Shown: piece after piece, positions 1 through 61,012 of the stretch
Layout of the letters: every line of letters starts with the position of its first letter
Position numbering within the stretch: the stretch's first letter is position 1
DNA from: Deltaproteobacteria bacterium
GTDB lineage: Bacteria; Desulfobacterota; Binatia; UBA9968
Direction: 5' to 3'
DNA length: 61,012 nt
Assembly: GCA_016193465.1 (NCBI GenBank)
Contig: JACPSE010000057.1
Span: 1-61,012, forward strand
Notes under the pieces: model-generated
The model's database searches: none
Seen by the model: the letters and a program-made list of their open reading frames with translations, nothing else
What the model was told of the DNA's origin: nothing
Translations under genes and position numbers: made by a program

Positions 1-326
1 ATCCCGGCATCCTGGATGGCAAGAGGACCGAGGGCATTGAGCCTGCTAAGTCCAACTGGGCATTGAGGATAGATACCCCGCCCTTCCTCTGCTATCCGGT
101 GACCTGCGGCATTACCTTCAGCTTTGGAGGCCTGAAGATAGACCGCAACGCGCGTGTCCTCGACACCGAGGGCAAGATCATAGCCGGTCTCTATGCCACC
201 GGGGACATCCTGGGGACTTTCTACTACAACTACGTCGGGGGTTCCGGCATCACCAGGGGCGTAGTTTTCGGGCGCATAGCGGGGAGGACGGCCGCCGCTG
301 AGCGAAACCGAACCGCTAGCCCGTAG
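1..326 (+). CDS. FAD-dependent oxidoreductase, C-terminal part (fumarate reductase/TcuA-like)
   Basis: The reading frame is open from the left edge (frame starting at base 3) to the TAG at 324-326, so only about the last 107 residues are present. They contain the flavoprotein C-terminal signature of the fumarate reductase/succinate dehydrogenase/tricarballylate dehydrogenase family: SFGGLKID, then GLYATGD, then a glycine-rich GGSGITRG and FGRIAGR that close the FAD site. The family oxidises or reduces C-C bonds next to carboxylates. The etfB start follows 16 bases later, so this enzyme may pass electrons to or take them from that ETF; this is inference from adjacency. The substrate cannot be told from the C-terminus. 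Confidence 0.85.
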   Translation, partial: PGILDGKRTEGIEPAKSNWALRIDTPPFLCYPVTCGITFSFGGLKIDRNARVLDTEGKIIAGLYATGDILGTFYYNYVGGSGITRGVVFGRIAGRTAAAERNRTASP

Positions 327-342
327 GTAAGCATTGCAAGGG

Positions 343-1116
343 ATGAGGATAATAGTATGCGTAAAGGCCATCCCTCGGGGGGAGGGCCAGTTGAGGATCG
401 CCGAAAGCGGTGACCGGGTCCTGTGCGAAGGGGCTGGGGGCTGGACCATCAATGAAAGCGACGAATACGCCGTGGAGCAGGGAGTGACCCAGAAGGCCCC
501 CCTGGGCGCCACCCTTACCGCCCTCACCGTCGGCCCTCTGGTAAGTCAGGAGGCCCTCTACATTGCCCTGGCCAAGGGGGCAGACAAGGCTGTCCGTATC
601 GATTCCGATATCAGTGACCCTCAACGGCTGGCCGGGGTAATGGCCAGGGCCGTCGAGAAGCTGGGCTATGACCTCATCCTTACTGGGGTGGAGTCCTCGG
701 ACTATCTCGGGGCCCAGGTGGGCACTCTGCTAGCCACCAGGATGGGGATTGCCAGCGCCTATGCTGTGACTGCGGTGGAGTTCAGCCCGGACCGAAAAAG
801 CATAAGGGTCACCAAGGAGCTTCGGGGCGGGGCCTCCCAGTACCTGGAGATGGGGCTCCCCGCCCTGCTTTCTATTCAGTACGGGATGCATCCGCTAAGC
901 TATGTTTCTCCCAGGAGGCTGCTCTCGGCGCGCAGCCAGCCCCAGGAGACGCTGACCTTGCCAGAGCTGGGGCTGGACGTTGGGGGGAGGCCGGGCCCCT
1001 TCCAGGTCCTGGAGGTAGGAGTGCCTCAGAGAGTGCGCCGGGTTAAATTCTTGGAAGGGAACAGCGGGGAGGTAACCAGCCAGCTCCTGGGGAGGATCAG
1101 GGATGCCATCCGGTAA
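343..1116 (+). CDS. etfB: Electron transfer flavoprotein beta subunit
   Basis: 257 residues, the normal length for EtfB/FixA. The N-terminus MRIIVCVKAIP and the following WTINESDEYAVEQ match the EtfB start and AMP-binding region. EtfB pairs with EtfA to form a soluble FAD carrier that takes electrons from dehydrogenases and delivers them to a membrane quinone reductase. I chose the ATG at 343 over a TTG at 334 because it places the conserved VCVKAIP at the usual distance from the start. The end overlaps etfA by 14 bases, indicating translational coupling. The AMP/FAD loop (around residues 170-195) is divergent from textbook EtfB, so a specialised ETF for the upstream flavoprotein is possible. 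Confidence 0.93.
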   Translation: MRIIVCVKAIPRGEGQLRIAESGDRVLCEGAGGWTINESDEYAVEQGVTQKAPLGATLTALTVGPLVSQEALYIALAKGADKAVRIDSDISDPQRLAGVMARAVEKLGYDLILTGVESSDYLGAQVGTLLATRMGIASAYAVTAVEFSPDRKSIRVTKELRGGASQYLEMGLPALLSIQYGMHPLSYVSPRRLLSARSQPQETLTLPELGLDVGGRPGPFQVLEVGVPQRVRRVKFLEGNSGEVTSQLLGRIRDAIR

Positions 1117-2119
1117 ACCCTGGTCGGAGCTCGTGGTCTTCCTCGGCTACGGCCAGTACTGTCCTGACGGTGCGGCTCTCCATCTCCTTGCCCGGTGCCG
1201 TTTCCTGGCCGACCGCCTGGGGTCAAGGTTGACCGCCCTGGTTCTGGGCCAGGAGTTGCCTGCTTCTGCGGTGGCAGCGGCCGAGGAAAGGGGCGCCGAT
1301 GAGATCGTGTCCCTCGAAGCACCCGCTCTAGCGCACTACCACGCCGAGGCCTTCGCCCGGGCGGTGGGCAACCTGCTCCGGGAGCGGGGACCCGGCCTGT
1401 TCCTTCTTCCCAATACTTTGGAGGCCACAGAGGTTGCCCCGGCGGTGGCGGGAATGCTGGAAGTTCCCGCCTTGACCAACTGCATTGACATCGAGATCGC
1501 TAACGGATGCGTAGTGGTAACCAGACCCATGTTCTGGGGGACAAGACACGTCAGGATCCAGGTGGAGACAGGCCAGCCCCTGGTGGTGACGGTCCAGCTC
1601 AGGGATGGCTCCCCGGTGCAGGGGAGACCGGGCAACCCCTCTGTCCGGCGGGTGCAGCTACCTGCCGAGGCAGAGCCCCTCCTCACCCGTATTCTGGGAG
1701 GCAGTGAGCCGGCGGTGGCGGACATCGACCTTACCAAGGCGGAGGTTATCGTGGCCGCGGGGCGTGGTGCTGCCTCCAAGAGCGCTATCAAGCTTGTCGA
1801 GGAGATCGCTGAGCTCTTGGGCGGTGCTGTGGCCTGTTCCCGGCCTATGGCAGACCTGGGCTGGTTCCCCCGGGGACGGATCGTGGGGACATCGGGGAAA
1901 ACAGTGAGACCCAAGCTCTATCTGGCCTGCGGCATCTCCGGGGCAAGCCAGCACCTGGCGGGGATGCAAGAGGCTCAAACCATCATCGCTATAAATAAGG
2001 ACCCTTATGCCCCCATCTTCGAGGTCGCCCACTATGGGGTGGTGGGCATGCTAGAGGAGATCCTCCCTGCCTTCATTGAGAACGCCAGGGGCATCCGTGC
2101 CGGGGACAAACTTCCTTGA
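1103..2119 (+). CDS. etfA: Electron transfer flavoprotein alpha subunit
   Basis: 338 residues, typical of EtfA/FixB. The N-terminal half is the Rossmann-like ETF domain; the C-terminal FAD domain (about 205-330) is clear: CSRPMADLGWFPRGR, VGTSGKTVRPKLY, GISGASQHLAGM and INKDPYAPIF are the conserved FAD-binding segments, including the Arg and Ser/Thr that contact the flavin. The ATG at 1103 lies inside etfB, so the two subunits are coupled and should be made in equal amounts. A TctC-type binding protein begins 18 bases after the stop, which suggests that the operon continues into uptake functions. Confidence 0.95.
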   Translation: MPSGKPWSELVVFLGYGQYCPDGAALHLLARCRFLADRLGSRLTALVLGQELPASAVAAAEERGADEIVSLEAPALAHYHAEAFARAVGNLLRERGPGLFLLPNTLEATEVAPAVAGMLEVPALTNCIDIEIANGCVVVTRPMFWGTRHVRIQVETGQPLVVTVQLRDGSPVQGRPGNPSVRRVQLPAEAEPLLTRILGGSEPAVADIDLTKAEVIVAAGRGAASKSAIKLVEEIAELLGGAVACSRPMADLGWFPRGRIVGTSGKTVRPKLYLACGISGASQHLAGMQEAQTIIAINKDPYAPIFEVAHYGVVGMLEEILPAFIENARGIRAGDKLP

Positions 2120-2137
2120 GAGAAGAGAGGCTTTAGT

Positions 2138-3193
2138 ATGCGACAGCTCGCCGTGACGGCCTTTTTTGGCACGTTGCTTTACTTGGTGCTGGTTGGGCAC
2201 GGATTTTCTCAGTCCTCGTTTTACGCCGGCAAGACCATCACCATTGTCGTCGGAACGGAGGCTGCAGGTTCTGGTGGCGTGCGGGTGAGAGTCCTTGCTT
2301 CCGTCCTTAAAAACCACATTCCAGGTAATCCCACGCTGGTTATGGAATACATGCCTGGCGGCGGAGGGAAGAAGGCCGCAAATTACGTTTACAGGTCTGC
2401 GCGGCCGGACGGTTTTACCATCGGTTCCATGTCGTCGGGTTTTTTACCCGGTGCTCTGCTTGAAGAAGATGGAGTCCTCTACGACATTGACAAAACCATC
2501 TATTTGGGAGGTCAGGCTCTATTTGCGCCCTATGTTCTGCTGTCTCGGAAGGAAGCAGGTGTGAGCACGCTTGAAAAGGTGGGTGCCGCGAAAGGGATCA
2601 GAATCGGAGCGCAATCAGTGGGACACATTAGTTACACTGGAGGCCGAATGTTCGCCTTACTTCTCAATATGAAAGAGCCGAAGTTCATAACGGGATATGG
2701 TGGTGATGAGATCGACCTTGCGTTAGAGCGCGGCGAACTGGATGCCAGGGTCAATCCGGCAGACACGATCCTCCGGAGAAACCCTGACTGGGTTGAAAAG
2801 GACATGATGGATTTCCACGCGATCATTGAGGTTCCTAGAGGGCGAAAGCATCCGCATCCGCGTCTCAACAAGCTTCCCGACCTGGCGAGCTTCGGCAGAT
2901 CGGACAGAGAGCGAAACGCCGTAGAAATGTACCGAGCCTTCCGGCAGGTCGGCATGATCCTAGTCCTTCCACCGAGGACTGCTAAAGATAAGGTACAGAT
3001 TCTCCAAGAAGCGGTGCGTAAGACTTTCACGGACCCCCATTTCCATGAGGAGTACAAAAGAATTGCCCGTGAAGAGGCGGCGCCGCTGATGCCGGAGGAA
3101 ATCGAAAAGGCGGTGCGCGAATTGCCCCGTCAGCGGGATGCAATGGAGCTATTTAAAAAACTCGCCGGACCGGATCCCTTACCACGGCGCTGA
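2138..3193 (+). CDS. Tripartite tricarboxylate transporter (Bug/TctC) substrate-binding protein
   Basis: 351 residues with an N-terminal signal peptide (hydrophobic stretch at about 5-22, cleavage near FSQS). The mature protein starts with YAGKTITIVVG, and carries MPGGGGKKAANYVY and RPDGFTIG, the characteristic Bug-family patterns at the carboxylate-binding cleft. Such proteins capture carboxylic acids in the periplasm for a TctAB permease. No tctA or tctB is in the window, so this is an orphan receptor or uses a permease elsewhere. It follows etfA by 18 bases on the same strand, with RBS AGAGAGG. A 407-base gap follows, so the first transcription unit probably ends here. Confidence 0.85.
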   Translation: MRQLAVTAFFGTLLYLVLVGHGFSQSSFYAGKTITIVVGTEAAGSGGVRVRVLASVLKNHIPGNPTLVMEYMPGGGGKKAANYVYRSARPDGFTIGSMSSGFLPGALLEEDGVLYDIDKTIYLGGQALFAPYVLLSRKEAGVSTLEKVGAAKGIRIGAQSVGHISYTGGRMFALLLNMKEPKFITGYGGDEIDLALERGELDARVNPADTILRRNPDWVEKDMMDFHAIIEVPRGRKHPHPRLNKLPDLASFGRSDRERNAVEMYRAFRQVGMILVLPPRTAKDKVQILQEAVRKTFTDPHFHEEYKRIAREEAAPLMPEEIEKAVRELPRQRDAMELFKKLAGPDPLPRR

Positions 3194-3600
3194 TGTGCTA
3201 TGAGGGGAAAACGTATTCTTGCCTTTGAGAAGATTTTCCGCGTTTCGTCCCAGAAATGCGACTCGCATCCGGCCTCTAAAGTTATAAATTTCCTGGGCTT
3301 AGCTGCTACCGACTTCTATCTAATCGCGTGTTCAAAGTTTTCGGAAGAGAAAAACCCTTATAACTCGGAGGGTTATCGCTTGGATTTTAGCGCTGTGTCT
3401 AAATTTGGGACAGAAGTTTTAACCGGACAAAGGCTCTGCGTGCATTAGAAAATTAGCGTCCCGGACAATAACGGTACAGTTTTTGCGTTCTACTTATACT
3501 AAGCTCACAGTCAATGAGCTGTCTTGAATCATCTAAGATCATCCCGTTACTGGTAAGGATTGGTATAGTCCTTTAGGGCGAAGAAAGGAGCTAAGGGATA
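3194..3600. other. Intergenic region, no convincing gene
   Basis: 407 bases between the TctC-like gene and ubiD. It holds an 82-codon open frame (3200-3448) with no RBS, no domain and unusual composition, which I do not call a gene. A small hairpin AACCCT/AGGGTT (3353-3358 with 3369-3374) is visible but lacks a T-run. The region is more A+T-rich than the flanks and probably contains the promoter for the ubiD operon, but I could not assign -35/-10 boxes with confidence. Confidence 0.5.
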
Positions 3601-5157
3601 ATGAGACAAGGTACTGATACCTGTCCGGTGGTGAGTCAGAAGCTTTTTCGAGACTTCCGGGAAGTGTTGGAGTATTTCGAGACGCACGGTCGCCTCATGC
3701 GTATCAAGCAGGAAGTCGGGCTTGATGACTACAAGATCTCCTCAGCGGTGCGCAGCGCCTCCGATACGGACGGACCTGCCTTCCTTTTTGAGAACATCAA
3801 GGGCTGTCCCGGCTGGCGGATCGCCGCGGGCGTTTACGCGAACCGCCGCAACGTGGCCCTGAGCTTGGGCATAGAGGAGAAGGAGCTGCGAACTTTCTTC
3901 CTGGAGCGCATGCTCAGTCGCATTCCGCCGCGGCGGGTCTCTTGCGGGCCAGTGAAGGAGGTCATTCTTAAAGGAGAAGAGGTCAACCTGCTGGCCTTGC
4001 CGATTCCTGTCCATGCGGAGTTGGACCGCGGCCATCTTATCAACGGTTACGTTTCAGGTGACCTCCTGATCGGCCGCGTCCCGGATACCTCGATGTGCGA
4101 GACCGCCATGGTACGAATGACCCCGCTCAGCCTTAACACCATCAGTGTCTGGCGCGGGGGAGGACATCTGCGGCAGTTGATGAATGAGGCCGAAGCAAAA
4201 GGAAAAGGGATGGAGTTGGCTGCCGTGATCGGCTTCGAGCCGTCCTTTGCCTATGCCAGCCAGTTGTTCAACCCCATGGGCACGCTGGACGAGCTGGAGT
4301 TATGCGGGGGCTTCCGAGGCGGGCCGGTGGAGCTGGTGAAGTGTGAGACGATTGACGTGGAGGTGCCGGCAAATAGCGAAATCGTGTTAGAGATGGTGTG
4401 CATACCAGGCGAGCGCGTGTCCGACGGCCCATATGGCGAATTCCATGGCACCTACGGAGGTTCGCCGGCGGTGGCGGTGGCTAAAGTGACGGCCATTACG
4501 ATGCGGCGAGACCCTATCTATTGTACCGTTATGACTGGCGTGCCGCCCACGGAAAACCACTGGATCAAGGGCCCGGGGCGGGAAGCTATGGCATGGGCCA
4601 ATGCCAAGCGGACGGGCGTAGATGTCGTAGATGTTTATCTGCCGCCGGGCGGGGCTTATGTCAATCAGGCCATCATCTCCATCCGCAAACGGCATGAAGA
4701 AGATCCCCGCGTGGTAATGATGGCCATGCTCTCCTCAGGGCGAGGCGTCAACGCTGTCACTCGGGTGACGGTGGTCGATGATGATATCGATGTTCGTGAT
4801 CCGAAAGATGTGGATTGGGCGATTATGAACCGGTGTGAGCCCGACCTCGACGTGATCATCATTCCGGGCTATCAGAGCTACGAGGAAGCGCGACAACAGC
4901 ACAGCACCGGGATTGTACGTCCTGGGGTGCGTGGGGCCAAGTGGGGTATTGATGCTACAGCGCCTTTGAAGGGGAAATGGGCGTATCAGAAGGTATATGT
5001 CCCCGGCCAGGCCCAGATAGACTGGCGCAAGGGGGAGCAGATGTGGGACGGCGTAGATCTCAAGCCTCGGCCCTCCGGGCCCGAGGTGATCCCGGAGCGA
5101 CACCAGGGTGCGAAGCCAGAAACAGTTGATTTACAGCCTGTGCGAAGGAAAAAATGA
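3601..5157 (+). CDS. UbiD-family prFMN-dependent decarboxylase (copy 1)
   Basis: 518 residues, a full-length UbiD-family protein. Members use prenylated FMN (made by UbiX, not in this window) to decarboxylate aromatic or alpha,beta-unsaturated acids reversibly. Visible landmarks are the N-terminal DFREVLEYFE domain, the central FMN-binding split barrel with PVELVKCETIDVEVPA, the active-site segment SDGPYGEFHG (about 277-286) and VVDDDIDVRD near the C-terminus. The first acid of the usual E-G-P-x-G-E active-site pair is Asp here. ATG 3601 follows AAGGAG with a spacing of about 10; a GTG at 3631 is an alternative start and lines up exactly with the ATG of the broken copy at 9054. It heads the operon with the molybdenum hydroxylase genes, so decarboxylation and ring hydroxylation are probably linked. 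Confidence 0.92.
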   Translation: MRQGTDTCPVVSQKLFRDFREVLEYFETHGRLMRIKQEVGLDDYKISSAVRSASDTDGPAFLFENIKGCPGWRIAAGVYANRRNVALSLGIEEKELRTFFLERMLSRIPPRRVSCGPVKEVILKGEEVNLLALPIPVHAELDRGHLINGYVSGDLLIGRVPDTSMCETAMVRMTPLSLNTISVWRGGGHLRQLMNEAEAKGKGMELAAVIGFEPSFAYASQLFNPMGTLDELELCGGFRGGPVELVKCETIDVEVPANSEIVLEMVCIPGERVSDGPYGEFHGTYGGSPAVAVAKVTAITMRRDPIYCTVMTGVPPTENHWIKGPGREAMAWANAKRTGVDVVDVYLPPGGAYVNQAIISIRKRHEEDPRVVMMAMLSSGRGVNAVTRVTVVDDDIDVRDPKDVDWAIMNRCEPDLDVIIIPGYQSYEEARQQHSTGIVRPGVRGAKWGIDATAPLKGKWAYQKVYVPGQAQIDWRKGEQMWDGVDLKPRPSGPEVIPERHQGAKPETVDLQPVRRKK

Positions 5158-5170
5158 CGAGAGGTGTATT

Positions 5171-6043
5171 ATGTATTCAGTCCCTTTTGATTATCTTTGC
5201 GCCCATAATATCCAGGAGGCGCTGAAGTTACTAAGTGAGTACGGGGAGGAAGGAAGGGTCATTGCGGGAGGCCAAAGTTTAATTCCTCTCATGAAACTAA
5301 GATTAGCAAGACCCAAGTGCCTGGTCGACATAAAGAGGGTCCCCGGCTTGAGTTTCATTAACAAGGAGAACGGCCATCTGAAGGTCGGGGCACTTACGAC
5401 ACATAGAGAACTGGGGGTATCCGACTTAATTCGTTCGGATTTGCCGATCATGCACGAAGCGGCTCAAGTCATCGCTGACCCGCAGGTGCGCAATTTGGGG
5501 ACTCTGGTAGGCGCTCTGTGTCAGGCGGAGCCTTCCGGCGATTGGGCTCCTGTCGTGTTGGCGCTTGGAGGGCGTTTGAAGTGCGTCGGTCAAAAGGGCG
5601 AGAGGGTGTTAGAGGCGAAAGAGTTCTTTGTTGATGCTTATACGACTCTATTGCAGCCCGGCGAGATCCTGACCGAAGTGAACTTGCCCATACCAGGCGC
5701 GCGCGCTGGGGGGGCCTATCTCAAGGTGCAGCGACGGGCAGGCGATTTTGCCGTTGCCGGCGTAGCCGTACAGCTCACATTAGATGAGGCAGGTCTCTGT
5801 AAAGATATTGGGATTGGATTGAGTGGCGCCGGGTTAACTCCATTGAGAGCGGTTGCCGTGGAAGAGCTCCTAAGAGGTCGACGGATATCAGCAGAGATAT
5901 TGGAGGAAGCCTCCCGCTGTCTTGCAGGATCGGTGGACCCCATCTCCGATCTTCGTGGATCAAGTAAGTACAAGACGGATGTGTTGAAGGTAACTCTTAA
6001 AAGGGCGGTTCAACTCGCCGCAAGCCGGAGCAAAAGATCATAG
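5171..6043 (+). CDS. Molybdenum hydroxylase (xanthine dehydrogenase family), FAD medium subunit
   Basis: 290 residues from the ATG at 5171 (RBS GAGAGGTG). The protein is the CoxM/CutM-type flavoprotein: [19 protein letters not shown] is the first FAD-binding loop, and [17 protein letters not shown] occupies the second (normally a TxGGxxxxAxPxxD-like segment). It shuttles electrons from the 2Fe-2S subunit to NAD or another acceptor. The frame is open further upstream to 5108, but that extension lies inside ubiD and has no RBS, so I rejected it. Next gene 13 bases downstream. Confidence 0.9.
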
Positions 6044-6056
6044 ATGGAGGAAATTC

Positions 6057-6566
6057 ATGCCTAATAGTAAACGAATCGAGATGAAGATCAACGGTGAATC
6101 TTATGCCGCCGAAGTTGAACCGCGGCTTCTGCTGGTGGATTTCTTGAGAGTCAATGCCAGGTTGACTGGCACCCATGTGGGGTGTGATACCAGCAATTGT
6201 GGGGCCTGTACCGTAATGCTGGACGGCCTCACTGTTAAATCCTGCACAGTCTTTGCCGTTCAAGCAGACGGGCGAGAGATTTTTACCGTTGAAGGACTGT
6301 CCAAAGATGGGAAATTGCATCCGATCCAGGAAAGTTTTCGGGACCATCACGCGCTTCAGTGCGGTTACTGCACACCGGGCATGATGCTTTCCTCCCTTTT
6401 CCTCCTTTCCAATAAGCCCAATCCGACAGAGGAGGAGGTCCGTAAAGGGATTTCCGGAAACATATGCCTGTGTACGGGGTATCAGCACATTGTAAACGCT
6501 GTCCTGGATGTGGCTAAGCGTGGCCAAAGGCAGCAAAAAAAGCGCCCTAGGTCGGGAAAAAATTGA
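6057..6566 (+). CDS. Molybdenum hydroxylase, 2Fe-2S small subunit
   Basis: 169 residues. The N-terminal ferredoxin domain carries [12 protein letters not shown] followed by a fourth Cys in VKSC (plant-type 2Fe-2S cluster). The C-terminal helical domain carries CGYCTPGM and GNICLCTGY (second cluster). All eight cysteines expected for the family are present. The subunit relays electrons from the Mo centre of the large subunit to the FAD subunit. The start at 6057 follows TGGAGG. A basic tail after the second cluster ([15 protein letters not shown]) is unusual but has no assigned role. Confidence 0.95.
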
Positions 6567-6621
6567 TTTTAAGAATCATTTCGGCTGAACGCGCGAGAAT
6601 GAAACTGAAGGAGAGAGAGTT

Positions 6622-9036
6622 ATGAGCAAGGTTGGTAATCGAGGTGTGATCGGTCAACCCATCAAGAGAAAGGAAGACCAGAGGCTTATTACCGGGAAGG
6701 GCATCTTCGTTGACGACATCGTTTTGCCGGAAATGCTTCATGCATCGTTCGTGCGCAGCCCCTATGGTCATGCCTATGTCAAGCGGATTGATGCCAGCCG
6801 CGCCTTGGGTTTGCCCGGTGTCGTGGATGTGGTGACAGGGGAGGAGTTTGCGAAGTTTGTTCGGCCCCAAAAGGCCCATTCGGGTTTGGACAGCCCTACG
6901 GCGAGGGCTCTCGAAGATTACGGCATAGCTGTGAAAAAGGCGATTTATCACGGTGAAGCGGTCGCGGCAGTGGTTGCGTTAGATAAATATACGGCAAAGG
7001 ATGCTGTAGAACTCGTGGAAGTGGATTATGATCCGTTGCCGCCGCTCGTAGATGCGGAAGAATCCATGAGCGACGGGGCCGTCAAAATTCATGATGGTAC
7101 GCCTACGAACGTTGTTTGGCATAAAACGTATAATTACGGTGATGTAGACAAAGCATTCTCTAAGGCCGACCTGATAGTGAAATCCAGGCTTTACTTCGAC
7201 CGCTTCATGGCCGCCCCCCTCGAGACTTATGTGATTATTGCCTCATTTGATAGAGGCCAGGAAGTTATGACTGTTTACTGTAATTCGGCCCATCCGGGAA
7301 GAGATGTCTTTTTGGTGGCTGGCGCGTTAAACCTTTCCCCAAACAGAGTTAGATTGATCTGCCAGGATAACGGGGGATCTTTTGGCAATAAAAATAACAT
7401 TTATCCTTACACGGCTCTCATTGGTTATCTGGCGATGAAGACGGGCAGGCCTGTCAAGTGGGTCATGGATCGGAACGAACATTTGCTGGCGAGCGGCCAT
7501 GGGAATGAGATGATTTACTACGGGGAAATTGCGGTGAAAAAGGATGGCACGATCCTGGGGATCAAAGCGAGGTTGATCGCGGATGAGGGTTCTGAACTGA
7601 GGAGTGAACCGCGAGGGGCTATGGTCTGGATCAGGCAGTTGACAACGTTCTACCGCTTTCGCCACCTAAGGATGGAGGTCAATGCGGTTCTGACCAACAA
7701 GTGTCCCACGGGCTCCATGCGGGCCTACGGAAAGGTACAGCACTGCTTTTTGATCGAAAGCCTTATTGAAAAGGCTGCCCGGCAATTGAGATTGGACCCG
7801 GCGGAGATTCGTTTCAAGAATTTCATTCTGCCTAAAGAGATGCCATATAAAAACCCGGCCGGGAACATATACGATGGAGGCGACTACCCTGGTTGCCTGA
7901 GGCGCACACTGGAGATGGTAGGGTATGAAGATTGGAGGAAGAAGCAGCAAAAGCTGCGGCGAGAGGGCAAGTGCCTGGGCATCGGAATAGCAATGGCTAT
8001 GGAGTCACAAGGTGGCAACCTAGCGCCCCTGTGGAAAAAGGGCCATAAGAGTTCAGGGAGTGTGGGTAGCGCTATGATAAGGATAGATGCGGATGGAAAT
8101 ATCAGCGCCAGCGTGGACAGCATGTCTATGGGGCATAGCCACCAGACGACTACTGCCCAGATTGTTGCGGACGTGCTGAGTGTGAGCCCTGATGATGTGG
8201 ATGTCTTTGCCGGATTCGATTCCTGGATCACCGCATTTGGCGAGAGGTATTCAGGATCTTATGCCAGCCGGTTTAGTACTGTCCATCACGGCGCTATTTT
8301 TGGGGCCGCTAAGAGGATGCGAGAAAAGATTCTGAGGCATGGCGCTTTTCTGCTCGGAAGCGCCGTCAATAAGGTGGAGCTCGTCCAGGACGGGAAAGTC
8401 CGGGTGAAAGGCACAAAAAAATCCGCAGGGCTGAAGGAAGTTGCCTCCAATGCTTGGTTGAATACGGGTGTTCTTCCTAAAGATCTGGAGGCTGGGCTTG
8501 TTGTACACTATGTATACAAGGCTCCATTGAAACCGCTCGAATCGGCGGAATTGGGAAAGGGCAATTTCTCGCTCACCTATGCCTATGGGGGCGCTGCCGC
8601 GGTGGTTGAGGTGGATCCCGGGACGGGGATGGTAAAGCTGCTGAAGATCGTATTGGTGGATGATCCGGGCAGATGTATCAACCCGATGGTTTGCGAAGGT
8701 CAGGTACATGGTCAGATCGGGCATCAGGTGGGTGCCGCGTTATACGAGCGACTGCTTTATGACAAGACAGATGGCCGGCTGCTTACCTCGACTTTCAAGG
8801 ATTATTTGCTTCCAACGGCGGCTGACTTTCCCACATTGGAGACGGCTATAATGGAGACCCCATCCCTATTCTCGCCTTTGGGCGCCCGAGGGATGGCTGA
8901 GGGAGGAGGGGTTCCGCAGATAGCGGTGATCAATGCCGTGAGGGATGCGCTATCTCCGCTTGGCATCGAGATTGACTCTAGCCATATTGAGCCCGAGGAG
9001 ATCCTCAGACGCATTCAAGAACGCACTGATCGATAA
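6622..9036 (+). CDS. Molybdenum hydroxylase, molybdopterin large subunit
   Basis: 804 residues, standard for a CoxL/CutL/XdhB-type catalytic subunit. N-terminal: IGQPIKRKEDQRLITGKG..FVDDI; Mo-binding: GGSFGNKNN (about 251-259); substrate-pocket motif GSMRAYGKVQ aligned with GxFRGFGxPQ of xanthine-dehydrogenase-like enzymes; the catalytic base sits in GARGMAEGGG near the C-terminus. The CO dehydrogenase loop with Cys (AYxCSFR) is absent, so this is not form I CODH. It most likely inserts oxygen from water into an aromatic or heteroaromatic ring. Maturation genes (XdhC, MCP-cytosine synthesis) are not in the window. RBS GGAGAGAG precedes 6622. Confidence 0.93.
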   Translation: MSKVGNRGVIGQPIKRKEDQRLITGKGIFVDDIVLPEMLHASFVRSPYGHAYVKRIDASRALGLPGVVDVVTGEEFAKFVRPQKAHSGLDSPTARALEDYGIAVKKAIYHGEAVAAVVALDKYTAKDAVELVEVDYDPLPPLVDAEESMSDGAVKIHDGTPTNVVWHKTYNYGDVDKAFSKADLIVKSRLYFDRFMAAPLETYVIIASFDRGQEVMTVYCNSAHPGRDVFLVAGALNLSPNRVRLICQDNGGSFGNKNNIYPYTALIGYLAMKTGRPVKWVMDRNEHLLASGHGNEMIYYGEIAVKKDGTILGIKARLIADEGSELRSEPRGAMVWIRQLTTFYRFRHLRMEVNAVLTNKCPTGSMRAYGKVQHCFLIESLIEKAARQLRLDPAEIRFKNFILPKEMPYKNPAGNIYDGGDYPGCLRRTLEMVGYEDWRKKQQKLRREGKCLGIGIAMAMESQGGNLAPLWKKGHKSSGSVGSAMIRIDADGNISASVDSMSMGHSHQTTTAQIVADVLSVSPDDVDVFAGFDSWITAFGERYSGSYASRFSTVHHGAIFGAAKRMREKILRHGAFLLGSAVNKVELVQDGKVRVKGTKKSAGLKEVASNAWLNTGVLPKDLEAGLVVHYVYKAPLKPLESAELGKGNFSLTYAYGGAAAVVEVDPGTGMVKLLKIVLVDDPGRCINPMVCEGQVHGQIGHQVGAALYERLLYDKTDGRLLTSTFKDYLLPTAADFPTLETAIMETPSLFSPLGARGMAEGGGVPQIAVINAVRDALSPLGIEIDSSHIEPEEILRRIQERTDR

Positions 9037-9053
9037 TTGACGGACGATGGGCC

Positions 9054-9206
9054 ATGGATCAGAGGCTTTTTCAGGACTTCCGGGAAGTGTTAGAGCATTT
9101 CGAGACGCACGGTCGCCTCATGCGTATCAAGCAGGAAGTCGGGCTTGATGACTACAAGATCTCCTCTAGCGGGGTAAGGAGAGTCCATGAGACTACGTGC
9201 CGGTAA
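9054..9206 (+). pseudogene. Truncated duplicate of the 5' end of ubiD copy 1
   Basis: Bases 9060-9166 match 3637-3743 inside ubiD copy 1 without gaps and with 5 mismatches in 107 (about 95% identity). The frame is preserved: MDQRLFQDFREVL... continues for about 38 codons, then a base insertion shifts it and it stops at 9204-9206, overlapping the next gene. The rest of ubiD is absent. It is therefore a recombination scar. It might still be translated as a 50-residue leader coupled to the downstream gene, since a TAAGGAG ribosome site for 9187 lies inside its tail. Confidence 0.9.
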
Positions 9207-10269
9207 CGCTTGCTGGCATGCGCATCATGTATTTGCTTTAGCCACTTGCTTCGAAGCGGGCTTCTTTGAACAGGAGGGCCTCGACTTGGAGGTCGTGCAC
9301 GCCAAGATCTACGCCGGAGGTATGAGGGCGAGTGAGCCTGGCGGGGAACGCTACGATGAGGTCGGCAATGTATTGCCTGACATGATCCGCTTTGGCATCG
9401 ATATTATTGCCGACATCCACCTGCCGACTATTTTCAACGAGCGAAACCTCGGCAATGATGAGTTGCGCATCATTGGTGGCTGGCGGAGCTATTACCCTTA
9501 CGCTGTGATGGCGCGCTCAGGAATTACTTCGATCGCTGATCTCAAAGGCAAGCGAATTGGCGAATGGTACAGAGGCTCACAGTACACACTCTGGTTCGAG
9601 CACCAACTGAGAAAGGTGGGGCTGGATCCTGACCGCGACGTACAATGGATGACCGGTTATCAATATGGTTCCGCACGCGAGGCTTGGAAGCCACTTTTGG
9701 CAGGCCAGACAGACATCGCTGTCGTTCAAAACCCGTGGGTTCCCCGGCTTATGGAACAGGGTTTCAATAAGATTTTTGACTTTATTGAGTATCACCGACC
9801 CCACGGGCGCCCTGAACGGGTGACAGTAGCACGGAAGTTATTCATTGAGCGTCATCCGGAGCTCATCAAGCGCTACTGGAAGGCAACGATCCGCGGCTAC
9901 CAGTTCATGCGCATCGTTCCCGAGAGCTATCCCTTCCAACGTTATGTGGAGGCGAAGCTCCGCATTCACAACCCAGATGAGTCGGAGCGCATGCGCAACT
10001 TACGGGGAGATATGTCAAAAGAGGGATTAGAGCTGATGGAAAGCAGTTTTTATCCAATAGATGGTAAGGTCAGCATTGAGGGAGTCGTGCGGCTGATTGA
10101 AGAGTTCAAGGAAGGGGGCATAGCACCAGCCTCAGTTAGCCGTTCTGATATTGAGGAGGTTGTTCGCAACGACCTTGTCGAGGAGGCGTGGGCGGAGGTA
10201 TCGCAGACTGACGAGGTGAAGCGCAACCTCGAACGGCTCCAGCCTGTGATCGAAAAATACGGATATTAG
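9187..10269 (+). CDS. Signal-less NMT1/THI5-like (PBP2-fold) protein, module copy 1
   Basis: 360 residues. PBP2-fold features: CFEAGFFEQEGLDLEVV near the start, then ADLKGKRIGEW (domain hinge) and LLAGQTDIAVVQNPWV. Unlike ordinary ABC receptors there is no signal peptide; the protein begins MRLRAGNACWHAHHV, giving C9-x-H11-x2-H14. This C-[WY]-H-x2-H motif is invariant in all three copies in the window (also 11475 and 25944). The C-terminus NLERLQPVIEKYGY is also shared. The RBS TAAGGAG fixes the ATG at 9187. A secreted binding protein follows 40 bases later. Possible roles are a cytosolic substrate carrier, a sensor, or an enzyme: the PBP2 fold is used by Thi5 and by 4,5-dihydroxyphthalate decarboxylase. 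Fold is well supported, function is not. Confidence 0.8.
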   Translation: MRLRAGNACWHAHHVFALATCFEAGFFEQEGLDLEVVHAKIYAGGMRASEPGGERYDEVGNVLPDMIRFGIDIIADIHLPTIFNERNLGNDELRIIGGWRSYYPYAVMARSGITSIADLKGKRIGEWYRGSQYTLWFEHQLRKVGLDPDRDVQWMTGYQYGSAREAWKPLLAGQTDIAVVQNPWVPRLMEQGFNKIFDFIEYHRPHGRPERVTVARKLFIERHPELIKRYWKATIRGYQFMRIVPESYPFQRYVEAKLRIHNPDESERMRNLRGDMSKEGLELMESSFYPIDGKVSIEGVVRLIEEFKEGGIAPASVSRSDIEEVVRNDLVEEAWAEVSQTDEVKRNLERLQPVIEKYGY

Positions 10270-10309
10270 GCCCATGGATCTCAACCTCAGAAGATAAGAG
10301 GAGGAAAAG

Positions 10310-11422
10310 ATGAAGAAATCCTTTGGGGTTCTAGCTGTCTTACTAGTTCTCGCTTCGCTTATTGGAAGCAAATACTCTCTCGCGGCCAGCCCCTCTTTAC
10401 TGAAAGCGAAAAAGGAGGCCGAGGCCAAAGGGTACTTATTCGAAACAAGCCACGATGCCATCGTAGACAAAGCCAAAAAACAGGGCAGACTCCGCGTCAC
10501 CGTGAATCTTGAGCCCAAGACGCTTGTTCATTTAGCTAAGGTCTTCCGAGAAAAGTATCCCTTCGTTGATGCCTATGTGGAGGAGAGTACCGGTGTCGAT
10601 ACCTCAGAGCGCTTTTTTCTTGAGCTCCAGGCGGGCCGGGCAAACTGGGATATAGCCCGGATAAACTTGGACACGAATCCAGGACACCTCAAGCATGCCA
10701 AGAAAGTCGATCTCTTGGAAATGGCCGGGCATGGCGTTCTGAAGATCCCTATCAAAATGATCGATCCGAGGAACCGGAATGTCCTAGCTACCTCCAGCCA
10801 CGCGGGGGTCGCCGCTTTCAATCGATGCGTCCTGGAGCCCTCCCGGGTTCCCAATCGCTGGGAGGACTTCTTGAAACCCGAATTCAAGGGTAGAAAATTC
10901 GCCGCCGAAATTCGGCCTCTCAATCATGCCCCTATGGCTGCCGGGGCCGGAGAAGAATGGCTGGTCAGTTATGCGAAGAGGATCGCCGCCCAGCAACCGA
11001 TCTGGTTCCGAGGGCATACCAGGGCCCTTATGGCCATGACCGCAGGAGAAATCGCGCTGCACTCTCTAACCAATTACAATAGCGTGATGACGGTAATACA
11101 AAAAGATCCGCAAGGATGCCTCCAGGTAAAGCCGATCGATCCCATCCCAGTAAGGCTCAGCGTGTTCCAGATGGTTTTGGAGAACGCGACGAACCCGCAC
11201 GCCGGCATCCTGTGGCTCGAATTCATGGCCAGTCCTGCTGCCCAGCGCATCCTTGACGACGAGTTGTTCAAGTCTTCCATCTATGCCCATGGTTCAGCCC
11301 TGGAGGAGCTCGTGAGAGGCAAAAAAGTCTGGGTGCTCGATTGGGATCACTTCGAGAAGAGCGAAAGGTGGGTTCAAATGGCGGTCGAGGCCTTTGGTTT
11401 CCCCACGGCCGAAAGAAATTAG
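10310..11422 (+). CDS. Secreted extracellular solute-binding protein (Fe3+-ABC type), module copy 1
   Basis: 370 residues with a signal peptide (KK then a hydrophobic core at about 5-24, cleavage near SLAAS). The mature N-terminus carries a subfamily mark shared by four proteins here (10310, 12615, 16903, 24721): KKEAEAKGYLFETSHDAIV followed by AKKQGRLRV. WEDFLKPEFKGRKF is the typical hinge strand of Fe3+/spermidine-type receptors; the iron-ligand tyrosines of FbpA are not evident, so iron is not implied. Follows the signal-less partner at 9187. No permease or ATPase gene is nearby. Confidence 0.85.
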   Translation: MKKSFGVLAVLLVLASLIGSKYSLAASPSLLKAKKEAEAKGYLFETSHDAIVDKAKKQGRLRVTVNLEPKTLVHLAKVFREKYPFVDAYVEESTGVDTSERFFLELQAGRANWDIARINLDTNPGHLKHAKKVDLLEMAGHGVLKIPIKMIDPRNRNVLATSSHAGVAAFNRCVLEPSRVPNRWEDFLKPEFKGRKFAAEIRPLNHAPMAAGAGEEWLVSYAKRIAAQQPIWFRGHTRALMAMTAGEIALHSLTNYNSVMTVIQKDPQGCLQVKPIDPIPVRLSVFQMVLENATNPHAGILWLEFMASPAAQRILDDELFKSSIYAHGSALEELVRGKKVWVLDWDHFEKSERWVQMAVEAFGFPTAERN

Positions 11423-11474
11423 AAGGCACCTGGCTCGTAGCGCGATTTCGGATCGCACGCCGAGGAAAGGAATC

Positions 11475-12539
11475 GTGAAACTTCGCGTCGGCAACGGCTG
11501 CTGGCATGCGCGACATGTGCTCGACGCGGCGGTTTGTTTAGAGGCGGGATTTTACACTCAGGAAGGAGTTGGCGTTGAAATTGTCCACGCCAAGGTCAAC
11601 CCGAAGGCGATTGAATCGAGCCGGCCTGAGGGTGAGCGCTACGACGAAGTAGGAACTGTTTTGCGTGACATGGTCGCCTTTGGGATCGATGTCATCACTG
11701 ATATTCACGTCCTAACGCCTTTTGCTGAGAGGTGTCTTGGCAATGACCAGTTACGGATCATTGGTGGGTGGCGCAATCAGTGTATTGGTGCGCTGGTTTC
11801 GGCCCCGGGGATCAAATCTTTTGCGGATTTGAAGGGTAAGCGGATTGGGGATTGGTACAAAGGTGGAATTACAACTATGTGGTATGAGTACCAGTTGCGC
11901 AAGGCGGGATTGGATCCGAATCGAGATGTGGAATGGAAAATCGGGTACAAATACGGCTCCAGGCGTGAGTCGTGGAAGGCGCTTTTGGCAGGCGAGACGG
12001 ACGCCGCGACCGTGCAGAACCCCTTTGTCCCAAGGCTACTCGAACAAGGGTTTAACAAGCTCTATGATTTTGTGGAGGAATCCAAACCGCATGGCCGTCC
12101 GGAAAGAGTCACTGTAGCGCGTAAATTGTTTATTGAACGAAATCCGGAGCTGATCAAGCGTTACTGGAAAGCAACGATTCGCGGCTACCAATTTATGCGT
12201 ATCGTTCCCGAGAATTTTCCTTTCCAGCGTTACGTGGAAGCGAAGCTGCGCATTGATAACCCGGACGAATCGGAACGGATGCGCGACCTCCGTCCCATTA
12301 GCGTTATGGAAGGCGCCTTTCATCCTCTGGATGGTCAGTTGAGCGTAGAGGGGGTGTGGCGGATCTTGGAGGAGCATGAGGACGCGGGGGTGTTGTCGCG
12401 TTCGATCACGCGCGCGGATGTGGAGGAGGTGGTGCAGCAGGGGTTGGTGCAGGAGGCGTGGGCAGAGGTGTCGCAGACCGACGAGGCGAAGCGCAACCTT
12501 GAGCGGCTCCAGCCCGTGGTGGAGCGTTTGGGCTATTAA
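11475..12539 (+). CDS. Signal-less NMT1/THI5-like (PBP2-fold) protein, module copy 2
   Basis: 354 residues from the GTG at 11475 (RBS AGGAAAGG at 11463), which aligns its VKLRVGNGCWHARH with the ATG start of copy 1. The open frame runs upstream to 11394, but that part overlaps the previous gene. Long identical blocks with copy 1 (for example PELIKRYWKATIRGYQFMRI) show recent duplication. C9, H11 and H14 of the C-[WY]-H-x2-H motif are kept, as is GERYDEVG. No signal peptide. It precedes a secreted receptor at 12615, repeating the order of copy 1. Confidence 0.82.
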   Translation: MKLRVGNGCWHARHVLDAAVCLEAGFYTQEGVGVEIVHAKVNPKAIESSRPEGERYDEVGTVLRDMVAFGIDVITDIHVLTPFAERCLGNDQLRIIGGWRNQCIGALVSAPGIKSFADLKGKRIGDWYKGGITTMWYEYQLRKAGLDPNRDVEWKIGYKYGSRRESWKALLAGETDAATVQNPFVPRLLEQGFNKLYDFVEESKPHGRPERVTVARKLFIERNPELIKRYWKATIRGYQFMRIVPENFPFQRYVEAKLRIDNPDESERMRDLRPISVMEGAFHPLDGQLSVEGVWRILEEHEDAGVLSRSITRADVEEVVQQGLVQEAWAEVSQTDEAKRNLERLQPVVERLGY

Positions 12540-12614
12540 TAGGGCCGGGGGAGAAACCACTTTCGGGATGCGTTTGAGGAATAGGCGAAACTTAGCCTGA
12601 AAGAGGAGGAACTG

Positions 12615-13724
12615 TTGTATATGGTTACTATTGCTCTTTACATTCTGGTCTCCCTGCTGGTGCCTGCGACTGCTGAGGGAGCTAGTTCCGGCCTAATCAA
12701 GGCCAAGCAAGAGGCCGAGGCCAAGGGATTCATTTTCGAAGCTGGCCACGACGAGATAGTGGAAAAAGCGCGTAAAGAGGGTAGGCTCCGCGCCATAGTC
12801 TCGCTGGACTCAAGCACATTTAATACTTTGGCCAAGGCTTTCAGGGAAAAGTATTCGTTTCTGGATGTTCGCGTCGAGGAGGTCAGCGGCACAGAAGCTA
12901 GTCAGCGGTTTCTTTTGGAACTAAAGGCCGGGCGAGCCCAAGGCTGGGATATATCTTATGTTCCTCCGGACACCCTGACAGACTATCTCCCGCATGGCAA
13001 GAAAGTGGATCTGCTGGGTATGGCGGAGCACGGCGTCCTAGCCATTCCAACGAAGATTATCGATCCAAAGAGTCGGAAAGCCATTGCCGTTTCCAGTACG
13101 GTTGGCGCTACCGCCTTTAATCGGTGCATTCTCGATGCGTCCAAGGTTCCCGAGCGGTGGGAGGACTTTCTGAAACCTGAGTTTAAGGGTAGAAAGTTCA
13201 TTGTGGACGTCCGACCGCTCAACTATACATCGATGGCCGCGGGAGCTGGAGAGGAATGGATGGCGAGCTATGCGCGGAAGATTGCTACTCAGCAACCGGT
13301 CTGGCTCCGGGGGCAAACCAGAGCCCTGACCTCCATATTAGCTGGCGAGTATGGACTCCATTCGCTCACCAATTACCAATCTGTTGTGGAAGCCATGCAG
13401 AAAGACCGAACGGGATGCCTCCAGGTGAAAGTCATCGAGCCTGTTCCGGTCAGGCTGAGCGAACCGCAGATGATCGTGGAGGGTGCGTCGCATTTTTATG
13501 CGGGAATGCTGTGGTTGGAGTTCATGGCCAGCCCGATTGCCCAACGCATCATTGATGAAAAAGAGCCTCTCAAATCCTCTATCTATATCCCGGGCTCAGC
13601 CCTGGAAAAAATTGTGCGCGGAAAGAAAGTTTGGGTCCTTGATTGGAACAACTTCGAGAAGAGCCCAAAATGGGTGGAAATGGCCCTTGAAGCCTTTGGC
13701 TTTCCGCAGGCGCAAAATAAGTGA
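12615..13724 (+). CDS. Secreted extracellular solute-binding protein (Fe3+-ABC type), module copy 2
   Basis: 369 residues. The signal peptide starts at a TTG just after GAGGAGG, or at the ATG two codons later, with cleavage near AEGAS. The subfamily mark KQEAEAKGFIFEAGHDEIV and the hinge WEDFLKPEFKGRKF are present. It is clearly paralogous to the product of 10310 along its whole length, so the two-gene module was duplicated as a unit. The ligand is not predictable, and no permease is adjacent. Confidence 0.83.
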   Translation: MYMVTIALYILVSLLVPATAEGASSGLIKAKQEAEAKGFIFEAGHDEIVEKARKEGRLRAIVSLDSSTFNTLAKAFREKYSFLDVRVEEVSGTEASQRFLLELKAGRAQGWDISYVPPDTLTDYLPHGKKVDLLGMAEHGVLAIPTKIIDPKSRKAIAVSSTVGATAFNRCILDASKVPERWEDFLKPEFKGRKFIVDVRPLNYTSMAAGAGEEWMASYARKIATQQPVWLRGQTRALTSILAGEYGLHSLTNYQSVVEAMQKDRTGCLQVKVIEPVPVRLSEPQMIVEGASHFYAGMLWLEFMASPIAQRIIDEKEPLKSSIYIPGSALEKIVRGKKVWVLDWNNFEKSPKWVEMALEAFGFPQAQNK

Positions 13725-13788
13725 GGGAGTCCTGGCGTGAAGGACCGGCAGTCTCGCGAGATTTGCCGGAGATGACGGAGGTCAAATA

Positions 13789-14928
13789 ATGTCTTACCTG
13801 GAGCCTTGGAAGGAGCTGGAACAGATAAACTGCTCAGACCAGCTAAAGCGCTTTGTTCATCAGAACGAGGAGGATAGGCGAGTCTCTTCCTTGCCTCATG
13901 TTCTGAAGCCGCTCCCCGCAAAAGCGACTGTGATGGGTCAAGACAGCCCGCACCAAACAGGCGATCTTACAAGCTACGATATTTTGACCCGGGCCCCGCT
14001 TTATTTTTTCGCGTCCCACGTCGTAGAAATCCCACCGCATGTGCCGGTGCGCGGGGTGCACCGTCACCTTGCCGCCCCAACGATTTTCTGCTTCCGGGGA
14101 AAGGGATGGGAGTGGAATGACGGGGTTACGTACGAGTTTGAGACTTATGACATGGTGTGTTTTCCACCATACTCGACACATCAACACGGTGGGGATCGAG
14201 AGGTCGGTTGCGGAATGATCTCCCTGGCAACAAGGCTTTTTCACATGCTGGGATTAATGTGGCGCGAGCAGCACAAACTAAGCGAGAAACCTGTTTTCCC
14301 GGAGGGAACGGAACCCATTTACGATGATGCCGGTAAGCTTCAGGGGTATCGAATCAAGAAGGGAGTGCTAGGCGTTGAGAAGGACGTGGAGGTTGTCGTG
14401 GGGGCGGACAGCCGATTGGAGGTCGTCTTCCGCGTGCGCAAAGAAGCCGGCGCGTGGTCTGAAACCGTAGCGAATACCTATGACCGCTACACTAAGCTTT
14501 TTCATGACGAAGTCAGTTATCTTGGCCGGGTGGACCATGTTGTCCATGAGCGGAGGGAAGATTGGGAATGGTCCCGTCATGGCAAGATCAAGTGGCTCAT
14601 TCACCCGGAAATCGAGACGGGGGCGAAGCAAGTCTGGGTGTATCTCCAGGAGATTCCCGCTGGGAGCCGGTCGGGGATGCACAGGCATATCGCCGAGGAA
14701 CAGATCATGGTCTTGGAAGGCAAGGGATACGATTTGCATGACGGGGTCCGGTGGGACTGGGAGCAGGGTGACTTTATCTGCATTCCCCGTATGACAGCGC
14801 ACCAACACTTTGTTGCGGGTGAGAATCGAGCTGTCCTCCTATGTGCAATGCCCAGCCCGCCCACCGTGCTTGGCTTAGGCGGGATAGAGCAATTGGAGGA
14901 CGCGCCGGAGTATCAGTCAGTGGCTTAA
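13789..14928 (+). CDS. Bicupin protein, gentisate/salicylate dioxygenase-like
   Basis: 379 residues with two cupin barrels. Cupin 1 (about 75-150) has VHRHLAAPTIF..GKGWEWNDGV and HQHGG; cupin 2 (about 280-355) has GMHRHIAEEQIMVLEGKGYD and a second HQHF. Both keep the His-x-His plus Glu/His metal ligands, so both sites could hold Fe or Mn. Bicupins of this type include gentisate and salicylate 1,2-dioxygenases that open aromatic rings, but also non-oxygenase proteins. The spacing after the module-2 receptor is 64 bases. The C-terminal barrel resembles the two single cupins at 30896 and 31395. Confidence 0.8.
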   Translation: MSYLEPWKELEQINCSDQLKRFVHQNEEDRRVSSLPHVLKPLPAKATVMGQDSPHQTGDLTSYDILTRAPLYFFASHVVEIPPHVPVRGVHRHLAAPTIFCFRGKGWEWNDGVTYEFETYDMVCFPPYSTHQHGGDREVGCGMISLATRLFHMLGLMWREQHKLSEKPVFPEGTEPIYDDAGKLQGYRIKKGVLGVEKDVEVVVGADSRLEVVFRVRKEAGAWSETVANTYDRYTKLFHDEVSYLGRVDHVVHERREDWEWSRHGKIKWLIHPEIETGAKQVWVYLQEIPAGSRSGMHRHIAEEQIMVLEGKGYDLHDGVRWDWEQGDFICIPRMTAHQHFVAGENRAVLLCAMPSPPTVLGLGGIEQLEDAPEYQSVA

Positions 14929-15028
14929 GACGGATGCCTTCACAACATGAGAAGGAGATGATAATCACCGATCTTCCAACAGCGGTGTTGTTCACATCGT
15001 TCCGAACTATTCATCAGGATTAAGTTCC

Positions 15029-15045
15029 GGTTGGCTCTCTCAACC
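15029..15045. repeat. 17-base palindromic repeat, copy 1
   Basis: GGTTGGCTCTCTCAACC forms a 5-bp stem (GGTTG/CAACC) with a 7-base loop. An identical 17-mer lies at 19595-19611, at the 3' end of the ABC permease gene. Flanking bases do not match. Could be coincidence. Confidence 0.4.
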
Positions 15046-15257
15046 CGCCCTCCTTTCCAAAGTCTCAGGAAGGCTACTTCAATCGCTTTCCTAGAACCGG
15101 AAGTTGTTCAGTTCTTGAGAGGGAAGTTTCACCGTAGCCTTGCCGAGCTTGCTAGGTTGCCGCCTACGAATCCAAGATCCAGATCATCGGAAAGAACTCG
15201 TTTTTCTATCTCACCGGTTCTACCAATGAACAAATGGGTCTCCACTTTAGAATCTAT

Positions 15258-15285
15258 TTGACTTATATCTCTTTCCTGATATAGG
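15258..15285 (+). promoter_or_regulatory. Candidate sigma-70-type promoter for mmgE/prpD
   Basis: TTGACT (15258-15263), 16-base spacer, TATAGG (15280-15285). It would give a leader of about 170 bases before the ATG at 15464. The TATAAT at 15422-15427 is an alternative -10 element but lacks a good -35. Called by eye only. Confidence 0.35.
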
Positions 15286-15463
15286 TTTCAACCACATTTA
15301 CAAGGGCAGCAGTTGTTTTCTTGTAGTGAGGAACTCTAGCGGTGCGTCGATTATGCCGCGGCCCGGAATAGTCGAAGAAAGCAGAAGCAAGAGAGTTCCT
15401 TCTTACTTTGGGCCCGTTCCCTATAATGGCGTTGTAAAAATGAGTAACGCAAGGAGATCAGAA

Positions 15464-16879
15464 ATGACAATTGCCGAGCAACTAGCCGCGGAGGCTAAGG
15501 GTTTATCCTTCGGTGACCTGCCACCCGAGGTGGTTCACCAAGTCAAGCGTTTGGTGCTGGATACGGTGGGAGTCGGTTTTGGTGGCTATTGGAGCGAGCC
15601 AAGCCAGATCATTCAGAGCCTGATCAAGGAGGTGAACGGTCCGGCCGAATCAACCGTTTTCATCAGCGGTCTCAAGACCTCGTGTCTGTATGCCACTTTG
15701 GCCAATGGGGTTATGGTTCGCTACCACGACTACATGGATAGAGGCTGCCTTACAAAACAGGCGCGTAGCGACGACACGGGGCACCACAGCGAGTCGATTC
15801 CACCGATCTTAGCTGTGGGTGAGCGGCAGCACACAAGTGGTAAGGAGGTCACAACGACGATTGCTTCGGCCTATGAACTCTTGAATAAAATCGTCGATTC
15901 GGTGGGAGGACAGATGGGAGTCATAGATAGACGAGGTTGGGCGCCTGAGACTAGAACTCCCGCCATCATGGCCCTAATTGCGGGTAGGCTGCTAGGGCTT
16001 AGCGAGGAACAGATGGCAAACGGCCTGGCTATCGCAACTTGTTTCACTTTGCAGTTGGGCATCTTGCATGCCGGTGAAGAGGAATTGAGCATGGCCCGGA
16101 ATCTGAGGTTTCCGTATGGCTCTCATAGCGGCATCCTCGGCGCCTTATTAGCGCAGAAAGGTTTTAAGGGTCCGCTAAATGTGTTCGAGGGGCATCACGG
16201 CTTTGCTGAGGTTGTGGCGGGAGGAGAGATGGACTTGGAGAAGTTGAGACAGCCGAGGAAAGATTGGCTGATTTTGAATACCTGGGTCAAGAGATTTGCT
16301 GCCAATGGACGCATACAGGGCCATATAGAGGCGACTTTAAAATTGGTCAAAGAGCACGATATAAGACCTGATGACGTAGCGGAGGTTAGAATCAAATCAA
16401 CCTCTCGTGTCTACCGGCAGATGGCCAATCCTGAAACGCGTCGATATCCCAAAAATAAATATACCGCGGACCACAGTTCTTATTACACGACCGCGGTCGC
16501 CATCATTGACCGGGCCGTAGGACCTGATCAGTACTCAGACGAGAAGCTGCAAGATCCTCGAGTACGGGAGCTGGCAGATAAGGTTTTCGTAGAGCGAGAT
16601 CCTAAGCTAGATGAATTTAGTTCCCCAGGCATCGTCGAAATCACTACCAAGAAAGGCCAAAAATATCACTGTGAGCTTCTCCAGCCTAAGGGGCATCCGA
16701 TGAATCCTATGACCGATGCTGACATCGAGGAGAAATTCCGCAGCATGGCAGGGAAGTTCATGGATGAGAAACAGATGAGGCAGGTTATTGATACTGTTTA
16801 CAATTTAGAGAAGCTCGATGATATCGGTGAGTTGGTAAAACTGCTGGTTGTTCCCGAAAAGATCCTGCAAAAATCGTGA
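15464..16879 (+). CDS. MmgE/PrpD family protein
   Basis: 471 residues from the ATG at 15464, preceded by AAGGAG at 15451; ATGs further upstream (15326, 15440) lack an RBS. The start MTIAEQLAAEAKGLSFGDLP and the segment KRLVLDTVGVGFGG are typical of the 2-methylcitrate dehydratase (PrpD)/MmgE fold, whose other members include cis-aconitate decarboxylase and many uncharacterised lyases. In environmental genomes such genes often sit beside orphan binding proteins, as here (next gene 24 bases away). The substrate is unknown. A broken copy of its first codons is at 18151. Confidence 0.88.
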   Translation: MTIAEQLAAEAKGLSFGDLPPEVVHQVKRLVLDTVGVGFGGYWSEPSQIIQSLIKEVNGPAESTVFISGLKTSCLYATLANGVMVRYHDYMDRGCLTKQARSDDTGHHSESIPPILAVGERQHTSGKEVTTTIASAYELLNKIVDSVGGQMGVIDRRGWAPETRTPAIMALIAGRLLGLSEEQMANGLAIATCFTLQLGILHAGEEELSMARNLRFPYGSHSGILGALLAQKGFKGPLNVFEGHHGFAEVVAGGEMDLEKLRQPRKDWLILNTWVKRFAANGRIQGHIEATLKLVKEHDIRPDDVAEVRIKSTSRVYRQMANPETRRYPKNKYTADHSSYYTTAVAIIDRAVGPDQYSDEKLQDPRVRELADKVFVERDPKLDEFSSPGIVEITTKKGQKYHCELLQPKGHPMNPMTDADIEEKFRSMAGKFMDEKQMRQVIDTVYNLEKLDDIGELVKLLVVPEKILQKS

Positions 16880-16902
16880 ACTCATCCCAAAGGAGGCGGG
16901 CC

Positions 16903-18033
16903 ATGAGGATTACGGGCCTTAACAAAATCGTTGTTTCCTTCGGTCTTTTATTATTAATGTTGGCTCCCACGCATGGGCTTGCAGCTAGTCCTGACCTACA
17001 GAAAGCCAAGCAAGAGGCTGAGGCTAAGGGGTACATCTTTTTTACCACCCACGACGAAATTGTGGCCATGGCAAAGAAGGAGGGAAAACTCCGGGTAGAT
17101 AACCGCCTGAATTCCCCCAATTACAAGCCGTTGATTAATGGATTTAAGCAAAAGTACGCTTTTGTGAGTGACATCAGTGTTGAGGAGCTTCAGGGCCACG
17201 AAGCTTTCCAGAGGTATCTCCTGGAGATAAAGTCAGGACAAGCTAAGGGGGACGTGGTCCTTGTAAGCCCCTCCGTCGGCGGAGAGTATATGCCTTATAT
17301 GATGAAGTATGACATTCTTGGCATGGCCAAGCATGGTGTGCTCAAAATCCATCCTGGGATGATACACCCCGTTAGGCGCAATGTAATAGGCATTTCAAGC
17401 GCCATAACGGTCGTGCCTTACAACAGGAAGCTTATCTCGGAAGATAAGGTCCCTGCTACATGGGAGGATTTCCTAAAACCTGAGTTCAAGGGAAAGAAAT
17501 TCATAGTGAATATTTCTCCCACCGACGTAGTTCCGCTGGTGCCTGCCTGGGGCCTGGAAAAAACAGTGGATTTCGCCGGGAAGATAGCAGCCCAGCAGCC
17601 CGCGTGGGGTAGCGGCGGGACCAGAACTACCTCGGCCATACTTGCTGGAGAGCATCCTCTCCTCTTCGGTTCTGCTTACAATACAGTTAAGCGGCTTATG
17701 ATGAGGGACCCGACCGGGAATTTTAGCTACAAGATCGTTGAGCCTGTCCCTACCCTGATTGTTGACGATGCCACTGGCGTCCTCCATACGGCCGATCATC
17801 CCCATGTCGCTCTCTTATGGTTGGAGTTCCTCGCGTCTCCTGAGGCTCAGGAGATCATAGATAAACACGAGCCCTTTATTGCCTCGGTGTTTACTCCTGG
17901 CTCAGCAATAGCACATGAGATCCGGGGGAAGAAGCTATCGGCGGTAGACTGGAATCATGTCGACAAGTTTATAGGATATAGGGAGAAGATATTTGCAGCC
18001 TACGGTTTTCCGAAAGCGGATAAAAAGAAATAG
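16903..18033 (+). CDS. Secreted extracellular solute-binding protein, same subfamily as the modules
   Basis: 376 residues from the ATG at 16903, which has AGGAGG 12 bases upstream. Signal peptide with a strong hydrophobic core (VVSFGLLLLMLAP), cleavage near GLAAS. The subfamily mark KQEAEAKGYIFFTTHDEIV and hinge WEDFLKPEFKGKKF group it with 10310, 12615 and 24721. Here the partner gene is MmgE/PrpD, not a signal-less PBP-fold protein, so this receptor type can be recruited to different enzyme genes. Confidence 0.85.
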   Translation: MRITGLNKIVVSFGLLLLMLAPTHGLAASPDLQKAKQEAEAKGYIFFTTHDEIVAMAKKEGKLRVDNRLNSPNYKPLINGFKQKYAFVSDISVEELQGHEAFQRYLLEIKSGQAKGDVVLVSPSVGGEYMPYMMKYDILGMAKHGVLKIHPGMIHPVRRNVIGISSAITVVPYNRKLISEDKVPATWEDFLKPEFKGKKFIVNISPTDVVPLVPAWGLEKTVDFAGKIAAQQPAWGSGGTRTTSAILAGEHPLLFGSAYNTVKRLMMRDPTGNFSYKIVEPVPTLIVDDATGVLHTADHPHVALLWLEFLASPEAQEIIDKHEPFIASVFTPGSAIAHEIRGKKLSAVDWNHVDKFIGYREKIFAAYGFPKADKKK

Positions 18034-18150
18034 TTTGTGGTGAGCCGATTCCGGCAGGAATCAAGAGTGCGAAGTCCGCCAAAAGAGGCAAGAGACTTCC
18101 TTTCTAAGTGGTTTCCCAATGATCATGTTGGCAATGAAGTTTAGTGAAGG

Positions 18151-18213
18151 GGGAGATCAGAAATGACGACTGCCGGGCAACTAAGACGTGAGGCTAAGGA
18201 GTTAGCCTTTTGA
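18151..18213 (+). pseudogene. Fragment resembling the 5' end of mmgE/prpD
   Basis: GGGAGATCAGAAATGAC matches the RBS-start region of the gene at 15464 (16 identical bases around the ATG), and the next codons run MTTAGQLRREAKELAF before a TGA, against MTIAEQLAAEAKGLSF there. Identity is roughly 75% over 60 bases. Only the RBS and 16 codons remain. Like the ubiD fragment at 9054 it lies downstream of its parent on the same strand. Confidence 0.65.
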
Positions 18214-18285
18214 TTGTACCTAGGATAAGCAAAGTAGAATACAAGATATAAACAACCGCGACCAAATATCTGGGAAGGAAAGGAA

Positions 18286-19452
18286 ATGAATCCAGAGAAG
18301 GTTTCTATTTACGCCGTTGGAGATGTAATCCCCGACCGACCCAACCCTGAATCGCTTTTTGAATTGGCATTACCCACTCTCAAGGAGGCCGACATTCTCT
18401 TTGGCCAGTTAGAAGCCCCCCTCACGGAGAAAGGCGAGCCTCAACTGCAAGCGTTCCCCGAAGGCGAGCCTCAACTGCAAGCGTTCCCCAGAGGATGCGG
18501 TAGATGGCTCATCCCTGAGTGGGTTTCTGGGCTGACCTACGCAGGCTTCGACGTAATGTCTTTTGCCAGCAACCACACCCTAGACCGGAGCGAAGAGGGC
18601 CTTTTCGCCACCATCGATACTCTGACAAAGAACAACATAGCTGTAATAGGCGTGGGTAAGAACATCGATGAGGCACGAAAGCCCCTGATTTTGGAGCGAA
18701 AAGGAACCAAAGTTGCTTTCCTGGCTTATGGTTCGGTCTTGCCAAAGGGATACGAAGCCAGAGCCGACAAATCGGGCTGTGCGCCGATCAGAGCCTTCAC
18801 CTCCTATGAACAGGTCGATTGGCAGCCAGGGACTCCCCCTAGGGTCCTCACCTTCGCCAATAAGGGTGATTTGACGGCAATGGTAGACGATATCAAGAAG
18901 GTAAGGCCTTTGGCAGAGGTGGTCATAATGTCTATTCACTGGGGAGTCCATAATGTTCCCGGTATGATAGCGATGTATCAAAAGGAAATTGGCTATGCCG
19001 CCATCGATGCCGGCGTCGATTTAATTCTCGGCCACCATGGCCACATCCTGAAAGGAATCGAGGTCTATAAAGGCAAGGTGATCTTCTATGATCTTGCCAA
19101 TTTCGTCGTGCCTACTAAACCGTCCGGGTGGAGAAGTCCCGTCAAGGCGATGTACGGTATAAAGGTGGATACAGAATATCCTGACTATGACATGCCCGTT
19201 GATTCAAGAAAATCGATGATCGCGAAGTGTATCATCTCTGATAAGAAGATCGAGAGAGTCTCCTACTTCCCCGTCATGATTAATGGGCACGCACAACCTG
19301 AGGTCTTATCCCGCTCCGATAAGCGTAGCTCAGAGGTATTTGAGTATATGAACTGGTGTTGCAATAACCAAGGGCTTGATAGCAAATTCTCCTGGGAGGG
19401 GGATGAGGTTGTGATTCGTACTACGGGATTGAAGTCTGGGAGCAACAGATGA
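18286..19452 (+). CDS. CapA/PgsA-family metallophosphoesterase-like protein
   Basis: 388 residues. Family landmarks in order: YAVGDVIPDR, FGQLEAPLTEKG, FASNHTLDRSEEGL, SIHWGVHNVP and LILGHHGHILKG, which are the metallophosphatase-like motifs of CapA (poly-gamma-glutamate capsule) proteins. The usual NLE of motif 2 is QLE here. No signal peptide is visible, and no capBC genes are near, so a capsule role is not supported; many such proteins have unknown functions. A 30-base in-frame tandem duplication adds ten residues (EGEPQLQAFP) after motif 2. RBS GGAAAGGAAA. It converges with the minus-strand ABC operon. Confidence 0.82.
   Translation: MNPEKVSIYAVGDVIPDRPNPESLFELALPTLKEADILFGQLEAPLTEKGEPQLQAFPEGEPQLQAFPRGCGRWLIPEWVSGLTYAGFDVMSFASNHTLDRSEEGLFATIDTLTKNNIAVIGVGKNIDEARKPLILERKGTKVAFLAYGSVLPKGYEARADKSGCAPIRAFTSYEQVDWQPGTPPRVLTFANKGDLTAMVDDIKKVRPLAEVVIMSIHWGVHNVPGMIAMYQKEIGYAAIDAGVDLILGHHGHILKGIEVYKGKVIFYDLANFVVPTKPSGWRSPVKAMYGIKVDTEYPDYDMPVDSRKSMIAKCIISDKKIERVSYFPVMINGHAQPEVLSRSDKRSSEVFEYMNWCCNNQGLDSKFSWEGDEVVIRTTGLKSGSNR
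18431..18490 (+). repeat. 30-bp in-frame tandem duplication inside capA-like gene
   Basis: Bases 18431-18460 and 18461-18490 are identical except for the last base (G versus A). Each unit encodes KGEPQLQAFP or EGEPQLQAFP. The near-perfect identity at DNA level points to a recent slippage or unequal recombination event, which keeps the frame. Confidence 0.95.
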
Positions 19453-19594
19453 ATCAGATCATTGATACTGTCCAAATTTTGATACGCTTATCTCGCCAGA
19501 TTAATATTCTTTGTTCTTACACTGTTTACCATTTTAGGACGTAGGACGATGGATGGTCGTTAGAATGCCCCCCCAATAGGCGCGGGGGACCGCT

Positions 19595-19611
19595 GGTTGG
19601 CTCTCTCAACC
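19595..19611. repeat. 17-base palindromic repeat, copy 2
   Basis: Identical to 15029-15045. Here it overlaps the last codons and stop (19606-19608) of the minus-strand permease. A second possible stem in this convergent gap is CCCCC...GGGGG at about 19569-19588, without a T-run, so a terminator is not established. Confidence 0.4.
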
Positions 19612-21333
19612 TCGGATGCTGAACTGACCGCCCAGAGTGCGGGCCGTCAAAGCCGCCGCCACGACCAAGAGAACTATCATTGCTGCGATGACCCCGGCCT
19701 TCTCGAGCTCAGCTCCGACCATGTAATCCAGCATCAGTATGGAAAGGGTCCGGGTCGGGCCTCTGGCTAGGAGCACTATGGTGCTTATGTCCCGTGCCGC
19801 CGCAATAAAAAGAACGAGACCCACTACGATGTAGCAGGGCAAAAGGAGCGGCAACAGTACTCGGCGGTAGGTATAAAACCACGAGGCGCCGGCCACCCGC
19901 GATGCCTCCTCCAGCTCATCTCCCAACTGGAGCAAGAAACTTTTAATGACCTGAACGCCCAAGGGCAGGTGACTAATGACCATGGCGAGGACCAGCGCAC
20001 CCATGGTTCCATATATAGGCACAAGCCTATGGATTAAAAGAAGTGTCCATATCAGCGCTAGACCGATCAAGATGCCGGGGATGGAATAAGGCAGCCACGA
20101 GAGGAAATCGAGCAAGGCCCTTCCTGCAAACCTGGTCTTGACAACGATATAGGCGATAAGGGAGCAAAAGAGAACGCCTATCGCGGCAGACGCAAGCCCC
20201 AGGATTAAGGTGTTCTTCAGAGAGCGCAAAAGGATGGGATCTCGCAACACATGCGCCCAATTGTCCAGTGTCCAGGGATCTGGGATATGGAAGTAGCCGA
20301 AGAGCTTCATAAAAGTTCCCAAGAAGACGAAAGCTGTCGGTACCACAGTGATCGTAAAGATAACCAGAAGAACAAAGGCAAAGGCCGGATATTTCCACCA
20401 TCCGAGGGTGATCGGTCGGGAGCTAAAGCCTTTGCCGGTGACCGTGGCGAAGACCTTCTGTCCAAGGTAAAAGCGTTGGAGAGCTACCAAAGAGAGCAGA
20501 ACCACCAGGAAGAAGCTTCCTAAAGCTGCGGCTGGTGGGAAGCGAGGCGGCTCAACGACTATGAAGGAATAAATCTTAGTTGAAAAAACCTCAAGTCCGG
20601 CGGGAGCTCCTAAAATCAGCTCGATTTCAAAGGCCTCCAGAGAGCGAATAAAGCCCAATGTAGTAGCGACTAAAATGCTAGGCATCATTATCGGCACGAT
20701 GACCCGCAGCAGGGTTTTTATAGGCCCGGCCCCCACCACACGGGAGGACTCCTCAAGGGCGGCGTCGAGGTTGCGAAAGGCGGGAGTCAGTAGCATCACT
20801 CTAATGCCGATGGTGGTAGTTAGGTGGGCCCAAACAATGCCCCAATAGGAGTAGATATCAAAGGGAGAGTTTTCTATAAACGGAAGCTTTGTGAGCCACT
20901 GATTGATGAGTCCGTATTTAGGGTCCAGGAGCAAGATCCACCCTAGAGCGACCGGTAGGGCCGGTAAAAAGTAAGATAGCCAGAACATGAATTCAAACCA
21001 TCCCCTCATAGGGATATCAGTCCGGGCCAAAAGCCAGGCAAGGAAAATGCCAACAGCCGTTGCAATGAGCGAACGGCTTATGGCCAGGGTGAAAGTATTG
21101 TATATGGCCTTAACAATGCCTCGGGTGGCGAAGGCCTGCTTCCACGCGTCCAGGCCATAAACGGCTGCCTGGCCAGGCTTTCCGATCTCCAGGCTGTTGA
21201 GAAGGAGCAAGAATAGAGGGGTGAGAACCAGGAAGGCAACAAGAGCTAAAAACAAGCTAAACACGAGGCTCTGCGCATCGAGGCGGGCGGGAAAACGCCT
21301 TGTTTGATCCCCGGAAATCTCTATTGCTTTCAC
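19606..21333 (-). CDS. ABC transporter permease, fused two-domain Fe3+/2-aminoethylphosphonate type
   Basis: 575 residues with about twelve membrane segments in two homologous halves. Each half contains an EAA loop that docks on the ATPase: EESSRVVGAGPIKTLLRVIV in the first and EASRVAGASWFYTYRRVLLP in the second. This is the FbpB/ThiP-type arrangement, where one polypeptide forms the whole membrane channel. It is the last gene of a receptor-ATPase-permease operon (22499, 21362, 19606) and the only ABC permease in the window. Confidence 0.93.
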   Translation of the reverse strand: MKAIEISGDQTRRFPARLDAQSLVFSLFLALVAFLVLTPLFLLLLNSLEIGKPGQAAVYGLDAWKQAFATRGIVKAIYNTFTLAISRSLIATAVGIFLAWLLARTDIPMRGWFEFMFWLSYFLPALPVALGWILLLDPKYGLINQWLTKLPFIENSPFDIYSYWGIVWAHLTTTIGIRVMLLTPAFRNLDAALEESSRVVGAGPIKTLLRVIVPIMMPSILVATTLGFIRSLEAFEIELILGAPAGLEVFSTKIYSFIVVEPPRFPPAAALGSFFLVVLLSLVALQRFYLGQKVFATVTGKGFSSRPITLGWWKYPAFAFVLLVIFTITVVPTAFVFLGTFMKLFGYFHIPDPWTLDNWAHVLRDPILLRSLKNTLILGLASAAIGVLFCSLIAYIVVKTRFAGRALLDFLSWLPYSIPGILIGLALIWTLLLIHRLVPIYGTMGALVLAMVISHLPLGVQVIKSFLLQLGDELEEASRVAGASWFYTYRRVLLPLLLPCYIVVGLVLFIAAARDISTIVLLARGPTRTLSILMLDYMVGAELEKAGVIAAMIVLLVVAAALTARTLGGQFSIRG

Positions 21334-21361
21334 ATTTCCCTCAAAACAAAGCGTTTTAGGA

Positions 21362-22453
21362 TTAAGCCGGCCATAGACTTACTGCGTCTCTAGGAATATG
21401 CAGAGAAATGGCCTGCCCAGCTTCGAACAGCTTTTTGCGCGGTACGTAAACCAGAATTTTTTCCCCGCCCACCTTTACCTGGCACTCTGACCGGTCTCCG
21501 ACAAAAAGCATGGTTTCGATGGTGCCCTTAAGGTTGTTGCCTCCCTTTTCACAGTCTTGCTCTGCTATCACTATATCTTCAGGCCTTACCGACAGATAGA
21601 TATCCTGTCTCACGGCGAGGCTGCCATGGTTCGGACAGTCAATCGGCGTACCTGGAGCACGGGTCAATGCGACCTGAATCGTACGAACCTCTATGGCTTG
21701 AACTCTTCCCTCTAGCACAATCGTCTTGCCTAAAAAGTCTCGTACAAAAGCGCTCTGGGGCTGCTCATAGAGGTGTCTTGGCGTGCCCTGCTGCTCAATC
21801 CTTCCCTGGCTCAACACAACTACCTGGTCCGATAGGCTCAATGCCTCGAGCTGATCGTGGGTGACATAGACCAAGGTAATTCCCAGCCTACGCTGCAACA
21901 GCTTGAGCTCGACGCGCATCTGCTCGCGGAGTTGCGCATCTAAGTTGCTCAGGGGCTCGTCGAGCAAAAGCACCTCAGGCTCATAAACCAGAGCCCGTGC
22001 CAGGGCCACCCGCTGCTGCTGCCCGCCGCTCAGACGCGGTGCGGGACGATTCTCCAGCTCTTCCAGGCCCACGAGGCTCAGGACCCTGCGGACTTTTTCC
22101 TTAATGACGGCTCTACTCATCTTCCGCAGTTCTAACGGATAGGCAACATTCTGGAAGACAGTCATAGTGGGCCAGATGGCGTAGGATTGGAAAACCATTC
22201 CCATATTGCGCTTCTCGGGGTTGAGGTGGATCCTTTTGCTATGCGAGGCGATTGTGCGCCCCTTGAGAAGAATCTCTCCTCTATCGGGCCTCTCCAGCCC
22301 TGCGATCATGCGCAGGGTGGTCGTTTTTCCGCATCCGCTAGGCCCTAAGAAGGTAAAGAGCTGCCCTTCCTCGACTTCCAAGGAGAGGTCGTCTACAACC
22401 TTGACGGGACCGAACGATTTAGTGATTCCACGTAAAGTGAGAGCCGCAGCCAT
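21362..22453 (-). CDS. ABC transporter ATP-binding protein (FbpC/PotA type)
   Basis: 363 residues. Walker A GPSGCGKTT (about 37-45), Q-loop VFQSYAIWP, signature LSGGQQQR, Walker B VLLLDEPLSNLD, switch His in YVTHDQLEA; the C-terminal about 120 residues are a TOBE/OB regulatory domain (LSVRPEDIVI). It powers import through the permease at 19606. The spacing to that gene is 28 bases. Could energise some of the orphan receptors in the window, which is speculation. Confidence 0.95.
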   Translation of the reverse strand: MAAALTLRGITKSFGPVKVVDDLSLEVEEGQLFTFLGPSGCGKTTTLRMIAGLERPDRGEILLKGRTIASHSKRIHLNPEKRNMGMVFQSYAIWPTMTVFQNVAYPLELRKMSRAVIKEKVRRVLSLVGLEELENRPAPRLSGGQQQRVALARALVYEPEVLLLDEPLSNLDAQLREQMRVELKLLQRRLGITLVYVTHDQLEALSLSDQVVVLSQGRIEQQGTPRHLYEQPQSAFVRDFLGKTIVLEGRVQAIEVRTIQVALTRAPGTPIDCPNHGSLAVRQDIYLSVRPEDIVIAEQDCEKGGNNLKGTIETMLFVGDRSECQVKVGGEKILVYVPRKKLFEAGQAISLHIPRDAVSLWPA

Positions 22454-22498
22454 TTCTCTTAACCTGACAGACAGAAGAGCCGGCTCTTCTTGCCTGGG

Positions 22499-23638
22499 CT
22501 AATCCAAGAGCTTTCGTGCAAACTCCAGCGAAGGACGTCGCACCTTAAGGATTTTATCCTCTGTTTGATTCGCGTCTTCGTAAAACTGCTCCACCGTTAT
22601 GAAATCCTTCGCCCCCCGAATTCCAATCTCGGTCATCCAGCGGGTATCCACATCGAGGCGCCGCGAAGCCTGCCCCATGGTCTTGTCGGAAATCTCCTGT
22701 CCCTCCTTGCTGAGGAGCCAGTTGACAAAGACTTTGGCGGCGTTGGGGTGGGGATGCTTATTAAAAATTACCGGCCCGCCGTTGCCGACGGACACGTAGG
22801 TTCCCTCCTTTAAAGATGGAAGGGGCTTGACGGGAAGGCCCGCTTTGACGAACTGAAGGAAGCTATAATAAGTAGGACCAATAGTGATAGCGAGCTTCCC
22901 TTTGGCCAATGAATCGGCTAGTGGCCGCCGGTCGCCAAAGACCAATTTTTGTTGCACGAGTTTTTTGAGATACTCTTCTCCCTTTTTGGCCCAGGCAAAA
23001 CCCCATATCCCCTGACCGGCCCCGCCTAAGCGCGGGTCGAAAAACCCGATCTTGCCTTTCCACTTGGGATTCAAAAAATCATCCCACGAGCGCACCTCTT
23101 CCGGTTTCACCAGCTCCGAGTTGTACCACACGTTATCCTGAAAATATGCCGCCGGGGCATAGGCATAGCGCTTGGCGTTATCGGTCCAAATGTGACCGCC
23201 CCACCAGTTCTTTGGCTCTTTGACCTCCGGCAGAATCCAATAGGGATCGAGAGGCTGCACCGCCCCTACGGGAAGCAGGTCGGTTGAAATTCTGTCAAAA
23301 GTTAGAATAGCCACGTCGAAATAATGGACACCGGCCTTGTATTCATCAGCCAACCTCCTGACAGCCTTCGAACCTGTTTCCAGCACCGATTCCACTTCGA
23401 TTCCAAACTTCTGCCTGAACACCGCCTCGAGCTGCTTTCTATGTTCAGGACTAGGTGGGAGATTGACCACGACCTTTCCTTCTTGCTTCGCTTTTGCTTT
23501 CACCTGCTCCCATTCGGTCTGCCAGGCAGGCTGGGCAAAGGCCGAAGGAGCTGCCCCGATAACCATGAGTAGGGCTAAAGTTGCGGTGCTCAGGGCCTTT
23601 TGCATTGGTACCATCACTGATGAATCCAACTTTTTCAT
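22499..23638 (-). CDS. Extracellular solute-binding protein of the complete ABC transporter
   Basis: 379 residues with a signal peptide (core STATLALLMVIGAAPS, cleavage at AFAQP). Mature part: WEQVKAKAKQEGKVVV, FRQKFGIEVE, YNSELVKPEEVRSWDDFLNPKWKGKIG and FVNWLLSKEGQ, all standard in Fe3+/2-aminoethylphosphonate-type receptors. RBS TAAGGAGG directly upstream. It stands first in the receptor-ATPase-permease operon, so it is the cognate receptor. Ligand unknown. Confidence 0.92.
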   Translation of the reverse strand: MKKLDSSVMVPMQKALSTATLALLMVIGAAPSAFAQPAWQTEWEQVKAKAKQEGKVVVNLPPSPEHRKQLEAVFRQKFGIEVESVLETGSKAVRRLADEYKAGVHYFDVAILTFDRISTDLLPVGAVQPLDPYWILPEVKEPKNWWGGHIWTDNAKRYAYAPAAYFQDNVWYNSELVKPEEVRSWDDFLNPKWKGKIGFFDPRLGGAGQGIWGFAWAKKGEEYLKKLVQQKLVFGDRRPLADSLAKGKLAITIGPTYYSFLQFVKAGLPVKPLPSLKEGTYVSVGNGGPVIFNKHPHPNAAKVFVNWLLSKEGQEISDKTMGQASRRLDVDTRWMTEIGIRGAKDFITVEQFYEDANQTEDKILKVRRPSLEFARKLLD

Positions 23639-23703
23639 CGCGTCCTCCTTAACGTACAGCGTTTTATCCCTACCGGATCCATAACAGTTATCCCGACAGA
23701 CTT

Positions 23704-24579
23704 CTAAGATGTTTGAGGTCTAATCTCACGTGCCCGCGCTAAAAAGGAAAGGTCAGCAACCTCATCGAGCCTAGCTCCCCGAGCCTGGCCGCTTCCAATG
23801 GTGAGGACCTCCTCTATGTGAGCGATGGCGGCTTCGCTCACAGCGGTTGAGTACCATTGCCGGAGCACATCATAATTGCCCTCGACCGCTTCCCGATCCA
23901 GATAAGGAACATTCTTAATGGCCACGGCTATCGCTTCATCTCTGTAGGTTTTCACAAAATCCGTGGCCTTCACCATAGCGTTGACTACCCTCTGCACTAC
24001 ATCCGGATTTTCGTTGATGAGCTTCTGGCTAGTCGCGAGGCATCCTTCAGGCCAGGCATTGTCGGGGTCAGGATATGGCAGAAGATGAAAACCGCCTTTC
24101 CTAAGCCAGAACAGATACTGGGCCCGCCCGAATACCGCAGACAGGCTGGGATCTAAGAAGGCCTTGGCCCGCTGCGACAGCTCTCCAGAGACGACTTCCA
24201 GATCCCTGCCGGGCTGCCAACCATAGCGGTGACATAACCACAAAACTTCATTGTAAGACCTGCCGCCTCCGACCATCACCTTTTTGCCCTTGAGATCGGC
24301 GAGCGACCGGATCTCCTCCCTCGCCGCGCATGGATACCTGGAGTTGCTCGTCGCGCATAGAGCTTTTACCTTCACCCCGCGCAAGGCTGCTTCAACGATT
24401 GCACTTATTGATGTATAAAAAGCGATTTCACCTTCAACCAGTAGCTGGACGGCTGTCCGCTTGGGATCGTGCGAGTGCAAACAGCGGACCTTAACGCCTT
24501 CTTGTTCGAAAAATCCCTTTTCCTCGGCCGCGTAGAAGGGGAGACCGGTCATAGTGGGGGAACGCAAGACTAAGAGCAT
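23704..24579 (-). CDS. NMT1/SsuA-like PBP2-fold protein without signal peptide
   Basis: 291 residues. PFYAAEEKGFFEQEGVKV, DLKGKKVMVGGG and RAQYLFWLRKG identify the NMT1/THI5-like PBP2 fold. It starts MLLVLRSPTMTGLP with the RBS GGAGAG close to the ATG, and there is no upstream in-frame secretion signal. The C-[WY]-H-x2-H motif of the module proteins is absent, so it belongs to a different branch. Sits between the third module and the complete ABC transporter. Confidence 0.78.
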   Translation of the reverse strand: MLLVLRSPTMTGLPFYAAEEKGFFEQEGVKVRCLHSHDPKRTAVQLLVEGEIAFYTSISAIVEAALRGVKVKALCATSNSRYPCAAREEIRSLADLKGKKVMVGGGRSYNEVLWLCHRYGWQPGRDLEVVSGELSQRAKAFLDPSLSAVFGRAQYLFWLRKGGFHLLPYPDPDNAWPEGCLATSQKLINENPDVVQRVVNAMVKATDFVKTYRDEAIAVAIKNVPYLDREAVEGNYDVLRQWYSTAVSEAAIAHIEEVLTIGSGQARGARLDEVADLSFLARAREIRPQTS

Positions 24580-24720
24580 AAACTCTCCAGTGAACGGGTT
24601 AAGTCGTTGCGCCGGTAAAATAAATCAAGGTGGGGGAATGCAGATGCCAACGCGTAGAGCCAACTTCAAGGGTAGTCAAAGGAGAAACCGCGCCTTTTCA
24701 CTGGCTTGCCGCTGATTTTA

Positions 24721-25845
24721 TTACTTCTTGATTTCCGCCTTGGGAAAGCCATAGGCTGCCACTACTTTGGCCTGATAATCGCTGAGTTTAGTGTAATGGT
24801 CCCAGTCCACCTCCGATAACTTCTTGCCCCTGATTTCCTGCCCTTGAATTGAGCCAGGTCCGTGGATAGAGGCCCCAAAGGGCTCATACTCGTCAATTAA
24901 CTTCTGGGCCTCTTGAGTAGTTTGGAACTCCAGCCACAATAGAGCGACGTGGGGAGAGCGGCTTGTGGCAATGACGCCGAGAGACTCGCTCATCCGAACC
25001 GGGATCGGTTCTAATAACCTGTAGCCGAGGCTTCCAGTTCGGTCTTTGACCTGCGCTTCCCGGATGGTTTTATAGTTGTTGCCTATGAACATGAGACGCT
25101 CCCCTGCGCTCAATGCCGCCATGCCTCTCGTCCCGCCACGCACCCAGACCGGCTCCTGCGCGGCCAATTTCCGCGCATAGTCTAAAGTCCTTTCAAGCCC
25201 CCAGGCCGGAACCAGCGCGGCGATTTCGGTAGGCCTTATGTCCGCCAAGAACTTTTTTCCCTTGAACTCGGGTTTTAGGTAGTCTTCCCATGTGCCCGGG
25301 GTCTTATCGTGAGAGATCAAATTCTTATTGTATGCCACGCCGACCTGTATATTCGCAGTCATCGCCACTATATTGCGATTTTTTGGGTCGATCATCTTAA
25401 GCGGGATTTGGAGCACGCCCTGGCCTGCCATTCGGAGGATGTCGAACTTCTTAAAATAGGGGGGGTACTCGTTGTAAAGATCGTTAGCCATCGTCATGAC
25501 GTCCCACTCCTTGCTCACGCCGGCCTTCAATTCGAGCAGGACGCGCTGCAGCGCATCGATGCCGGCCAGCTCTTGCGCGGTTATATCAACGAAAGGGTAT
25601 CTCTGCCTGAAGGCGCTCGTAACGGCTTTAATAGACTCGGGACTCAAACCGCTCAGAACGCGAAGTTTGCCCTCTTTTTTGGCTTCGGCCACTATCTCAT
25701 TGTGGCTGCTAAAGAATATGTAGCCCTTGGCCTCGGCTTCACTTCTGGCCTTATCTGCGGAGGGATTGGCCGCCGCGGCGGAAACGGTCTGAGAAAGTCC
25801 CAGGGTAAGGGTCAAAAAGGCGACATTAAGAAGGTTGCGGTTCAT
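24721..25845 (-). CDS. Secreted extracellular solute-binding protein, module copy 3
   Basis: 374 residues from the ATG at 25845 (RBS GCGAGG); an upstream ATG at 25869 adds eight residues before the signal peptide and is less likely. Signal core LNVAFLTLTLGLS, cleavage near VSAAA. The subfamily mark RSEAEAKGYIFFSSHNEIV and WEDYLKPEFKGKKF place it with 10310, 12615 and 16903. It follows the signal-less PBP-fold gene (25944) in transcription order, as in copies 1 and 2. Confidence 0.85.
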   Translation of the reverse strand: MNRNLLNVAFLTLTLGLSQTVSAAAANPSADKARSEAEAKGYIFFSSHNEIVAEAKKEGKLRVLSGLSPESIKAVTSAFRQRYPFVDITAQELAGIDALQRVLLELKAGVSKEWDVMTMANDLYNEYPPYFKKFDILRMAGQGVLQIPLKMIDPKNRNIVAMTANIQVGVAYNKNLISHDKTPGTWEDYLKPEFKGKKFLADIRPTEIAALVPAWGLERTLDYARKLAAQEPVWVRGGTRGMAALSAGERLMFIGNNYKTIREAQVKDRTGSLGYRLLEPIPVRMSESLGVIATSRSPHVALLWLEFQTTQEAQKLIDEYEPFGASIHGPGSIQGQEIRGKKLSEVDWDHYTKLSDYQAKVVAAYGFPKAEIKK

Positions 25846-25943
25846 ATGGCACCTCGCTCTTAAGATCATTTACCGGTACTGTGCTTCAGCCAATTTTTCG
25901 CGCTGCGCAGGCCCGCACCTGCTGCCAACTCCCAAGGACTTCC

Positions 25944-27053
25944 CTAGTAGCCGATCCGCTTCACCACTTCCCGGGCTCGCTCAAGATCCGGTCTAACTTC
26001 CGGACGCTCCAACAACTCCCTAAAAGCCTCCTGTGCCAATTCCTGTCTTAGCACTTTACCCAGGTCGACTTTTCGCTCCACTTCTCCCAGGGCGAACATT
26101 TCGTTGGCATACTGTTCCAGCCCGGTTGCGAGACCGTCGATCGGATAGGCCTGGTGCCTCTCCATCCACCCCGGCGAGCTTACGTGAACCGGACGAATCT
26201 GCTCGTAAGGGTTCGGGCTCTGCCGCCGCAATCGCCCCTCCAGGTTTTGCAGGTAGCGAAAGTTCTGCACATCCCGTACGAACCAATAGACCCTCAAGAT
26301 AGCCCGCAGGAAGGCCTTAACTTCTTCTCGACGCTCGTCAATCACCCGGTTAGACGAGACAATCACCCGATCAGGGCGGCCATCGGGGTAGGCCGAAGAA
26401 AAGTCCTTAAGAATGGCCAGTCCTGCCTCCTGGAGTTCGGCTATATGGTCGCGGTATGTGACGAGCCCCGCATCGATCTTTCCTTCAAGAAGCGGCCTCA
26501 GCCTCATCTCGGGGCCGATGCCCGTTACCCATTGCACCTCAGAACGGGGGTTCACGCCAGCCTGATCGAGCCAGTAGCAAAGCAAAAGATGATGGTTGTC
26601 ACCCATGTCGCTTATGCCGATGCGCCTCCCCCGCAGATCCTGGAGCGTGCCCAGCTCCCGCCTGGCCACAAGAGAGCGCCCCCGATTGTTGCGCCAACCT
26701 GCAATCACGCAAAGATCCTCCCCTTGGCTGCTGAGATACAAAGCCGTTCTGGGCTGCACGTCGGTCGCAATATGAACCTCCTTGTCCTTCATTGCCTGAA
26801 CCAGAGATAGCTTCTCGAAGCTGAACGGGGCCAGCCCATGGGGAACGATTTCGTAGCTTTCCCTTTCGTTTTCGTCATGCAACCCCTCGTCATAGAAAAA
26901 GTTCATCTCGTGAGCCGCCGTGAGAACGGTTAAATGGAGCACGTGATAGCAGGCAGGTCCGAAGCGCAGCGGCCTGGAGCGCCGGGTGTTACGGCTTGCC
27001 TTTGATCGTCCGGAAGCCTGGCCCTCCTCGCTCGCTGACATCGTTTTCATCAT
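25944..27053 (-). CDS. Signal-less NMT1/THI5-like (PBP2-fold) protein, module copy 3
   Basis: 369 residues from the ATG at 27053 (GAGGAGAAT just upstream; ATG 27050 is equally possible). After a basic, low-complexity N-terminus of about 28 residues the protein reads LRFGPACYHVLHL, keeping C35, H37 and H40 of the C-[WY]-H-x2-H motif. DLRGRRIGISDMG and LLEGKIDAGLVTY mark the PBP2 hinge, and the C-terminus ends VVKRIGY like the other copies. Overall it is much more diverged than copies 1 and 2, so motif conservation is telling. No hydrophobic signal follows the basic stretch. Confidence 0.78.
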   Translation of the reverse strand: MMKTMSASEEGQASGRSKASRNTRRSRPLRFGPACYHVLHLTVLTAAHEMNFFYDEGLHDENERESYEIVPHGLAPFSFEKLSLVQAMKDKEVHIATDVQPRTALYLSSQGEDLCVIAGWRNNRGRSLVARRELGTLQDLRGRRIGISDMGDNHHLLLCYWLDQAGVNPRSEVQWVTGIGPEMRLRPLLEGKIDAGLVTYRDHIAELQEAGLAILKDFSSAYPDGRPDRVIVSSNRVIDERREEVKAFLRAILRVYWFVRDVQNFRYLQNLEGRLRRQSPNPYEQIRPVHVSSPGWMERHQAYPIDGLATGLEQYANEMFALGEVERKVDLGKVLRQELAQEAFRELLERPEVRPDLERAREVVKRIGY

Positions 27054-27194
27054 ATTCTCCTCACGTCGATCCCGCACTCCTCTTTCCACCACTCCTCAGC
27101 CGCTCGTCCTCCGTTTCGGGCAATCGGCTTGATCAATTCCGCATGCCTACGCCCATTTCTCGCCGATTTTTATACGTCCAGCCGGGCTGAGCTG

Positions 27195-28472
27195 TCAAGG
27201 GTATTTAAAAAAACGTCGCGCCTTAAGTTCAAAACGAGGCAGCGTCCCGGGCGCGACCGTTTCCACCTCCGGGCGCAGTCCGAGCTGCTCCCGGAAGCGG
27301 GAGACAACTTTTTCTTCCAGGCTCTGCGTCGAAGAAACGGCCGTCTTTGGTTCCAGCGTAAGCTTCAGCTCCTGCATCTCGCCTTTTCGGTAAGCCTCAA
27401 TCCGAAACTCCTCGATCTCAGAAAACTCGCGCATGATATTTTCGATCGCGCTGGGAAAGACGTTGACGCCGCGCACGATGACCATGTCATCCGCCCGGCC
27501 CAAAACACCTCCCTCCAGAAGCATAAACGGGCGTCCGCAAGTACACGCGCGGGTGCCCGGCCGGACCAAATCCCCGGTGCGATAACGGATCACCGGGCTT
27601 CCATGCCGTCCGAGATTGGTCATGACGAGCTCGCCCCTCTCTCCCTCGCGGACCGAATCTCCGGTCTCGGGATTGATGACCTCGGCGATAAATTCCGTCT
27701 CATTGATGTGCACGCCACCGGAGCGAGCGTCACATTCGAAGCCAAAAGCCCCCACTTCGGTCGCACCGGGATGATCATAACACTTAGCGCCCCAGGCTTC
27801 TTCGATTCTTTTCTTCGTGCCGGGAATGCTGGCTCCCGGCTCTCCCGCGTGGATAGTAATCCTAATGGCAGACTCGCTCGCCAAGTCCGTTCCCGCTTTG
27901 CTCGCCTCCGAGGCCATATGCACGGCGTACGTGGGCGTGCACACGAGTACAGTGGCCCGATAATCCAGAATCGCCTTGAGCCGCTGTGCCGTGGTCTGGC
28001 CGCCGCCCGAGATCGCCAGCGCGCCCAGTTTTCGCGCTCCTTCCCATCCCGTCCAAAAGCCGATGAACGGCCCGAAAGAAAAAGCGAAAAAGATCCGATC
28101 GCCCGGGTTGGCGCCGGCTGCCTCAAAAATCGTTTTCCAGCACTCCGCCCACCACTGCCAGGATTCTTCGGTGTCCAGCCAGTACATCGGCTTTCCCGTC
28201 GTCCCGGAGGTCTGGTGGATGCGGATATAGCGTTCAGGCGGAAAAGTCAAAACGGTGCCAAAAGGGGGATGTGTCGCCTGGTCCTCGACCAATTCGCTTT
28301 TCGTCGTGAAGGGAAACTTCCTGAAATCAGCCAAGGAATCGACGTTCGAAAATCCCTTTTCGAGAAGCTTGTGGCGGTAAAAGGCGTTGTCTGGAAGTTC
28401 TGCCTTTAGGATCCGCGACAGTTTTTCGATTTGGCGCGCCTCAATGGCTTTGCGGTTGACTGAAGCTTCCAT
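27195..28472 (-). CDS. Phenylacetate-CoA ligase family (PaaK-like) enzyme
   Basis: 425 residues. Adenylate-forming landmarks: QTSGTTGKPMYW (P-loop, about 89-100), YDHPGATEVGAFGFEC (A5-like), YRTGDLVRPG, and GRADDMVIVRGVNVFPSAIE in the mobile C-terminal domain, characteristic of PaaK. It would activate an aromatic or aryl-acetic acid to its CoA thioester with ATP. Its position amid UbiD and binding-protein genes suggests that the imported acid is CoA-activated. The next upstream gene ends 7 bases away, so it is in the same operon. A large open frame on the opposite strand (27129-28409) is a shadow. Confidence 0.9.
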   Translation of the reverse strand: MEASVNRKAIEARQIEKLSRILKAELPDNAFYRHKLLEKGFSNVDSLADFRKFPFTTKSELVEDQATHPPFGTVLTFPPERYIRIHQTSGTTGKPMYWLDTEESWQWWAECWKTIFEAAGANPGDRIFFAFSFGPFIGFWTGWEGARKLGALAISGGGQTTAQRLKAILDYRATVLVCTPTYAVHMASEASKAGTDLASESAIRITIHAGEPGASIPGTKKRIEEAWGAKCYDHPGATEVGAFGFECDARSGGVHINETEFIAEVINPETGDSVREGERGELVMTNLGRHGSPVIRYRTGDLVRPGTRACTCGRPFMLLEGGVLGRADDMVIVRGVNVFPSAIENIMREFSEIEEFRIEAYRKGEMQELKLTLEPKTAVSSTQSLEEKVVSRFREQLGLRPEVETVAPGTLPRFELKARRFFKYP

Positions 28473-28479
28473 CGAACCT

Positions 28480-29655
28480 CTAAGCCTCGATTAAAACCAA
28501 GTTCTCCTTGTGCCCGAGCAGCGGCTCCAAGCCCGACCGGGTCACCAAGTAAGGCTGGGAGATCAGCGCGCTGCCAGTCTCCTTGGCAGCAAAGCAAACG
28601 CGCAGCGTCAACGTCATGCCTGGCTTGATTTCACCTCGCCCGTCTTTACCTAGATAGGGCTCCTCGGTTAAGTCGAGTCCGACGCCGTTTCCCACGCCGT
28701 AGGCTTCTAACGAATCCCTCGCGGCAAGTGAGGGGACTTCTCCCAAAAAGTCAGCCGCCGCAGCGGAGGAAACGCCCGTCTTCGTTCGCTCAACTAGCTG
28801 GCCGAAGATACGGTTTGCCAGGTCGTATGTTTTTACCAACCGTTGCGAAGGCTGACCCAGGCAGAACGTCCGTCCTAGTTCCGCCCAGTAGCGCTGATAC
28901 GAGGCTGCGACAAGAACCAGAATCCCCTCGTTTTTTTCCAGGGCTGCGCCGCCCGCGGGCCGAAGCCCTATCTCAGGCGCGGACGAGCGGGCCAGCAAGA
29001 AACGAAAATCTTCCGCGCCCTGGCGACGCGCCTCACGATCCAGGGCAGCAAATATCTCGTATTCTTTGAGCCTCGGACGTGCCTCCTGTGCAAAAACCTT
29101 AAGCCCATCGCGCAAAATCCGGCTGCTCTGTTTGAGCAGCTCCAACTCAGCGGCGCTCTTAGTCAACCGAAGCGAGATCAGAAGATCGTTGCAGTCACAC
29201 AGTTCGGCCCCTTGAAGGAGCTTTGCGAGTTCCCCCCACTCACGGATGTTGAGCTGCTCCTTGACAGTGACAAGCCCAACCTTTCTGGGCTGGAGGCTTC
29301 GCGCCTCGAGCGTGGCGCTTAGCCCCGGCGCGAACTTTGCGACCGAATGGACCTCGTCGATCCAGGTAAGGGTTTTGGAAAACGGATTGTTGCGGCTTGG
29401 CTCCTGAACGACCAACACAGGCTCGCCTTCGAGAGGGATGACCGCCAAAGCGCCCCGGTTTTTCGGCATGAAGTGGCTGACGAAGGCCAAGTGGCCAAAG
29501 CGCCAGGAGTCGCCGTAGACGAGCAACAAGTCCACTCCGCGTTCGCGCATCCCTTCATGGATGCGACTGAGGCGGCTAAGGAACTCCTGTTTAGGCAGCC
29601 GCCCCTTATCCCAGAGGCTGCAGCCGCGGTTAAGCACTGTATGAAGCGTATCCAC
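28480..29655 (-). CDS. M24 (creatinase/prolidase fold) protein lacking metal ligands
   Basis: 391 residues with an N-terminal creatinase domain and a C-terminal pita-bread domain (about 175-385). Aligned by eye to aminopeptidase P, the five metal ligands D-D-H-E-E become A (LVLVAAS), E (YWAELGRT), N (GVGNGVG), R (TLTLRVCF) and S/Q (ALISQPY). A dinuclear metal site is therefore unlikely. Creatinase shows that this fold can hydrolyse C-N bonds without metal, so an enzyme of that style or a non-catalytic subunit is possible. It pairs with the M24 gene at 29710. Confidence 0.8.
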   Translation of the reverse strand: MDTLHTVLNRGCSLWDKGRLPKQEFLSRLSRIHEGMRERGVDLLLVYGDSWRFGHLAFVSHFMPKNRGALAVIPLEGEPVLVVQEPSRNNPFSKTLTWIDEVHSVAKFAPGLSATLEARSLQPRKVGLVTVKEQLNIREWGELAKLLQGAELCDCNDLLISLRLTKSAAELELLKQSSRILRDGLKVFAQEARPRLKEYEIFAALDREARRQGAEDFRFLLARSSAPEIGLRPAGGAALEKNEGILVLVAASYQRYWAELGRTFCLGQPSQRLVKTYDLANRIFGQLVERTKTGVSSAAAADFLGEVPSLAARDSLEAYGVGNGVGLDLTEEPYLGKDGRGEIKPGMTLTLRVCFAAKETGSALISQPYLVTRSGLEPLLGHKENLVLIEA

Positions 29656-29709
29656 TAGGCACCTCTACAAATCGTTCGAACCGTTCCAGACGTTCAAATC
29701 GTTCAAGGG

Positions 29710-30855
29710 TCAGATTTCGATGGTAAAAAGTTTCATCGGCGTTTGCGTCAAGCGCCGGTAGCCCTTGTCTTCCACCCAGACCGTATCCCCCAACATCAGA
29801 TAGCCGGTCTCGGGGAGATACTGGTTGGGATGAACGACAAAGCACATGCCTTCCTCGATCACCGCCTCGTTTTCGTCCACGATCTCGGAGAAGGGCATGG
29901 ACCAGAAACCCAACCCGTGACCGCGCACCCGCATGTAGGGAGGCCGGCAATACTTCTCGTAGCCGTAGGCCGAAAACACCTGATTCATTGCCTGTGAGAC
30001 CGCGCCGACTTTGCTGCCCGGCCGTACCCGCTCCAGACTCTTGCCCATCGCTTCTTCCATGATGGTAAATTTCTCGCGCAAAAGAGGCGAAATCGGCCCC
30101 ATGACCACCGTGCGGCAGAGCTGAATGAAATGTCCGTCGACGGCGGGAGTGATCTCGGCGATGATAATGTCTCCGACCTGGATTTTCCGGTCAGCCGGCG
30201 GATGCGTACAGTGGTTATGTTCGGAAGCGGTCACCATGCCAAAATTGTCTTCGGCTCCCAGCGAGCGCATCGCGTATTCCACCTCCGCCGCCAACTCATG
30301 CTCCGCCATGCCCAATTTCGCCTTCTCCAGGACGGCGGAAAAGCCGGCATCGGCGATCTCGGCGGCCTGTTCGACCGCTCCCAGCGCCTCCTCCCCCGGG
30401 AACCGGGCCAATGAACTCAGAAGCTTATCCGCCGGCTTGAGCCGCACGTCCGGAATTCCTTCGAGGCCCTGATAGACGGCGGCTGGCATAAAGGCCCACC
30501 CAACGATACCCAGATCCCCTTGAACTCCTTGCTGCCGCAGTATATCGCTCATCCCGCCGATGAAGCGATCGACGACGCGCACGTCCTCGATCCACGTCGT
30601 CTCTTTCACTCTCCCCAGATCCCAAGACAGGTTGATCACCATTGTGGCTTCACCGCGGTCGCGAAGCAAAACGGCAGTGTGAGGACCCATCGGCAAAACT
30701 CCCGAAATCCATAGCACGGCATTGACCTCCAGCAGGCTGAGTTGACCGGCGGAATAGAAGAGGAGCCCTGAGAGCCCTTCTCGCTTCATCGCTTTTCTGA
30801 GCGAGTCGATTTTTTGCTTAAACAGATCCGTTCTCAGCGCGGACTTGCTTGCCAT
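29710..30855 (-). CDS. M24 (creatinase/prolidase fold) protein with altered metal site
   Basis: 381 residues. The pita-bread domain is clear (HNHCTHPPADRKIQVGD, MRVRGHGLGFWSMP). The expected D-D-H-E-E ligands read E (IIAEITP), Q (FIQLCRT), H (RGHGLG), H (FVVHPNQ) and D (MLGDTVWV), so only the His is conventional. The His cluster is closer to creatinase-type enzymes than to peptidases. RBS is GGAGG, a few bases before the ATG at 30855. Together with 28480 it could form a hetero-oligomeric amidohydrolase acting on a C-N bond of the substrate; this is inference. Confidence 0.8.
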   Translation of the reverse strand: MASKSALRTDLFKQKIDSLRKAMKREGLSGLLFYSAGQLSLLEVNAVLWISGVLPMGPHTAVLLRDRGEATMVINLSWDLGRVKETTWIEDVRVVDRFIGGMSDILRQQGVQGDLGIVGWAFMPAAVYQGLEGIPDVRLKPADKLLSSLARFPGEEALGAVEQAAEIADAGFSAVLEKAKLGMAEHELAAEVEYAMRSLGAEDNFGMVTASEHNHCTHPPADRKIQVGDIIIAEITPAVDGHFIQLCRTVVMGPISPLLREKFTIMEEAMGKSLERVRPGSKVGAVSQAMNQVFSAYGYEKYCRPPYMRVRGHGLGFWSMPFSEIVDENEAVIEEGMCFVVHPNQYLPETGYLMLGDTVWVEDKGYRRLTQTPMKLFTIEI

Positions 30856-30895
30856 GGCGTTCCTCCATTTGTAAAAAAAGCCGGCTCACCTTCGT

Positions 30896-31402
30896 TCAAA
30901 CCTTGTGATCCGGCTGCGTCTCCAACTGCTCGAAGCCGCAAGCACGGTCAACTCCGGTAGTTGCCGCCAGGTTTGGCTCTGCGGCTATCAGCAGGGCCGG
31001 TTTTTTCTCGCTTGCATTAAAATGCTGGAAAGTGACGCCCTCGGGCTTGATTGGGAGCTGCAGCAAGTCATCTTGTTTCCAATCATAGCGCTCCCCATCG
31101 AGAACGGTGTATCCGGTTCCTTCAACCACGACGAAGACCACTCCACCCTGGCATTTCTGCTTGCCGCTGCGGCTTCCCGGCGGAATCTCCTGGCTATAAA
31201 AAATCAGAAACTTGTGCGCCGTGGAGTCAATCTTGGGGTGCATATACCATTTCATGAGGCCCTGCGGATTCGCTTCCCAAGGCAGCTTTGCGCCCTTCAC
31301 GCATACGCTGGAGCCGGCAATTCGGCGGCGCTCCTCATCCCTGAGCTGGATCAGCTCCTGATATCGAGTCAACTCTCTCCATCCAGTTGAGCGATCAACC
31401 AT
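30896..31402 (-). CDS. Single-domain cupin with lost metal-binding histidines
   Basis: 168 residues from the ATG at 31402, placed by AGGAGG eight bases upstream; a GTG at 31411 is too close to it. The barrel (about 65-145) reads SGKQKCQGGVVFVVVEGTGY, where the neighbouring cupin has SGKHRHQGG, so the His-x-His pair is Gln-x-Cys. QHFN of the second motif remains. It overlaps the end of 31395 by 8 bases. Probably a structural or binding partner of that cupin. Confidence 0.8.
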   Translation of the reverse strand: MVDRSTGWRELTRYQELIQLRDEERRRIAGSSVCVKGAKLPWEANPQGLMKWYMHPKIDSTAHKFLIFYSQEIPPGSRSGKQKCQGGVVFVVVEGTGYTVLDGERYDWKQDDLLQLPIKPEGVTFQHFNASEKKPALLIAAEPNLAATTGVDRACGFEQLETQPDHKV

Positions 31403-31913
31403 CGTTGACACCTCCTGATTGTGAAGTATGGTCGGGAGCGACCTCTACCTGCTTTAGGTGAAGGGCCACGTGATTGGCGAGAGGAAGATAGACAAAGGCC
31501 ATCCACCGGCTAGGTCCGGACGGATTTGTGTTGAAATGCTGGTGTTCAACCCCGCCAGGTTTGACCGGCAGCGTCAGAAGATCTCCTTTTTCCCAGTCGT
31601 ACCTCACGCCGTCAGCGATCGTGTAACCTTTCCCCTCCAAGATATAGATAGCGACGCCTCCCTGATGGCGGTGTTTGCCCGAGTGGGCGCGGATCTCCTG
31701 CGAGAACACTCTCCACTCCTGCAAAGCCGTATCCGGGTACATATCGGGATGAAGAAAATAACGAATCCTTCCCTGGCGCGTATTTTCCCACTGTCTCTCT
31801 TCATCCCGGATGAGAACCCTTCCCTTGCGGCCGCGCTCCAAGACGCGCTCCTGGGCCTGAATAGCCGCCTCGTAGGCGTTCTCCGGTCGGGCCTGATCAG
31901 TCTTATCTTCCAT
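31395..31913 (-). CDS. Single-domain cupin with intact metal motif
   Basis: 172 residues. Motif 1 SGKHRHQGGVAIYILEGKGY and motif 2 VEHQHFN give the usual three His plus Glu. It shares the signature GKGYxxxDGVRxDWExGD with the C-terminal barrel of the bicupin at 13789. Starts 12 bases after ubiD copy 2 ends and overlaps the next cupin gene, so translation is coupled. May act as a dioxygenase or isomerase on the aromatic substrate; not provable from sequence. Confidence 0.82.
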   Translation of the reverse strand: MEDKTDQARPENAYEAAIQAQERVLERGRKGRVLIRDEERQWENTRQGRIRYFLHPDMYPDTALQEWRVFSQEIRAHSGKHRHQGGVAIYILEGKGYTIADGVRYDWEKGDLLTLPVKPGGVEHQHFNTNPSGPSRWMAFVYLPLANHVALHLKQVEVAPDHTSQSGGVNDG

Positions 31914-31925
31914 AAAGTTTCTCCA

Positions 31926-33359
31926 CTAAGCCGGATCGCTAAAGGCCTTTCCCCACTTTTCCCTCACCTTACGGGCTAAGTCGTCGGGAACCTTGACCGA
32001 AGGAGGAAAATCCTTTAACCACTCATAAGGGCAGCAGGCGTCAATTATGGCTCGCGAGTTGAACCCCTTCTTTTCCCTTGGGATAATTGGGTCCAGCGGG
32101 CCGCTCCAGCAGCGCCTGAGAATCTCAATGTCCTCGCCAGGATCGCAACGGGTCGTCAAGGCCCAGAGGACATCTTTCATGTCCGTGGGATCTATGTCCT
32201 CATCGACGACGATGGTGAAGCGTCCGAGGTAAGCGGCGGCATGGCACTGGGAAGCGATTATTCCTGCCTGGCGGGCATGACCCGGGTAGCGCTGCCGGAT
32301 AGCCACCACCGTGAGGAGTCGGGTATTTCCCTCCGGGGGGCACCAGACTCCAGCCACATCGGGCACTCCGGCACGCTCCAATTCATCCCAAATCGTCGCG
32401 GAGCGCCAAAAGCACTTATAGAACGCAGCCTCGGTGGGCGGTCGGCTTGGGGGAGCTCCGGTCATGATCGGGTCGTTACGGAAATATACGCCACGGATGT
32501 GGATCACCGGCTCGTCCCGCATTCCACTCGCATAGTATCCTGTCCATTCTCCGAGGGGCCCCTCCGGTTTCCGCTCCGCCGGGTAACACTCACCCTCGAT
32601 GGCTATTTCCGCCGAGGCTGGAACGGGGAGTCCGGAGTGCCTTAACCTGAGGACCTTCACTGGTTCCCCTTTGAGTCCTCCTGCAAAGTCGTATTCGGAC
32701 ACGCCATAGGGAACCTCGAAGGCGGAGGCCATGAAAAGCAAAGGATCATTCCCAAGAGAGATGGCCACGGGGAAGGGACGGTTATTAGCAAAAGACTTCT
32801 CCATCTGGATACGGCCGTGTTTGCCCGGGGACATATACAGGCCGAGCCTCTTACTGTCATGGATCATGACCCGATAAGTTCCGATATTGACCCAACCCTC
32901 ATCAGCATCTCTGGTGATCGTAATGTGCCCGGTGCCGATATATCGGCCTCCGTCCCCAACGTTGTAGCGAGGCGTTGGAAAACGCAGTATGTCAACGTCT
33001 TTCTCCTCCCACACATTCTCCAAGAGCGGCCCTTCCTCGACCTCCTCCGATGGGATGGGCTTGAAGGCTTTAACCCTTTGACGCCAGAGGCGGACAAACT
33101 CCATGGTAGGAAGATCGACGGGCATGCCGGTAGTAAAAGCCAATCGCTTGATAGAGTTAAGAAGACCCAAGGCCAGGCGGTATCCTTTAGGGTATCCCTT
33201 GATAGCATCGAAGAGGATACAGGGCGATGTCTTCGATTCCTTGCGGGCCATGTCCGCGATGGCGCCGATCTCCAGGTCCCAATCGGCCCCCTCAACGCGG
33301 CGGAGCTCTCCCAAATTTTCTACCTGCTCCAGCCATTCCCGGAGATCCCGGTAACTCAT
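31926..33359 (-). CDS. UbiD-family prFMN-dependent decarboxylase (copy 2)
   Basis: 477 residues. Conserved Arg in NIGTYRVMIHD, central GGLKGEPVKVLR, active-site PEGPLGEWTGYY with both glutamates, VVDEDIDPTDMKDVLWA near the C-terminus. All of these fit an active reversible decarboxylase. It differs strongly from copies 1 and 3, so the three probably act on different acids. Stop and start spacings of 12 bases (to the cupin) and about 33 (from the receptor) support one operon. Confidence 0.93.
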   Translation of the reverse strand: MSYRDLREWLEQVENLGELRRVEGADWDLEIGAIADMARKESKTSPCILFDAIKGYPKGYRLALGLLNSIKRLAFTTGMPVDLPTMEFVRLWRQRVKAFKPIPSEEVEEGPLLENVWEEKDVDILRFPTPRYNVGDGGRYIGTGHITITRDADEGWVNIGTYRVMIHDSKRLGLYMSPGKHGRIQMEKSFANNRPFPVAISLGNDPLLFMASAFEVPYGVSEYDFAGGLKGEPVKVLRLRHSGLPVPASAEIAIEGECYPAERKPEGPLGEWTGYYASGMRDEPVIHIRGVYFRNDPIMTGAPPSRPPTEAAFYKCFWRSATIWDELERAGVPDVAGVWCPPEGNTRLLTVVAIRQRYPGHARQAGIIASQCHAAAYLGRFTIVVDEDIDPTDMKDVLWALTTRCDPGEDIEILRRCWSGPLDPIIPREKKGFNSRAIIDACCPYEWLKDFPPSVKVPDDLARKVREKWGKAFSDPA

Positions 33360-33392
33360 GGATGACTCCTTCTCATCACAAAGCGCTGATGT

Positions 33393-34406
33393 CTATTGCC
33401 CGAATATTTCATGATAGTCCTTTTGAAACTCGTTATAGCGGTCGGCAATTTTCGGGTTGACAAAAAAGAGCCGGAGACGTTTCTGGTCAAGCTTCTTGGT
33501 CGGAGGCGGGATGTCCGAGCGGGCAGTAACGCGAAAATTGTCGTGGATAAGCATTTGCCCCTCACGGGAAAGGACGTATTCGATGAAGAGGCGCGCGGCA
33601 TTGGGATGAGGGGCACGGGCAGAAAGGGAAATGACGCTCGGAGAGGTCACGACCGGATCCACACTATCGACCCAGTCCAGAGGGGCGCCCTGGGCTTTGA
33701 TCTGCTCGACCCGACTGGCGTGAGCGATGGACAACGGGAATTCCCCTGCCACAGTGAGCTTCGCGACGAGCGTATGACCCTGGTGCAGCGCCGGGTTTTG
33801 CGCCGCTAACGCCCTCATGAATTTGCGGGCCTTATCCCTGCCCCAATACTCGGCAAGGGCCGCATACCATTCCGTCTCCTCTCTGTCCATGCCGATTTTT
33901 CCCTTCCACCTGGGGTTGAGAAGGTCCCACCAGTCTCTCGGCGCATCCTTTTGCGACACCAAACGGGTATTATAGGCGAGCACGAACTGGCGCACGTAGA
34001 TCCCCGCCCAGTATCCCTCGTCATCCCTAAGGCCCGCCGGGATGGCATCTCTCGCCAACGCCTTGTAGGGAGCAAGGATTCCTTGGCGCTGGAGCACGCC
34101 GGTTTCAACTACATCCATTGAGGTGACGTCAAAAAGGTGACGGCCGGCCCTGGCCTCGGTAAGGATTTTGGTGCGCATCTTCTCGGCCCCGAGACGGAAG
34201 AGTTCAGGCTGGACAAAAGGATATTTTTGCTGAAAGCCTTTAAGGAGTGCCTGGCTCTCGGGTAAAGTCAGCACGGTGTAAAAAACGAGCTTTCCGTCCC
34301 TTTTGGCCTCTTCAAGGGTTTTCTGCAAAGGATCTGCGTTCAGTCGGGCGACAAGACAGATAGATACAAGGCCGGCGAAAAGCTGCCACAAGAGATACTT
34401 TTTCAC
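33393..34406 (-). CDS. Extracellular solute-binding protein (Fe3+-ABC type)
   Basis: 337 residues from the GTG at 34406, chosen because AAAGGGG lies just upstream and a proper signal peptide (MKKYLLWQLFAGLVSICLV) begins there; the frame is open back to 34499. KRDGKLVFYTVL, LLNPRWKGKIGMD and LFIEYVLSREGQ are family landmarks. No dedicated permease follows. Sits between ubiD copy 2 and an NMT1-like receptor. Confidence 0.87.
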   Translation of the reverse strand: MKKYLLWQLFAGLVSICLVARLNADPLQKTLEEAKRDGKLVFYTVLTLPESQALLKGFQQKYPFVQPELFRLGAEKMRTKILTEARAGRHLFDVTSMDVVETGVLQRQGILAPYKALARDAIPAGLRDDEGYWAGIYVRQFVLAYNTRLVSQKDAPRDWWDLLNPRWKGKIGMDREETEWYAALAEYWGRDKARKFMRALAAQNPALHQGHTLVAKLTVAGEFPLSIAHASRVEQIKAQGAPLDWVDSVDPVVTSPSVISLSARAPHPNAARLFIEYVLSREGQMLIHDNFRVTARSDIPPPTKKLDQKRLRLFFVNPKIADRYNEFQKDYHEIFGQ

Positions 34407-34509
34407 AGTAGACCCCTTTCTAAACTGGGCGACCAGTTTTTTTACGGCGCGGTTCTTCCAAGAGCCAGTCGATTTGAGTAGCTGAAGCTTTTCCTCCACG
34501 GATCCTCTA

Positions 34510-35469
34510 CTACCGAACTTCAGACTTCAGCTCTTCAATAAGGGAAAGGTCAAAATACTTGAACGGCGGAATGGAGGCGAATGCAGGGTCCTCGTAGCTC
34601 ATCGTCTTGAGGACATTGACGATCGCCTCCTCCGTGGGGAACAGATCCGGGCGGGCCTCCGACCTCAGGGCCTGGTAGGAATAGTCCAGACTCTCCAGGT
34701 CGTCGACTCTCAGAACCCGCGACATCACGGCGATCGTCGAGTCTTTGTCGGCTATCATCGCCCGCACCGATTCCGCCAGGCCCCGGATGTACGCCTTGAC
34801 GGCGCCTCGGTTTTTCTCAAGAAAAGACTTGCGGGTCAAATTGATTCCCCAGATGTACTCGAGCGGTATCGGAATCACCGTGAGCCCAAGCTTCTCGGCG
34901 TGTCTTCCTTGAAGCGACGAGATCAAGGTCGCATCGATGTTTCCCGATACCACGGCCGCAAGCCGGACGCTGGAACCCCCCGAGAGCGGAATGATCTGAG
35001 CGTCTGTCCTGGCATCCAATCCAACTTTGGCGAGCATGAACCTGATAAAGGCGTCCGCCCTGCCGCCGGCGCCGCTCGAAGCTATTTTCCTGCCTTTTAG
35101 TTCCTTGAGATCTTTTATCTTAAACCTGCTCCCCAGGCTATAGGGGGACGAGTTGTTCCAGGAGCAAAGACCGACAACGTCCGCGCCCTGCTTGGCGAGG
35201 TAAAAGAGTCCCGTAGTGCTGGAGGTCAAAAACTGGACGCTGTTAGACATCAGCGCCTGCATGTTCATCTGCTCGTTACGCGTGGCGATAACCTCCACGT
35301 TCAAGCCGTGCCTGGCGAAGATCCCCTTTTTCGCCCCAAAATAGATCGGCAGCGCGCCAGTAAGGGCTCCCGGGGTCGCAACCCTAACCAGCGTTTGAGA
35401 AGAGGCGGGAATTGCCTGCACCCAGAGCGGCAGGATGGCGAGAGCGACTATCCTTATCCACTGATTCAT
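34510..35469 (-). CDS. NMT1/SsuA-like secreted substrate-binding protein
   Basis: 319 residues with signal peptide (core IVALAILPLWVQA, cleavage near ASSQ). PIYFGAKKGIFARHGLNVEV, LKELKGRKIASSG and LAAVVSGNIDATLIS define the PBP2 fold used for sulfonates, nitrate, taurine, aromatic acids or pyrimidines. Ligand unknown. It lies directly downstream of ubiD copy 3 in transcription order (36 bases). Confidence 0.88.
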   Translation of the reverse strand: MNQWIRIVALAILPLWVQAIPASSQTLVRVATPGALTGALPIYFGAKKGIFARHGLNVEVIATRNEQMNMQALMSNSVQFLTSSTTGLFYLAKQGADVVGLCSWNNSSPYSLGSRFKIKDLKELKGRKIASSGAGGRADAFIRFMLAKVGLDARTDAQIIPLSGGSSVRLAAVVSGNIDATLISSLQGRHAEKLGLTVIPIPLEYIWGINLTRKSFLEKNRGAVKAYIRGLAESVRAMIADKDSTIAVMSRVLRVDDLESLDYSYQALRSEARPDLFPTEEAIVNVLKTMSYEDPAFASIPPFKYFDLSLIEELKSEVR

Positions 35470-35505
35470 GACCTAATTCCGTCCTTCCCCCCCGTTTCTG
35501 AGGAT

Positions 35506-36936
35506 TTAGGAAATCAAGTGAAGCCCGTATTCCCGCCAGCGCTTCTCCACTTCGAGGATGTGCTCTCTGGGTGGGAAGGCGATCGGCGGAAAATCGTGCT
35601 TTTTGGTGGCATCGATGCCGATCTTGGAGCCCAGGGCGCGGCGCTCGTCGGACACCGGGCCCTCTATGGGAACCGAGGGGTCCAGGGGAACGCTCAGCGT
35701 ATTGGGCTCGATGAAAATATCCCGGGCCGGCTGGACGCGAAAACTCATGGCCCAGTCGACAGCGAACGAGTCCCGCACGTCGATATCGTCATCCACCACG
35801 ACGGTGAATTTTGCAAACCGCGGCAGCACGGCCCAGGCGCCCCAGATGGCCTGCTTGGGCTGGCCTTCATTTTCCTTTTTCATCGAGATCACGAGATAGG
35901 CAGTGCTCCCTCCCGCTGTCTTAAAGTGCAGGTCCGTGATCGGGAGACCAAGGTCGTACTTGAGCTTTTTATAAATGGGAACTCCAAAACCAAAGCCCCG
36001 GATGCAACTGCTTTCGCTGGGCGGCATCTGGCTCACGAAGGCCTGGAATATGGGATTTCGGCGGGTGGTCATGCATTTCACGTTAATGACAAACGAAGGT
36101 CCGCCCCGGCTCATGTAGCCCGCGTATTCCCCGAAAGGGCCTTCGTCTTCCCGGATTCCCGGCGGGATCTCTCCTTCCAGGACGATTTCCGCCGTGGCGG
36201 GCACCTCAAGATCGGAGCTCTTGCACTTTACGACCTCTACCGGCTCTCCCCGCAGTCCTCCGGCGACCGCCAGCTCGTCCAGGCCAAATGGGACTTTGGA
36301 GACCGAGGTAAGGCCGATCACCGGATCCGTTCCGAGCACCACGGCGACGGGAGTCGGCCGGTTTTGCTTCTCGTTCTTGTCGATGATGCGGCGGAGATCC
36401 TGGAGGTTGTTGCCAAAGTAGATCCCCGTCTTGCATTTCCCCTTGAGCTGTAGTCGATATGTTCCCACGTTTCTGGCGCCGCTCTCGGGGTCCCGCCCGA
36501 TAACGTAAGGGGAGGTGAAGTAGGGGGCGGGGTCGTGAGGGACGGTCCAGATGGGAACGGGTAATTGGAAGAGATCGACCTCATCGCCGCGTAAAATGAC
36601 TTCCTGACACGGGCCGCTCTCCACGAGAACCGGCGGAACAGGGTCTGCCTGGGCCCTGCTCCAGCGCCGGAAAATTTCTTCGAAATTCAGCTCCGTCTCC
36701 AGAGCGATCGCATAAACCTGGCGGGATGCTCCCAGAACGCCGGTCACCACGGGAGTGGAAAATCCTTTCACTTTCTCGAACAGAAGAGCGGGCCTGCGCT
36801 CATCGGGAATCTTGCGGAACACCAACTTGGCGACGGCGGAAAGCTCCCAGTCCTTGTCTACCTCCCTGGATATGCGGAAGAGTTTCCCCTTTTCTTCCAG
36901 AACCCGCAAATAATGTCTCAAGTCCTCGTATGGCAT
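35506..36936 (-). CDS. UbiD-family prFMN-dependent decarboxylase (copy 3)
   Basis: 476 residues from the ATG at 36936 (AAGGAG upstream); the frame is open to 37050 but the extension MPLDGSPRNW... overlaps the preceding gene. Landmarks: NVGTYRLQLKG with the conserved Arg, GGLRGEPVEVVKC, active-site DEGPFGEYAGYM with both glutamates, VVDDDIDVRDSFAVDWAM. Complete and probably active. Flanked by two NMT1-like receptors, a receptor-enzyme-receptor sandwich. UbiX is not in the window. Confidence 0.93.
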   Translation of the reverse strand: MPYEDLRHYLRVLEEKGKLFRISREVDKDWELSAVAKLVFRKIPDERRPALLFEKVKGFSTPVVTGVLGASRQVYAIALETELNFEEIFRRWSRAQADPVPPVLVESGPCQEVILRGDEVDLFQLPVPIWTVPHDPAPYFTSPYVIGRDPESGARNVGTYRLQLKGKCKTGIYFGNNLQDLRRIIDKNEKQNRPTPVAVVLGTDPVIGLTSVSKVPFGLDELAVAGGLRGEPVEVVKCKSSDLEVPATAEIVLEGEIPPGIREDEGPFGEYAGYMSRGGPSFVINVKCMTTRRNPIFQAFVSQMPPSESSCIRGFGFGVPIYKKLKYDLGLPITDLHFKTAGGSTAYLVISMKKENEGQPKQAIWGAWAVLPRFAKFTVVVDDDIDVRDSFAVDWAMSFRVQPARDIFIEPNTLSVPLDPSVPIEGPVSDERRALGSKIGIDATKKHDFPPIAFPPREHILEVEKRWREYGLHLIS

Positions 36937-36961
36937 CCGGGTGTCTCCTTGGTGTCCGGGA

Positions 36962-37948
36962 TCAGCGGAACTTTTGCGTGAAGCCCTCTTTCTCGAGTTC
37001 GTCAAGGATGCTCTCGCGCACCAGTTCCGCGGGCTTCCATCGAGAGGCATTGGGCAGGCGTTGAGCTTCCTGGCTCAAAATCTCCTGGATCCCTTCCAGG
37101 TTCGTGCGGGGGATGGGGGACACCATGCGGGAGAAATAGTCGTAGGTCTCTTCAATGATCTCTTTCTCCCCCGTGCGCATGTAGCGGGCGAGGATCTTCA
37201 GGCTCTCGGCCTTATTGGTGCGCAACATGTGAATGCCTTCGATGTATGCCTTCAAGAAATTCTTGACCAGGTTCGGCTGCCGCCCCAGTGTGCTTTCTTT
37301 AACCGCGATGGAAGATTGAGGGTAGTAAATGGGCAAAGCGTTCAAGTCGGCGAGTATGGTCATTTTTAGTTTTCTGGCCTTCAGGGTATGCGGGGGGGCC
37401 AGCACCGTCGCGTCCAGGTTCCCGCTGTCCAGAGCGATCAAGCGGCTGGCGGCCTCTCCCATCTGCAAAAACGTAACGGATCGGGGATCGATGCCCCACA
37501 GGCTCAGGGCCTTCCTCAAAGCCAGCTCATTGGAGCCGCCGAGGCGGACGACGCCTAGCTTCTTCCCCACGAGGTCGGCCGGTGTCTTGATGCCTGGGCG
37601 GGCGACCACGGAAAAAGGGTACTTGTTAATCGAAGTTGCCACGATGACCACATCGGAACCCCCCAGGCGGGAGTGGATGGGCGCCGCCGCCGAGGATTGC
37701 GAAAACTGAGTGCCGCCCGAGATCAGGGCCTGCATGCTCTGCGTGCCTCCGGGGATCATCACTATGTCGATGTCCAATCCGTACTTGGCGAAAAAGCCGC
37801 CTTCCCTGGCTGCCCAGATGGGGGACTGAAACCCGGAGGTTCCCCCGTAGTCGGCAATCATCTTCTCTCCGGACCAGGACGGAGGATTCCCGCTCAAGAA
37901 CAAAACGCATCCCAAAACTAAAATCGAGACTAGACTTCTCCGTTTCAT
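36962..37948 (-). CDS. NMT1/SsuA-like secreted substrate-binding protein
   Basis: 328 residues, signal peptide with core LVSILVLGCVLFLSG (a Cys at position 14 lies inside it but without a clear lipobox). GFQSPIWAAREGGFFAKYGLDI, GGTQSMQALISGGTQF and DLVGKKLGVVRLGG are typical. Starts 5 bases after the LeuC-like gene, so strongly coupled to the hydro-lyase genes. Ligand unknown. Confidence 0.88.
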   Translation of the reverse strand: MKRRSLVSILVLGCVLFLSGNPPSWSGEKMIADYGGTSGFQSPIWAAREGGFFAKYGLDIDIVMIPGGTQSMQALISGGTQFSQSSAAAPIHSRLGGSDVVIVATSINKYPFSVVARPGIKTPADLVGKKLGVVRLGGSNELALRKALSLWGIDPRSVTFLQMGEAASRLIALDSGNLDATVLAPPHTLKARKLKMTILADLNALPIYYPQSSIAVKESTLGRQPNLVKNFLKAYIEGIHMLRTNKAESLKILARYMRTGEKEIIEETYDYFSRMVSPIPRTNLEGIQEILSQEAQRLPNASRWKPAELVRESILDELEKEGFTQKFR

Positions 37949-37953
37949 TTTAG

Positions 37954-39213
37954 CTACAAGAACTCGCGGGGGTCGGTGATGACGCCCCTCACGGCGGTGG
38001 CCGCGGCTACGGCGGGGCTCCCGAGATAGATCTCGGCGTTGTAGCTCCCCATGCGACCCTGGAAGTTACGGTTCGCGGTTGAGAGCGTGACCTCGCCGTC
38101 GGCCATCACACCGCCGTCCCCGGCGCACGCGCTGCAGCCGGGATTCGTGATGAGCGCGCCGGCCTCGAGAAGGATCGAGTAGGTCCCGTCCTTCACGGTG
38201 CGCGCCACGATCTCTTTGGAGGCCGGGCTCACGAGTAGCCTCACACCCGGCGCAATCTTGCGGCCTTTGAGAATCCGCGCCGCCTCCACTAGATCCTCGT
38301 ACTTGGCGTTCGCGCAGGAACCGACGAAGACCTGGTTCACCTTGGTGCCTGCGACCTGGTCAATCGGCTTCACGTTGTCAACCGTATGGGGGCAGGCGAT
38401 CTGCGGCACCAGGCTGCGCCCGTCGATGGTTACGCTCTTCACGTAGACCGGATCGGGGTCCGGATGAATTTCGGTGTATTGGCCCGGCGGCACTCCGCGC
38501 TCGCCCAGATAACTTCGGGTAATCTCGTCCGGACGAACGAAAGCGTTTTTCGCGCCGAGCTCCATGGCGAGGTTACAGAGCGTCATTCGATCGGAGATCG
38601 AGAGCCGTTCAACGTAGCTCCCGTGAAACTCAACGGAACAGTAGGTGGCGCCGTCGGCAGTGAGGTCGCCGATCAGCTTGAGCATGACATCTTTCGAACT
38701 GGTGCCGCGCGCCAGCGGGCCTTCGATGATAACCTTGATGGACTCCGGCACCTTCATCCAGAGCTTTCCTGTGACCCAGGCCGCCGTGATCTCGCTGAAC
38801 CCGACCCCGGTGCCTAAAGCGCCAAGGGCGCCGTAGATCGTCGAGTGCGAGTCGGTCCCGATCACGACCATGCCGGGGCGGATGTGCCCCGCCTCCATGA
38901 GCACGACGTGGGCGATTCCAGCTTCAACGTCATAAAACTTATTGATGCCTTTTCGCACAGCGAACTCGCGGCACAGCCGCTGGTCATCGGCAGTCTTGGC
39001 GATTCTGGCCGGGGAGATGTGATCCATGACCATAGCGATGCGTTCGGGATCGTAGAGTTTATCAGTCCCCATCTTTTCCAGCGTGCGGATGCAGCGCCAG
39101 CTCGCCATATGGCTCATGTACAGATCAGGATAAACATCCACGATCTCGCCTGGGCGGACATCCGAGAGCCCGGCGGCTCTTGCGAGCACTTTTTCAGCGA
39201 ACGCTTTTCCCAT
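37954..39213 (-). CDS. 3-isopropylmalate dehydratase/homoaconitase-like large subunit
   Basis: 419 residues, the length of the archaeal/bacterial-type LeuC (HacA). Landmarks: VVIGTDSHSTIYGALGALGTGVG, VGSCANAKYEDL (first cluster Cys) and NPGCSACAGDGG (second and third Cys), so the [4Fe-4S] site is complete. Paired with the small subunit at 39220, 6 bases upstream. Dehydrates and rehydrates a hydroxy-dicarboxylate such as an isopropylmalate or dimethylmalate analogue. No leuA or leuB nearby, so a catabolic role is more likely than leucine synthesis. Confidence 0.92.
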   Translation of the reverse strand: MGKAFAEKVLARAAGLSDVRPGEIVDVYPDLYMSHMASWRCIRTLEKMGTDKLYDPERIAMVMDHISPARIAKTADDQRLCREFAVRKGINKFYDVEAGIAHVVLMEAGHIRPGMVVIGTDSHSTIYGALGALGTGVGFSEITAAWVTGKLWMKVPESIKVIIEGPLARGTSSKDVMLKLIGDLTADGATYCSVEFHGSYVERLSISDRMTLCNLAMELGAKNAFVRPDEITRSYLGERGVPPGQYTEIHPDPDPVYVKSVTIDGRSLVPQIACPHTVDNVKPIDQVAGTKVNQVFVGSCANAKYEDLVEAARILKGRKIAPGVRLLVSPASKEIVARTVKDGTYSILLEAGALITNPGCSACAGDGGVMADGEVTLSTANRNFQGRMGSYNAEIYLGSPAVAAATAVRGVITDPREFL

Positions 39214-39219
39214 AGTGCT

Positions 39220-39759
39220 TCACCTTCGGCTGAGCTCAGGTGTATGTCTTTTCAGCGCTTCCTGCTGCGGCAGGACATACTTGGCAAGGTAAGGAATCAG
39301 ACCGCCGGCCTCGAGGATCTGTTTTAGGCTCTCTGGATAAGAGGCGAAGCTAAAGCTTTCTCCTTGAACTTCGACCATCCCCTGCTCGAGGTCGATCCAG
39401 AGCTCACCGCCGTCCAGAGCGGCCTCAGCCGCTTCAGAGCATTCGACCGCGGGCAGACCAGTATTGATGCAGTTCCGAAAGAAGACCCTGGAAAAAGACT
39501 TGGCGACCACCGCCTTGATGCCGCAGCCGATCAGACAGCTCGCGGCCTGCTCGCGCGCGCTGCCGCAGCCGAAGTTTTTCCCGCCCACCACCACCTGAGA
39601 GGACCAGAGGCGTTTCTGCACTTCCGTCCCCATGGGCTCGAAGGCATGCTTGGCCAGTTCCTGGGGGTCGATGCTTACCAGGTAGCGGCCGGGGATGATC
39701 ACGTCGGTATTGACGTTGTCGCCGAATTTGATCAGCCTGCCGCCGATTTTTTCCGTCAT
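39220..39759 (-). CDS. 3-isopropylmalate dehydratase-like small subunit
   Basis: 179 residues from the ATG at 39759 (GAGGAG eight bases upstream), which overlaps the stop of the preceding gene as ATGA. NVNTDVIIPGRY, FGCGSAREQA (substrate loop) and SFSRVFFRNCINTGLP are classical LeuD features. Forms the swivelling small subunit for the enzyme at 37954. C-terminus slightly longer than usual. Confidence 0.92.
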   Translation of the reverse strand: MTEKIGGRLIKFGDNVNTDVIIPGRYLVSIDPQELAKHAFEPMGTEVQKRLWSSQVVVGGKNFGCGSAREQAASCLIGCGIKAVVAKSFSRVFFRNCINTGLPAVECSEAAEAALDGGELWIDLEQGMVEVQGESFSFASYPESLKQILEAGGLIPYLAKYVLPQQEALKRHTPELSRR

Positions 39760-40838
39760 GGCGTCGTCTCCTCGAGAAACCATTCCGTCGGCACCTGGTG
39801 ACCGAGCCCTTTGGCCTCGGCCAGAGCCAGGGCGCGCGCGCCGACCGCCGCGAACTGCAGGCCCATCCCCGTGTTGTTGGCGAAGATCGTAATCTGATCC
39901 CTCCGGCTTCGGCTCGGGAAACGGCCTACCAGAAGGTCGCCCAGCTCGCCGATCTGCTCCCAGCTCTTCAACCCTCTGTCCACGGGGCCGCTGATGTCGA
40001 TCTGGCTGTCGTGGGAAATCTGCTCCTTGGAGAGAACGACGATCAGGTCGGCCCGATCGAAAGCGGTATCATCCAACTCGCGTCGAGGAGGCAGCGTGCC
40101 GTCGGGAGAGGTGATTGCCGTGAGGTGCGTGCCTGGCTCGATCCAGCTTCCATCAAGGCAGGGGTCCACCGCCGCCGTGGCGCAGGTGACGATCTGACAG
40201 CCGCGGACCGCGTCTCGCGGGTGATCTACCGCGACGATGCGCTTGCCTGTCTTGGACGCCCACTCTTCGGCGAAGGCCCGCCGGTGCGCGGGAGTCGGGC
40301 TGTAGACACGCACCTCCTCGATCCGGGGGAGAACCATGAAGAGGTAGCGGAGGTGGGCCTCGGCCTGCCAGCCCGCCCCGAATAGTCCCGCGACTTTGGC
40401 GTCAGGGTTGGCAAGCTCGCGCATCCCGATCGCGGATGTGGCTCCCACTCTCAACTTCTGCATGTAGCTATCGTGCATGACCGCGAGGGGCTCCAGGGTA
40501 GTCATGCTGTAGAGGGTGACAAGGCCGACAAATCTTCCTCCTGGCGCGGCGGGGATCAGCCGGCGACGCTTGACGCCGTTTGCCAGCGTCTCAAAGCCCG
40601 CCATATCGGAGGTGATGCGCACGGCCCAGACGCCCGACGAGAGGTTTCCCCCCTCCTGGGTTTTGAATCGGAAATGAAAGCCGGGGTAGCGCTTGTCCTC
40701 GACCGGGAAGGGAGTGTGATTGCGTGGGCGGTTGCCCGCAAGACGCTGGGCATACTCCCTATAAGCCACCTCGAGGGCATCCAGACACTCCTCGAGCGTG
40801 AGGACCTGTTCGATCTCGTTGTTGTTGAGAATGAGCAT
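39756..40838 (-). CDS. Ornithine cyclodeaminase/mu-crystallin family dehydrogenase
   Basis: 360 residues. NAD-binding GLFGAGWQAEAHL (about 150-162), substrate Arg/Lys region at MQKLRVGATSAIGM, and the family region PGTHLTAITSPDG. Members include ornithine cyclodeaminase, alanine dehydrogenase and ketimine reductases. It lies between two LeuC/LeuD-like pairs, with an ATGA overlap to the second. An imine/ketimine reduction or deamination step on a pathway intermediate is likely. The C-terminal half has some inserted charged segments compared with the archetype. Confidence 0.88.
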   Translation of the reverse strand: MLILNNNEIEQVLTLEECLDALEVAYREYAQRLAGNRPRNHTPFPVEDKRYPGFHFRFKTQEGGNLSSGVWAVRITSDMAGFETLANGVKRRRLIPAAPGGRFVGLVTLYSMTTLEPLAVMHDSYMQKLRVGATSAIGMRELANPDAKVAGLFGAGWQAEAHLRYLFMVLPRIEEVRVYSPTPAHRRAFAEEWASKTGKRIVAVDHPRDAVRGCQIVTCATAAVDPCLDGSWIEPGTHLTAITSPDGTLPPRRELDDTAFDRADLIVVLSKEQISHDSQIDISGPVDRGLKSWEQIGELGDLLVGRFPSRSRRDQITIFANNTGMGLQFAAVGARALALAEAKGLGHQVPTEWFLEETTP

Positions 40839-40856
40839 GGTCGTTCCCCGGCGAAA

Positions 40857-41351
40857 TTATCCTTCGCCCGCCAGCCGGTCCGCCATCGCAATCAGTCCGC
40901 CCGCCTTGAGCATATCGAGGAGGAAAGGAGGCGTCGGCTTCGCCTCAAACTCCCCGCCGGTCTTCTCGTTGACGATCTTGCCGCTCTCAATTTCCACGCG
41001 CAGGATGTCGCCGTCGCTCACCTGGGCCGTGATTCCGGGACATTCGAGCAGCGGCATGCCGATCTCGAAGCCATTTCGATAAAAGGTGCGGGCGAAGCTC
41101 TCGGCGATGATGCAGCCGACCTTGGTTTGCTTCATCGCCTTGGCGGCGATGGCGCGGCCTGAGGATTGTCCGAAGTGTTTGCCCGCCACCACGATGTCGC
41201 CCGGCTTTACCTTGGCGGGAAACTCGGGGTTGCAGCTCTCCAGCACGTGTTTCAGGATCTCCGACCAGGGTTTAAATATCATATCCGTCCTGACGATCTT
41301 GTCCGTCGGGATGTTGTCTCCGAACTTCCAGCAGCGTCCCCGTATCTCCAT
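40857..41351 (-). CDS. LeuD-like small subunit, divergent active-site loop
   Basis: 164 residues from the ATG at 41351 (GGGAG upstream). NIPTDKIVRTD and AESFARTFYRNGFEIGMPLLEC identify the aconitase swivel domain. The conserved loop G-x-G-S-S-R-E is FGQSSGRAIAAKAM here, against FGCGSAREQA in the other small subunit at 39220, so substrate contacts must differ. It pairs with the cysteine-free large subunit at 41365. Confidence 0.85.
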   Translation of the reverse strand: MEIRGRCWKFGDNIPTDKIVRTDMIFKPWSEILKHVLESCNPEFPAKVKPGDIVVAGKHFGQSSGRAIAAKAMKQTKVGCIIAESFARTFYRNGFEIGMPLLECPGITAQVSDGDILRVEIESGKIVNEKTGGEFEAKPTPPFLLDMLKAGGLIAMADRLAGEG

Positions 41352-41364
41352 GTTGTGCTCCCAG

Positions 41365-42621
41365 CTATGACAAAAACTCACGCGGGTCTGCCACGCACCC
41401 TTTGACGGCCGAGGCGGCGACCGTCAGCGCCGACGCCAGATACATTTTGGCCTCCGGGCTGCCGTTTCGTCCCGGAAAGTTGCGGGCGTGCGTTGAGATC
41501 ATCGTCTCGTCGGCCGCCATGGCGCCCATGTTGATTGCCTGGTTCGATCCCGTGCTGGCCGGAAACCACGTCGCCCCGGCTTCATGAAGGAGTTCCACCA
41601 ACCCTTCGCGGATAGCCTGAGTAAAGACGGCGCGGCTCGACGGAACGAGGTTGAACTTCACTTCCGGAGCCACCTTGCGGTTACGGAGAATTTGCGCCGC
41701 CATCCTGATGTCTTCGATCCGTCCGCCACCGTGGCCTCCCAGCTCGGCCCACTGGATCGGGGCGCCCGCGGCAGCGCCAATAGGTTTGACATAGCCGACT
41801 GTAGGCGGGCAGGTGACCTGAGGTTCAAGGTCGCTTATCTCCCAATCCCAAACGGCCTCGTACGTGCTGTCTCGATCCCCGGTGACGGGATCGAATGGCC
41901 GATCAGTGAGAGATCGAACAAACGCGATAGTCTTTTCGTCTGGCTCGATGTAGCCGCATTTCGCGCCGACATCCACAGTAATCATCGGAAAGAGCCAACG
42001 ATCCCAGACCCCAAGCTCATGGATGTACGGCCCCGTGAACTCAAGCGCCTTATAGATCGCGCCGCCCTCGCCGATGGTGCCGATCAACCACTGCACCACA
42101 TCGCGCGGCGTGACCCCCGGCTTGTGCCGGCCGGTGAGCCTGACCTGAATCGCCTCGGGAACACGGAACCAGGCCTTGCCGAACGGCATCACTGTCCCCG
42201 CATGGGAGTCGTTTCCGAGTCCGGTCGCAAAGCAGCCCAGCGTCCCGTGGATGGGGGTGTGGCTATCTGAGCCGACCACCACGGTGCCCGGCCTGATGAA
42301 GCCGTTCTGAACCCCGACGTGATGGGTGTTGCCGTTGCCGCAGTCGAAGAGATGGATGCCGTGGCGGCGGGCGAAACCTCGGTTTTGCTGAAGCAGGACG
42401 GCCTGCTCTTCGTTGGGAGGCGAGAAGTGGTGATCGAAGATCATTACCACGCGCTCGGGATAGCGCATCGGGCGCTTAACCTGCTCCTCAAAGACCTTCG
42501 CAGTGAGATAGCCGCTCAGGTCGTGCAAGAGCAGGCAGTCCACGTTGGCGACCACCACTTCACCCGGCGTGACCGCCTTGCGGCCACTGGCTCGGGCCAG
42601 AATCTTCTCTACCATATTCAT
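41365..42621 (-). CDS. LeuC-like large subunit without [4Fe-4S] cysteines
   Basis: 418 residues, aligned along its length with LeuC: VVVGSDSHTPIHGTLGCFATGLG, VGAKCGYIEPDE, and the C-terminus VKGCVADPREFL match the normal homologue at 37954. However, the first cluster segment (VGSCANAKYEDL there) is LGGHGGGRIEDI, and the second (PGCSACAG) is PASTGSNQAIN, so all three ligands are gone. It cannot bind the usual cluster. Either a cluster-independent lyase/isomerase or a regulatory partner. First gene of the long minus-strand cluster. Confidence 0.85.
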   Translation of the reverse strand: MNMVEKILARASGRKAVTPGEVVVANVDCLLLHDLSGYLTAKVFEEQVKRPMRYPERVVMIFDHHFSPPNEEQAVLLQQNRGFARRHGIHLFDCGNGNTHHVGVQNGFIRPGTVVVGSDSHTPIHGTLGCFATGLGNDSHAGTVMPFGKAWFRVPEAIQVRLTGRHKPGVTPRDVVQWLIGTIGEGGAIYKALEFTGPYIHELGVWDRWLFPMITVDVGAKCGYIEPDEKTIAFVRSLTDRPFDPVTGDRDSTYEAVWDWEISDLEPQVTCPPTVGYVKPIGAAAGAPIQWAELGGHGGGRIEDIRMAAQILRNRKVAPEVKFNLVPSSRAVFTQAIREGLVELLHEAGATWFPASTGSNQAINMGAMAADETMISTHARNFPGRNGSPEAKMYLASALTVAASAVKGCVADPREFLS

Positions 42622-42949
42622 CGGACTAACCGTTATCTTAGCTCACCGGCAGCGTCAAGAGTCGTGGGTAACTTTTTCCAGACGGCGCCAATTCCAGTTA
42701 TGGTTTTAGTGACGCAGGACAAAAAACATATTTTTTGCTCAGAAACCGCTCCATTCGTTAACTCTTGCGCACTCACTTTGCCGTCCGGGTTTTCTGGAAA
42801 ACGGCTCTCCTCTGTGCTAGGTTGACTTTGTTTCATAGGAGAGAGAGGTTGGATATTTGCTTTCAGCGTTGAGATACTATACCCAGATTTCAGATGATCT
42901 GCGACAGGAGGTTTGTTGTCTGAGATCTGGGATCTGAGATTCACGCGCT
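42622..42949. other. Intergenic region upstream of the long minus-strand cluster
   Basis: 328 bases between the LeuC-like start and tRNA-Arg. It must hold the promoter for the minus-strand cluster, but I see no strong -35/-10 pair. A short direct repeat TCTGAGAT occurs twice just before the tRNA. A 114-codon frame on the minus strand (42633-42977) runs into the tRNA and is not a gene. Confidence 0.45.
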
Positions 42950-43026
42950 GCGCCCGTAGCTCAATTGGACAGAGCATCAGACTACGGATCTGAGGGTTGG
43001 GGGTTCAAATCCCTCCGGGCGCGCCA
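42950..43026 (+). tRNA. tRNA-Arg (anticodon ACG)
   Basis: The acceptor stem GCGCCCG pairs with CGGGCGC, followed by discriminator G and an encoded CCA. Anticodon stem TCAGA/TCTGA encloses the loop CTACGGA, anticodon ACG (reads CGU/CGC after A34 to inosine; tadA is in this window at 57968). The T-loop TTCAAAT is standard. A recombinase tail lies just downstream, so the 3' end has served as an integration site. Confidence 0.96.
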
Positions 43027-43071
43027 TGTTTTCCAATAACTTACGCGCCTCAAGTCTGATCTTCTTTCCAA

Positions 43072-43094
43072 TTGTTTCCACTTTTGTTTCCACT
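43072..43094. repeat. Two 11-bp direct repeats, candidate recombinase arm sites
   Basis: TTGTTTCCACT at 43072-43082 and again at 43084-43094, between the tRNA-Arg 3' end and the integrase remnant. A 10-bp pair at the same relative position occurs by tRNA-Ser (58675-58695). Such short direct repeats commonly flank tyrosine-recombinase core sites. Confidence 0.5.
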
Positions 43095-43095
43095 C

Positions 43096-43278
43096 TTAGG
43101 CCAAAGCCGCTTCTTTCGCCTTCTTCGGTTCATCGTCCAGCCGGTCAACCGCCTGTCTGTTTCTTCCGGGGACAAGGTGGCCGTAGGTGTCAACGGTTAT
43201 CTGGATCGAATGGTGGCCAAGTTGGTCGCGGATATAGGCCAGGCTCTCTCCTTGCCATTCTCCTGCAGCCCTTCCCAT
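43096..43278 (-). pseudogene. Tyrosine recombinase (integrase), C-terminal remnant
   Basis: About 60 codons remain, ending at 43096. SLAYIRDQLGHHSIQITVDTYGHLVPG contains the late His (LGHHS) and nucleophile Tyr (DTYGH) boxes of the catalytic domain, followed by a family tail. The upstream R and H-x-x-R boxes and the whole N-terminus are missing, and the homology ends about 25 bases before the vapBC operator. A decayed element inserted at tRNA-Arg. Confidence 0.85.
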
Positions 43279-43303
43279 CGGAATTGATGCCCCCCTTGTT
43301 GCC

Positions 43304-43332
43304 TGTTATCATTTTGTGCTAGTTTGATAACA
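43304..43332 (+). promoter_or_regulatory. Candidate VapB operator (inverted repeat)
   Basis: TGTTATCA (43304-43311) and TGATAACA (43325-43332) are exact inverted repeats 13 bases apart. The second arm overlaps the vapB ATG. Typical of ribbon-helix-helix antitoxin autoregulation. No Shine-Dalgarno precedes the ATG, so the transcript may have a very short or no leader. Confidence 0.6.
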
Positions 43333-43559
43333 TGATTAGAACACAAATCTCCGTAGACAAGGAACTCTACAAGAGGGCCAAGAGGGTAGCCCGCCGCAAA
43401 GGGATCTCGCTGGCAGAGCTTTGCCGTCAGTCTCTTCAAGAGATTGTCGCTCAGGAGCCTTTAGATAGGCCGTGGCTTGCTTTTGCTGGAATCTTCGAGG
43501 GGTCGCCATCGGACAGCACCAGCGTCGATGAAGTGGTCTATGGCCGAGAAACTCCATGA
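43332..43559 (+). CDS. vapB: Ribbon-helix-helix antitoxin
   Basis: 75 residues. The N-terminus MIRTQISVDKELYKRAKRVA followed by GISLAELCRQSL is a CopG/RHH DNA-binding domain (strand, helix, helix); the C-terminal part, FAGIFEGSPSDSTSVDEVVY, is the acidic toxin-binding segment with the usual D-x-x-x-Y ending. It overlaps the toxin gene by 4 bases (ATGA). It lies next to integrase debris, as is common for stabilising TA pairs on mobile elements. Confidence 0.88.
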   Translation: MIRTQISVDKELYKRAKRVARRKGISLAELCRQSLQEIVAQEPLDRPWLAFAGIFEGSPSDSTSVDEVVYGRETP

Positions 43560-43963
43560 GCGTCTTTCTCGACAGCGGAATTTTTATCGCCTTTCTGAAC
43601 CGTAGGGACCGCTGGCACTTTCAAGCAAAGGCCCTGTTTAACCAGCCCAGGCCGCCAAAATGGGCGACCTCGGTTTTGGTGCTTTCAGAAACCTACTCAT
43701 GGTTTTTGCATCGCATGGGGGAAGAGCCGGCGCGGAGTTTTAGGCTGTTCCTGGAGAATCTCACAGGCTTAACCTTGCTTGAGGCAACCCTAGAGCATCA
43801 CCACCGGGCGTTAAAGATGCTTGACCGTTTTCGCGGAAGTAAGCTCACGTATGTTGATGCTTCTTCTCTTGTCTGGATAGCGGAGCGTAAAATTGCTTGC
43901 GTATGGTCAACGGATCACCATCTCGGGCTCACAGGAGTCGAAGTGTTGCCCCGTGAAGCTTAA
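43556..43963 (+). CDS. vapC: PIN-domain ribonuclease toxin
   Basis: 135 residues. The four acidic PIN residues are visible: D6 (FLDSGIF), E45 (LSETYSW), D101 (YVDASS) and D120 (STDHHL). VapC toxins cut tRNA or rRNA when the antitoxin is lost. The start overlaps vapB. Complete, with no sign of decay. Confidence 0.9.
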   Translation: MSVFLDSGIFIAFLNRRDRWHFQAKALFNQPRPPKWATSVLVLSETYSWFLHRMGEEPARSFRLFLENLTGLTLLEATLEHHHRALKMLDRFRGSKLTYVDASSLVWIAERKIACVWSTDHHLGLTGVEVLPREA

Positions 43964-44066
43964 AAGCGGCCGGAAGGGTAACGCCTACGACGTGGATTTA
44001 GTCGATTATCACTAGGGGCGTGCTGAAAAACCGTACCGGGGGCTCAATGCTGTTTCCAAAAAGGTT

Positions 44067-44951
44067 ATGATTGCGAGCCTCGACAGCCTCAGGATGCTCT
44101 ATCCTTTTCAGTCCCATTTTCTTAATTTGGATGGGGGCCGGTATCACTACCTGGACGAAGGCCAGGGAGAGCCTATCGTTATGGTCCACGGAAATCCGAC
44201 GTGGTCCTTCTATTACCGCCATTTGATTATGGATCTGCGGAAGCAATATCGCGTGATTGCGCCCGATCATGTGGGGTGTGGCCTGTCGGACAAGCCACAG
44301 CGGTACGATTACACCCTGGAGCGGCACATCGCCAACCTGGAAAGGTTGATGGAGCATCTCGCCTTAAAGAAGATCACGTTGATAATGCACGACTGGGGCG
44401 GGCCGATCGGTATGGGCTATGCCGTGCGCCATCCGGATTATGTCAGGCGTTTTGTGATTTTGAATACCGTAGCCTTCTGGTCCCCCCACATCCCTTGGTT
44501 TCTCCGCTTCTGTCGGCTTCCTGTTGTAGGGCCTATCGCGGTCCGCGGCCTAAATCTCTTTGCTGTTGTGGCGGCCTCCGTAGCCTGCCGGCATCGGGAA
44601 CGGATGACCGACGAGGTGAGAGCCGGTTATTTGGCTCCGTACAACAGCTATGCTAACCGCGTCGCGGTTCTGAGATTCGTCCAGGATATTCCGGTAAGCT
44701 CGGCCCATCCGACGTATGCCCCGCTCCAAGCGATCGAAAAGGGAATCGCTCAGTTCCAGCGCAGTCCCATGATGATCATCTGGGGGGGCCGAGACCCTGT
44801 TTTTACCAGTATCCTTTTAGAATCGTGGAAAGAGCGCTTTCCCAATGCCGTCGTGAAAGAGATCGACGATGCCGGCCATTACGTGGTCGAAGACGCCCAT
44901 GAACGGATTATTCCCTGGGTGCGCGAGTTTCTCGAGAGGAATCCGCTTTGA
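44067..44951 (+). CDS. oleB: Alpha/beta hydrolase, OleB beta-lactone decarboxylase
   Basis: 294 residues, haloalkane-dehalogenase-like fold. Oxyanion/halide-type residues N43 (HGNPTW) and W110, nucleophile D109 in MHDWGGPIGMGYA, and catalytic His 271 (DAGHYVVED). In the Ole pathway OleB turns the beta-lactone made by OleC into a cis-olefin and CO2. The direct neighbours oleC and oleD make this assignment much stronger than haloalkane dehalogenase. The next gene starts 34 bases downstream. ATG 44067 chosen; ATG 44094 is possible. Confidence 0.88.
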   Translation: MIASLDSLRMLYPFQSHFLNLDGGRYHYLDEGQGEPIVMVHGNPTWSFYYRHLIMDLRKQYRVIAPDHVGCGLSDKPQRYDYTLERHIANLERLMEHLALKKITLIMHDWGGPIGMGYAVRHPDYVRRFVILNTVAFWSPHIPWFLRFCRLPVVGPIAVRGLNLFAVVAASVACRHRERMTDEVRAGYLAPYNSYANRVAVLRFVQDIPVSSAHPTYAPLQAIEKGIAQFQRSPMMIIWGGRDPVFTSILLESWKERFPNAVVKEIDDAGHYVVEDAHERIIPWVREFLERNPL

Positions 44952-44985
44952 GAGGCGACGGTGAACCGTCTTAAAAGGTTTGTGA

Positions 44986-46653
44986 GTGTCTGACCTGCGG
45001 AAATCATCCAACATTGCATCCTACTTAACCGCGGTGGCTGAGAGAGCGCCCGCGCGCGCGGCGGTGTTTTACCCCCTGGGTCGTGAAAGGAGCGGCCGGG
45101 TATCCTATCGCGCCCTGACCTTTCAGCAGTTGGACGAAGAGAGCGACCGCCTTGCCTACGGTCTCAAGAAGATCGGGATCGGGCGCGGATCTCGGGCGCT
45201 GCTGATGGTGCCGCCGGGAGTCGATTTTCTCGCCTTGACCTTCGCACTCTTCAAGATAGGAGCCGTCCTGATCCTCATCGATCCCGGTATGGGTAAAAGC
45301 AATTTGCTTCATTGCATCAAGGAGGTTGAGCCCGAAGCCCTTGTCGCTGTCCCGCTCGCGCATGCTCTGAAGAAGCTGTACCGAAAATATTTCACGACGG
45401 TACATTACACTGTCACCGTCGGACGTCGTTGGTTTTGGGGAGGCCCTACTTTGGCGCAGATCCGCGGTGGGGATGAGAGGCGGCTCCCGGTCGAGCCGGT
45501 TAGCAGCGAAGATCCGGCGGCGATACTTTTTACCACGGGCAGCACCGGAATCCCCAAGGGCGTGCTCTATCTTCACGGGATGTTGGATGCTCAGGTAAAA
45601 GCTATCCAGGGCCACTTCCAGATAAGAGAAGACGATGTGGGGCTCCCCGCGTTCGCCCCTTTTGCGCTCTTTTGTATTGCTATGGGGACGACCTGTGTGC
45701 TGCCCTATATGGATCCGACCCGGCCGGCTGAAGTAGAGCCAAGAAATATTCTTGGGCCGATTCAAGATTACCGCGTGACCTATTCCTTCGGTTCGCCGGC
45801 GTTTTGGAACCGCGTGGGTCAATACTGCGTTGATCATCATGTCCGGCTCCCTTCGGTTAAGAAGGTTCTCCTGGCAGGGGCGCCGGTATCTGGGGTGGTC
45901 CTGGGACGGCTAAAGGCGCTCCTCCCCGATGACGGAGAGAGTTATACCCCGTACGGCGCCACTGAGGCGCTGCCTGTGACTTCAATCGCAGGATCAGAGC
46001 TCTTGGCCGAAACCGTGCCTCTCAGCAACCAGGGTGCCGGGATTTGCGTCGGCAGAGCCCTCCCTGGAGTTACACTCAAGATCATCAAGATCGTGGATGA
46101 GGTCATTCCCGAGTGGAGCGAAGGGCTAGTTCTCCCCGATGGAGAGATTGGCGAGATCGTGGTCAAGGGCGCTGTGGTGACCAGAGAATATTACAAAAGA
46201 AAGGAACAGACGGCCCTTGCCAAAATCCGAGAGGGAGATCAGATCTGGCACCGCATGGGGGACGCGGGCCATCTCGATAACGAGGGGAGGCTTTGGTTCT
46301 GCGGCCGCAAGGCTCACCGAGTCGTCGCGCAAACGAAGACCCTGTTTACGGTTCAATGCGAGGCGATCTTCAACCAGCACCCGGATGTGTTTCGTTCAGC
46401 GCTGGTCGGCATTGGTCCGAGGAGCAGCCAGCGCCCGGTGATCATCGTTGAGCCGAAGAGCGGTAAAGTGCCCACCCGCGTCAAGGATGCCGAGAGATTC
46501 GCTCAGGAGCTTCTCGACCTGGGGAGCAGAAGCGAGCTCACCCGCGATATCAAGGACATACTGTTTCATCCTGGTTTTCCCGTGGACTTTCGCCACAATG
46601 CCAAGATCATCAGGGAGAAGCTGGCCGTTTGGGCGGAGGACAGGATTCGGTGA
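44986..46653 (+). CDS. oleC: AMP-dependent ligase, OleC beta-lactone synthetase
   Basis: 555 residues from a GTG. P-loop LFTTGSTGIPKGV (about 181-193), YTPYGATEALPVTS (A5-type, characteristic of OleC), MGDAGHLDNEGRLWFCGRKAHR in the hinge region. OleC adenylates 2-alkyl-3-hydroxy acids and closes them to beta-lactones. The last four bases overlap the oleD start (GTGA). The gene order B-C-D is that of known ole clusters. Confidence 0.92.
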   Translation: MSDLRKSSNIASYLTAVAERAPARAAVFYPLGRERSGRVSYRALTFQQLDEESDRLAYGLKKIGIGRGSRALLMVPPGVDFLALTFALFKIGAVLILIDPGMGKSNLLHCIKEVEPEALVAVPLAHALKKLYRKYFTTVHYTVTVGRRWFWGGPTLAQIRGGDERRLPVEPVSSEDPAAILFTTGSTGIPKGVLYLHGMLDAQVKAIQGHFQIREDDVGLPAFAPFALFCIAMGTTCVLPYMDPTRPAEVEPRNILGPIQDYRVTYSFGSPAFWNRVGQYCVDHHVRLPSVKKVLLAGAPVSGVVLGRLKALLPDDGESYTPYGATEALPVTSIAGSELLAETVPLSNQGAGICVGRALPGVTLKIIKIVDEVIPEWSEGLVLPDGEIGEIVVKGAVVTREYYKRKEQTALAKIREGDQIWHRMGDAGHLDNEGRLWFCGRKAHRVVAQTKTLFTVQCEAIFNQHPDVFRSALVGIGPRSSQRPVIIVEPKSGKVPTRVKDAERFAQELLDLGSRSELTRDIKDILFHPGFPVDFRHNAKIIREKLAVWAEDRIR

Positions 46654-47642
46654 AAGCGCTGGTTACAGGTGGCGGCGGATTTCTCGGGCGCTACGTTGTC
46701 GAGAAGCTGGTGGCGCGAGGGGATTCCGTCCGTGTCCTCGGGCGAAATAGGTATCCAGAGCTGGAAAGACTTGGGGTAGAAAGCCTTCAGGCCGACCTCA
46801 GAAATCGAAGTGCGGTGATTAAAGCCTGCCAGGAGATCGATGTAGTTTTTCATGTCGCCGCCCTTCCTGCCATCTGGGGAAAATGGCGGGATTTCTACGC
46901 CATCAATGTCGAAGGGACGAAAAATGTGCTGGCGGGCTGCGCAGAGCAGAGGGTCCCTAAGCTTGTCTATACCAGCACCCCCAGCGTGGTCTTTGACCAG
47001 GGCGATCTCTGTAACGTAGACGAGAGCCGTCCGTATCCGGAGAGCTACAACTGTCACTATCCGAAAACCAAGGCCATTGCGGAGAGACTTGTCATTGAGG
47101 CCAATGGCCGCAAGGGGCTTCTCGCGGCCTCGCTGCGGCCGCATCTGGTTTGGGGGCCACGGGACAACCATCTCATTCCCAAGGTGTTACAACGGGCAAG
47201 GGCGCGGCAGCTTTTCGTTGTCGGCGACGGATCAAATAGGGTGGACATCACTTATGTCGAGAACGCCGCCGATGCTCACTTGCAGGCTGCGGATCATCTC
47301 AAGGCTGGTTCTCCTGTCGCCGGGCAGGTCTATTTCATCAGCCAGGGAGAGCCGGTGGTGCTCTGGGATTTTATCAACCAGCTCCTGGAAAGGCTCGGCA
47401 TCCCGAAAGTTACCAGATCGATCCCCTATCGCGCCGCGAAGTCTCTCGGGGTAGTGCTGGAGACAGTTCATACCCTCTTCTCTCTCAGCCGGGAGCCGCG
47501 GATGACTCGATTTCTCGCTGCTCAGCTCGCCAAGTCTCACTATTTTGATATCTCCAGGGCGAGACGGGATTTCGGTTACTCTCCTCGCATCAGTACCGCC
47601 GAAGGCTTAGAGCGTCTTGTGGATTTTATTCGTCGGCAGTGA
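46650..47642 (+). CDS. oleD: NAD(P)-dependent 2-alkyl-3-oxoalkanoate reductase OleD
   Basis: 330 residues from the GTG at 46650 that overlaps the oleC stop; the frame is open to 46629 inside oleC. Short-chain/3-beta-HSD-type Rossmann motif TGGGGFLG (6-13), catalytic YPKTK. OleD reduces the 2-alkyl-3-keto acid released by OleA to the hydroxy acid used by OleC. Similar to steroid dehydrogenases, but the context favours OleD. Confidence 0.92.
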   Translation: MKALVTGGGGFLGRYVVEKLVARGDSVRVLGRNRYPELERLGVESLQADLRNRSAVIKACQEIDVVFHVAALPAIWGKWRDFYAINVEGTKNVLAGCAEQRVPKLVYTSTPSVVFDQGDLCNVDESRPYPESYNCHYPKTKAIAERLVIEANGRKGLLAASLRPHLVWGPRDNHLIPKVLQRARARQLFVVGDGSNRVDITYVENAADAHLQAADHLKAGSPVAGQVYFISQGEPVVLWDFINQLLERLGIPKVTRSIPYRAAKSLGVVLETVHTLFSLSREPRMTRFLAAQLAKSHYFDISRARRDFGYSPRISTAEGLERLVDFIRRQ

Positions 47643-47687
47643 AATGTCGCACTTGGATTTGCGCCGGTCAGTTTAACCAATGGCTGT

Positions 47688-47717
47688 TTGACACCTCAAG
47701 CCCTAAGCGTGTATGGT
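47688..47717 (+). promoter_or_regulatory. Candidate promoter before the phasin-like gene
   Basis: TTGACA (47688-47693), 18-base spacer, TATGGT (47712-47717). It sits in the 113-base gap after oleD and would start transcription about 30 bases before the ATG at 47756. Identified by eye. Confidence 0.5.
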
Positions 47718-47755
47718 GCCAATGGGCAGTAAAATTTCCTTTAAGGAGGCAGATT

Positions 47756-48061
47756 ATGGGCGTGTTTGACATTGCTAAGAAAACGGTATTGGCGGGATTG
47801 GGGGTGCAGGACGCGGTCAAGAGTTTCATCGACGATCTCGTTAAGAAAGGGGAACTCAACGACGCCGAGGCAGCTAAGCTCCTAAAAGAATGGATGAACA
47901 AGGCCGAGGAGAGTGCCAGGGATTTGGAGCAGAAGGTGAATGAAAGGGTTAATAAGACCCTCGGGCTGATGAATCTTCCGTCCCGCGATGATATCACTCG
48001 CCTCGAAAAACAGGTTGAAAATCTCTCCAAGCTTCTCAAAGAGACGGCGATGAGGAAGTAG
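47756..48061 (+). CDS. Phasin-like small coiled-coil protein
   Basis: 101 residues from the ATG at 47756 with AAGGAGG ideally placed; an upstream open frame (47639) is not used. The sequence is largely helical: an amphipathic start FDIAKKTVLAGLGVQDAVKS, then charged heptads through RDDITRLEKQVENLSKLL. It resembles the poly-hydroxyalkanoate granule-associated family (phasin superfamily), which is often found next to ABC1 kinases. It may coat hydrophobic inclusions, possibly including the olefin product. Confidence 0.75.
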   Translation: MGVFDIAKKTVLAGLGVQDAVKSFIDDLVKKGELNDAEAAKLLKEWMNKAEESARDLEQKVNERVNKTLGLMNLPSRDDITRLEKQVENLSKLLKETAMRK

Positions 48062-48077
48062 GCATGCGCTTCCGATC

Positions 48078-49781
48078 ATGAAGCCACTTGGCCTGTTCCA
48101 AATCCGCCGTACTTACAGGAATTTGGGGCGGTTCCGCGATATCGTCAATGTATTCCTTGGGCATGGGCTAGGCCAGATTATCGAGGGGCTGGAGCTCGAT
48201 CAGTTTGCGCCGATTCGCTGGTGGTATAAGCCGCTCCATATACGTCTTGAAAGGGAAGAGGCAGTCAGCCTGCCCGAGCGGCTGCGCATTGCCTTTGAGG
48301 AGTTGGGGCCCACCTTCATCAAATTCGGTCAGCTACTCTCCACCCGCCCTGATATCGTCCCCCACGATTACGTTAAGGCGTTTGACTCGCTTTTGGACCA
48401 GGTACCGCCATTTTCCAGCGAGCGAGCCCGGGAGATCGTTGAGGCGGAACTACAAGCGCCGCTAAGCGAATTGGTTGCGGTATTCGACGATACACCTTTG
48501 GCCGCGGCCTCCATTGCTCAGGTGCACCGGGCTACGCTGTGGACTGGCGAAGAGGTGGTCTTCAAAGTGCGCCGTCCCGGTATTCAGGAGGTTATTGAGC
48601 AGGACCTGGATATTCTTCGCCGGTTAGCCGACCTCATCGAGCGCTACGTCCCCGATCTTGCCTTCCTCAATGCTGTTGCCTTGGTGGAGGAGTTCAAGCA
48701 GGTGATTGAGGAAGAAATGGATTTCCTCCGTGAGGCCGAGAATGCCTCTCGCTTCCGGGCCAACTTCGAGGGCAGCCAGGATCTGTATGTTCCGAAGATC
48801 TTCCTCCATCTGACCACCGAGAAGGTGCTTGTTATGGAGTACATCGAGGGCACGCGGATCGATGAGTTGGATCGGTTACGGGAGAGTGGCTTGGATCTCC
48901 GTAAGATAGCGCGGAGGGGGAGCGATGTCCTGTTCAAGATGATCCTCACGGACGGATTTTTCCATGCCGACCCTCACGCGGGAAATTTCTTGGTTTTGAA
49001 TAACGGGCAACTGGCCTTTGTGGATTTTGGAGTTGTTGGGAGAATTCGAGAGGATCTCCTGGACGCTATGGGCAGCACCTTTCTTGCCCTCTTGAATCGT
49101 GACTACGATGCCCTGACACGGCAAAGCGTCAACTTAGGATTCGTGCCTGACAGCGTGGACCTGGAGAGATACCGTCAGGAGATGCGGGCGGATCTGGAAA
49201 AAACCATAGAGCCGCTGGTCGGTCGCAAGCTGAGTCAGATGCCGCCGATGGTGTATGTTGAGAGGGTCATGGGGCTTGCCTTGAAGCACCATCTCCGTCT
49301 TCCCCGGGAGTTATTTCTGGTAGGGAAATGTTTGGTCCTGTTCGAAGGGCTATTCCGGCGGCTTTCCCCTGAGTTGGATTTTTTTGCCATTGCCCGGCCC
49401 TATGCCCGTCGCCTGATTACGCAGCGCTCGATCATCGGAACATTTACCAGGAAGCTCAGGCGGGAGGCGATGGATCTGATCGATGTGGCAACCTCGCTCC
49501 CGGGCGAGATTTATCTGGCGCTCAGGAAGCTTACCAGGAATGATATCCAGGTAAAGCTTCACCTGATGGGACTCGATCCCTACGTTCGCAGGCTCGACCG
49601 GGCCAGCAACCGTCTTACCTTCGCCGTTATTATCTCAGCAATCATTGTAGGGTCCTCCATTATCATTCCGGCTGCCAGAGACACGGCGGCGCTTCAGTGG
49701 CTCGTTGTCGGAGGCTTCGTTGTAGCTGTCCTGCTGGCGCTTTGGCTTATTGTGGGCATCATGCGCTCCGGAATGCTCTAA
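48078..49781 (+). CDS. ABC1/AarF (UbiB family) atypical kinase
   Basis: 567 residues. K-x-G-Q motif in FIKFGQLLSTRPD, alanine-rich loop AAASIAQVHRA replacing the P-loop, HADPHAGNF and FVDFGVVGRI for catalysis, and two C-terminal membrane helices (about 512-531 and 545-564). UbiB members support biosynthesis or trafficking of isoprenoid quinone lipids by ATPase activity. The location among ole and phasin genes suggests a role in handling hydrophobic lipids here; a true quinone role is equally possible. Confidence 0.92.
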   Translation: MKPLGLFQIRRTYRNLGRFRDIVNVFLGHGLGQIIEGLELDQFAPIRWWYKPLHIRLEREEAVSLPERLRIAFEELGPTFIKFGQLLSTRPDIVPHDYVKAFDSLLDQVPPFSSERAREIVEAELQAPLSELVAVFDDTPLAAASIAQVHRATLWTGEEVVFKVRRPGIQEVIEQDLDILRRLADLIERYVPDLAFLNAVALVEEFKQVIEEEMDFLREAENASRFRANFEGSQDLYVPKIFLHLTTEKVLVMEYIEGTRIDELDRLRESGLDLRKIARRGSDVLFKMILTDGFFHADPHAGNFLVLNNGQLAFVDFGVVGRIREDLLDAMGSTFLALLNRDYDALTRQSVNLGFVPDSVDLERYRQEMRADLEKTIEPLVGRKLSQMPPMVYVERVMGLALKHHLRLPRELFLVGKCLVLFEGLFRRLSPELDFFAIARPYARRLITQRSIIGTFTRKLRREAMDLIDVATSLPGEIYLALRKLTRNDIQVKLHLMGLDPYVRRLDRASNRLTFAVIISAIIVGSSIIIPAARDTAALQWLVVGGFVVAVLLALWLIVGIMRSGML

Positions 49782-49854
49782 GAGGTAAAAAAACAAGCTT
49801 AGGATGTTGCCAGCTTCGATGCGGTGAGAGACGGGACAATATAGGGAGTCGAGA

Positions 49855-50550
49855 GTGGCGAACAGAGCTTTCCTGCGCCAGGTGAGCCTCTTCAGCGGTC
49901 TCTCCGATGACGACCTTCGGGAGATGGAATCCGTGGTGCGGGAGCGCTCTTTCCGGAAGAACGAAGTTATCTTCCACGCCCATGAGGCGGGAAGTGCCCT
50001 CTTTGTTATCAAGCGGGGGAGGGTGAAGATCAGCATGGATGACAGGAGCGGGAAAGAGGTCATCCTGCGGATTTTGGAGGCTGGCGATTTTTTTGGCGAG
50101 ATGTCGCTTCTTGACGGCCAGCCCCGTTCGGCCACGGTTTCCTCGTTGGAGCCTTGCCTGGCGCTGATCCTTTCCCGGGATCAATTCCTGCGGTTTATTA
50201 CGAGACATCCTGAGGTGGTGATGAAGATGTTGACGACGCTGAGCCAACGGCTGCGCAAGGCGGATGAAAAGATCAGCCGGTTGGTGTTCGCCGATGCCTA
50301 CGAGAAGGTTGCCTCAGTTCTTATGGAGATAATCGAGGAGCGAAAAATCCCCCTCAATATTGGGACCGAGATCCCCCTCTCTCTTACCCGCAAGGAGTTG
50401 GCCGATCTGGCGGGGCTTTCACGCGAGACCCTGACCCGAGTCATTGCCGATTTTCAACGAGCCGGGTTAGTGCGGATTGAAGGGCGGCGCATTGCTGTCG
50501 TTAGTCCCACTAAGCTCAGGCGCGAGGCCACCAGGTCCGTTACCGTGTGA
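49855..50550 (+). CDS. Crp/Fnr-family transcription regulator, CRP-like specificity
   Basis: 231 residues from a GTG. cNMP-binding domain (about 8-125) with GEMSLLDGQPRSATV, keeping the Arg-Ser that contacts the cyclic phosphate in CRP (R91, S92). There are no N-terminal FNR cysteines. Helix-turn-helix at about 177-200 with LSRETLTR, whose R190, E191 and R195 match the DNA-reading R-E-...-R of E. coli CRP. An exact TGTGA-N6-TCACA site overlaps its own stop codon and sits at -41.5 of a promoter facing oleA, so it is the obvious candidate regulator of that gene. Confidence 0.93.
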   Translation: MANRAFLRQVSLFSGLSDDDLREMESVVRERSFRKNEVIFHAHEAGSALFVIKRGRVKISMDDRSGKEVILRILEAGDFFGEMSLLDGQPRSATVSSLEPCLALILSRDQFLRFITRHPEVVMKMLTTLSQRLRKADEKISRLVFADAYEKVASVLMEIIEERKIPLNIGTEIPLSLTRKELADLAGLSRETLTRVIADFQRAGLVRIEGRRIAVVSPTKLRREATRSVTV

Positions 50551-50588
50551 CGTAGGTCACAGAAAAAGCGTGACTCAATTCCTATAAT
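50546..50588 (+). promoter_or_regulatory. CRP-type site and class II promoter for oleA
   Basis: TGTGA-CGTAGG-TCACA at 50546-50561 is a perfect CRP consensus half-site pair. A perfect TATAAT lies at 50583-50588. With transcription starting about 7 bases after the -10 (near 50595), the operator centre is at about -41.5, the classical class II activator position that replaces a weak -35. The leader to the ATG at 50755 is about 160 bases. Confidence 0.75.
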
Positions 50589-50706
50589 GATTTCCCGGGC
50601 GTGGTATGCTCATTATCGTGTACTACCAGGCTTAAGAGAGCATTTGAAAAATAGCGACCTCGAGGTATTGAACTGTAAGGCAGATTAAAGTATAAGGGCA
50701 GTTTCC

Positions 50707-50730
50707 GGCCAAGGGCGCGAGGCCTTGGCC
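50707..50730 (+). promoter_or_regulatory. Leader hairpin upstream of oleA
   Basis: GGCCAAGG (50707-50714) pairs perfectly with CCTTGGCC (50723-50730) around an 8-base loop. It lies in the mRNA leader, about 13 bases before the GGAGG ribosome site. No T-run follows, so it is not a terminator. Could stabilise the message or modulate translation. Confidence 0.4.
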
Positions 50731-50754
50731 CTAGCGCAGGAATGGAGGCGTATT

Positions 50755-51933
50755 ATGTGGTGGATGAACAAAAGGAAGGCGCCAGGCAACGGCAATGGCG
50801 GGATCTCAGGCCGGGAACTGGCTGGGGAAAGGCCGGGTTGTTTTCTGATCGGCGCGGACTATTACGTCCCGGATCACGTGGTTCCCTCTGAAGAGATCGA
50901 GCGCCGTGCCGGTCTTTCAAAACTGGGATTACGGGAAGGGACCCTGGAAGCGGGGACCGGTGTGAAGGCCCGGCGCTTTGCCGCGGCCGACGAGCACCCC
51001 AGCACGCTGGCCGCTGCCGCGGCGCAGAGGTTATTGGACCGGCTAGGTATGGGCAAGGAGGATGTGGGCGCTCTGCTCTTTGCGGCCAATACGATGGACG
51101 AAACCGAACCCATCACGGGCATGCGCGTGCATGAGTCGCTCGGCTTAAGAAAGGATGCCTTTGTGGCTGACGTGAGAGACGCCTGCAATAGCGCCCTGAA
51201 GGCGATGATCCTGGGTACCGGACTGATACGGTCCGGAATGGTTCAAAATGTCCTAGTGGCGGTGGGGGAGCGCCTGCACGACGGGATCTATCTCAACATC
51301 CGGTCCAAATCTGAACTGGTAACGCGGCACCTTGCCGGCCTTACGCTGGGAGATGCGGGGGCCGCAGTGATGCTTTCGGCGCAGCGGAGCTCGCGCTGCT
51401 ACGAGGTGGTGCACCAGAGCTGGGAAGTTGATTCTTCGAAGCGGGATCTCGCCAGGATCGAGGCCGGAGGAACCCGCTGCCTGACAGATCCGGAAAAGAT
51501 CTTTTTTATCAGCAATGCCAAGAAGCTCTGCCAGGTTGCCGTGGAAAAGCTGCCAGGGTTGATCCGTAAGGCGACTGGCGAGCTGGGATGGGATATCTCT
51601 TCTACCGGCGTGATCCCGCATCAGGTCAGCAAAGGGGTCATCACCAAAATCGCGAAAATGAGCGGCATCCCTTTCAAAAATCTCATGATCACTCTGGACC
51701 AGTTCGGGAATACCGGGGCGGCGACGATCCCGATGGCCCTGGCCCTGGCCTTCGAAAACGGTTTTGCCTCCGCCTTTCGCCGGATACTGCTGGTGGGGGG
51801 GGCAGCGGGGTTCTCGGGAGCTGTGCTGGCACTAGAATTTTCGTCTATCCTGGACTCCGTCTCCCGGCAGCTGGAGCAATGCTCAGAGCGCTTGCAGCAA
51901 GAGGGTCTCCAGTCGAGCGAGGCCTTTGTCTAG
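50755..51933 (+). CDS. oleA: KAS III-family thiolase, probable OleA
   Basis: 392 residues from the ATG at 50755. Catalytic triad: C144 (VRDACNSALKA), H289 (VIPHQVSKG), N319 (DQFGNTGAATI). OleA performs the non-decarboxylative Claisen condensation of two fatty acyl-CoAs. The identification rests on oleB, oleC and oleD 3-6 kb upstream and on thiolase-superfamily features; a FabH-like enzyme cannot be excluded. It has an N-terminal extension of about 25 residues and a C-terminal tail absent in short FabH proteins. Ends 14 bases before the convergent exporter gene. Confidence 0.72.
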   Translation: MWWMNKRKAPGNGNGGISGRELAGERPGCFLIGADYYVPDHVVPSEEIERRAGLSKLGLREGTLEAGTGVKARRFAAADEHPSTLAAAAAQRLLDRLGMGKEDVGALLFAANTMDETEPITGMRVHESLGLRKDAFVADVRDACNSALKAMILGTGLIRSGMVQNVLVAVGERLHDGIYLNIRSKSELVTRHLAGLTLGDAGAAVMLSAQRSSRCYEVVHQSWEVDSSKRDLARIEAGGTRCLTDPEKIFFISNAKKLCQVAVEKLPGLIRKATGELGWDISSTGVIPHQVSKGVITKIAKMSGIPFKNLMITLDQFGNTGAATIPMALALAFENGFASAFRRILLVGGAAGFSGAVLALEFSSILDSVSRQLEQCSERLQQEGLQSSEAFV

Positions 51934-51947
51934 CTTGCCCTCCCGAT

Positions 51948-54707
51948 CTAAGCGTGGACGGTGAGTTTCTGCGTGGTCTCGCGCAGTCTCCGGCTGATGA
52001 TACCCGAGAGGTTAAGAAATAGCTTTGCGGCTGTGTAGGGAAACGTCTTTCTGAGCCTCTCCAGGGCGTTGGCATCGATGCCGAGGAGCTCCACATTCTC
52101 CAAGGCCACTACATCCGCGCCCCTCTCGGTCTTCTCCACTAACGCCATCTCACCGAAGATCTCCCCGGCGTCCAAGGTCCCAATGGTAGTCATTCTCCCA
52201 TCAGGACCAATCCCGTTGACCGAGGCCTTACCGCTAATGATCAGGAACATCTCGTTCCCTACGTCTCCCTTGTAGACCATGGTCTGACCCTTCTTAAACG
52301 TGGCGAGCTTTCCCATGATGGCAACCTTTTTGGCCTCCCACAGCCAGAAATTCTTAAAGATAGGCGTAGTCCCAACAATGTCCTTGTTCATTTTGGCCAG
52401 CAAAGTATCCCAAACGGTAACTAGCCGCGTAGTCATCATGAGGATAGGGGTGAAGGTCATCTCGGTGACCATGGCGATCAACATGCAAACACCGGAGAGC
52501 ACGCCAAAGTAAATGGTCGGGATGAAGTTGGAAAAGGCCAGGATAGCAAACCCCACTGCTAAGGCGATGGAGCTGTAGATGATGGGCCGTCCTAAGGCTT
52601 GCAAGGTATTGATGGTGGCGGTTTCCTGGTCGTGGACTTCGTTGAGTTCCCGGCTGTAGTGCACCATAAAATGGACGGTATCATCGACGGCGATGCCGAG
52701 AGCGATCGCGGCAATCATGGAAGTGCCTACATTGAGCGGTATTCCGAAAAAGCCCATCAGACCGAAATTCAAAACAATCGGCGTAACGTTGGGGAGGAGG
52801 GATATGAGCCCGGCCTTGATGGACATGAACAAAGCGGCATGGATAATGCCGATAATGAGGAACGTTTGCCCGAAGCCGGTAATCTGGTTTAACGCCATGT
52901 AATCCGCGGCGTTGTTAATAAGGATTCCCTCACCCGTAAATTGAACTTTTAGATTTTTTGGGAAATTTTTATCCACATAGGCCTTGGTCTGGTCAAGGAG
53001 CCGACCCAGCTCCGAAGAGCTTGTGAGGTTGTGGCGCACAGCGATATTAAGGGTCGAGTAGTTATGATCCACATACTTGGCCAGGTCCGGTCCCTCTATA
53101 GTTATCAGGTATTGGGCCACCTTCTCCGGGGTATCAGGAATAACCTCAAACTTAGGATCGCCCTGGTTCATCTCCCGGCTCATCATGCGCACATAGTTCG
53201 CGAGAGAGATCGTGTTGTCTATTTTTCCTGTTCCCTTGAGATAATCCTGCAGCTTTACCACATGGCGAAGCGTCTCCGGATCTTTGCCCCCGTCCTCTTT
53301 TCCCGTCTCCACCACAATGTAGAAGTTGACCATCCCGGAGAGCGACTCATGAGCATCCTTGACTCGCTGGCGAATGAAGGTGGTCTCTTTGAAGAAGCTG
53401 ATGAAATCCGTGTTTACCTCCATCAGATACCACCCCACAACGCCGGCGGCGGTCAAGACCCCAGTGATAACCATTATGGGCCAACGGAACTGATAGTCCA
53501 AATGTGCCACCTTCCTCATAAACTCGGCGATTCCAGTGGCCAGTTTTCCCTCTTCTCCTGTGGGTTGGGGTTTGGTGACTTTCGGCAAGGGCCAAAAGCG
53601 AAGCAGTGAAACAACCACTACCTGGGAAATGATCCAGTTATAGGCGAGGCCCACGGCCGAGGCGACGCCGAATTGAATGAGCATGGTGATGTCGCTGGTG
53701 ACCAGGCTGCCAAAGCCAATGACCGTGGTGAAGGTAGTTATTAGGATCGGCAGCGCAGTATGAACTGCCACTTTCCGCAAGGCCTCCATCTTTCCTTCAC
53801 CCTGCTCCAGCTCGTAGTGAAACTGTGAGATAATATGGGCGTCTTCAGTGAATCCGATAGCGACCATGAGAGCCGGAATAATAGCAGTGATCACATTCAT
53901 CGGGTATCCGATCAGGACCATATGGCCCAGGACCCAGATGATGCTTATAAGCCCTGTGGCCGCAGGGATGAGACAAGCTTGAAGGGAGCGAAAAGAAATC
54001 AGAAGGGTCCCCAAAAGGAACAGGGTGGCCAGCGGAACGAGCAACACCATGTCCCCCTGGATGTACTCTCCGAGTGTGACCTTGGTTAGGGGAGTTCCGA
54101 TCTGGTAGAGGTCAACTCCCGCGCGCTTCTCCTTTTGGATAAGGCCATCTACGAGCTTGGTAAAGTTGGGGTTAAAATCCTTATCTCCAGGCTTGGACTC
54201 GGTGTAGATATTAATGGCGGTGATTTTCCCGTCCTTAGAGACAATATTGTTTATGAAAATGGAATTTCCCAGCGCATCGCTGCGAATCTTTTTCAGCTTC
54301 TTTGGGTCTTTGGGCACCTCCGACTCGATGAGGGGATCGGTATTGAGAAACTCTCCTTCTCCCTTGATGTTGTTGACGGTAGTAAGGCTCTCGACACGGG
54401 AGACTCCCTCGCGGGATCTAAGGGCATTGGAGATGCGCTGGATCGTCTCAAGATTCTCAGCCGTGAATACATCCTGGGACTTGATAACAATGACGGTCAG
54501 GTTATCGCTGCCGAATTTCTTCTTGATCTCCTCGTAGTAGTCTCTGGCGGGATCGTGCTCCACCATGAGGCCTTCGGCAGAGGTGTCGATCTCTAACCTG
54601 GGGAGCTGCAGGGCGAAGAAAACAGTAATGGCCAATATGATCCCCAAGCTGAGAAGCGCGTTGTCGACAATCCACAGCGGTATCTTTTTAAGGTTCGCTA
54701 AGTCCAC
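51948..54707 (-). CDS. MMPL/RND-family exporter fused to a cyclic-nucleotide-binding domain
   Basis: 919 residues. Two RND repeats, each with one N-terminal membrane helix, a periplasmic domain and five further helices. The second repeat has GIAVDDTVHFMVHYSRE, the conserved acid-rich TM4-type motif. After the last helix come about 140 residues forming a cNMP-type barrel: GEIFGEMALVEKTERGADVVAL. The fusion is uncommon and may gate transport by a second messenger. Such MMPL exporters usually move lipids or hydrophobic products out of the inner membrane. Cotranscribed with LolA-like and beta-barrel genes. Confidence 0.9.
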   Translation of the reverse strand: MDLANLKKIPLWIVDNALLSLGIILAITVFFALQLPRLEIDTSAEGLMVEHDPARDYYEEIKKKFGSDNLTVIVIKSQDVFTAENLETIQRISNALRSREGVSRVESLTTVNNIKGEGEFLNTDPLIESEVPKDPKKLKKIRSDALGNSIFINNIVSKDGKITAINIYTESKPGDKDFNPNFTKLVDGLIQKEKRAGVDLYQIGTPLTKVTLGEYIQGDMVLLVPLATLFLLGTLLISFRSLQACLIPAATGLISIIWVLGHMVLIGYPMNVITAIIPALMVAIGFTEDAHIISQFHYELEQGEGKMEALRKVAVHTALPILITTFTTVIGFGSLVTSDITMLIQFGVASAVGLAYNWIISQVVVVSLLRFWPLPKVTKPQPTGEEGKLATGIAEFMRKVAHLDYQFRWPIMVITGVLTAAGVVGWYLMEVNTDFISFFKETTFIRQRVKDAHESLSGMVNFYIVVETGKEDGGKDPETLRHVVKLQDYLKGTGKIDNTISLANYVRMMSREMNQGDPKFEVIPDTPEKVAQYLITIEGPDLAKYVDHNYSTLNIAVRHNLTSSSELGRLLDQTKAYVDKNFPKNLKVQFTGEGILINNAADYMALNQITGFGQTFLIIGIIHAALFMSIKAGLISLLPNVTPIVLNFGLMGFFGIPLNVGTSMIAAIALGIAVDDTVHFMVHYSRELNEVHDQETATINTLQALGRPIIYSSIALAVGFAILAFSNFIPTIYFGVLSGVCMLIAMVTEMTFTPILMMTTRLVTVWDTLLAKMNKDIVGTTPIFKNFWLWEAKKVAIMGKLATFKKGQTMVYKGDVGNEMFLIISGKASVNGIGPDGRMTTIGTLDAGEIFGEMALVEKTERGADVVALENVELLGIDANALERLRKTFPYTAAKLFLNLSGIISRRLRETTQKLTVHA

Positions 54708-54747
54708 TTTCTCCTCCTATCCCCGATCCGGCAAAAGGTATATAAGA

Positions 54748-55545
54748 TTACCTTCCCTTGGTGAGCTCCCTTTCGGAGAAGAGCTGGTCGGAAAGGCCCT
54801 GGTTAAGCTTCCGGTTCTCCACCACGAGGAGGGTCTTGCTTTTTTTTCTCACATCTTGCATCTCGGTGGTATTGGCCCGCCAGAGGGTCCCCCCTAAGGA
54901 CTTTAGATCCAAGGAGAGCTCAATCTTTTCCAGTGTTCCGGTCTTGTCATAAAACTCGCGCTTGAGCGAAAAATGGGTATCCTTGAGGATCCAGAACTTG
55001 CGCTTGCTGTACCCGCTATCCTGTTTCTCTCTATCCGTTTTAGGCAAGGCTTCGATAACAAAGCAGGGTTTTCCGTCAATATTCTCGCTGCCCACCAGTT
55101 TATACTCATACGCGTCTAGCTTTTCCAGTCGCAGATCTTCATAGGAAAAGTCTGTCCCCATGAAGCGGTTTTTTTTGCCGCTCGAGGCTATCCTTTTCGG
55201 CCTTCCCGCAGCGGGTAAATAGAGCCACTGGTCATCATCTCCGCCTTTCTGCTCCCAGGTTAGGAGCCCCGTGTTCTCCACGTCCCGGGGGCTTAAAAAA
55301 CGCATGAGAGTCTTGCTGAGATCGCTCTTGTCGGTTTTGGCATAGTTGACGATCTTTCTCTCCTTTTTGTTTCCTTGAGGGTCTACCAAGATCATTTTGA
55401 CATTGCTTTGTTCATCTTGGGATTTATGCGTATCCTTGGCTTTTTTCATAATCTCCAGGCCTGTCTGCCCGCTGGCGGGCGCAGCTAAAACAGCCACCAC
55501 CCAAAACGTCACTATAACCGCCTGAAAAGACGATAGTATTTTCAT
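54748..55545 (-). CDS. LolA-like outer-membrane lipoprotein-sorting protein, paralogue 1
   Basis: 265 residues from the ATG at 55545 (AAGGAGCAAC upstream). Signal peptide cleaved near PASGQ. Mature features: FLSPRDVENTGLLTWEQKGG, DDDQWLYLPA, RRKRI-like basic stretch GRPKRIASSGKKN and SYEDLRLEKLDAYEYKL. The family (COG2834-type, LolA/LolB fold) carries lipids or lipoproteins across the periplasm and often pairs with MMPL exporters. Closely related to the next gene at 55637; 40 bases from the exporter start. Confidence 0.85.
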   Translation of the reverse strand: MKILSSFQAVIVTFWVVAVLAAPASGQTGLEIMKKAKDTHKSQDEQSNVKMILVDPQGNKKERKIVNYAKTDKSDLSKTLMRFLSPRDVENTGLLTWEQKGGDDDQWLYLPAAGRPKRIASSGKKNRFMGTDFSYEDLRLEKLDAYEYKLVGSENIDGKPCFVIEALPKTDREKQDSGYSKRKFWILKDTHFSLKREFYDKTGTLEKIELSLDLKSLGGTLWRANTTEMQDVRKKSKTLLVVENRKLNQGLSDQLFSERELTKGR

Positions 55546-55636
55546 AAGTTGCTCCTTACCGTTATTTTTTTCCAAAACATTTGACGCTCTCGAATGATCT
55601 TTCTCATATCATCGCCGTGCCCCAGGACTGGCAGGA

Positions 55637-56437
55637 TTACCTTCCCTTGGCGAGTTCTCTTTCGGTGAAGAGCTGGTCCGATAGCCCCTGATTGATCTTG
55701 CGTTGCTCTACCATAAGCATCGTCCTGGTTTTCTTTCTTATATCTTCCATCTCTACTTTGTCGGCCCGATAGACACTGCCAACTACTCCTTTGATGTCCG
55801 AGGAGCGTTCGATCTTCTCCAAGGCGCCGGAGGGATCGTAGAACTCGCGCTTGATGGAAAAGTAAATATCTTTCAGGATCCAGAATTTGCGCTTGCTGTA
55901 TCCGCTATCCTGTTTCTCTTTATCGGTCTTGGGATAGGCCTCGACCACATAGCAGGCCTTACCATCGACGTCCTCACTACCCAGGAGTTTGTATTCGTAG
56001 ATGTCTACCGGTTCCTGCCTGAGATCTTCGAAAGAAAATTCGGTTCCCGCGAAGCGGTTTTTCTTGCCACTGGAAGAGACCCTTCTGGGTTTGTCGGTGC
56101 CAGTTTGATAAATCCACTGGTCATCATCTCCGCCCTTCTTCTCCCAGGTGAGAAGGGCGGTATTCTCCACGTCCCTAGGGCTGGTGAAGCGAATCAAGGT
56201 TTTGTTGAGACCGCTCTGATCGCTCTTCGTGTATAGCGTAACCTTGCGCTCTTTTTTCTGCCCTTGAGAGTCCACCAGCACCATTTGAAGGGACGCCAAT
56301 TCATCCTGGGTTTTTGAAAGCTCCTTCTGTTTTTTCACGACCTCCACTCCCGTCTGGCCGCTGGCAGGCAGGGCAAAGAGAAGGGGAAGCAGAGCAGTTA
56401 ATAATAGGGTGGTTAAGGAAGGCCTTTGCGCGTACAT
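55637..56437 (-). CDS. LolA-like outer-membrane lipoprotein-sorting protein, paralogue 2
   Basis: 266 residues with a signal peptide (core LTTLLLTALLPLLFALP, cleavage near ASGQ). Long shared blocks with paralogue 1: FTSPRDVENTALLTWEKKGG, DDDQWIYQTG, QDSGYSKRKFWILKD. A tandem duplication within the operon. Two paralogues might load different cargo or form a relay. Confidence 0.85.
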   Translation of the reverse strand: MYAQRPSLTTLLLTALLPLLFALPASGQTGVEVVKKQKELSKTQDELASLQMVLVDSQGQKKERKVTLYTKSDQSGLNKTLIRFTSPRDVENTALLTWEKKGGDDDQWIYQTGTDKPRRVSSSGKKNRFAGTEFSFEDLRQEPVDIYEYKLLGSEDVDGKACYVVEAYPKTDKEKQDSGYSKRKFWILKDIYFSIKREFYDPSGALEKIERSSDIKGVVGSVYRADKVEMEDIRKKTRTMLMVEQRKINQGLSDQLFTERELAKGR

Positions 56438-56469
56438 AAATCCGCTCCTACTTTTCTAAGTGAGCCGTT

Positions 56470-57825
56470 TTAGAACACGTACGTCATGAACACGAACGTC
56501 CGGTCATTCCTCTTCCATTTCCCCCAGAAAGAGTTTTGGGCGCCCCAGAAAAGCTCCCACCCTCCTTCGATTTTAATGGAGTCAGAAAGCTTATGAATGA
56601 CCTTGGGTTGTAAGAACGAGTTGTTGTGGTGATGGAAGTTGCCGTTGCCTGATACGTGGAATTCCGTATTCTCATCGAACTTGAATGCTAGCCGGCTCAA
56701 GATGGAGTTCTGGAACGGTCGGGTGAAGAGGTTGGTTTCCCGGTACTGGCGGTTGTCCCTCTGGTGCAGGGTAAACTCGCCCGCATATTCCAGGTTCAAT
56801 CTAATCTCATCAAGCCCAAGCTGTTTCACCCACTCATCGTCCCAAGCGTACATCCCCCCGATGACAAAGGGGAGGAGGTCCGTGGCCCGCCCGCCGTCGT
56901 AGGTTTTCCAAGCCCATTCCCCGTGATATTCAAGTTTTCCGGCGGTAGTGGAAAAGTCCATACCAATGACATGCATGCGGTTGAAGCGGGGTCTGGCAAC
57001 GGTTTCAGTTACCCGGACTACGGGGAGCGTATCAAAGCCGTCAAAATAGCTTAGTGAGAGATCCCATCCGGCCAGGGTGGTCTTGCCTCTAATTCCCACC
57101 TGAATTTTGTCGATTCTTTTCCCTGGCAGCTCCCTTCTCCTGCCGGTGACGTCAGGAGGAATACCCACGCCAAGGGCACCGGGATCAAGTTCCGAGGTGG
57201 CGTTTTTGTTCCCGATCCAACGGGAGTGAATTACTGGCAGCCGGCTTGGTGTAAAGAGAGGGATGATGACGAGGCTTAGAGACGAGTCGGGTGGAAAATA
57301 ACTCGCTGAGAAAGAAAAAATCCCCATCTTCTCCCTGTCGGGCACATCGTGAAAGTCACGTGGGTTTAAATTGTCAGTTGGATTATAGCCGTCGGCTGTG
57401 CCCCATGAAAAAAACTGTTTGCCCACGCTGAAATCGTAGTCACCTCCGCTGTATTTGATGTGTCCCTCCCGGAGATAAAAGTAGGGGTCGCGCAGGGTGG
57501 TGTCACGAAAATCCATCCAGGGTCCGGCGGTGTAGTTGGCAGTGTCGGCCTTCCACTGTGGTGAGAGAAAGAGACGCCAATTTTCTTCAAACTTTTGCTC
57601 TATATCCAGTTTTAGGATCCCTTCTTGCCGCACTGTTCTCTGCTCAGGCTCAGTCTTCTTGAAGTGGGCAAAGTTCTTGTAACGGAAGCTTCCCTTAACG
57701 TGATCTTTGACCCACTGAGTCACGGGATTTTCCTCCTGCTGAGGGGCTGGCTTTTCTTCCTGCGCTGCTGCAGGACGTAAAAAGACCAGGAGGGACAAAA
57801 TCAAAGCCGCTAAAAATGGGTTCAT
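56470..57825 (-). CDS. Outer-membrane beta-barrel protein (DUF1302-like)
   Basis: 451 residues from the ATG at 57825 (AGGAG upstream); the frame is open to 57888 but the earlier part is not preceded by an RBS. Signal peptide with core FLAALILSLLVFLRP, cleavage near AAAQ. The rest is rich in alternating aromatic strands (DFSVGKQFFSWGTADGYNP, LNPRDFHDVPDREKMGIF) and ends in Phe (VFMTYVF), the C-terminal signature for outer-membrane insertion. Probably the outer-membrane part of the export or uptake system of this operon. Confidence 0.8.
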   Translation of the reverse strand: MNPFLAALILSLLVFLRPAAAQEEKPAPQQEENPVTQWVKDHVKGSFRYKNFAHFKKTEPEQRTVRQEGILKLDIEQKFEENWRLFLSPQWKADTANYTAGPWMDFRDTTLRDPYFYLREGHIKYSGGDYDFSVGKQFFSWGTADGYNPTDNLNPRDFHDVPDREKMGIFSFSASYFPPDSSLSLVIIPLFTPSRLPVIHSRWIGNKNATSELDPGALGVGIPPDVTGRRRELPGKRIDKIQVGIRGKTTLAGWDLSLSYFDGFDTLPVVRVTETVARPRFNRMHVIGMDFSTTAGKLEYHGEWAWKTYDGGRATDLLPFVIGGMYAWDDEWVKQLGLDEIRLNLEYAGEFTLHQRDNRQYRETNLFTRPFQNSILSRLAFKFDENTEFHVSGNGNFHHHNNSFLQPKVIHKLSDSIKIEGGWELFWGAQNSFWGKWKRNDRTFVFMTYVF

Positions 57826-57863
57826 GATCAAAGCTCCTAGAAAAGTGTTCGATGCATTAAAAC

Positions 57864-57893
57864 CATATACGTTATTTTCTATGGCCACGTCAA
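57864..57893 (-). promoter_or_regulatory. Candidate promoter of the exporter/LolA/barrel operon
   Basis: On the minus strand: TTGACG (57893-57888), 18-base spacer, TATATG (57869-57864). Predicted start near 57857, leader of about 32 bases to the ATG at 57825. Divergent from tadA. By eye only. Confidence 0.5.
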
Positions 57894-57967
57894 CACCTTT
57901 TTTGTTTGCTTTGGAAGGAAGGTCTAATTTCCTTATCCTGACTTTTATGTTATGGTCGCCCGAAAGA

Positions 57968-58462
57968 ATGAGCGATTTTCTAATACCTCTAGGTGGCTAC
58001 TATATGGGGCTGGCCTTGGATGAGGCGCGCAGTGCGGCTGAGAAAGAGGAAGTCCCTGTAGGGGCCGTGGTGGTTTTTAATGGGAGAGTGATTGGTCGAG
58101 GTCATAACCGACGTGAAGAGCTACAGAGGCCTTTCGCCCATGCAGAGATCTTGGCACTGGAGGATGCCTCCCTGCACCTTAAGAGCTGGCGCCTTCACGA
58201 ATGCACCCTTTATGTGACTCTGGAGCCGTGCATTATGTGTGTTGGGGCGATTTTGCAGGCACGGGTCCAGCGTCTCGTTTTTGGTTGTTTGGATCCAAAG
58301 GGCGGCGCGGTGGAATCGCTCTATCGTCTCTGCGAGGATTCCAGGCTCAATCACCATCCGGCGGTGACTCGTGGAATCTTGGAAAAGGAGTGTGCAACGA
58401 TTTTGAGTGAGTTTTTCGCAGGTTTGCGATCGAACAAACGGATAGCGAATAGCGGGGAGTAG
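57968..58462 (+). CDS. tadA: tRNA adenosine(34) deaminase TadA
   Basis: 164 residues from the ATG at 57968; a longer open frame (57824) overlaps the divergent promoter. Zinc/catalytic motif HAE (H58, E60) and PCIMC (C88, C91), with GAVVVFNGRVIGRGHN before and GCLDPKGGAVES after, matching TadA over free cytidine deaminases. It converts A34 to inosine in tRNA-Arg(ACG), whose gene lies at 42950 in this window. The C-terminus carries a short extra tail. Confidence 0.95.
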   Translation: MSDFLIPLGGYYMGLALDEARSAAEKEEVPVGAVVVFNGRVIGRGHNRREELQRPFAHAEILALEDASLHLKSWRLHECTLYVTLEPCIMCVGAILQARVQRLVFGCLDPKGGAVESLYRLCEDSRLNHHPAVTRGILEKECATILSEFFAGLRSNKRIANSGE

Positions 58463-58502
58463 GGGACTATTCACTATTTGCCATTTACAGTTTGCTAGAC
58501 GC

Positions 58503-58594
58503 GGAGAGGTGGCCGAGCCCGGCTGAAGGCGCTTGACTCGAAATCAAGTGTGCCCGGAAGGGCACCGGGGGTTCAAATCCCTCCCTCTCCGCCA
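58503..58594 (+). tRNA. tRNA-Ser (anticodon CGA)
   Basis: Acceptor GGAGAGG pairs with CCTCTCC, followed by G and an encoded CCA. Anticodon stem CTTGA/TCAAG encloses CTCGAAA, anticodon CGA (reads UCG). A long variable arm, GTGCCC/GGGCAC, is typical of tRNA-Ser. The integrase gene at 58721 points toward its 3' end, so it is the likely attachment site of the element on the right. Confidence 0.96.
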
Positions 58595-58674
58595 GATTCC
58601 CCTCTAACTTCAAGGAATTTTCCACTTCCCCCCTGAATGCGTGAATCCTAGTCAAAAGCCCTCTGTGCTCAAAT

Positions 58675-58695
58675 TGTGCCTGAAATGTGCCTGAA
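58675..58695. repeat. Two 10-bp direct repeats, candidate arm sites
   Basis: TGTGCCTGAA at 58675-58684 and 58686-58695, between tRNA-Ser and the integrase stop. Same layout as the pair by tRNA-Arg (43072-43094) with a different sequence. Confidence 0.45.
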
Positions 58696-58720
58696 CTAAA
58701 AAAGCCAGAGATCATTTCCA

Positions 58721-59854
58721 TCACTCCGCCGTGCCTCCGCTCATAAGCACCACTTTTTGAGCGCTAGCTTGCCTTTTAATGTGCTCTGAGACCTTGATGG
58801 ATGCCTGCCTCAGATCATCCTCTGAAACTATGTCATAGCGGTAAAAGACCGCTGCTGTCTTATGGCCTGAAATCATCATGGCCACTTGCTGAGGCACACC
58901 GGCCCGGACCATGTTTCTAATCGCTGTTCTCCTAAGATCGTGAAACAGCTTTCCCACAAGCCCGGTTTTCTTGCAGGCCCATCCCCATGCCGTGCGGAAG
59001 TTTTTGATCGGCTTTCCCTCCCTATGGAAAACCGAAGGACAGAGCAGGGTAGGGGACTGGCCGGGGACCTCTGCAACCTTTCTTTTTTCCCACTGGCCCC
59101 GGATGATCTCCCAAAGGTCTCCCTCCAAAGCTATCACCCTTCCCTTGTCGTTCTTTGTCCTGCCTGGATCTAGGCGCACAGTCCGCGCCTCCATGTCTAT
59201 CTGTCGCCATTTCAGGTTGATGATCTCGCTCTTTCTCCACCCTGTGAGATAGGCGAACGAAAGAACCGGCCTGAGATACTCCGGGAGCGCCTCCAGCATC
59301 GCTAAATAATCCCCGTGCTCAAAAAATCCTGTCCGTGTGTTATCCTCCTTGAGCGATGAGATAAAGGGCTTTCTCTGGATAACCTCGTCTTCTAGCCCCA
59401 GGCTGAAGGCCCGCTTCAAACCTGCAAGCTCTCTGTTGACCGTCGCGTTGCTTGCTTCTTCCTCCTGTCTCTTCTCGATGTAGCTTTTAACAACGTCAGA
59501 GGTTAGATAGTGCGCCCGGATGCTGCCAAAGAATGGTTCAAGGTGTTTTAGGTGGTGCTTAATGGAATTGAGGCTCTTTCGGTTGTTTGATTCGTACTCT
59601 CTGAGCAGACGGGCAAAAAGCTGATTGATAGTCACCTTGTCTCCCTCTGGCCCCACAAACTTACCGGAAGCCATCTGCCCGATTCTCTCTTTCAATAACC
59701 TCCGTGCATCTACCTCCCGGTCCGAATGGGCAGACTCCCGAAACATTTTCTTTCGGACCTCTTTTGTCTCCGGGTCTAGGGTGTCCTTGTAGTATTTGAC
59801 CCAGTGGGTATCTCCACGCTTGTAAATCGACCCTAAGCCTTTCTTAAGGCCCAT
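58721..59854 (-). CDS. Tyrosine-type site-specific integrase
   Basis: 377 residues, complete. An N-terminal SAM-like/arm domain (about 1-70), a core-binding domain (about 73-160) and a catalytic domain with R207 (TGWRKSEI), K234 (RTKNDKGR), H305/R308 (LFHDLRRT), H331 (GHKT) and nucleophile Y340 (FYRYDIV). All catalytic residues are present, so the enzyme is probably active. It sits beside tRNA-Ser and is coupled to the RHH gene 4 bases upstream. Marks the left end of an integrative element. Confidence 0.94.
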   Translation of the reverse strand: MGLKKGLGSIYKRGDTHWVKYYKDTLDPETKEVRKKMFRESAHSDREVDARRLLKERIGQMASGKFVGPEGDKVTINQLFARLLREYESNNRKSLNSIKHHLKHLEPFFGSIRAHYLTSDVVKSYIEKRQEEEASNATVNRELAGLKRAFSLGLEDEVIQRKPFISSLKEDNTRTGFFEHGDYLAMLEALPEYLRPVLSFAYLTGWRKSEIINLKWRQIDMEARTVRLDPGRTKNDKGRVIALEGDLWEIIRGQWEKRKVAEVPGQSPTLLCPSVFHREGKPIKNFRTAWGWACKKTGLVGKLFHDLRRTAIRNMVRAGVPQQVAMMISGHKTAAVFYRYDIVSEDDLRQASIKVSEHIKRQASAQKVVLMSGGTAE

Positions 59855-59858
59855 ACTG

Positions 59859-60041
59859 TTACCCTCCTTTCTTTTTGATGTAGTCGTTGATGAGCCTCGT
59901 AGCCAGCTCGCTCATCGTTGTCCGTTCCCTGGTTGCCTGGATTTTCCACTTCTCCCAAACATCTTCCGGGATAGATAGGGTCAGCTTCATCATCGGTATC
60001 ACCCCCTTTGGTCTCCCCATCTTTTTATTTCCCTTCTTCAT
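59859..60041 (-). CDS. Small ribbon-helix-helix DNA-binding protein
   Basis: 60 residues, or 53 from the internal ATG at 60020, which has AAGGG at a good distance. MMKLTLSIPEDVWEKWKIQATRERTTMSELATRLINDYI is a classical CopG/Arc-like fold (strand-helix-helix), after a basic GRPKG start. The gene is directly followed by the integrase (4-base gap). Its predicted promoter (60049-60077) contains a perfect inverted repeat, so it probably represses itself and the integrase. Confidence 0.8.
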   Translation of the reverse strand: MKKGNKKMGRPKGVIPMMKLTLSIPEDVWEKWKIQATRERTTMSELATRLINDYIKKKGG

Positions 60042-60048
60042 ACTTTCC

Positions 60049-60077
60049 TACATACAGAAGTCTGTAAGTATTGTCAA
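60049..60077 (-). promoter_or_regulatory. Promoter with overlapping operator for the RHH-integrase operon
   Basis: Minus strand: TTGACA (60077-60072), 17-base spacer, TATGTA (60054-60049). Within it TACAGA-AG-TCTGTA (60053-60066) is a perfect inverted repeat overlapping the -10. The predicted start is next to the ATG at 60041, so a leaderless message or use of ATG 60020 is expected. Confidence 0.65.
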
Positions 60078-60095
60078 GGAAAAAGTGAAGGGGGT

Positions 60096-60383
60096 TTAGG
60101 AATTTTTCTTCTCTAGCCAGCTTTGGATTTTTGACGGCTGAAACTTGCGGTATTTGCCGATCTTCTTAGACGGGATTTTCCCGGCTTGGGCCTGGCGGTA
60201 GATGTAGTCAACGTCCAGCCCCAGGATCTTGGCAAGCTCTTCAACGTCAAGGAGAGGTTCAAGGGTAGGGTTTCCATTGGCCTGCTTCTGGATCTCTCCC
60301 TTGATAGAACGCACCTCTTGCAAGAGCGAGAGGAGGCACGTTTCTAGGCTCTCCAAGCGGGTTAATGTCTCAGGCAGGTCCAT
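60096..60383 (-). CDS. Helix-turn-helix protein, excisionase-like
   Basis: 95 residues. An N-terminal coiled-coil-like stretch (LTRLESLETCLLSLLQEVRS) then a MerR/excisionase-type winged helix: LLDVEELAKILGLDVDYIYRQAQAGKIPSKKIGKYRKFQPSKIQSWL. Such proteins direct excision or regulate early genes of integrative elements. Located two genes upstream of the integrase on the same strand but separated by the promoter at 60049-60077. Confidence 0.8.
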   Translation of the reverse strand: MDLPETLTRLESLETCLLSLLQEVRSIKGEIQKQANGNPTLEPLLDVEELAKILGLDVDYIYRQAQAGKIPSKKIGKYRKFQPSKIQSWLEKKNS

Positions 60384-60428
60384 TTTTTTTCCTACCCTCT
60401 GGCCTGGCGTTTATGGTATGGAGCTTCC

Positions 60429-60611
60429 ATGACCCAGAAGCAGAAGGAGAGTGTCGCCAAGTATCTTTACGATGTCTCCAAATTGTCCTATACTGGTCTT
60501 GTGCTTTACGGCTTTCTCAAAGAGGGAGGTCCCAGCTTGATCCCGATTCTTGTAGGCGCCTTCGCTGGGACTGTCACTTTCCTTATCGCCTATTCCCTGG
60601 AGGGAGAGTAA
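60429..60611 (+). CDS. Small hydrophobic protein, likely membrane
   Basis: 60 residues. A charged N-terminus MTQKQKESVAKYLYDVSK is followed by two short hydrophobic segments (LSYTGLVLYGFL and IPILVGAFAGTVTFLIAYSL). I do not recognise the family. It is followed 4 bases later by another small membrane protein on the same strand (60616), with AGGGAGAG near its end acting as that gene's ribosome site. Divergent from the excisionase-like gene. An accessory gene of the element. Confidence 0.6.
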   Translation: MTQKQKESVAKYLYDVSKLSYTGLVLYGFLKEGGPSLIPILVGAFAGTVTFLIAYSLEGE

Positions 60612-60615
60612 AATC

Positions 60616-60738
60616 ATGGACGCCTTCGGCTGGATCAATCTCATCTTTTTAATCATCGTGCTTGTTGGTTACGCCTACCACAAGGGAACCTTTAATCCCT
60701 TCAAAGCCCTTTGGGATGATCTGAGAAAATCCCGTTAG
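60616..60738 (+). CDS. 40-residue single-span membrane protein
   Basis: ATG at 60616, TAG at 60736-60738. MDAFGWINLIFLIIVLVGYA is a membrane helix, followed by a cytosolic-looking basic tail FNPFKALWDDLRKSR. RBS GGAGAG ends 9 bases before the ATG. Cotranscribed with 60429. The function is unknown. Confidence 0.6.
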   Translation: MDAFGWINLIFLIIVLVGYAYHKGTFNPFKALWDDLRKSR

Positions 60739-60775
60739 GGCTTAATTCTGGGCGCTCCTTCCTGGATTACTCTTC

Positions 60776-61012
60776 CTAGGCCCACTTGGCACACTCCCAA
60801 CACACCCAGACCGTTTGACCGTAAATGTCCTTGGTCTCCGTTGTGGTCCCGCCGCAGTTCCAACAGAGTGGCCGCAGCTCTTGAACCAACCTCTTCGCCT
60901 CCTCCCGATCCTCTGGGGAAAGAGGTAGGCCGTCTTTTCGTCTGGCAAAAACCTTCCCGTCAGGAGTCTTTCTCACTTCCAAAACCTGATTCACAAGACC
61001 TGCTCCCACCCA
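60776..61012 (-). CDS. Zinc-ribbon protein, cut by the right window edge
   Basis: The frame is open at the right edge, so the N-terminus may be missing (a GTG at 61009 is one possible start). CWNCGG and CWECAKW form two CxxC knuckles about 20 residues apart. Preceded by RRKDGLPLSPEDREEAKRLV, a charged segment. Typical of small phage or element-borne zinc-ribbon proteins. The function is unknown. Confidence 0.55.
   Translation of the reverse strand, partial: WVGAGLVNQVLEVRKTPDGKVFARRKDGLPLSPEDREEAKRLVQELRPLCWNCGGTTTETKDIYGQTVWVCWECAKWA

Follow-up and report, generated by a model that had tools for sequence, protein, structure and literature searches.

Gene pairs of the window and their surroundings

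The window, that is, the whole 61,012-nucleotide stretch of DNA analyzed here, derives from a bacterium of an uncultured lineage and contains three copies of a two-gene arrangement, in which a gene for a signal-less protein of the NMT1/THI5 fold (hereafter A) is followed by a gene for a secreted solute-binding protein (B). By profile, the first member of each pair is a PF09084 (NMT1) protein and the second belongs to SBP_bac_6 or SBP_bac_8. The open reading frames lie where the original prediction had placed them, with A preceding B in 3 of 3 pairs, and the A proteins of all three copies exceed the curated PF09084 cut-off of 20.5 bits. The relevant features are as follows.

9187–10269, + strand: A1, 360 aa, NMT1/THI5 fold, signal-less (PF09084 NMT1, E 3.9e-14, 53.5 bits; AF2 pLDDT 87.5; C9-x-H11-x-x-H14)
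10310–11422, + strand: B1, secreted solute-binding protein, 370 aa (PF13343, E 5.2e-10; N-terminal hydrophobic signal, by eye)
11475–12539, + strand: A2, paralogue of A1 (longest ORF from TTG 11394; PF09084, E 3.2e-14, 53.8 bits)
12615–13724, + strand: B2, secreted solute-binding protein, TTG start (PF13343, E 5.3e-8)
13789–14928, + strand: cupin protein after B2 (PF07883, E 1.7e-15; NF049978, E 1.1e-10, below cut-off)
15326–16879, + strand: MmgE/PrpD protein (PF03972, E 8.3e-46)
16876–18033, + strand: B4, a further B-family receptor (the fourth in the window), partnered by MmgE/PrpD (PF13343, E 2.6e-10)
18286–19452, + strand: CapA-like protein (PGA_cap), third gene of the MmgE/PrpD–B cassette (PF09587, E 1.4e-55)
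19606–21333, - strand: two-domain ABC permease of the copy 3 run (TIGR03262 PhnU2, E 3.2e-48, below curated cut-off)
21362–22453, - strand: ABC ATPase of the copy 3 run (TIGR03265 PhnT2, E 8.8e-106, below curated cut-off)
22499–23638, - strand: solute-binding protein belonging to the ABC transporter that follows copy 3 (PF01547, E 6.1e-13)
23704–24579, - strand: C, 291 aa, another signal-less NMT1 protein, different from A (PF09084, E 1.4e-17)
24721–25869, - strand: B3, secreted solute-binding protein (PF13416, E 6.5e-8)
25944–27053, - strand: A3, signal-less, NMT1/THI5 fold (longest ORF to 27092; PF09084, E 5.7e-15, 56.2 bits)
27195–28472, - strand: PaaK-like CoA ligase, upstream of A3 (TIGR02155, E 6.8e-74, below curated cut-off)

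Copies 1 and 2 are close and copy 3 is diverged, as had been proposed: in alignments, A2 and A3 are 67% and 31% identical to A1, respectively, and B3 is 42% identical to B1 and 41% to B2. The accompanying claim that the pairs lack a dedicated permease and ATPase holds for copies 1 and 2, neither of which is adjoined by such genes in the window, but not for copy 3, where A3, B3, C and the genes at 22499, 21362 and 19606 form a co-directional run (gaps of 74, 141, 65, 45 and 28 nt) that holds a complete ABC transporter. The cupin protein encoded after B2 weakly matches gentisate/aminosalicylate dioxygenases, and in a relative (L041) a 71% homologue of it separates B from A.

Start, conserved residues and distribution of the A family

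The assignment of A as a PBP-fold protein that lacks an export signal was borne out by the PF09084 matches, the AF2 model and the reading frame of copy 1. This frame comprises 363 codons, compared with the 360 residues of A1, and begins after a stop three codons upstream; because of this stop, a missed signal is excluded in copy 1. The first strand of the A1 model begins at residue 3, and neither the frame nor the model contains the N-terminal export signal of an ABC-type NMT1 receptor. When copies 2 and 3 are read from their more upstream starts, the extra N-terminal leader is polar only (by eye), so that a missed signal peptide is unlikely there as well. The possibility that A is an ordinary exported ABC receptor with a missed or non-classical signal nevertheless draws on a superfamily and gene neighborhoods like those of true receptors, on an A gene (L094) whose longer reading carries a hydrophobic stretch ahead of the aligned start, and on an overlap in hydropathy: the window medians are 1.61 for A, 2.56 for non-A NMT1 proteins and 2.68 for B, and a crude hydropathy level is attained by 11 of 60 A proteins compared with 36 of 51 non-A NMT1 proteins, a test that was not relied upon because it separates the classes only in part. 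In most of the high-hydropathy A proteins inspected by eye, however, the hydrophobic stretch is helix 1, which follows the HxxH motif and lies inside the fold. With the upstream stop of copy 1 and the polar leaders of copies 2 and 3, this makes an exported receptor very improbable, and A is most probably cytosolic.

Residue conservation was counted in 60 A proteins, including both copies from contig L105; these were selected with the A profile, which accounts for part of their uniformity. The histidines H11 and H14 are present in 58 of the 60 (the other two have gaps), and D76, W99 and R211 are conserved in 55, 56 and 55 proteins, respectively, whereas position 9 is variable (Cys in 41, His in 12, Asn in 5). 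Among 51 non-A NMT1 paralogues, His was not found at column 11 (0/51), and at column 14 it does not rank in the top five residues. In the secondary structure of the A1 model, H11 and H14 fall where helix 1 begins, D76 lies close to the end of a strand and W99-R100 occupies such an end, places that would correspond to the usual positions of the PBP cleft. The A paralogues range down to about 22% identity in alignments, and the constancy of these residues across them appears to point to a common chemistry more readily than to several receptors with different ligands. It also bears on the idea that A is a non-catalytic cytosolic binding protein, a buffer or acceptor passing the imported solute to the next enzyme. 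The PBP fold, the receptor-like sequence matches and the mixed enzyme neighbors of A (see below) agree with such a role; however, variation in the cleft would be expected for different substrates, yet HxxH, D76, W99 and R211 are nearly invariant. We know of no well-established cytosolic buffer or acceptor of the PBP type, and we consider this role quite improbable.

Among 148 genomes of the class, the A profile matched in at least 16, all belonging to the taxonomic family of the window itself (with up to 13 candidates per genome scored). Among 395 sampled genomes of the phylum, the window's own genome was the sole match; since at most 5 candidates were scored per genome, absence across the phylum is weak evidence. 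A scan of named records yielded 31 loci, of which 23 are "Deltaproteobacteria" MAG contigs; the other eight comprise one Candidatus Binatia locus, one full-length relative in an Alphaproteobacteria MAG (L046) and six weak loci from Vibrio, Bradyrhizobium, Syntrophobacter, Cloacimonetes and two Chloroflexi. The genome set and the named-record set overlap, and their counts are therefore kept separate and not summed. A literature search returned no paper that was recognized as naming an A-like family.

Receptor partners of A and B

The neighbors of A were counted for 63 of 70 matches in 17 genomes, leaving out one duplicate (the inverted contig L105), two fragments of less than 200 aa and four matches beaten by an overlapping ORF (L089:1499-2563, two in L103 and one in L121). 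Orthologues from related genomes are among the 63 genes, which are not independent, and "NMT1" neighbors were counted as receptors with export of each assumed. In the genome of the window, a co-directional receptor gene lies no more than 300 nt from 12 of the 20 A genes, compared with 7 of 141 background genes, and the adjacency of A to receptors is thus above chance. The competing view that A lies next to B merely as a by-product of receptor-gene crowding, with no functional tie, is in keeping with the receptor neighbors of other genes from the A-containing regions of the 17 genomes (57 of 239) and with the finding that only 6 of the 84 B copies in the genome follow an A gene. However, A exceeds even this same-region rate (12/20 vs 57/239, p 0.001), A is upstream of B in 6 of the 6 pairs among these copies (though in 4 of 63 cases a B-type receptor precedes A), and TctC directly follows A in 10 of 63 cases (orthologues included). 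Crowding is, in our judgment, quite unlikely to account for the arrangement.

The partnership is not the constant one that had been proposed. B-type, TctC and NMT1 receptors occur beside the 63 A genes in similar numbers, and 26 of the 63 have no directly adjacent receptor (9 of the 63 stand at one end of the stretch analyzed). Likewise, the pair is present three times within the window, but across the genome only the six B copies mentioned above come after an A gene, at a distance of up to 450 nt. As many as 26 of the 84 have an MmgE/PrpD neighbor, the commonest of the three partner families counted, and 43 have neither A, MmgE/PrpD nor CapA beside them. MmgE/PrpD, for which the genome contains 68 matches of more than 1 kb, precedes 13 of its B partners and follows 20; because it occurs on both sides of B, it does not simply replace A in the upstream place.

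A tree was constructed from 60 B proteins (profile E 1e-60, at least 300 aa, sampled contigs), a set that differs from the 84 counted copies. The A-paired B proteins fall into five places, namely one clade of three, in which B2 clusters with B1 and the B protein of contig C194, and four scattered singles, one of which is B3, away from B1 and B2. This scatter indicates repeated assembly and no old fixed pair. The earlier reasoning that a strongly diverged copy 3 makes the pairing old therefore fails, and an old conserved A–B pair is rejected by the tree together with the neighbor counts. Loss from an ancestral A–B pair was likewise set aside: 7 of the 60 B proteins are paired, and repeated gain takes fewer steps (by eye, informally). 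The regular adjacency and co-inheritance of a fixed A–B module are not found, given the 6 of 84 copies, the five tree places and the TctC and NMT1 receptors beside A. The A–B pairing is real, but it is variable and was not fixed in the distant past.

The importer class near A also varies, being ABC-type or TctC/TctA, and this swapping is as expected if A follows a substrate and not one transporter. An ABC permease lies directly beside A in 4 of 63 cases (L076, L079, L085 and L090), and L108 contains a TctB–A–TctC–TctA run. Other direct neighbors include UbiD, MutL, ComA-like, AMP ligase, cupin and Rieske proteins; no constant enzyme-family neighbor of A was seen among the neighbors examined.

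Known relatives of A and its possible function

The original prediction had considered a cytosolic PBP-fold partner to have no standard explanation. A fold search with the A model, however, returned receptors, PBP-fold enzymes and the cytosolic CmpC/NrtC regulatory domain. The best match was 3qsl (Z 21.1), a putative exported protein, and the enzymes were Thi5 (Z 21.0), DszB (Z 17.4), MqnD (Z 16.5) and 4,5-dihydroxyphthalate decarboxylase (Z 14.7), all of which are known as cytosolic proteins. The best sequence matches of A are receptors and the CmpC regulatory domain, and the predicted fold by itself proves no enzyme.

The HMP-P synthase Thi5/THI13, whose active site contains His66 and a PLP-binding lysine, shares the NMT1/THI5 fold with A (4esx, 4.2 Å over 283 residues) and weakly matches the A profile (E 1.5e-5). 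Superfamily receptors score alike, however, identity in the fold alignment is 16%, A is multi-copy and located near importers, and no thiamine proteins were found among the 20 A-neighbor proteins scanned. A Thi5 H66G structure entry was also among the fold-search matches. The desulfinase DszB, which acts on 2'-hydroxybiphenyl-2-sulfinate (2de2), likewise has the fold of A, and its Cys27 lies shortly after strand 1, the region where most A proteins carry Cys9. The DszB active site is given as Cys27, His60, Arg70 and Gly73 (PMC12168087). Membership of A in the DszB family, suggested by Cys9 and the ComA-like neighbors, was not adopted, as hhalign aligned the N terminus without confidence and did not support residue equivalence, including that of Cys9 with Cys27. 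A also differs from DszB in that identity is 15%, Cys9 is not universal and His60 and Arg70 are without demonstrated counterparts. 4,5-Dihydroxyphthalate decarboxylase (9jp7) resembles A in its PBP fold, and a homologue is encoded directly upstream of the A gene in L113 (E 5.4e-48), but its sequence match to A is weak (E 0.0058 over profile positions 100–165).

The C-terminal regulatory domain of NrtC/CmpC is SBP-like and linked to an SBP-dependent importer on the ATPase side, and it is among the best matches of A in both fold (9uai, Z 19.6) and sequence (E 5.2e-6, A profile). This resemblance forms the basis of the main rival explanation, in which A is a cytosolic sensor or trans-inhibitor that binds the imported solute and throttles the permease or ATPase, as a free-standing counterpart of that domain. 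The four A genes directly beside an ABC permease agree with such control, as does the C protein of the copy 3 run: four of its six family members adjoin ABC-transporter genes (near-identical relatives make up two of these four). The NrtC/CmpC domain, however, is part of an ATPase subunit, whereas A is free-standing, not fused, and also occurs with TctC/TctA genes, as in L108; transporters of this type are not known to have an ATPase. The HxxH/D/W/R set is, moreover, common to A despite the differing neighboring transporters, and a sensor is regarded as unlikely.

The best explanation, which we hold tentatively and at a probability just short of even, is that A is a receptor turned cytosolic enzyme, acting on a solute from the neighboring importer. 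This type-II PBP-fold (NMT1/THI5) family would have lost export and become cytosolic; its presumed chemistry would most likely be of the lyase or decarboxylase kind, as in known PBP-fold enzymes, and its substrate would be the solute taken up by the neighboring SBP-dependent importer. Both catalysis by A and a substrate shared with the neighboring receptor are inferred. B would be an ordinary secreted solute-binding protein of a hugely amplified family, and it may dock with permeases, whether their genes lie in its own run or elsewhere. The module could then be described as a receptor plus first intracellular handling protein, with receptors (B, TctC, NMT1) and cytosolic partners (A, MmgE/PrpD) probably recombined repeatedly. 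Comparable receptor-gene expansions, the Rhodoplanes TTT receptors and the Bordetella Bug proteins, are described with many paralogues per genome near varied membrane components (PMC5994714); the 84-copy family described here differs in being of the SBP_bac_6/8 type and often beside MmgE/PrpD.

A further-reaching version, possible but somewhat doubtful, is that A represents a new cytosolic PBP-fold enzyme family, defined by an N-terminal (C/H)xHxxH with conserved Asp, Trp and Arg, multiplied in one bacterial family and repeatedly and independently attached to the importer of its substrate (ABC-type or TTT), such that the receptor scaffold would have two uses, catching the substrate outside and converting it inside. 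Carbon-sulfur or carbon-carbon lyase chemistry would suit the presence of Cys9 in most A proteins and the recurring ComA-like neighbor, which represents a sulfite-using family. Profile libraries label A-type proteins as ABC transporter substrate-binding proteins, even though these proteins lack an export signal. Should A be an enzyme, mis-named cytosolic proteins of the receptor fold would become testable for new chemistry, and the adjacent receptor genes would indicate their substrates; if A is a sensor, control of the NrtC/CmpC type would exist as free proteins too. Under either reading, this genome, with its numerous B and MmgE/PrpD genes, is a natural record of the ways in which receptors and catabolic proteins become recombined.

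Paired genes and transporter genes in the window

Three gene pairs are present in the window as originally noted, each consisting of an upstream NMT1/THI5-type protein with no apparent export signal (A; all three exceed the Pfam cut-off) and a downstream secreted receptor of the SBP_bac_6/8 type (B), and a fourth B gene has an MmgE/PrpD gene as its partner. The genes are as follows.

Start 9187: A1
Start 10310: B1
Start 11475: A2
Start 12615: B2
16876: fourth B protein, partner MmgE/PrpD
Start 25944, minus strand: A3
Start 24721, minus strand: B3
23704–24579, minus strand: second NMT1 protein with no apparent export signal, lacking HxxH
22499, minus strand: receptor
21362, minus strand: ABC ATPase
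19606, minus strand: two-domain ABC permease

In the alignments, A1 and A2 are 67% identical and A3 31%, and B3 is 42% identical to B1 and 41% to B2. FastTree was run on 60 B proteins encoded on sampled contigs of the window's genome. In the resulting phylogeny B1, B2, and the B protein of contig C194 share one clade (support 0.96), and their A partners are likewise close. B3, the B proteins of contigs C190 and C61, and a divergent B of C129 occupy four other places in the tree, contradicting the view that copy 3 arose by divergence from copies 1 and 2. The simplest reading is a local duplication of one A–B pair together with repeated independent pairing.

The absence of a signal was borne out for A1, in which a stop lies three codons upstream of the start (an open frame of 363 codons for 360 aa) and strand 1 begins at residue 3 of the predicted structure (mean pLDDT 87.5, pTM 0.88). 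In copies 2 and 3, extending the reading frame adds just a polar leader, as judged by eye; the longer reading of the A gene at locus L094 has a hydrophobic stretch ahead of the aligned start. Sliding hydropathy separated the classes only partly, 11 of 60 A proteins reaching the same level as 36 of 51 non-A NMT1 paralogs. In most of the high-hydropathy A proteins inspected, this overlap comes from the hydrophobic character of helix 1.

Copy 3 contradicts the claim that permease and ATPase genes are absent nearby: A3, B3, and the genes at 23704, 22499, 21362, and 19606 lie in a co-directional run, separated by 28–141 nt, which includes an ABC ATPase and an ABC permease. At L041, a locus of the related MAG CoA_1_bin.89, the order is B, cupin, A (an 80% relative of A2), and an ABC permease 139 nt past A. 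Apart from the transporter statement, the sequence observation was correct; the pairing was overstated.

Association of A with receptors and importers

The genome (4.5 Mb, 238 contigs) contains 20 A genes and 84 B copies (identity ≥42%, query coverage ≥83%). An A gene lies upstream, co-directional, and within 450 nt of 6 of the 84, MmgE/PrpD adjoins 26 (13 upstream and 20 downstream of B, some both), CapA adjoins 14, and 43 lack all of these partners; B is thus mostly not paired with A, and the proposed constant partnership is not supported.

Viewed from A, a co-directional receptor was found within 300 nt of 12/20 genes. For comparison, the figure was 7/141 for non-A genes ≥200 aa long on 20 contigs sampled from this genome (p 1e-8) and 57/239 for non-A genes in the regions that carry A in 17 genomes (p 0.001). 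Across 17 genomes of one taxonomic family, 37 of 63 A genes have a receptor neighbor, a count that includes orthologs and is therefore non-independent (7 of the original 70 matches were excluded, and 9 of the counted genes are terminal in the stretch analyzed). These neighbors are TctC (10 downstream, 2 upstream), B-type receptors (9 and 4), NMT1 proteins counted as receptors, the export of each being putative (4 and 10), and other SBP6 proteins (2 upstream). With the run TctB, A, TctC, TctA at locus L108, these show that A accompanies importers of unrelated classes.

Among direct neighbors, assigned to classes by cluster with one or two members scanned each and either strand counted, UbiD adjoins A in 4 places, MutL in 3, AMP ligase in 2, and a 4,5-dihydroxyphthalate-decarboxylase homolog once (E 5.4e-48); cupin and Rieske proteins also occur, and no enzyme is constant. 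ComA-like (phosphosulfolactate synthase family) genes adjoin A at three loci of the window's genome (L078, L079, L081) and at L046 of an Alphaproteobacteria MAG. Separately, ARAGORN calls a 96-nt tRNA-Glu at 3614–3709, within the beginning of the UbiD gene (3601). This call may be spurious; alternatively, UbiD may start further downstream.

Conserved residues, fold, and proposed role of A

Both H11 and H14 are conserved in 58 of the 60 A proteins ≥280 aa long that were chosen by the A profile (one duplicate included), the other two having gaps there; D76 (55/60), W99 (56/60), R211 (55/60), and E306 (57/60) are also conserved. At position 9, 41 of these proteins carry Cys, 12 His, and 5 Asn. 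His is absent from column 11 in all 51 non-A NMT1 paralogs encoded in these regions and does not rank among their top five residues at column 14. In the model, the conserved A residues appear to lie near strand ends and helix starts, where PBPs hold ligands. An A-like protein of 448 aa in contig C61 (L084:6410–7756, minus strand) has an extra N-terminal part of ~130 residues with no Pfam match.

The fold search matched receptors (putative exported protein 3qsl, Z 21.1; CmpA, 20.9; ThiY-type 3ix1, 19.9), PBP-fold enzymes (Thi5, 21.0; DszB, 17.4; MqnD, 16.5; 4,5-dihydroxyphthalate decarboxylase, 14.7), and the CmpC regulatory domain (19.6); the leading values are close, so their rank order carries no weight. 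A small fraction of the superfamily is described as having evolved enzymatic activity (PMC7683729), and DszB as using Cys27, His60, and Arg70 (PMC12168087; PMC6100217). Equivalence of A Cys9 to DszB Cys27 is unsupported by the alignment.

We tentatively favor, at slightly under even chances, a receptor fold that lost export and became a cytosolic enzyme acting on the imported solute, because A lacks export, keeps near-invariant residues over very diverged paralogs, neighbors catabolic-enzyme genes, and stays while the importer class is swapped. For other B copies, the cytosolic partner is MmgE/PrpD. That A is instead a cytosolic sensor or trans-inhibitor of the importer, like the NrtC/CmpC regulatory domain, is less likely, being weakened by the presence of A in TctC/TctA runs, but it may hold, above all for the 23704 protein. 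ABC genes adjoin 4 of 6 members of that family: 23704 itself, within the copy 3 run; two near-identical relatives, in genomes G023 and G011, that each come immediately after an ABC permease; and a G023 member that immediately follows an ABC ATPase. A is a precedented type of protein, and its novelty is real but modest.

Distribution and a larger amplification

The 31 named loci comprise 23 from ‘Deltaproteobacteria’ MAGs, one each from Candidatus Binatia and an Alphaproteobacteria MAG, and six weak ones from other sources. A profile search of 148 genomes of the class, in which the best ≤13 candidates per genome were scored, identified A in at least 16, all of one taxonomic family. In contig C74 of genome G015 (L105/L045), the same genes occur twice, inverted around the contig middle, which is probably an assembly artifact.

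MmgE/PrpD, B-family receptor, and CapA-like genes often recur together, whole or in part, in the window's genome (window 15326–19452; contigs C107, C121, C139, C201, C38, and others), which has 77 MmgE/PrpD matches (68 longer than 1 kb) and 30 CapA-like matches. This recurrence is the larger amplification and may merit separate study.
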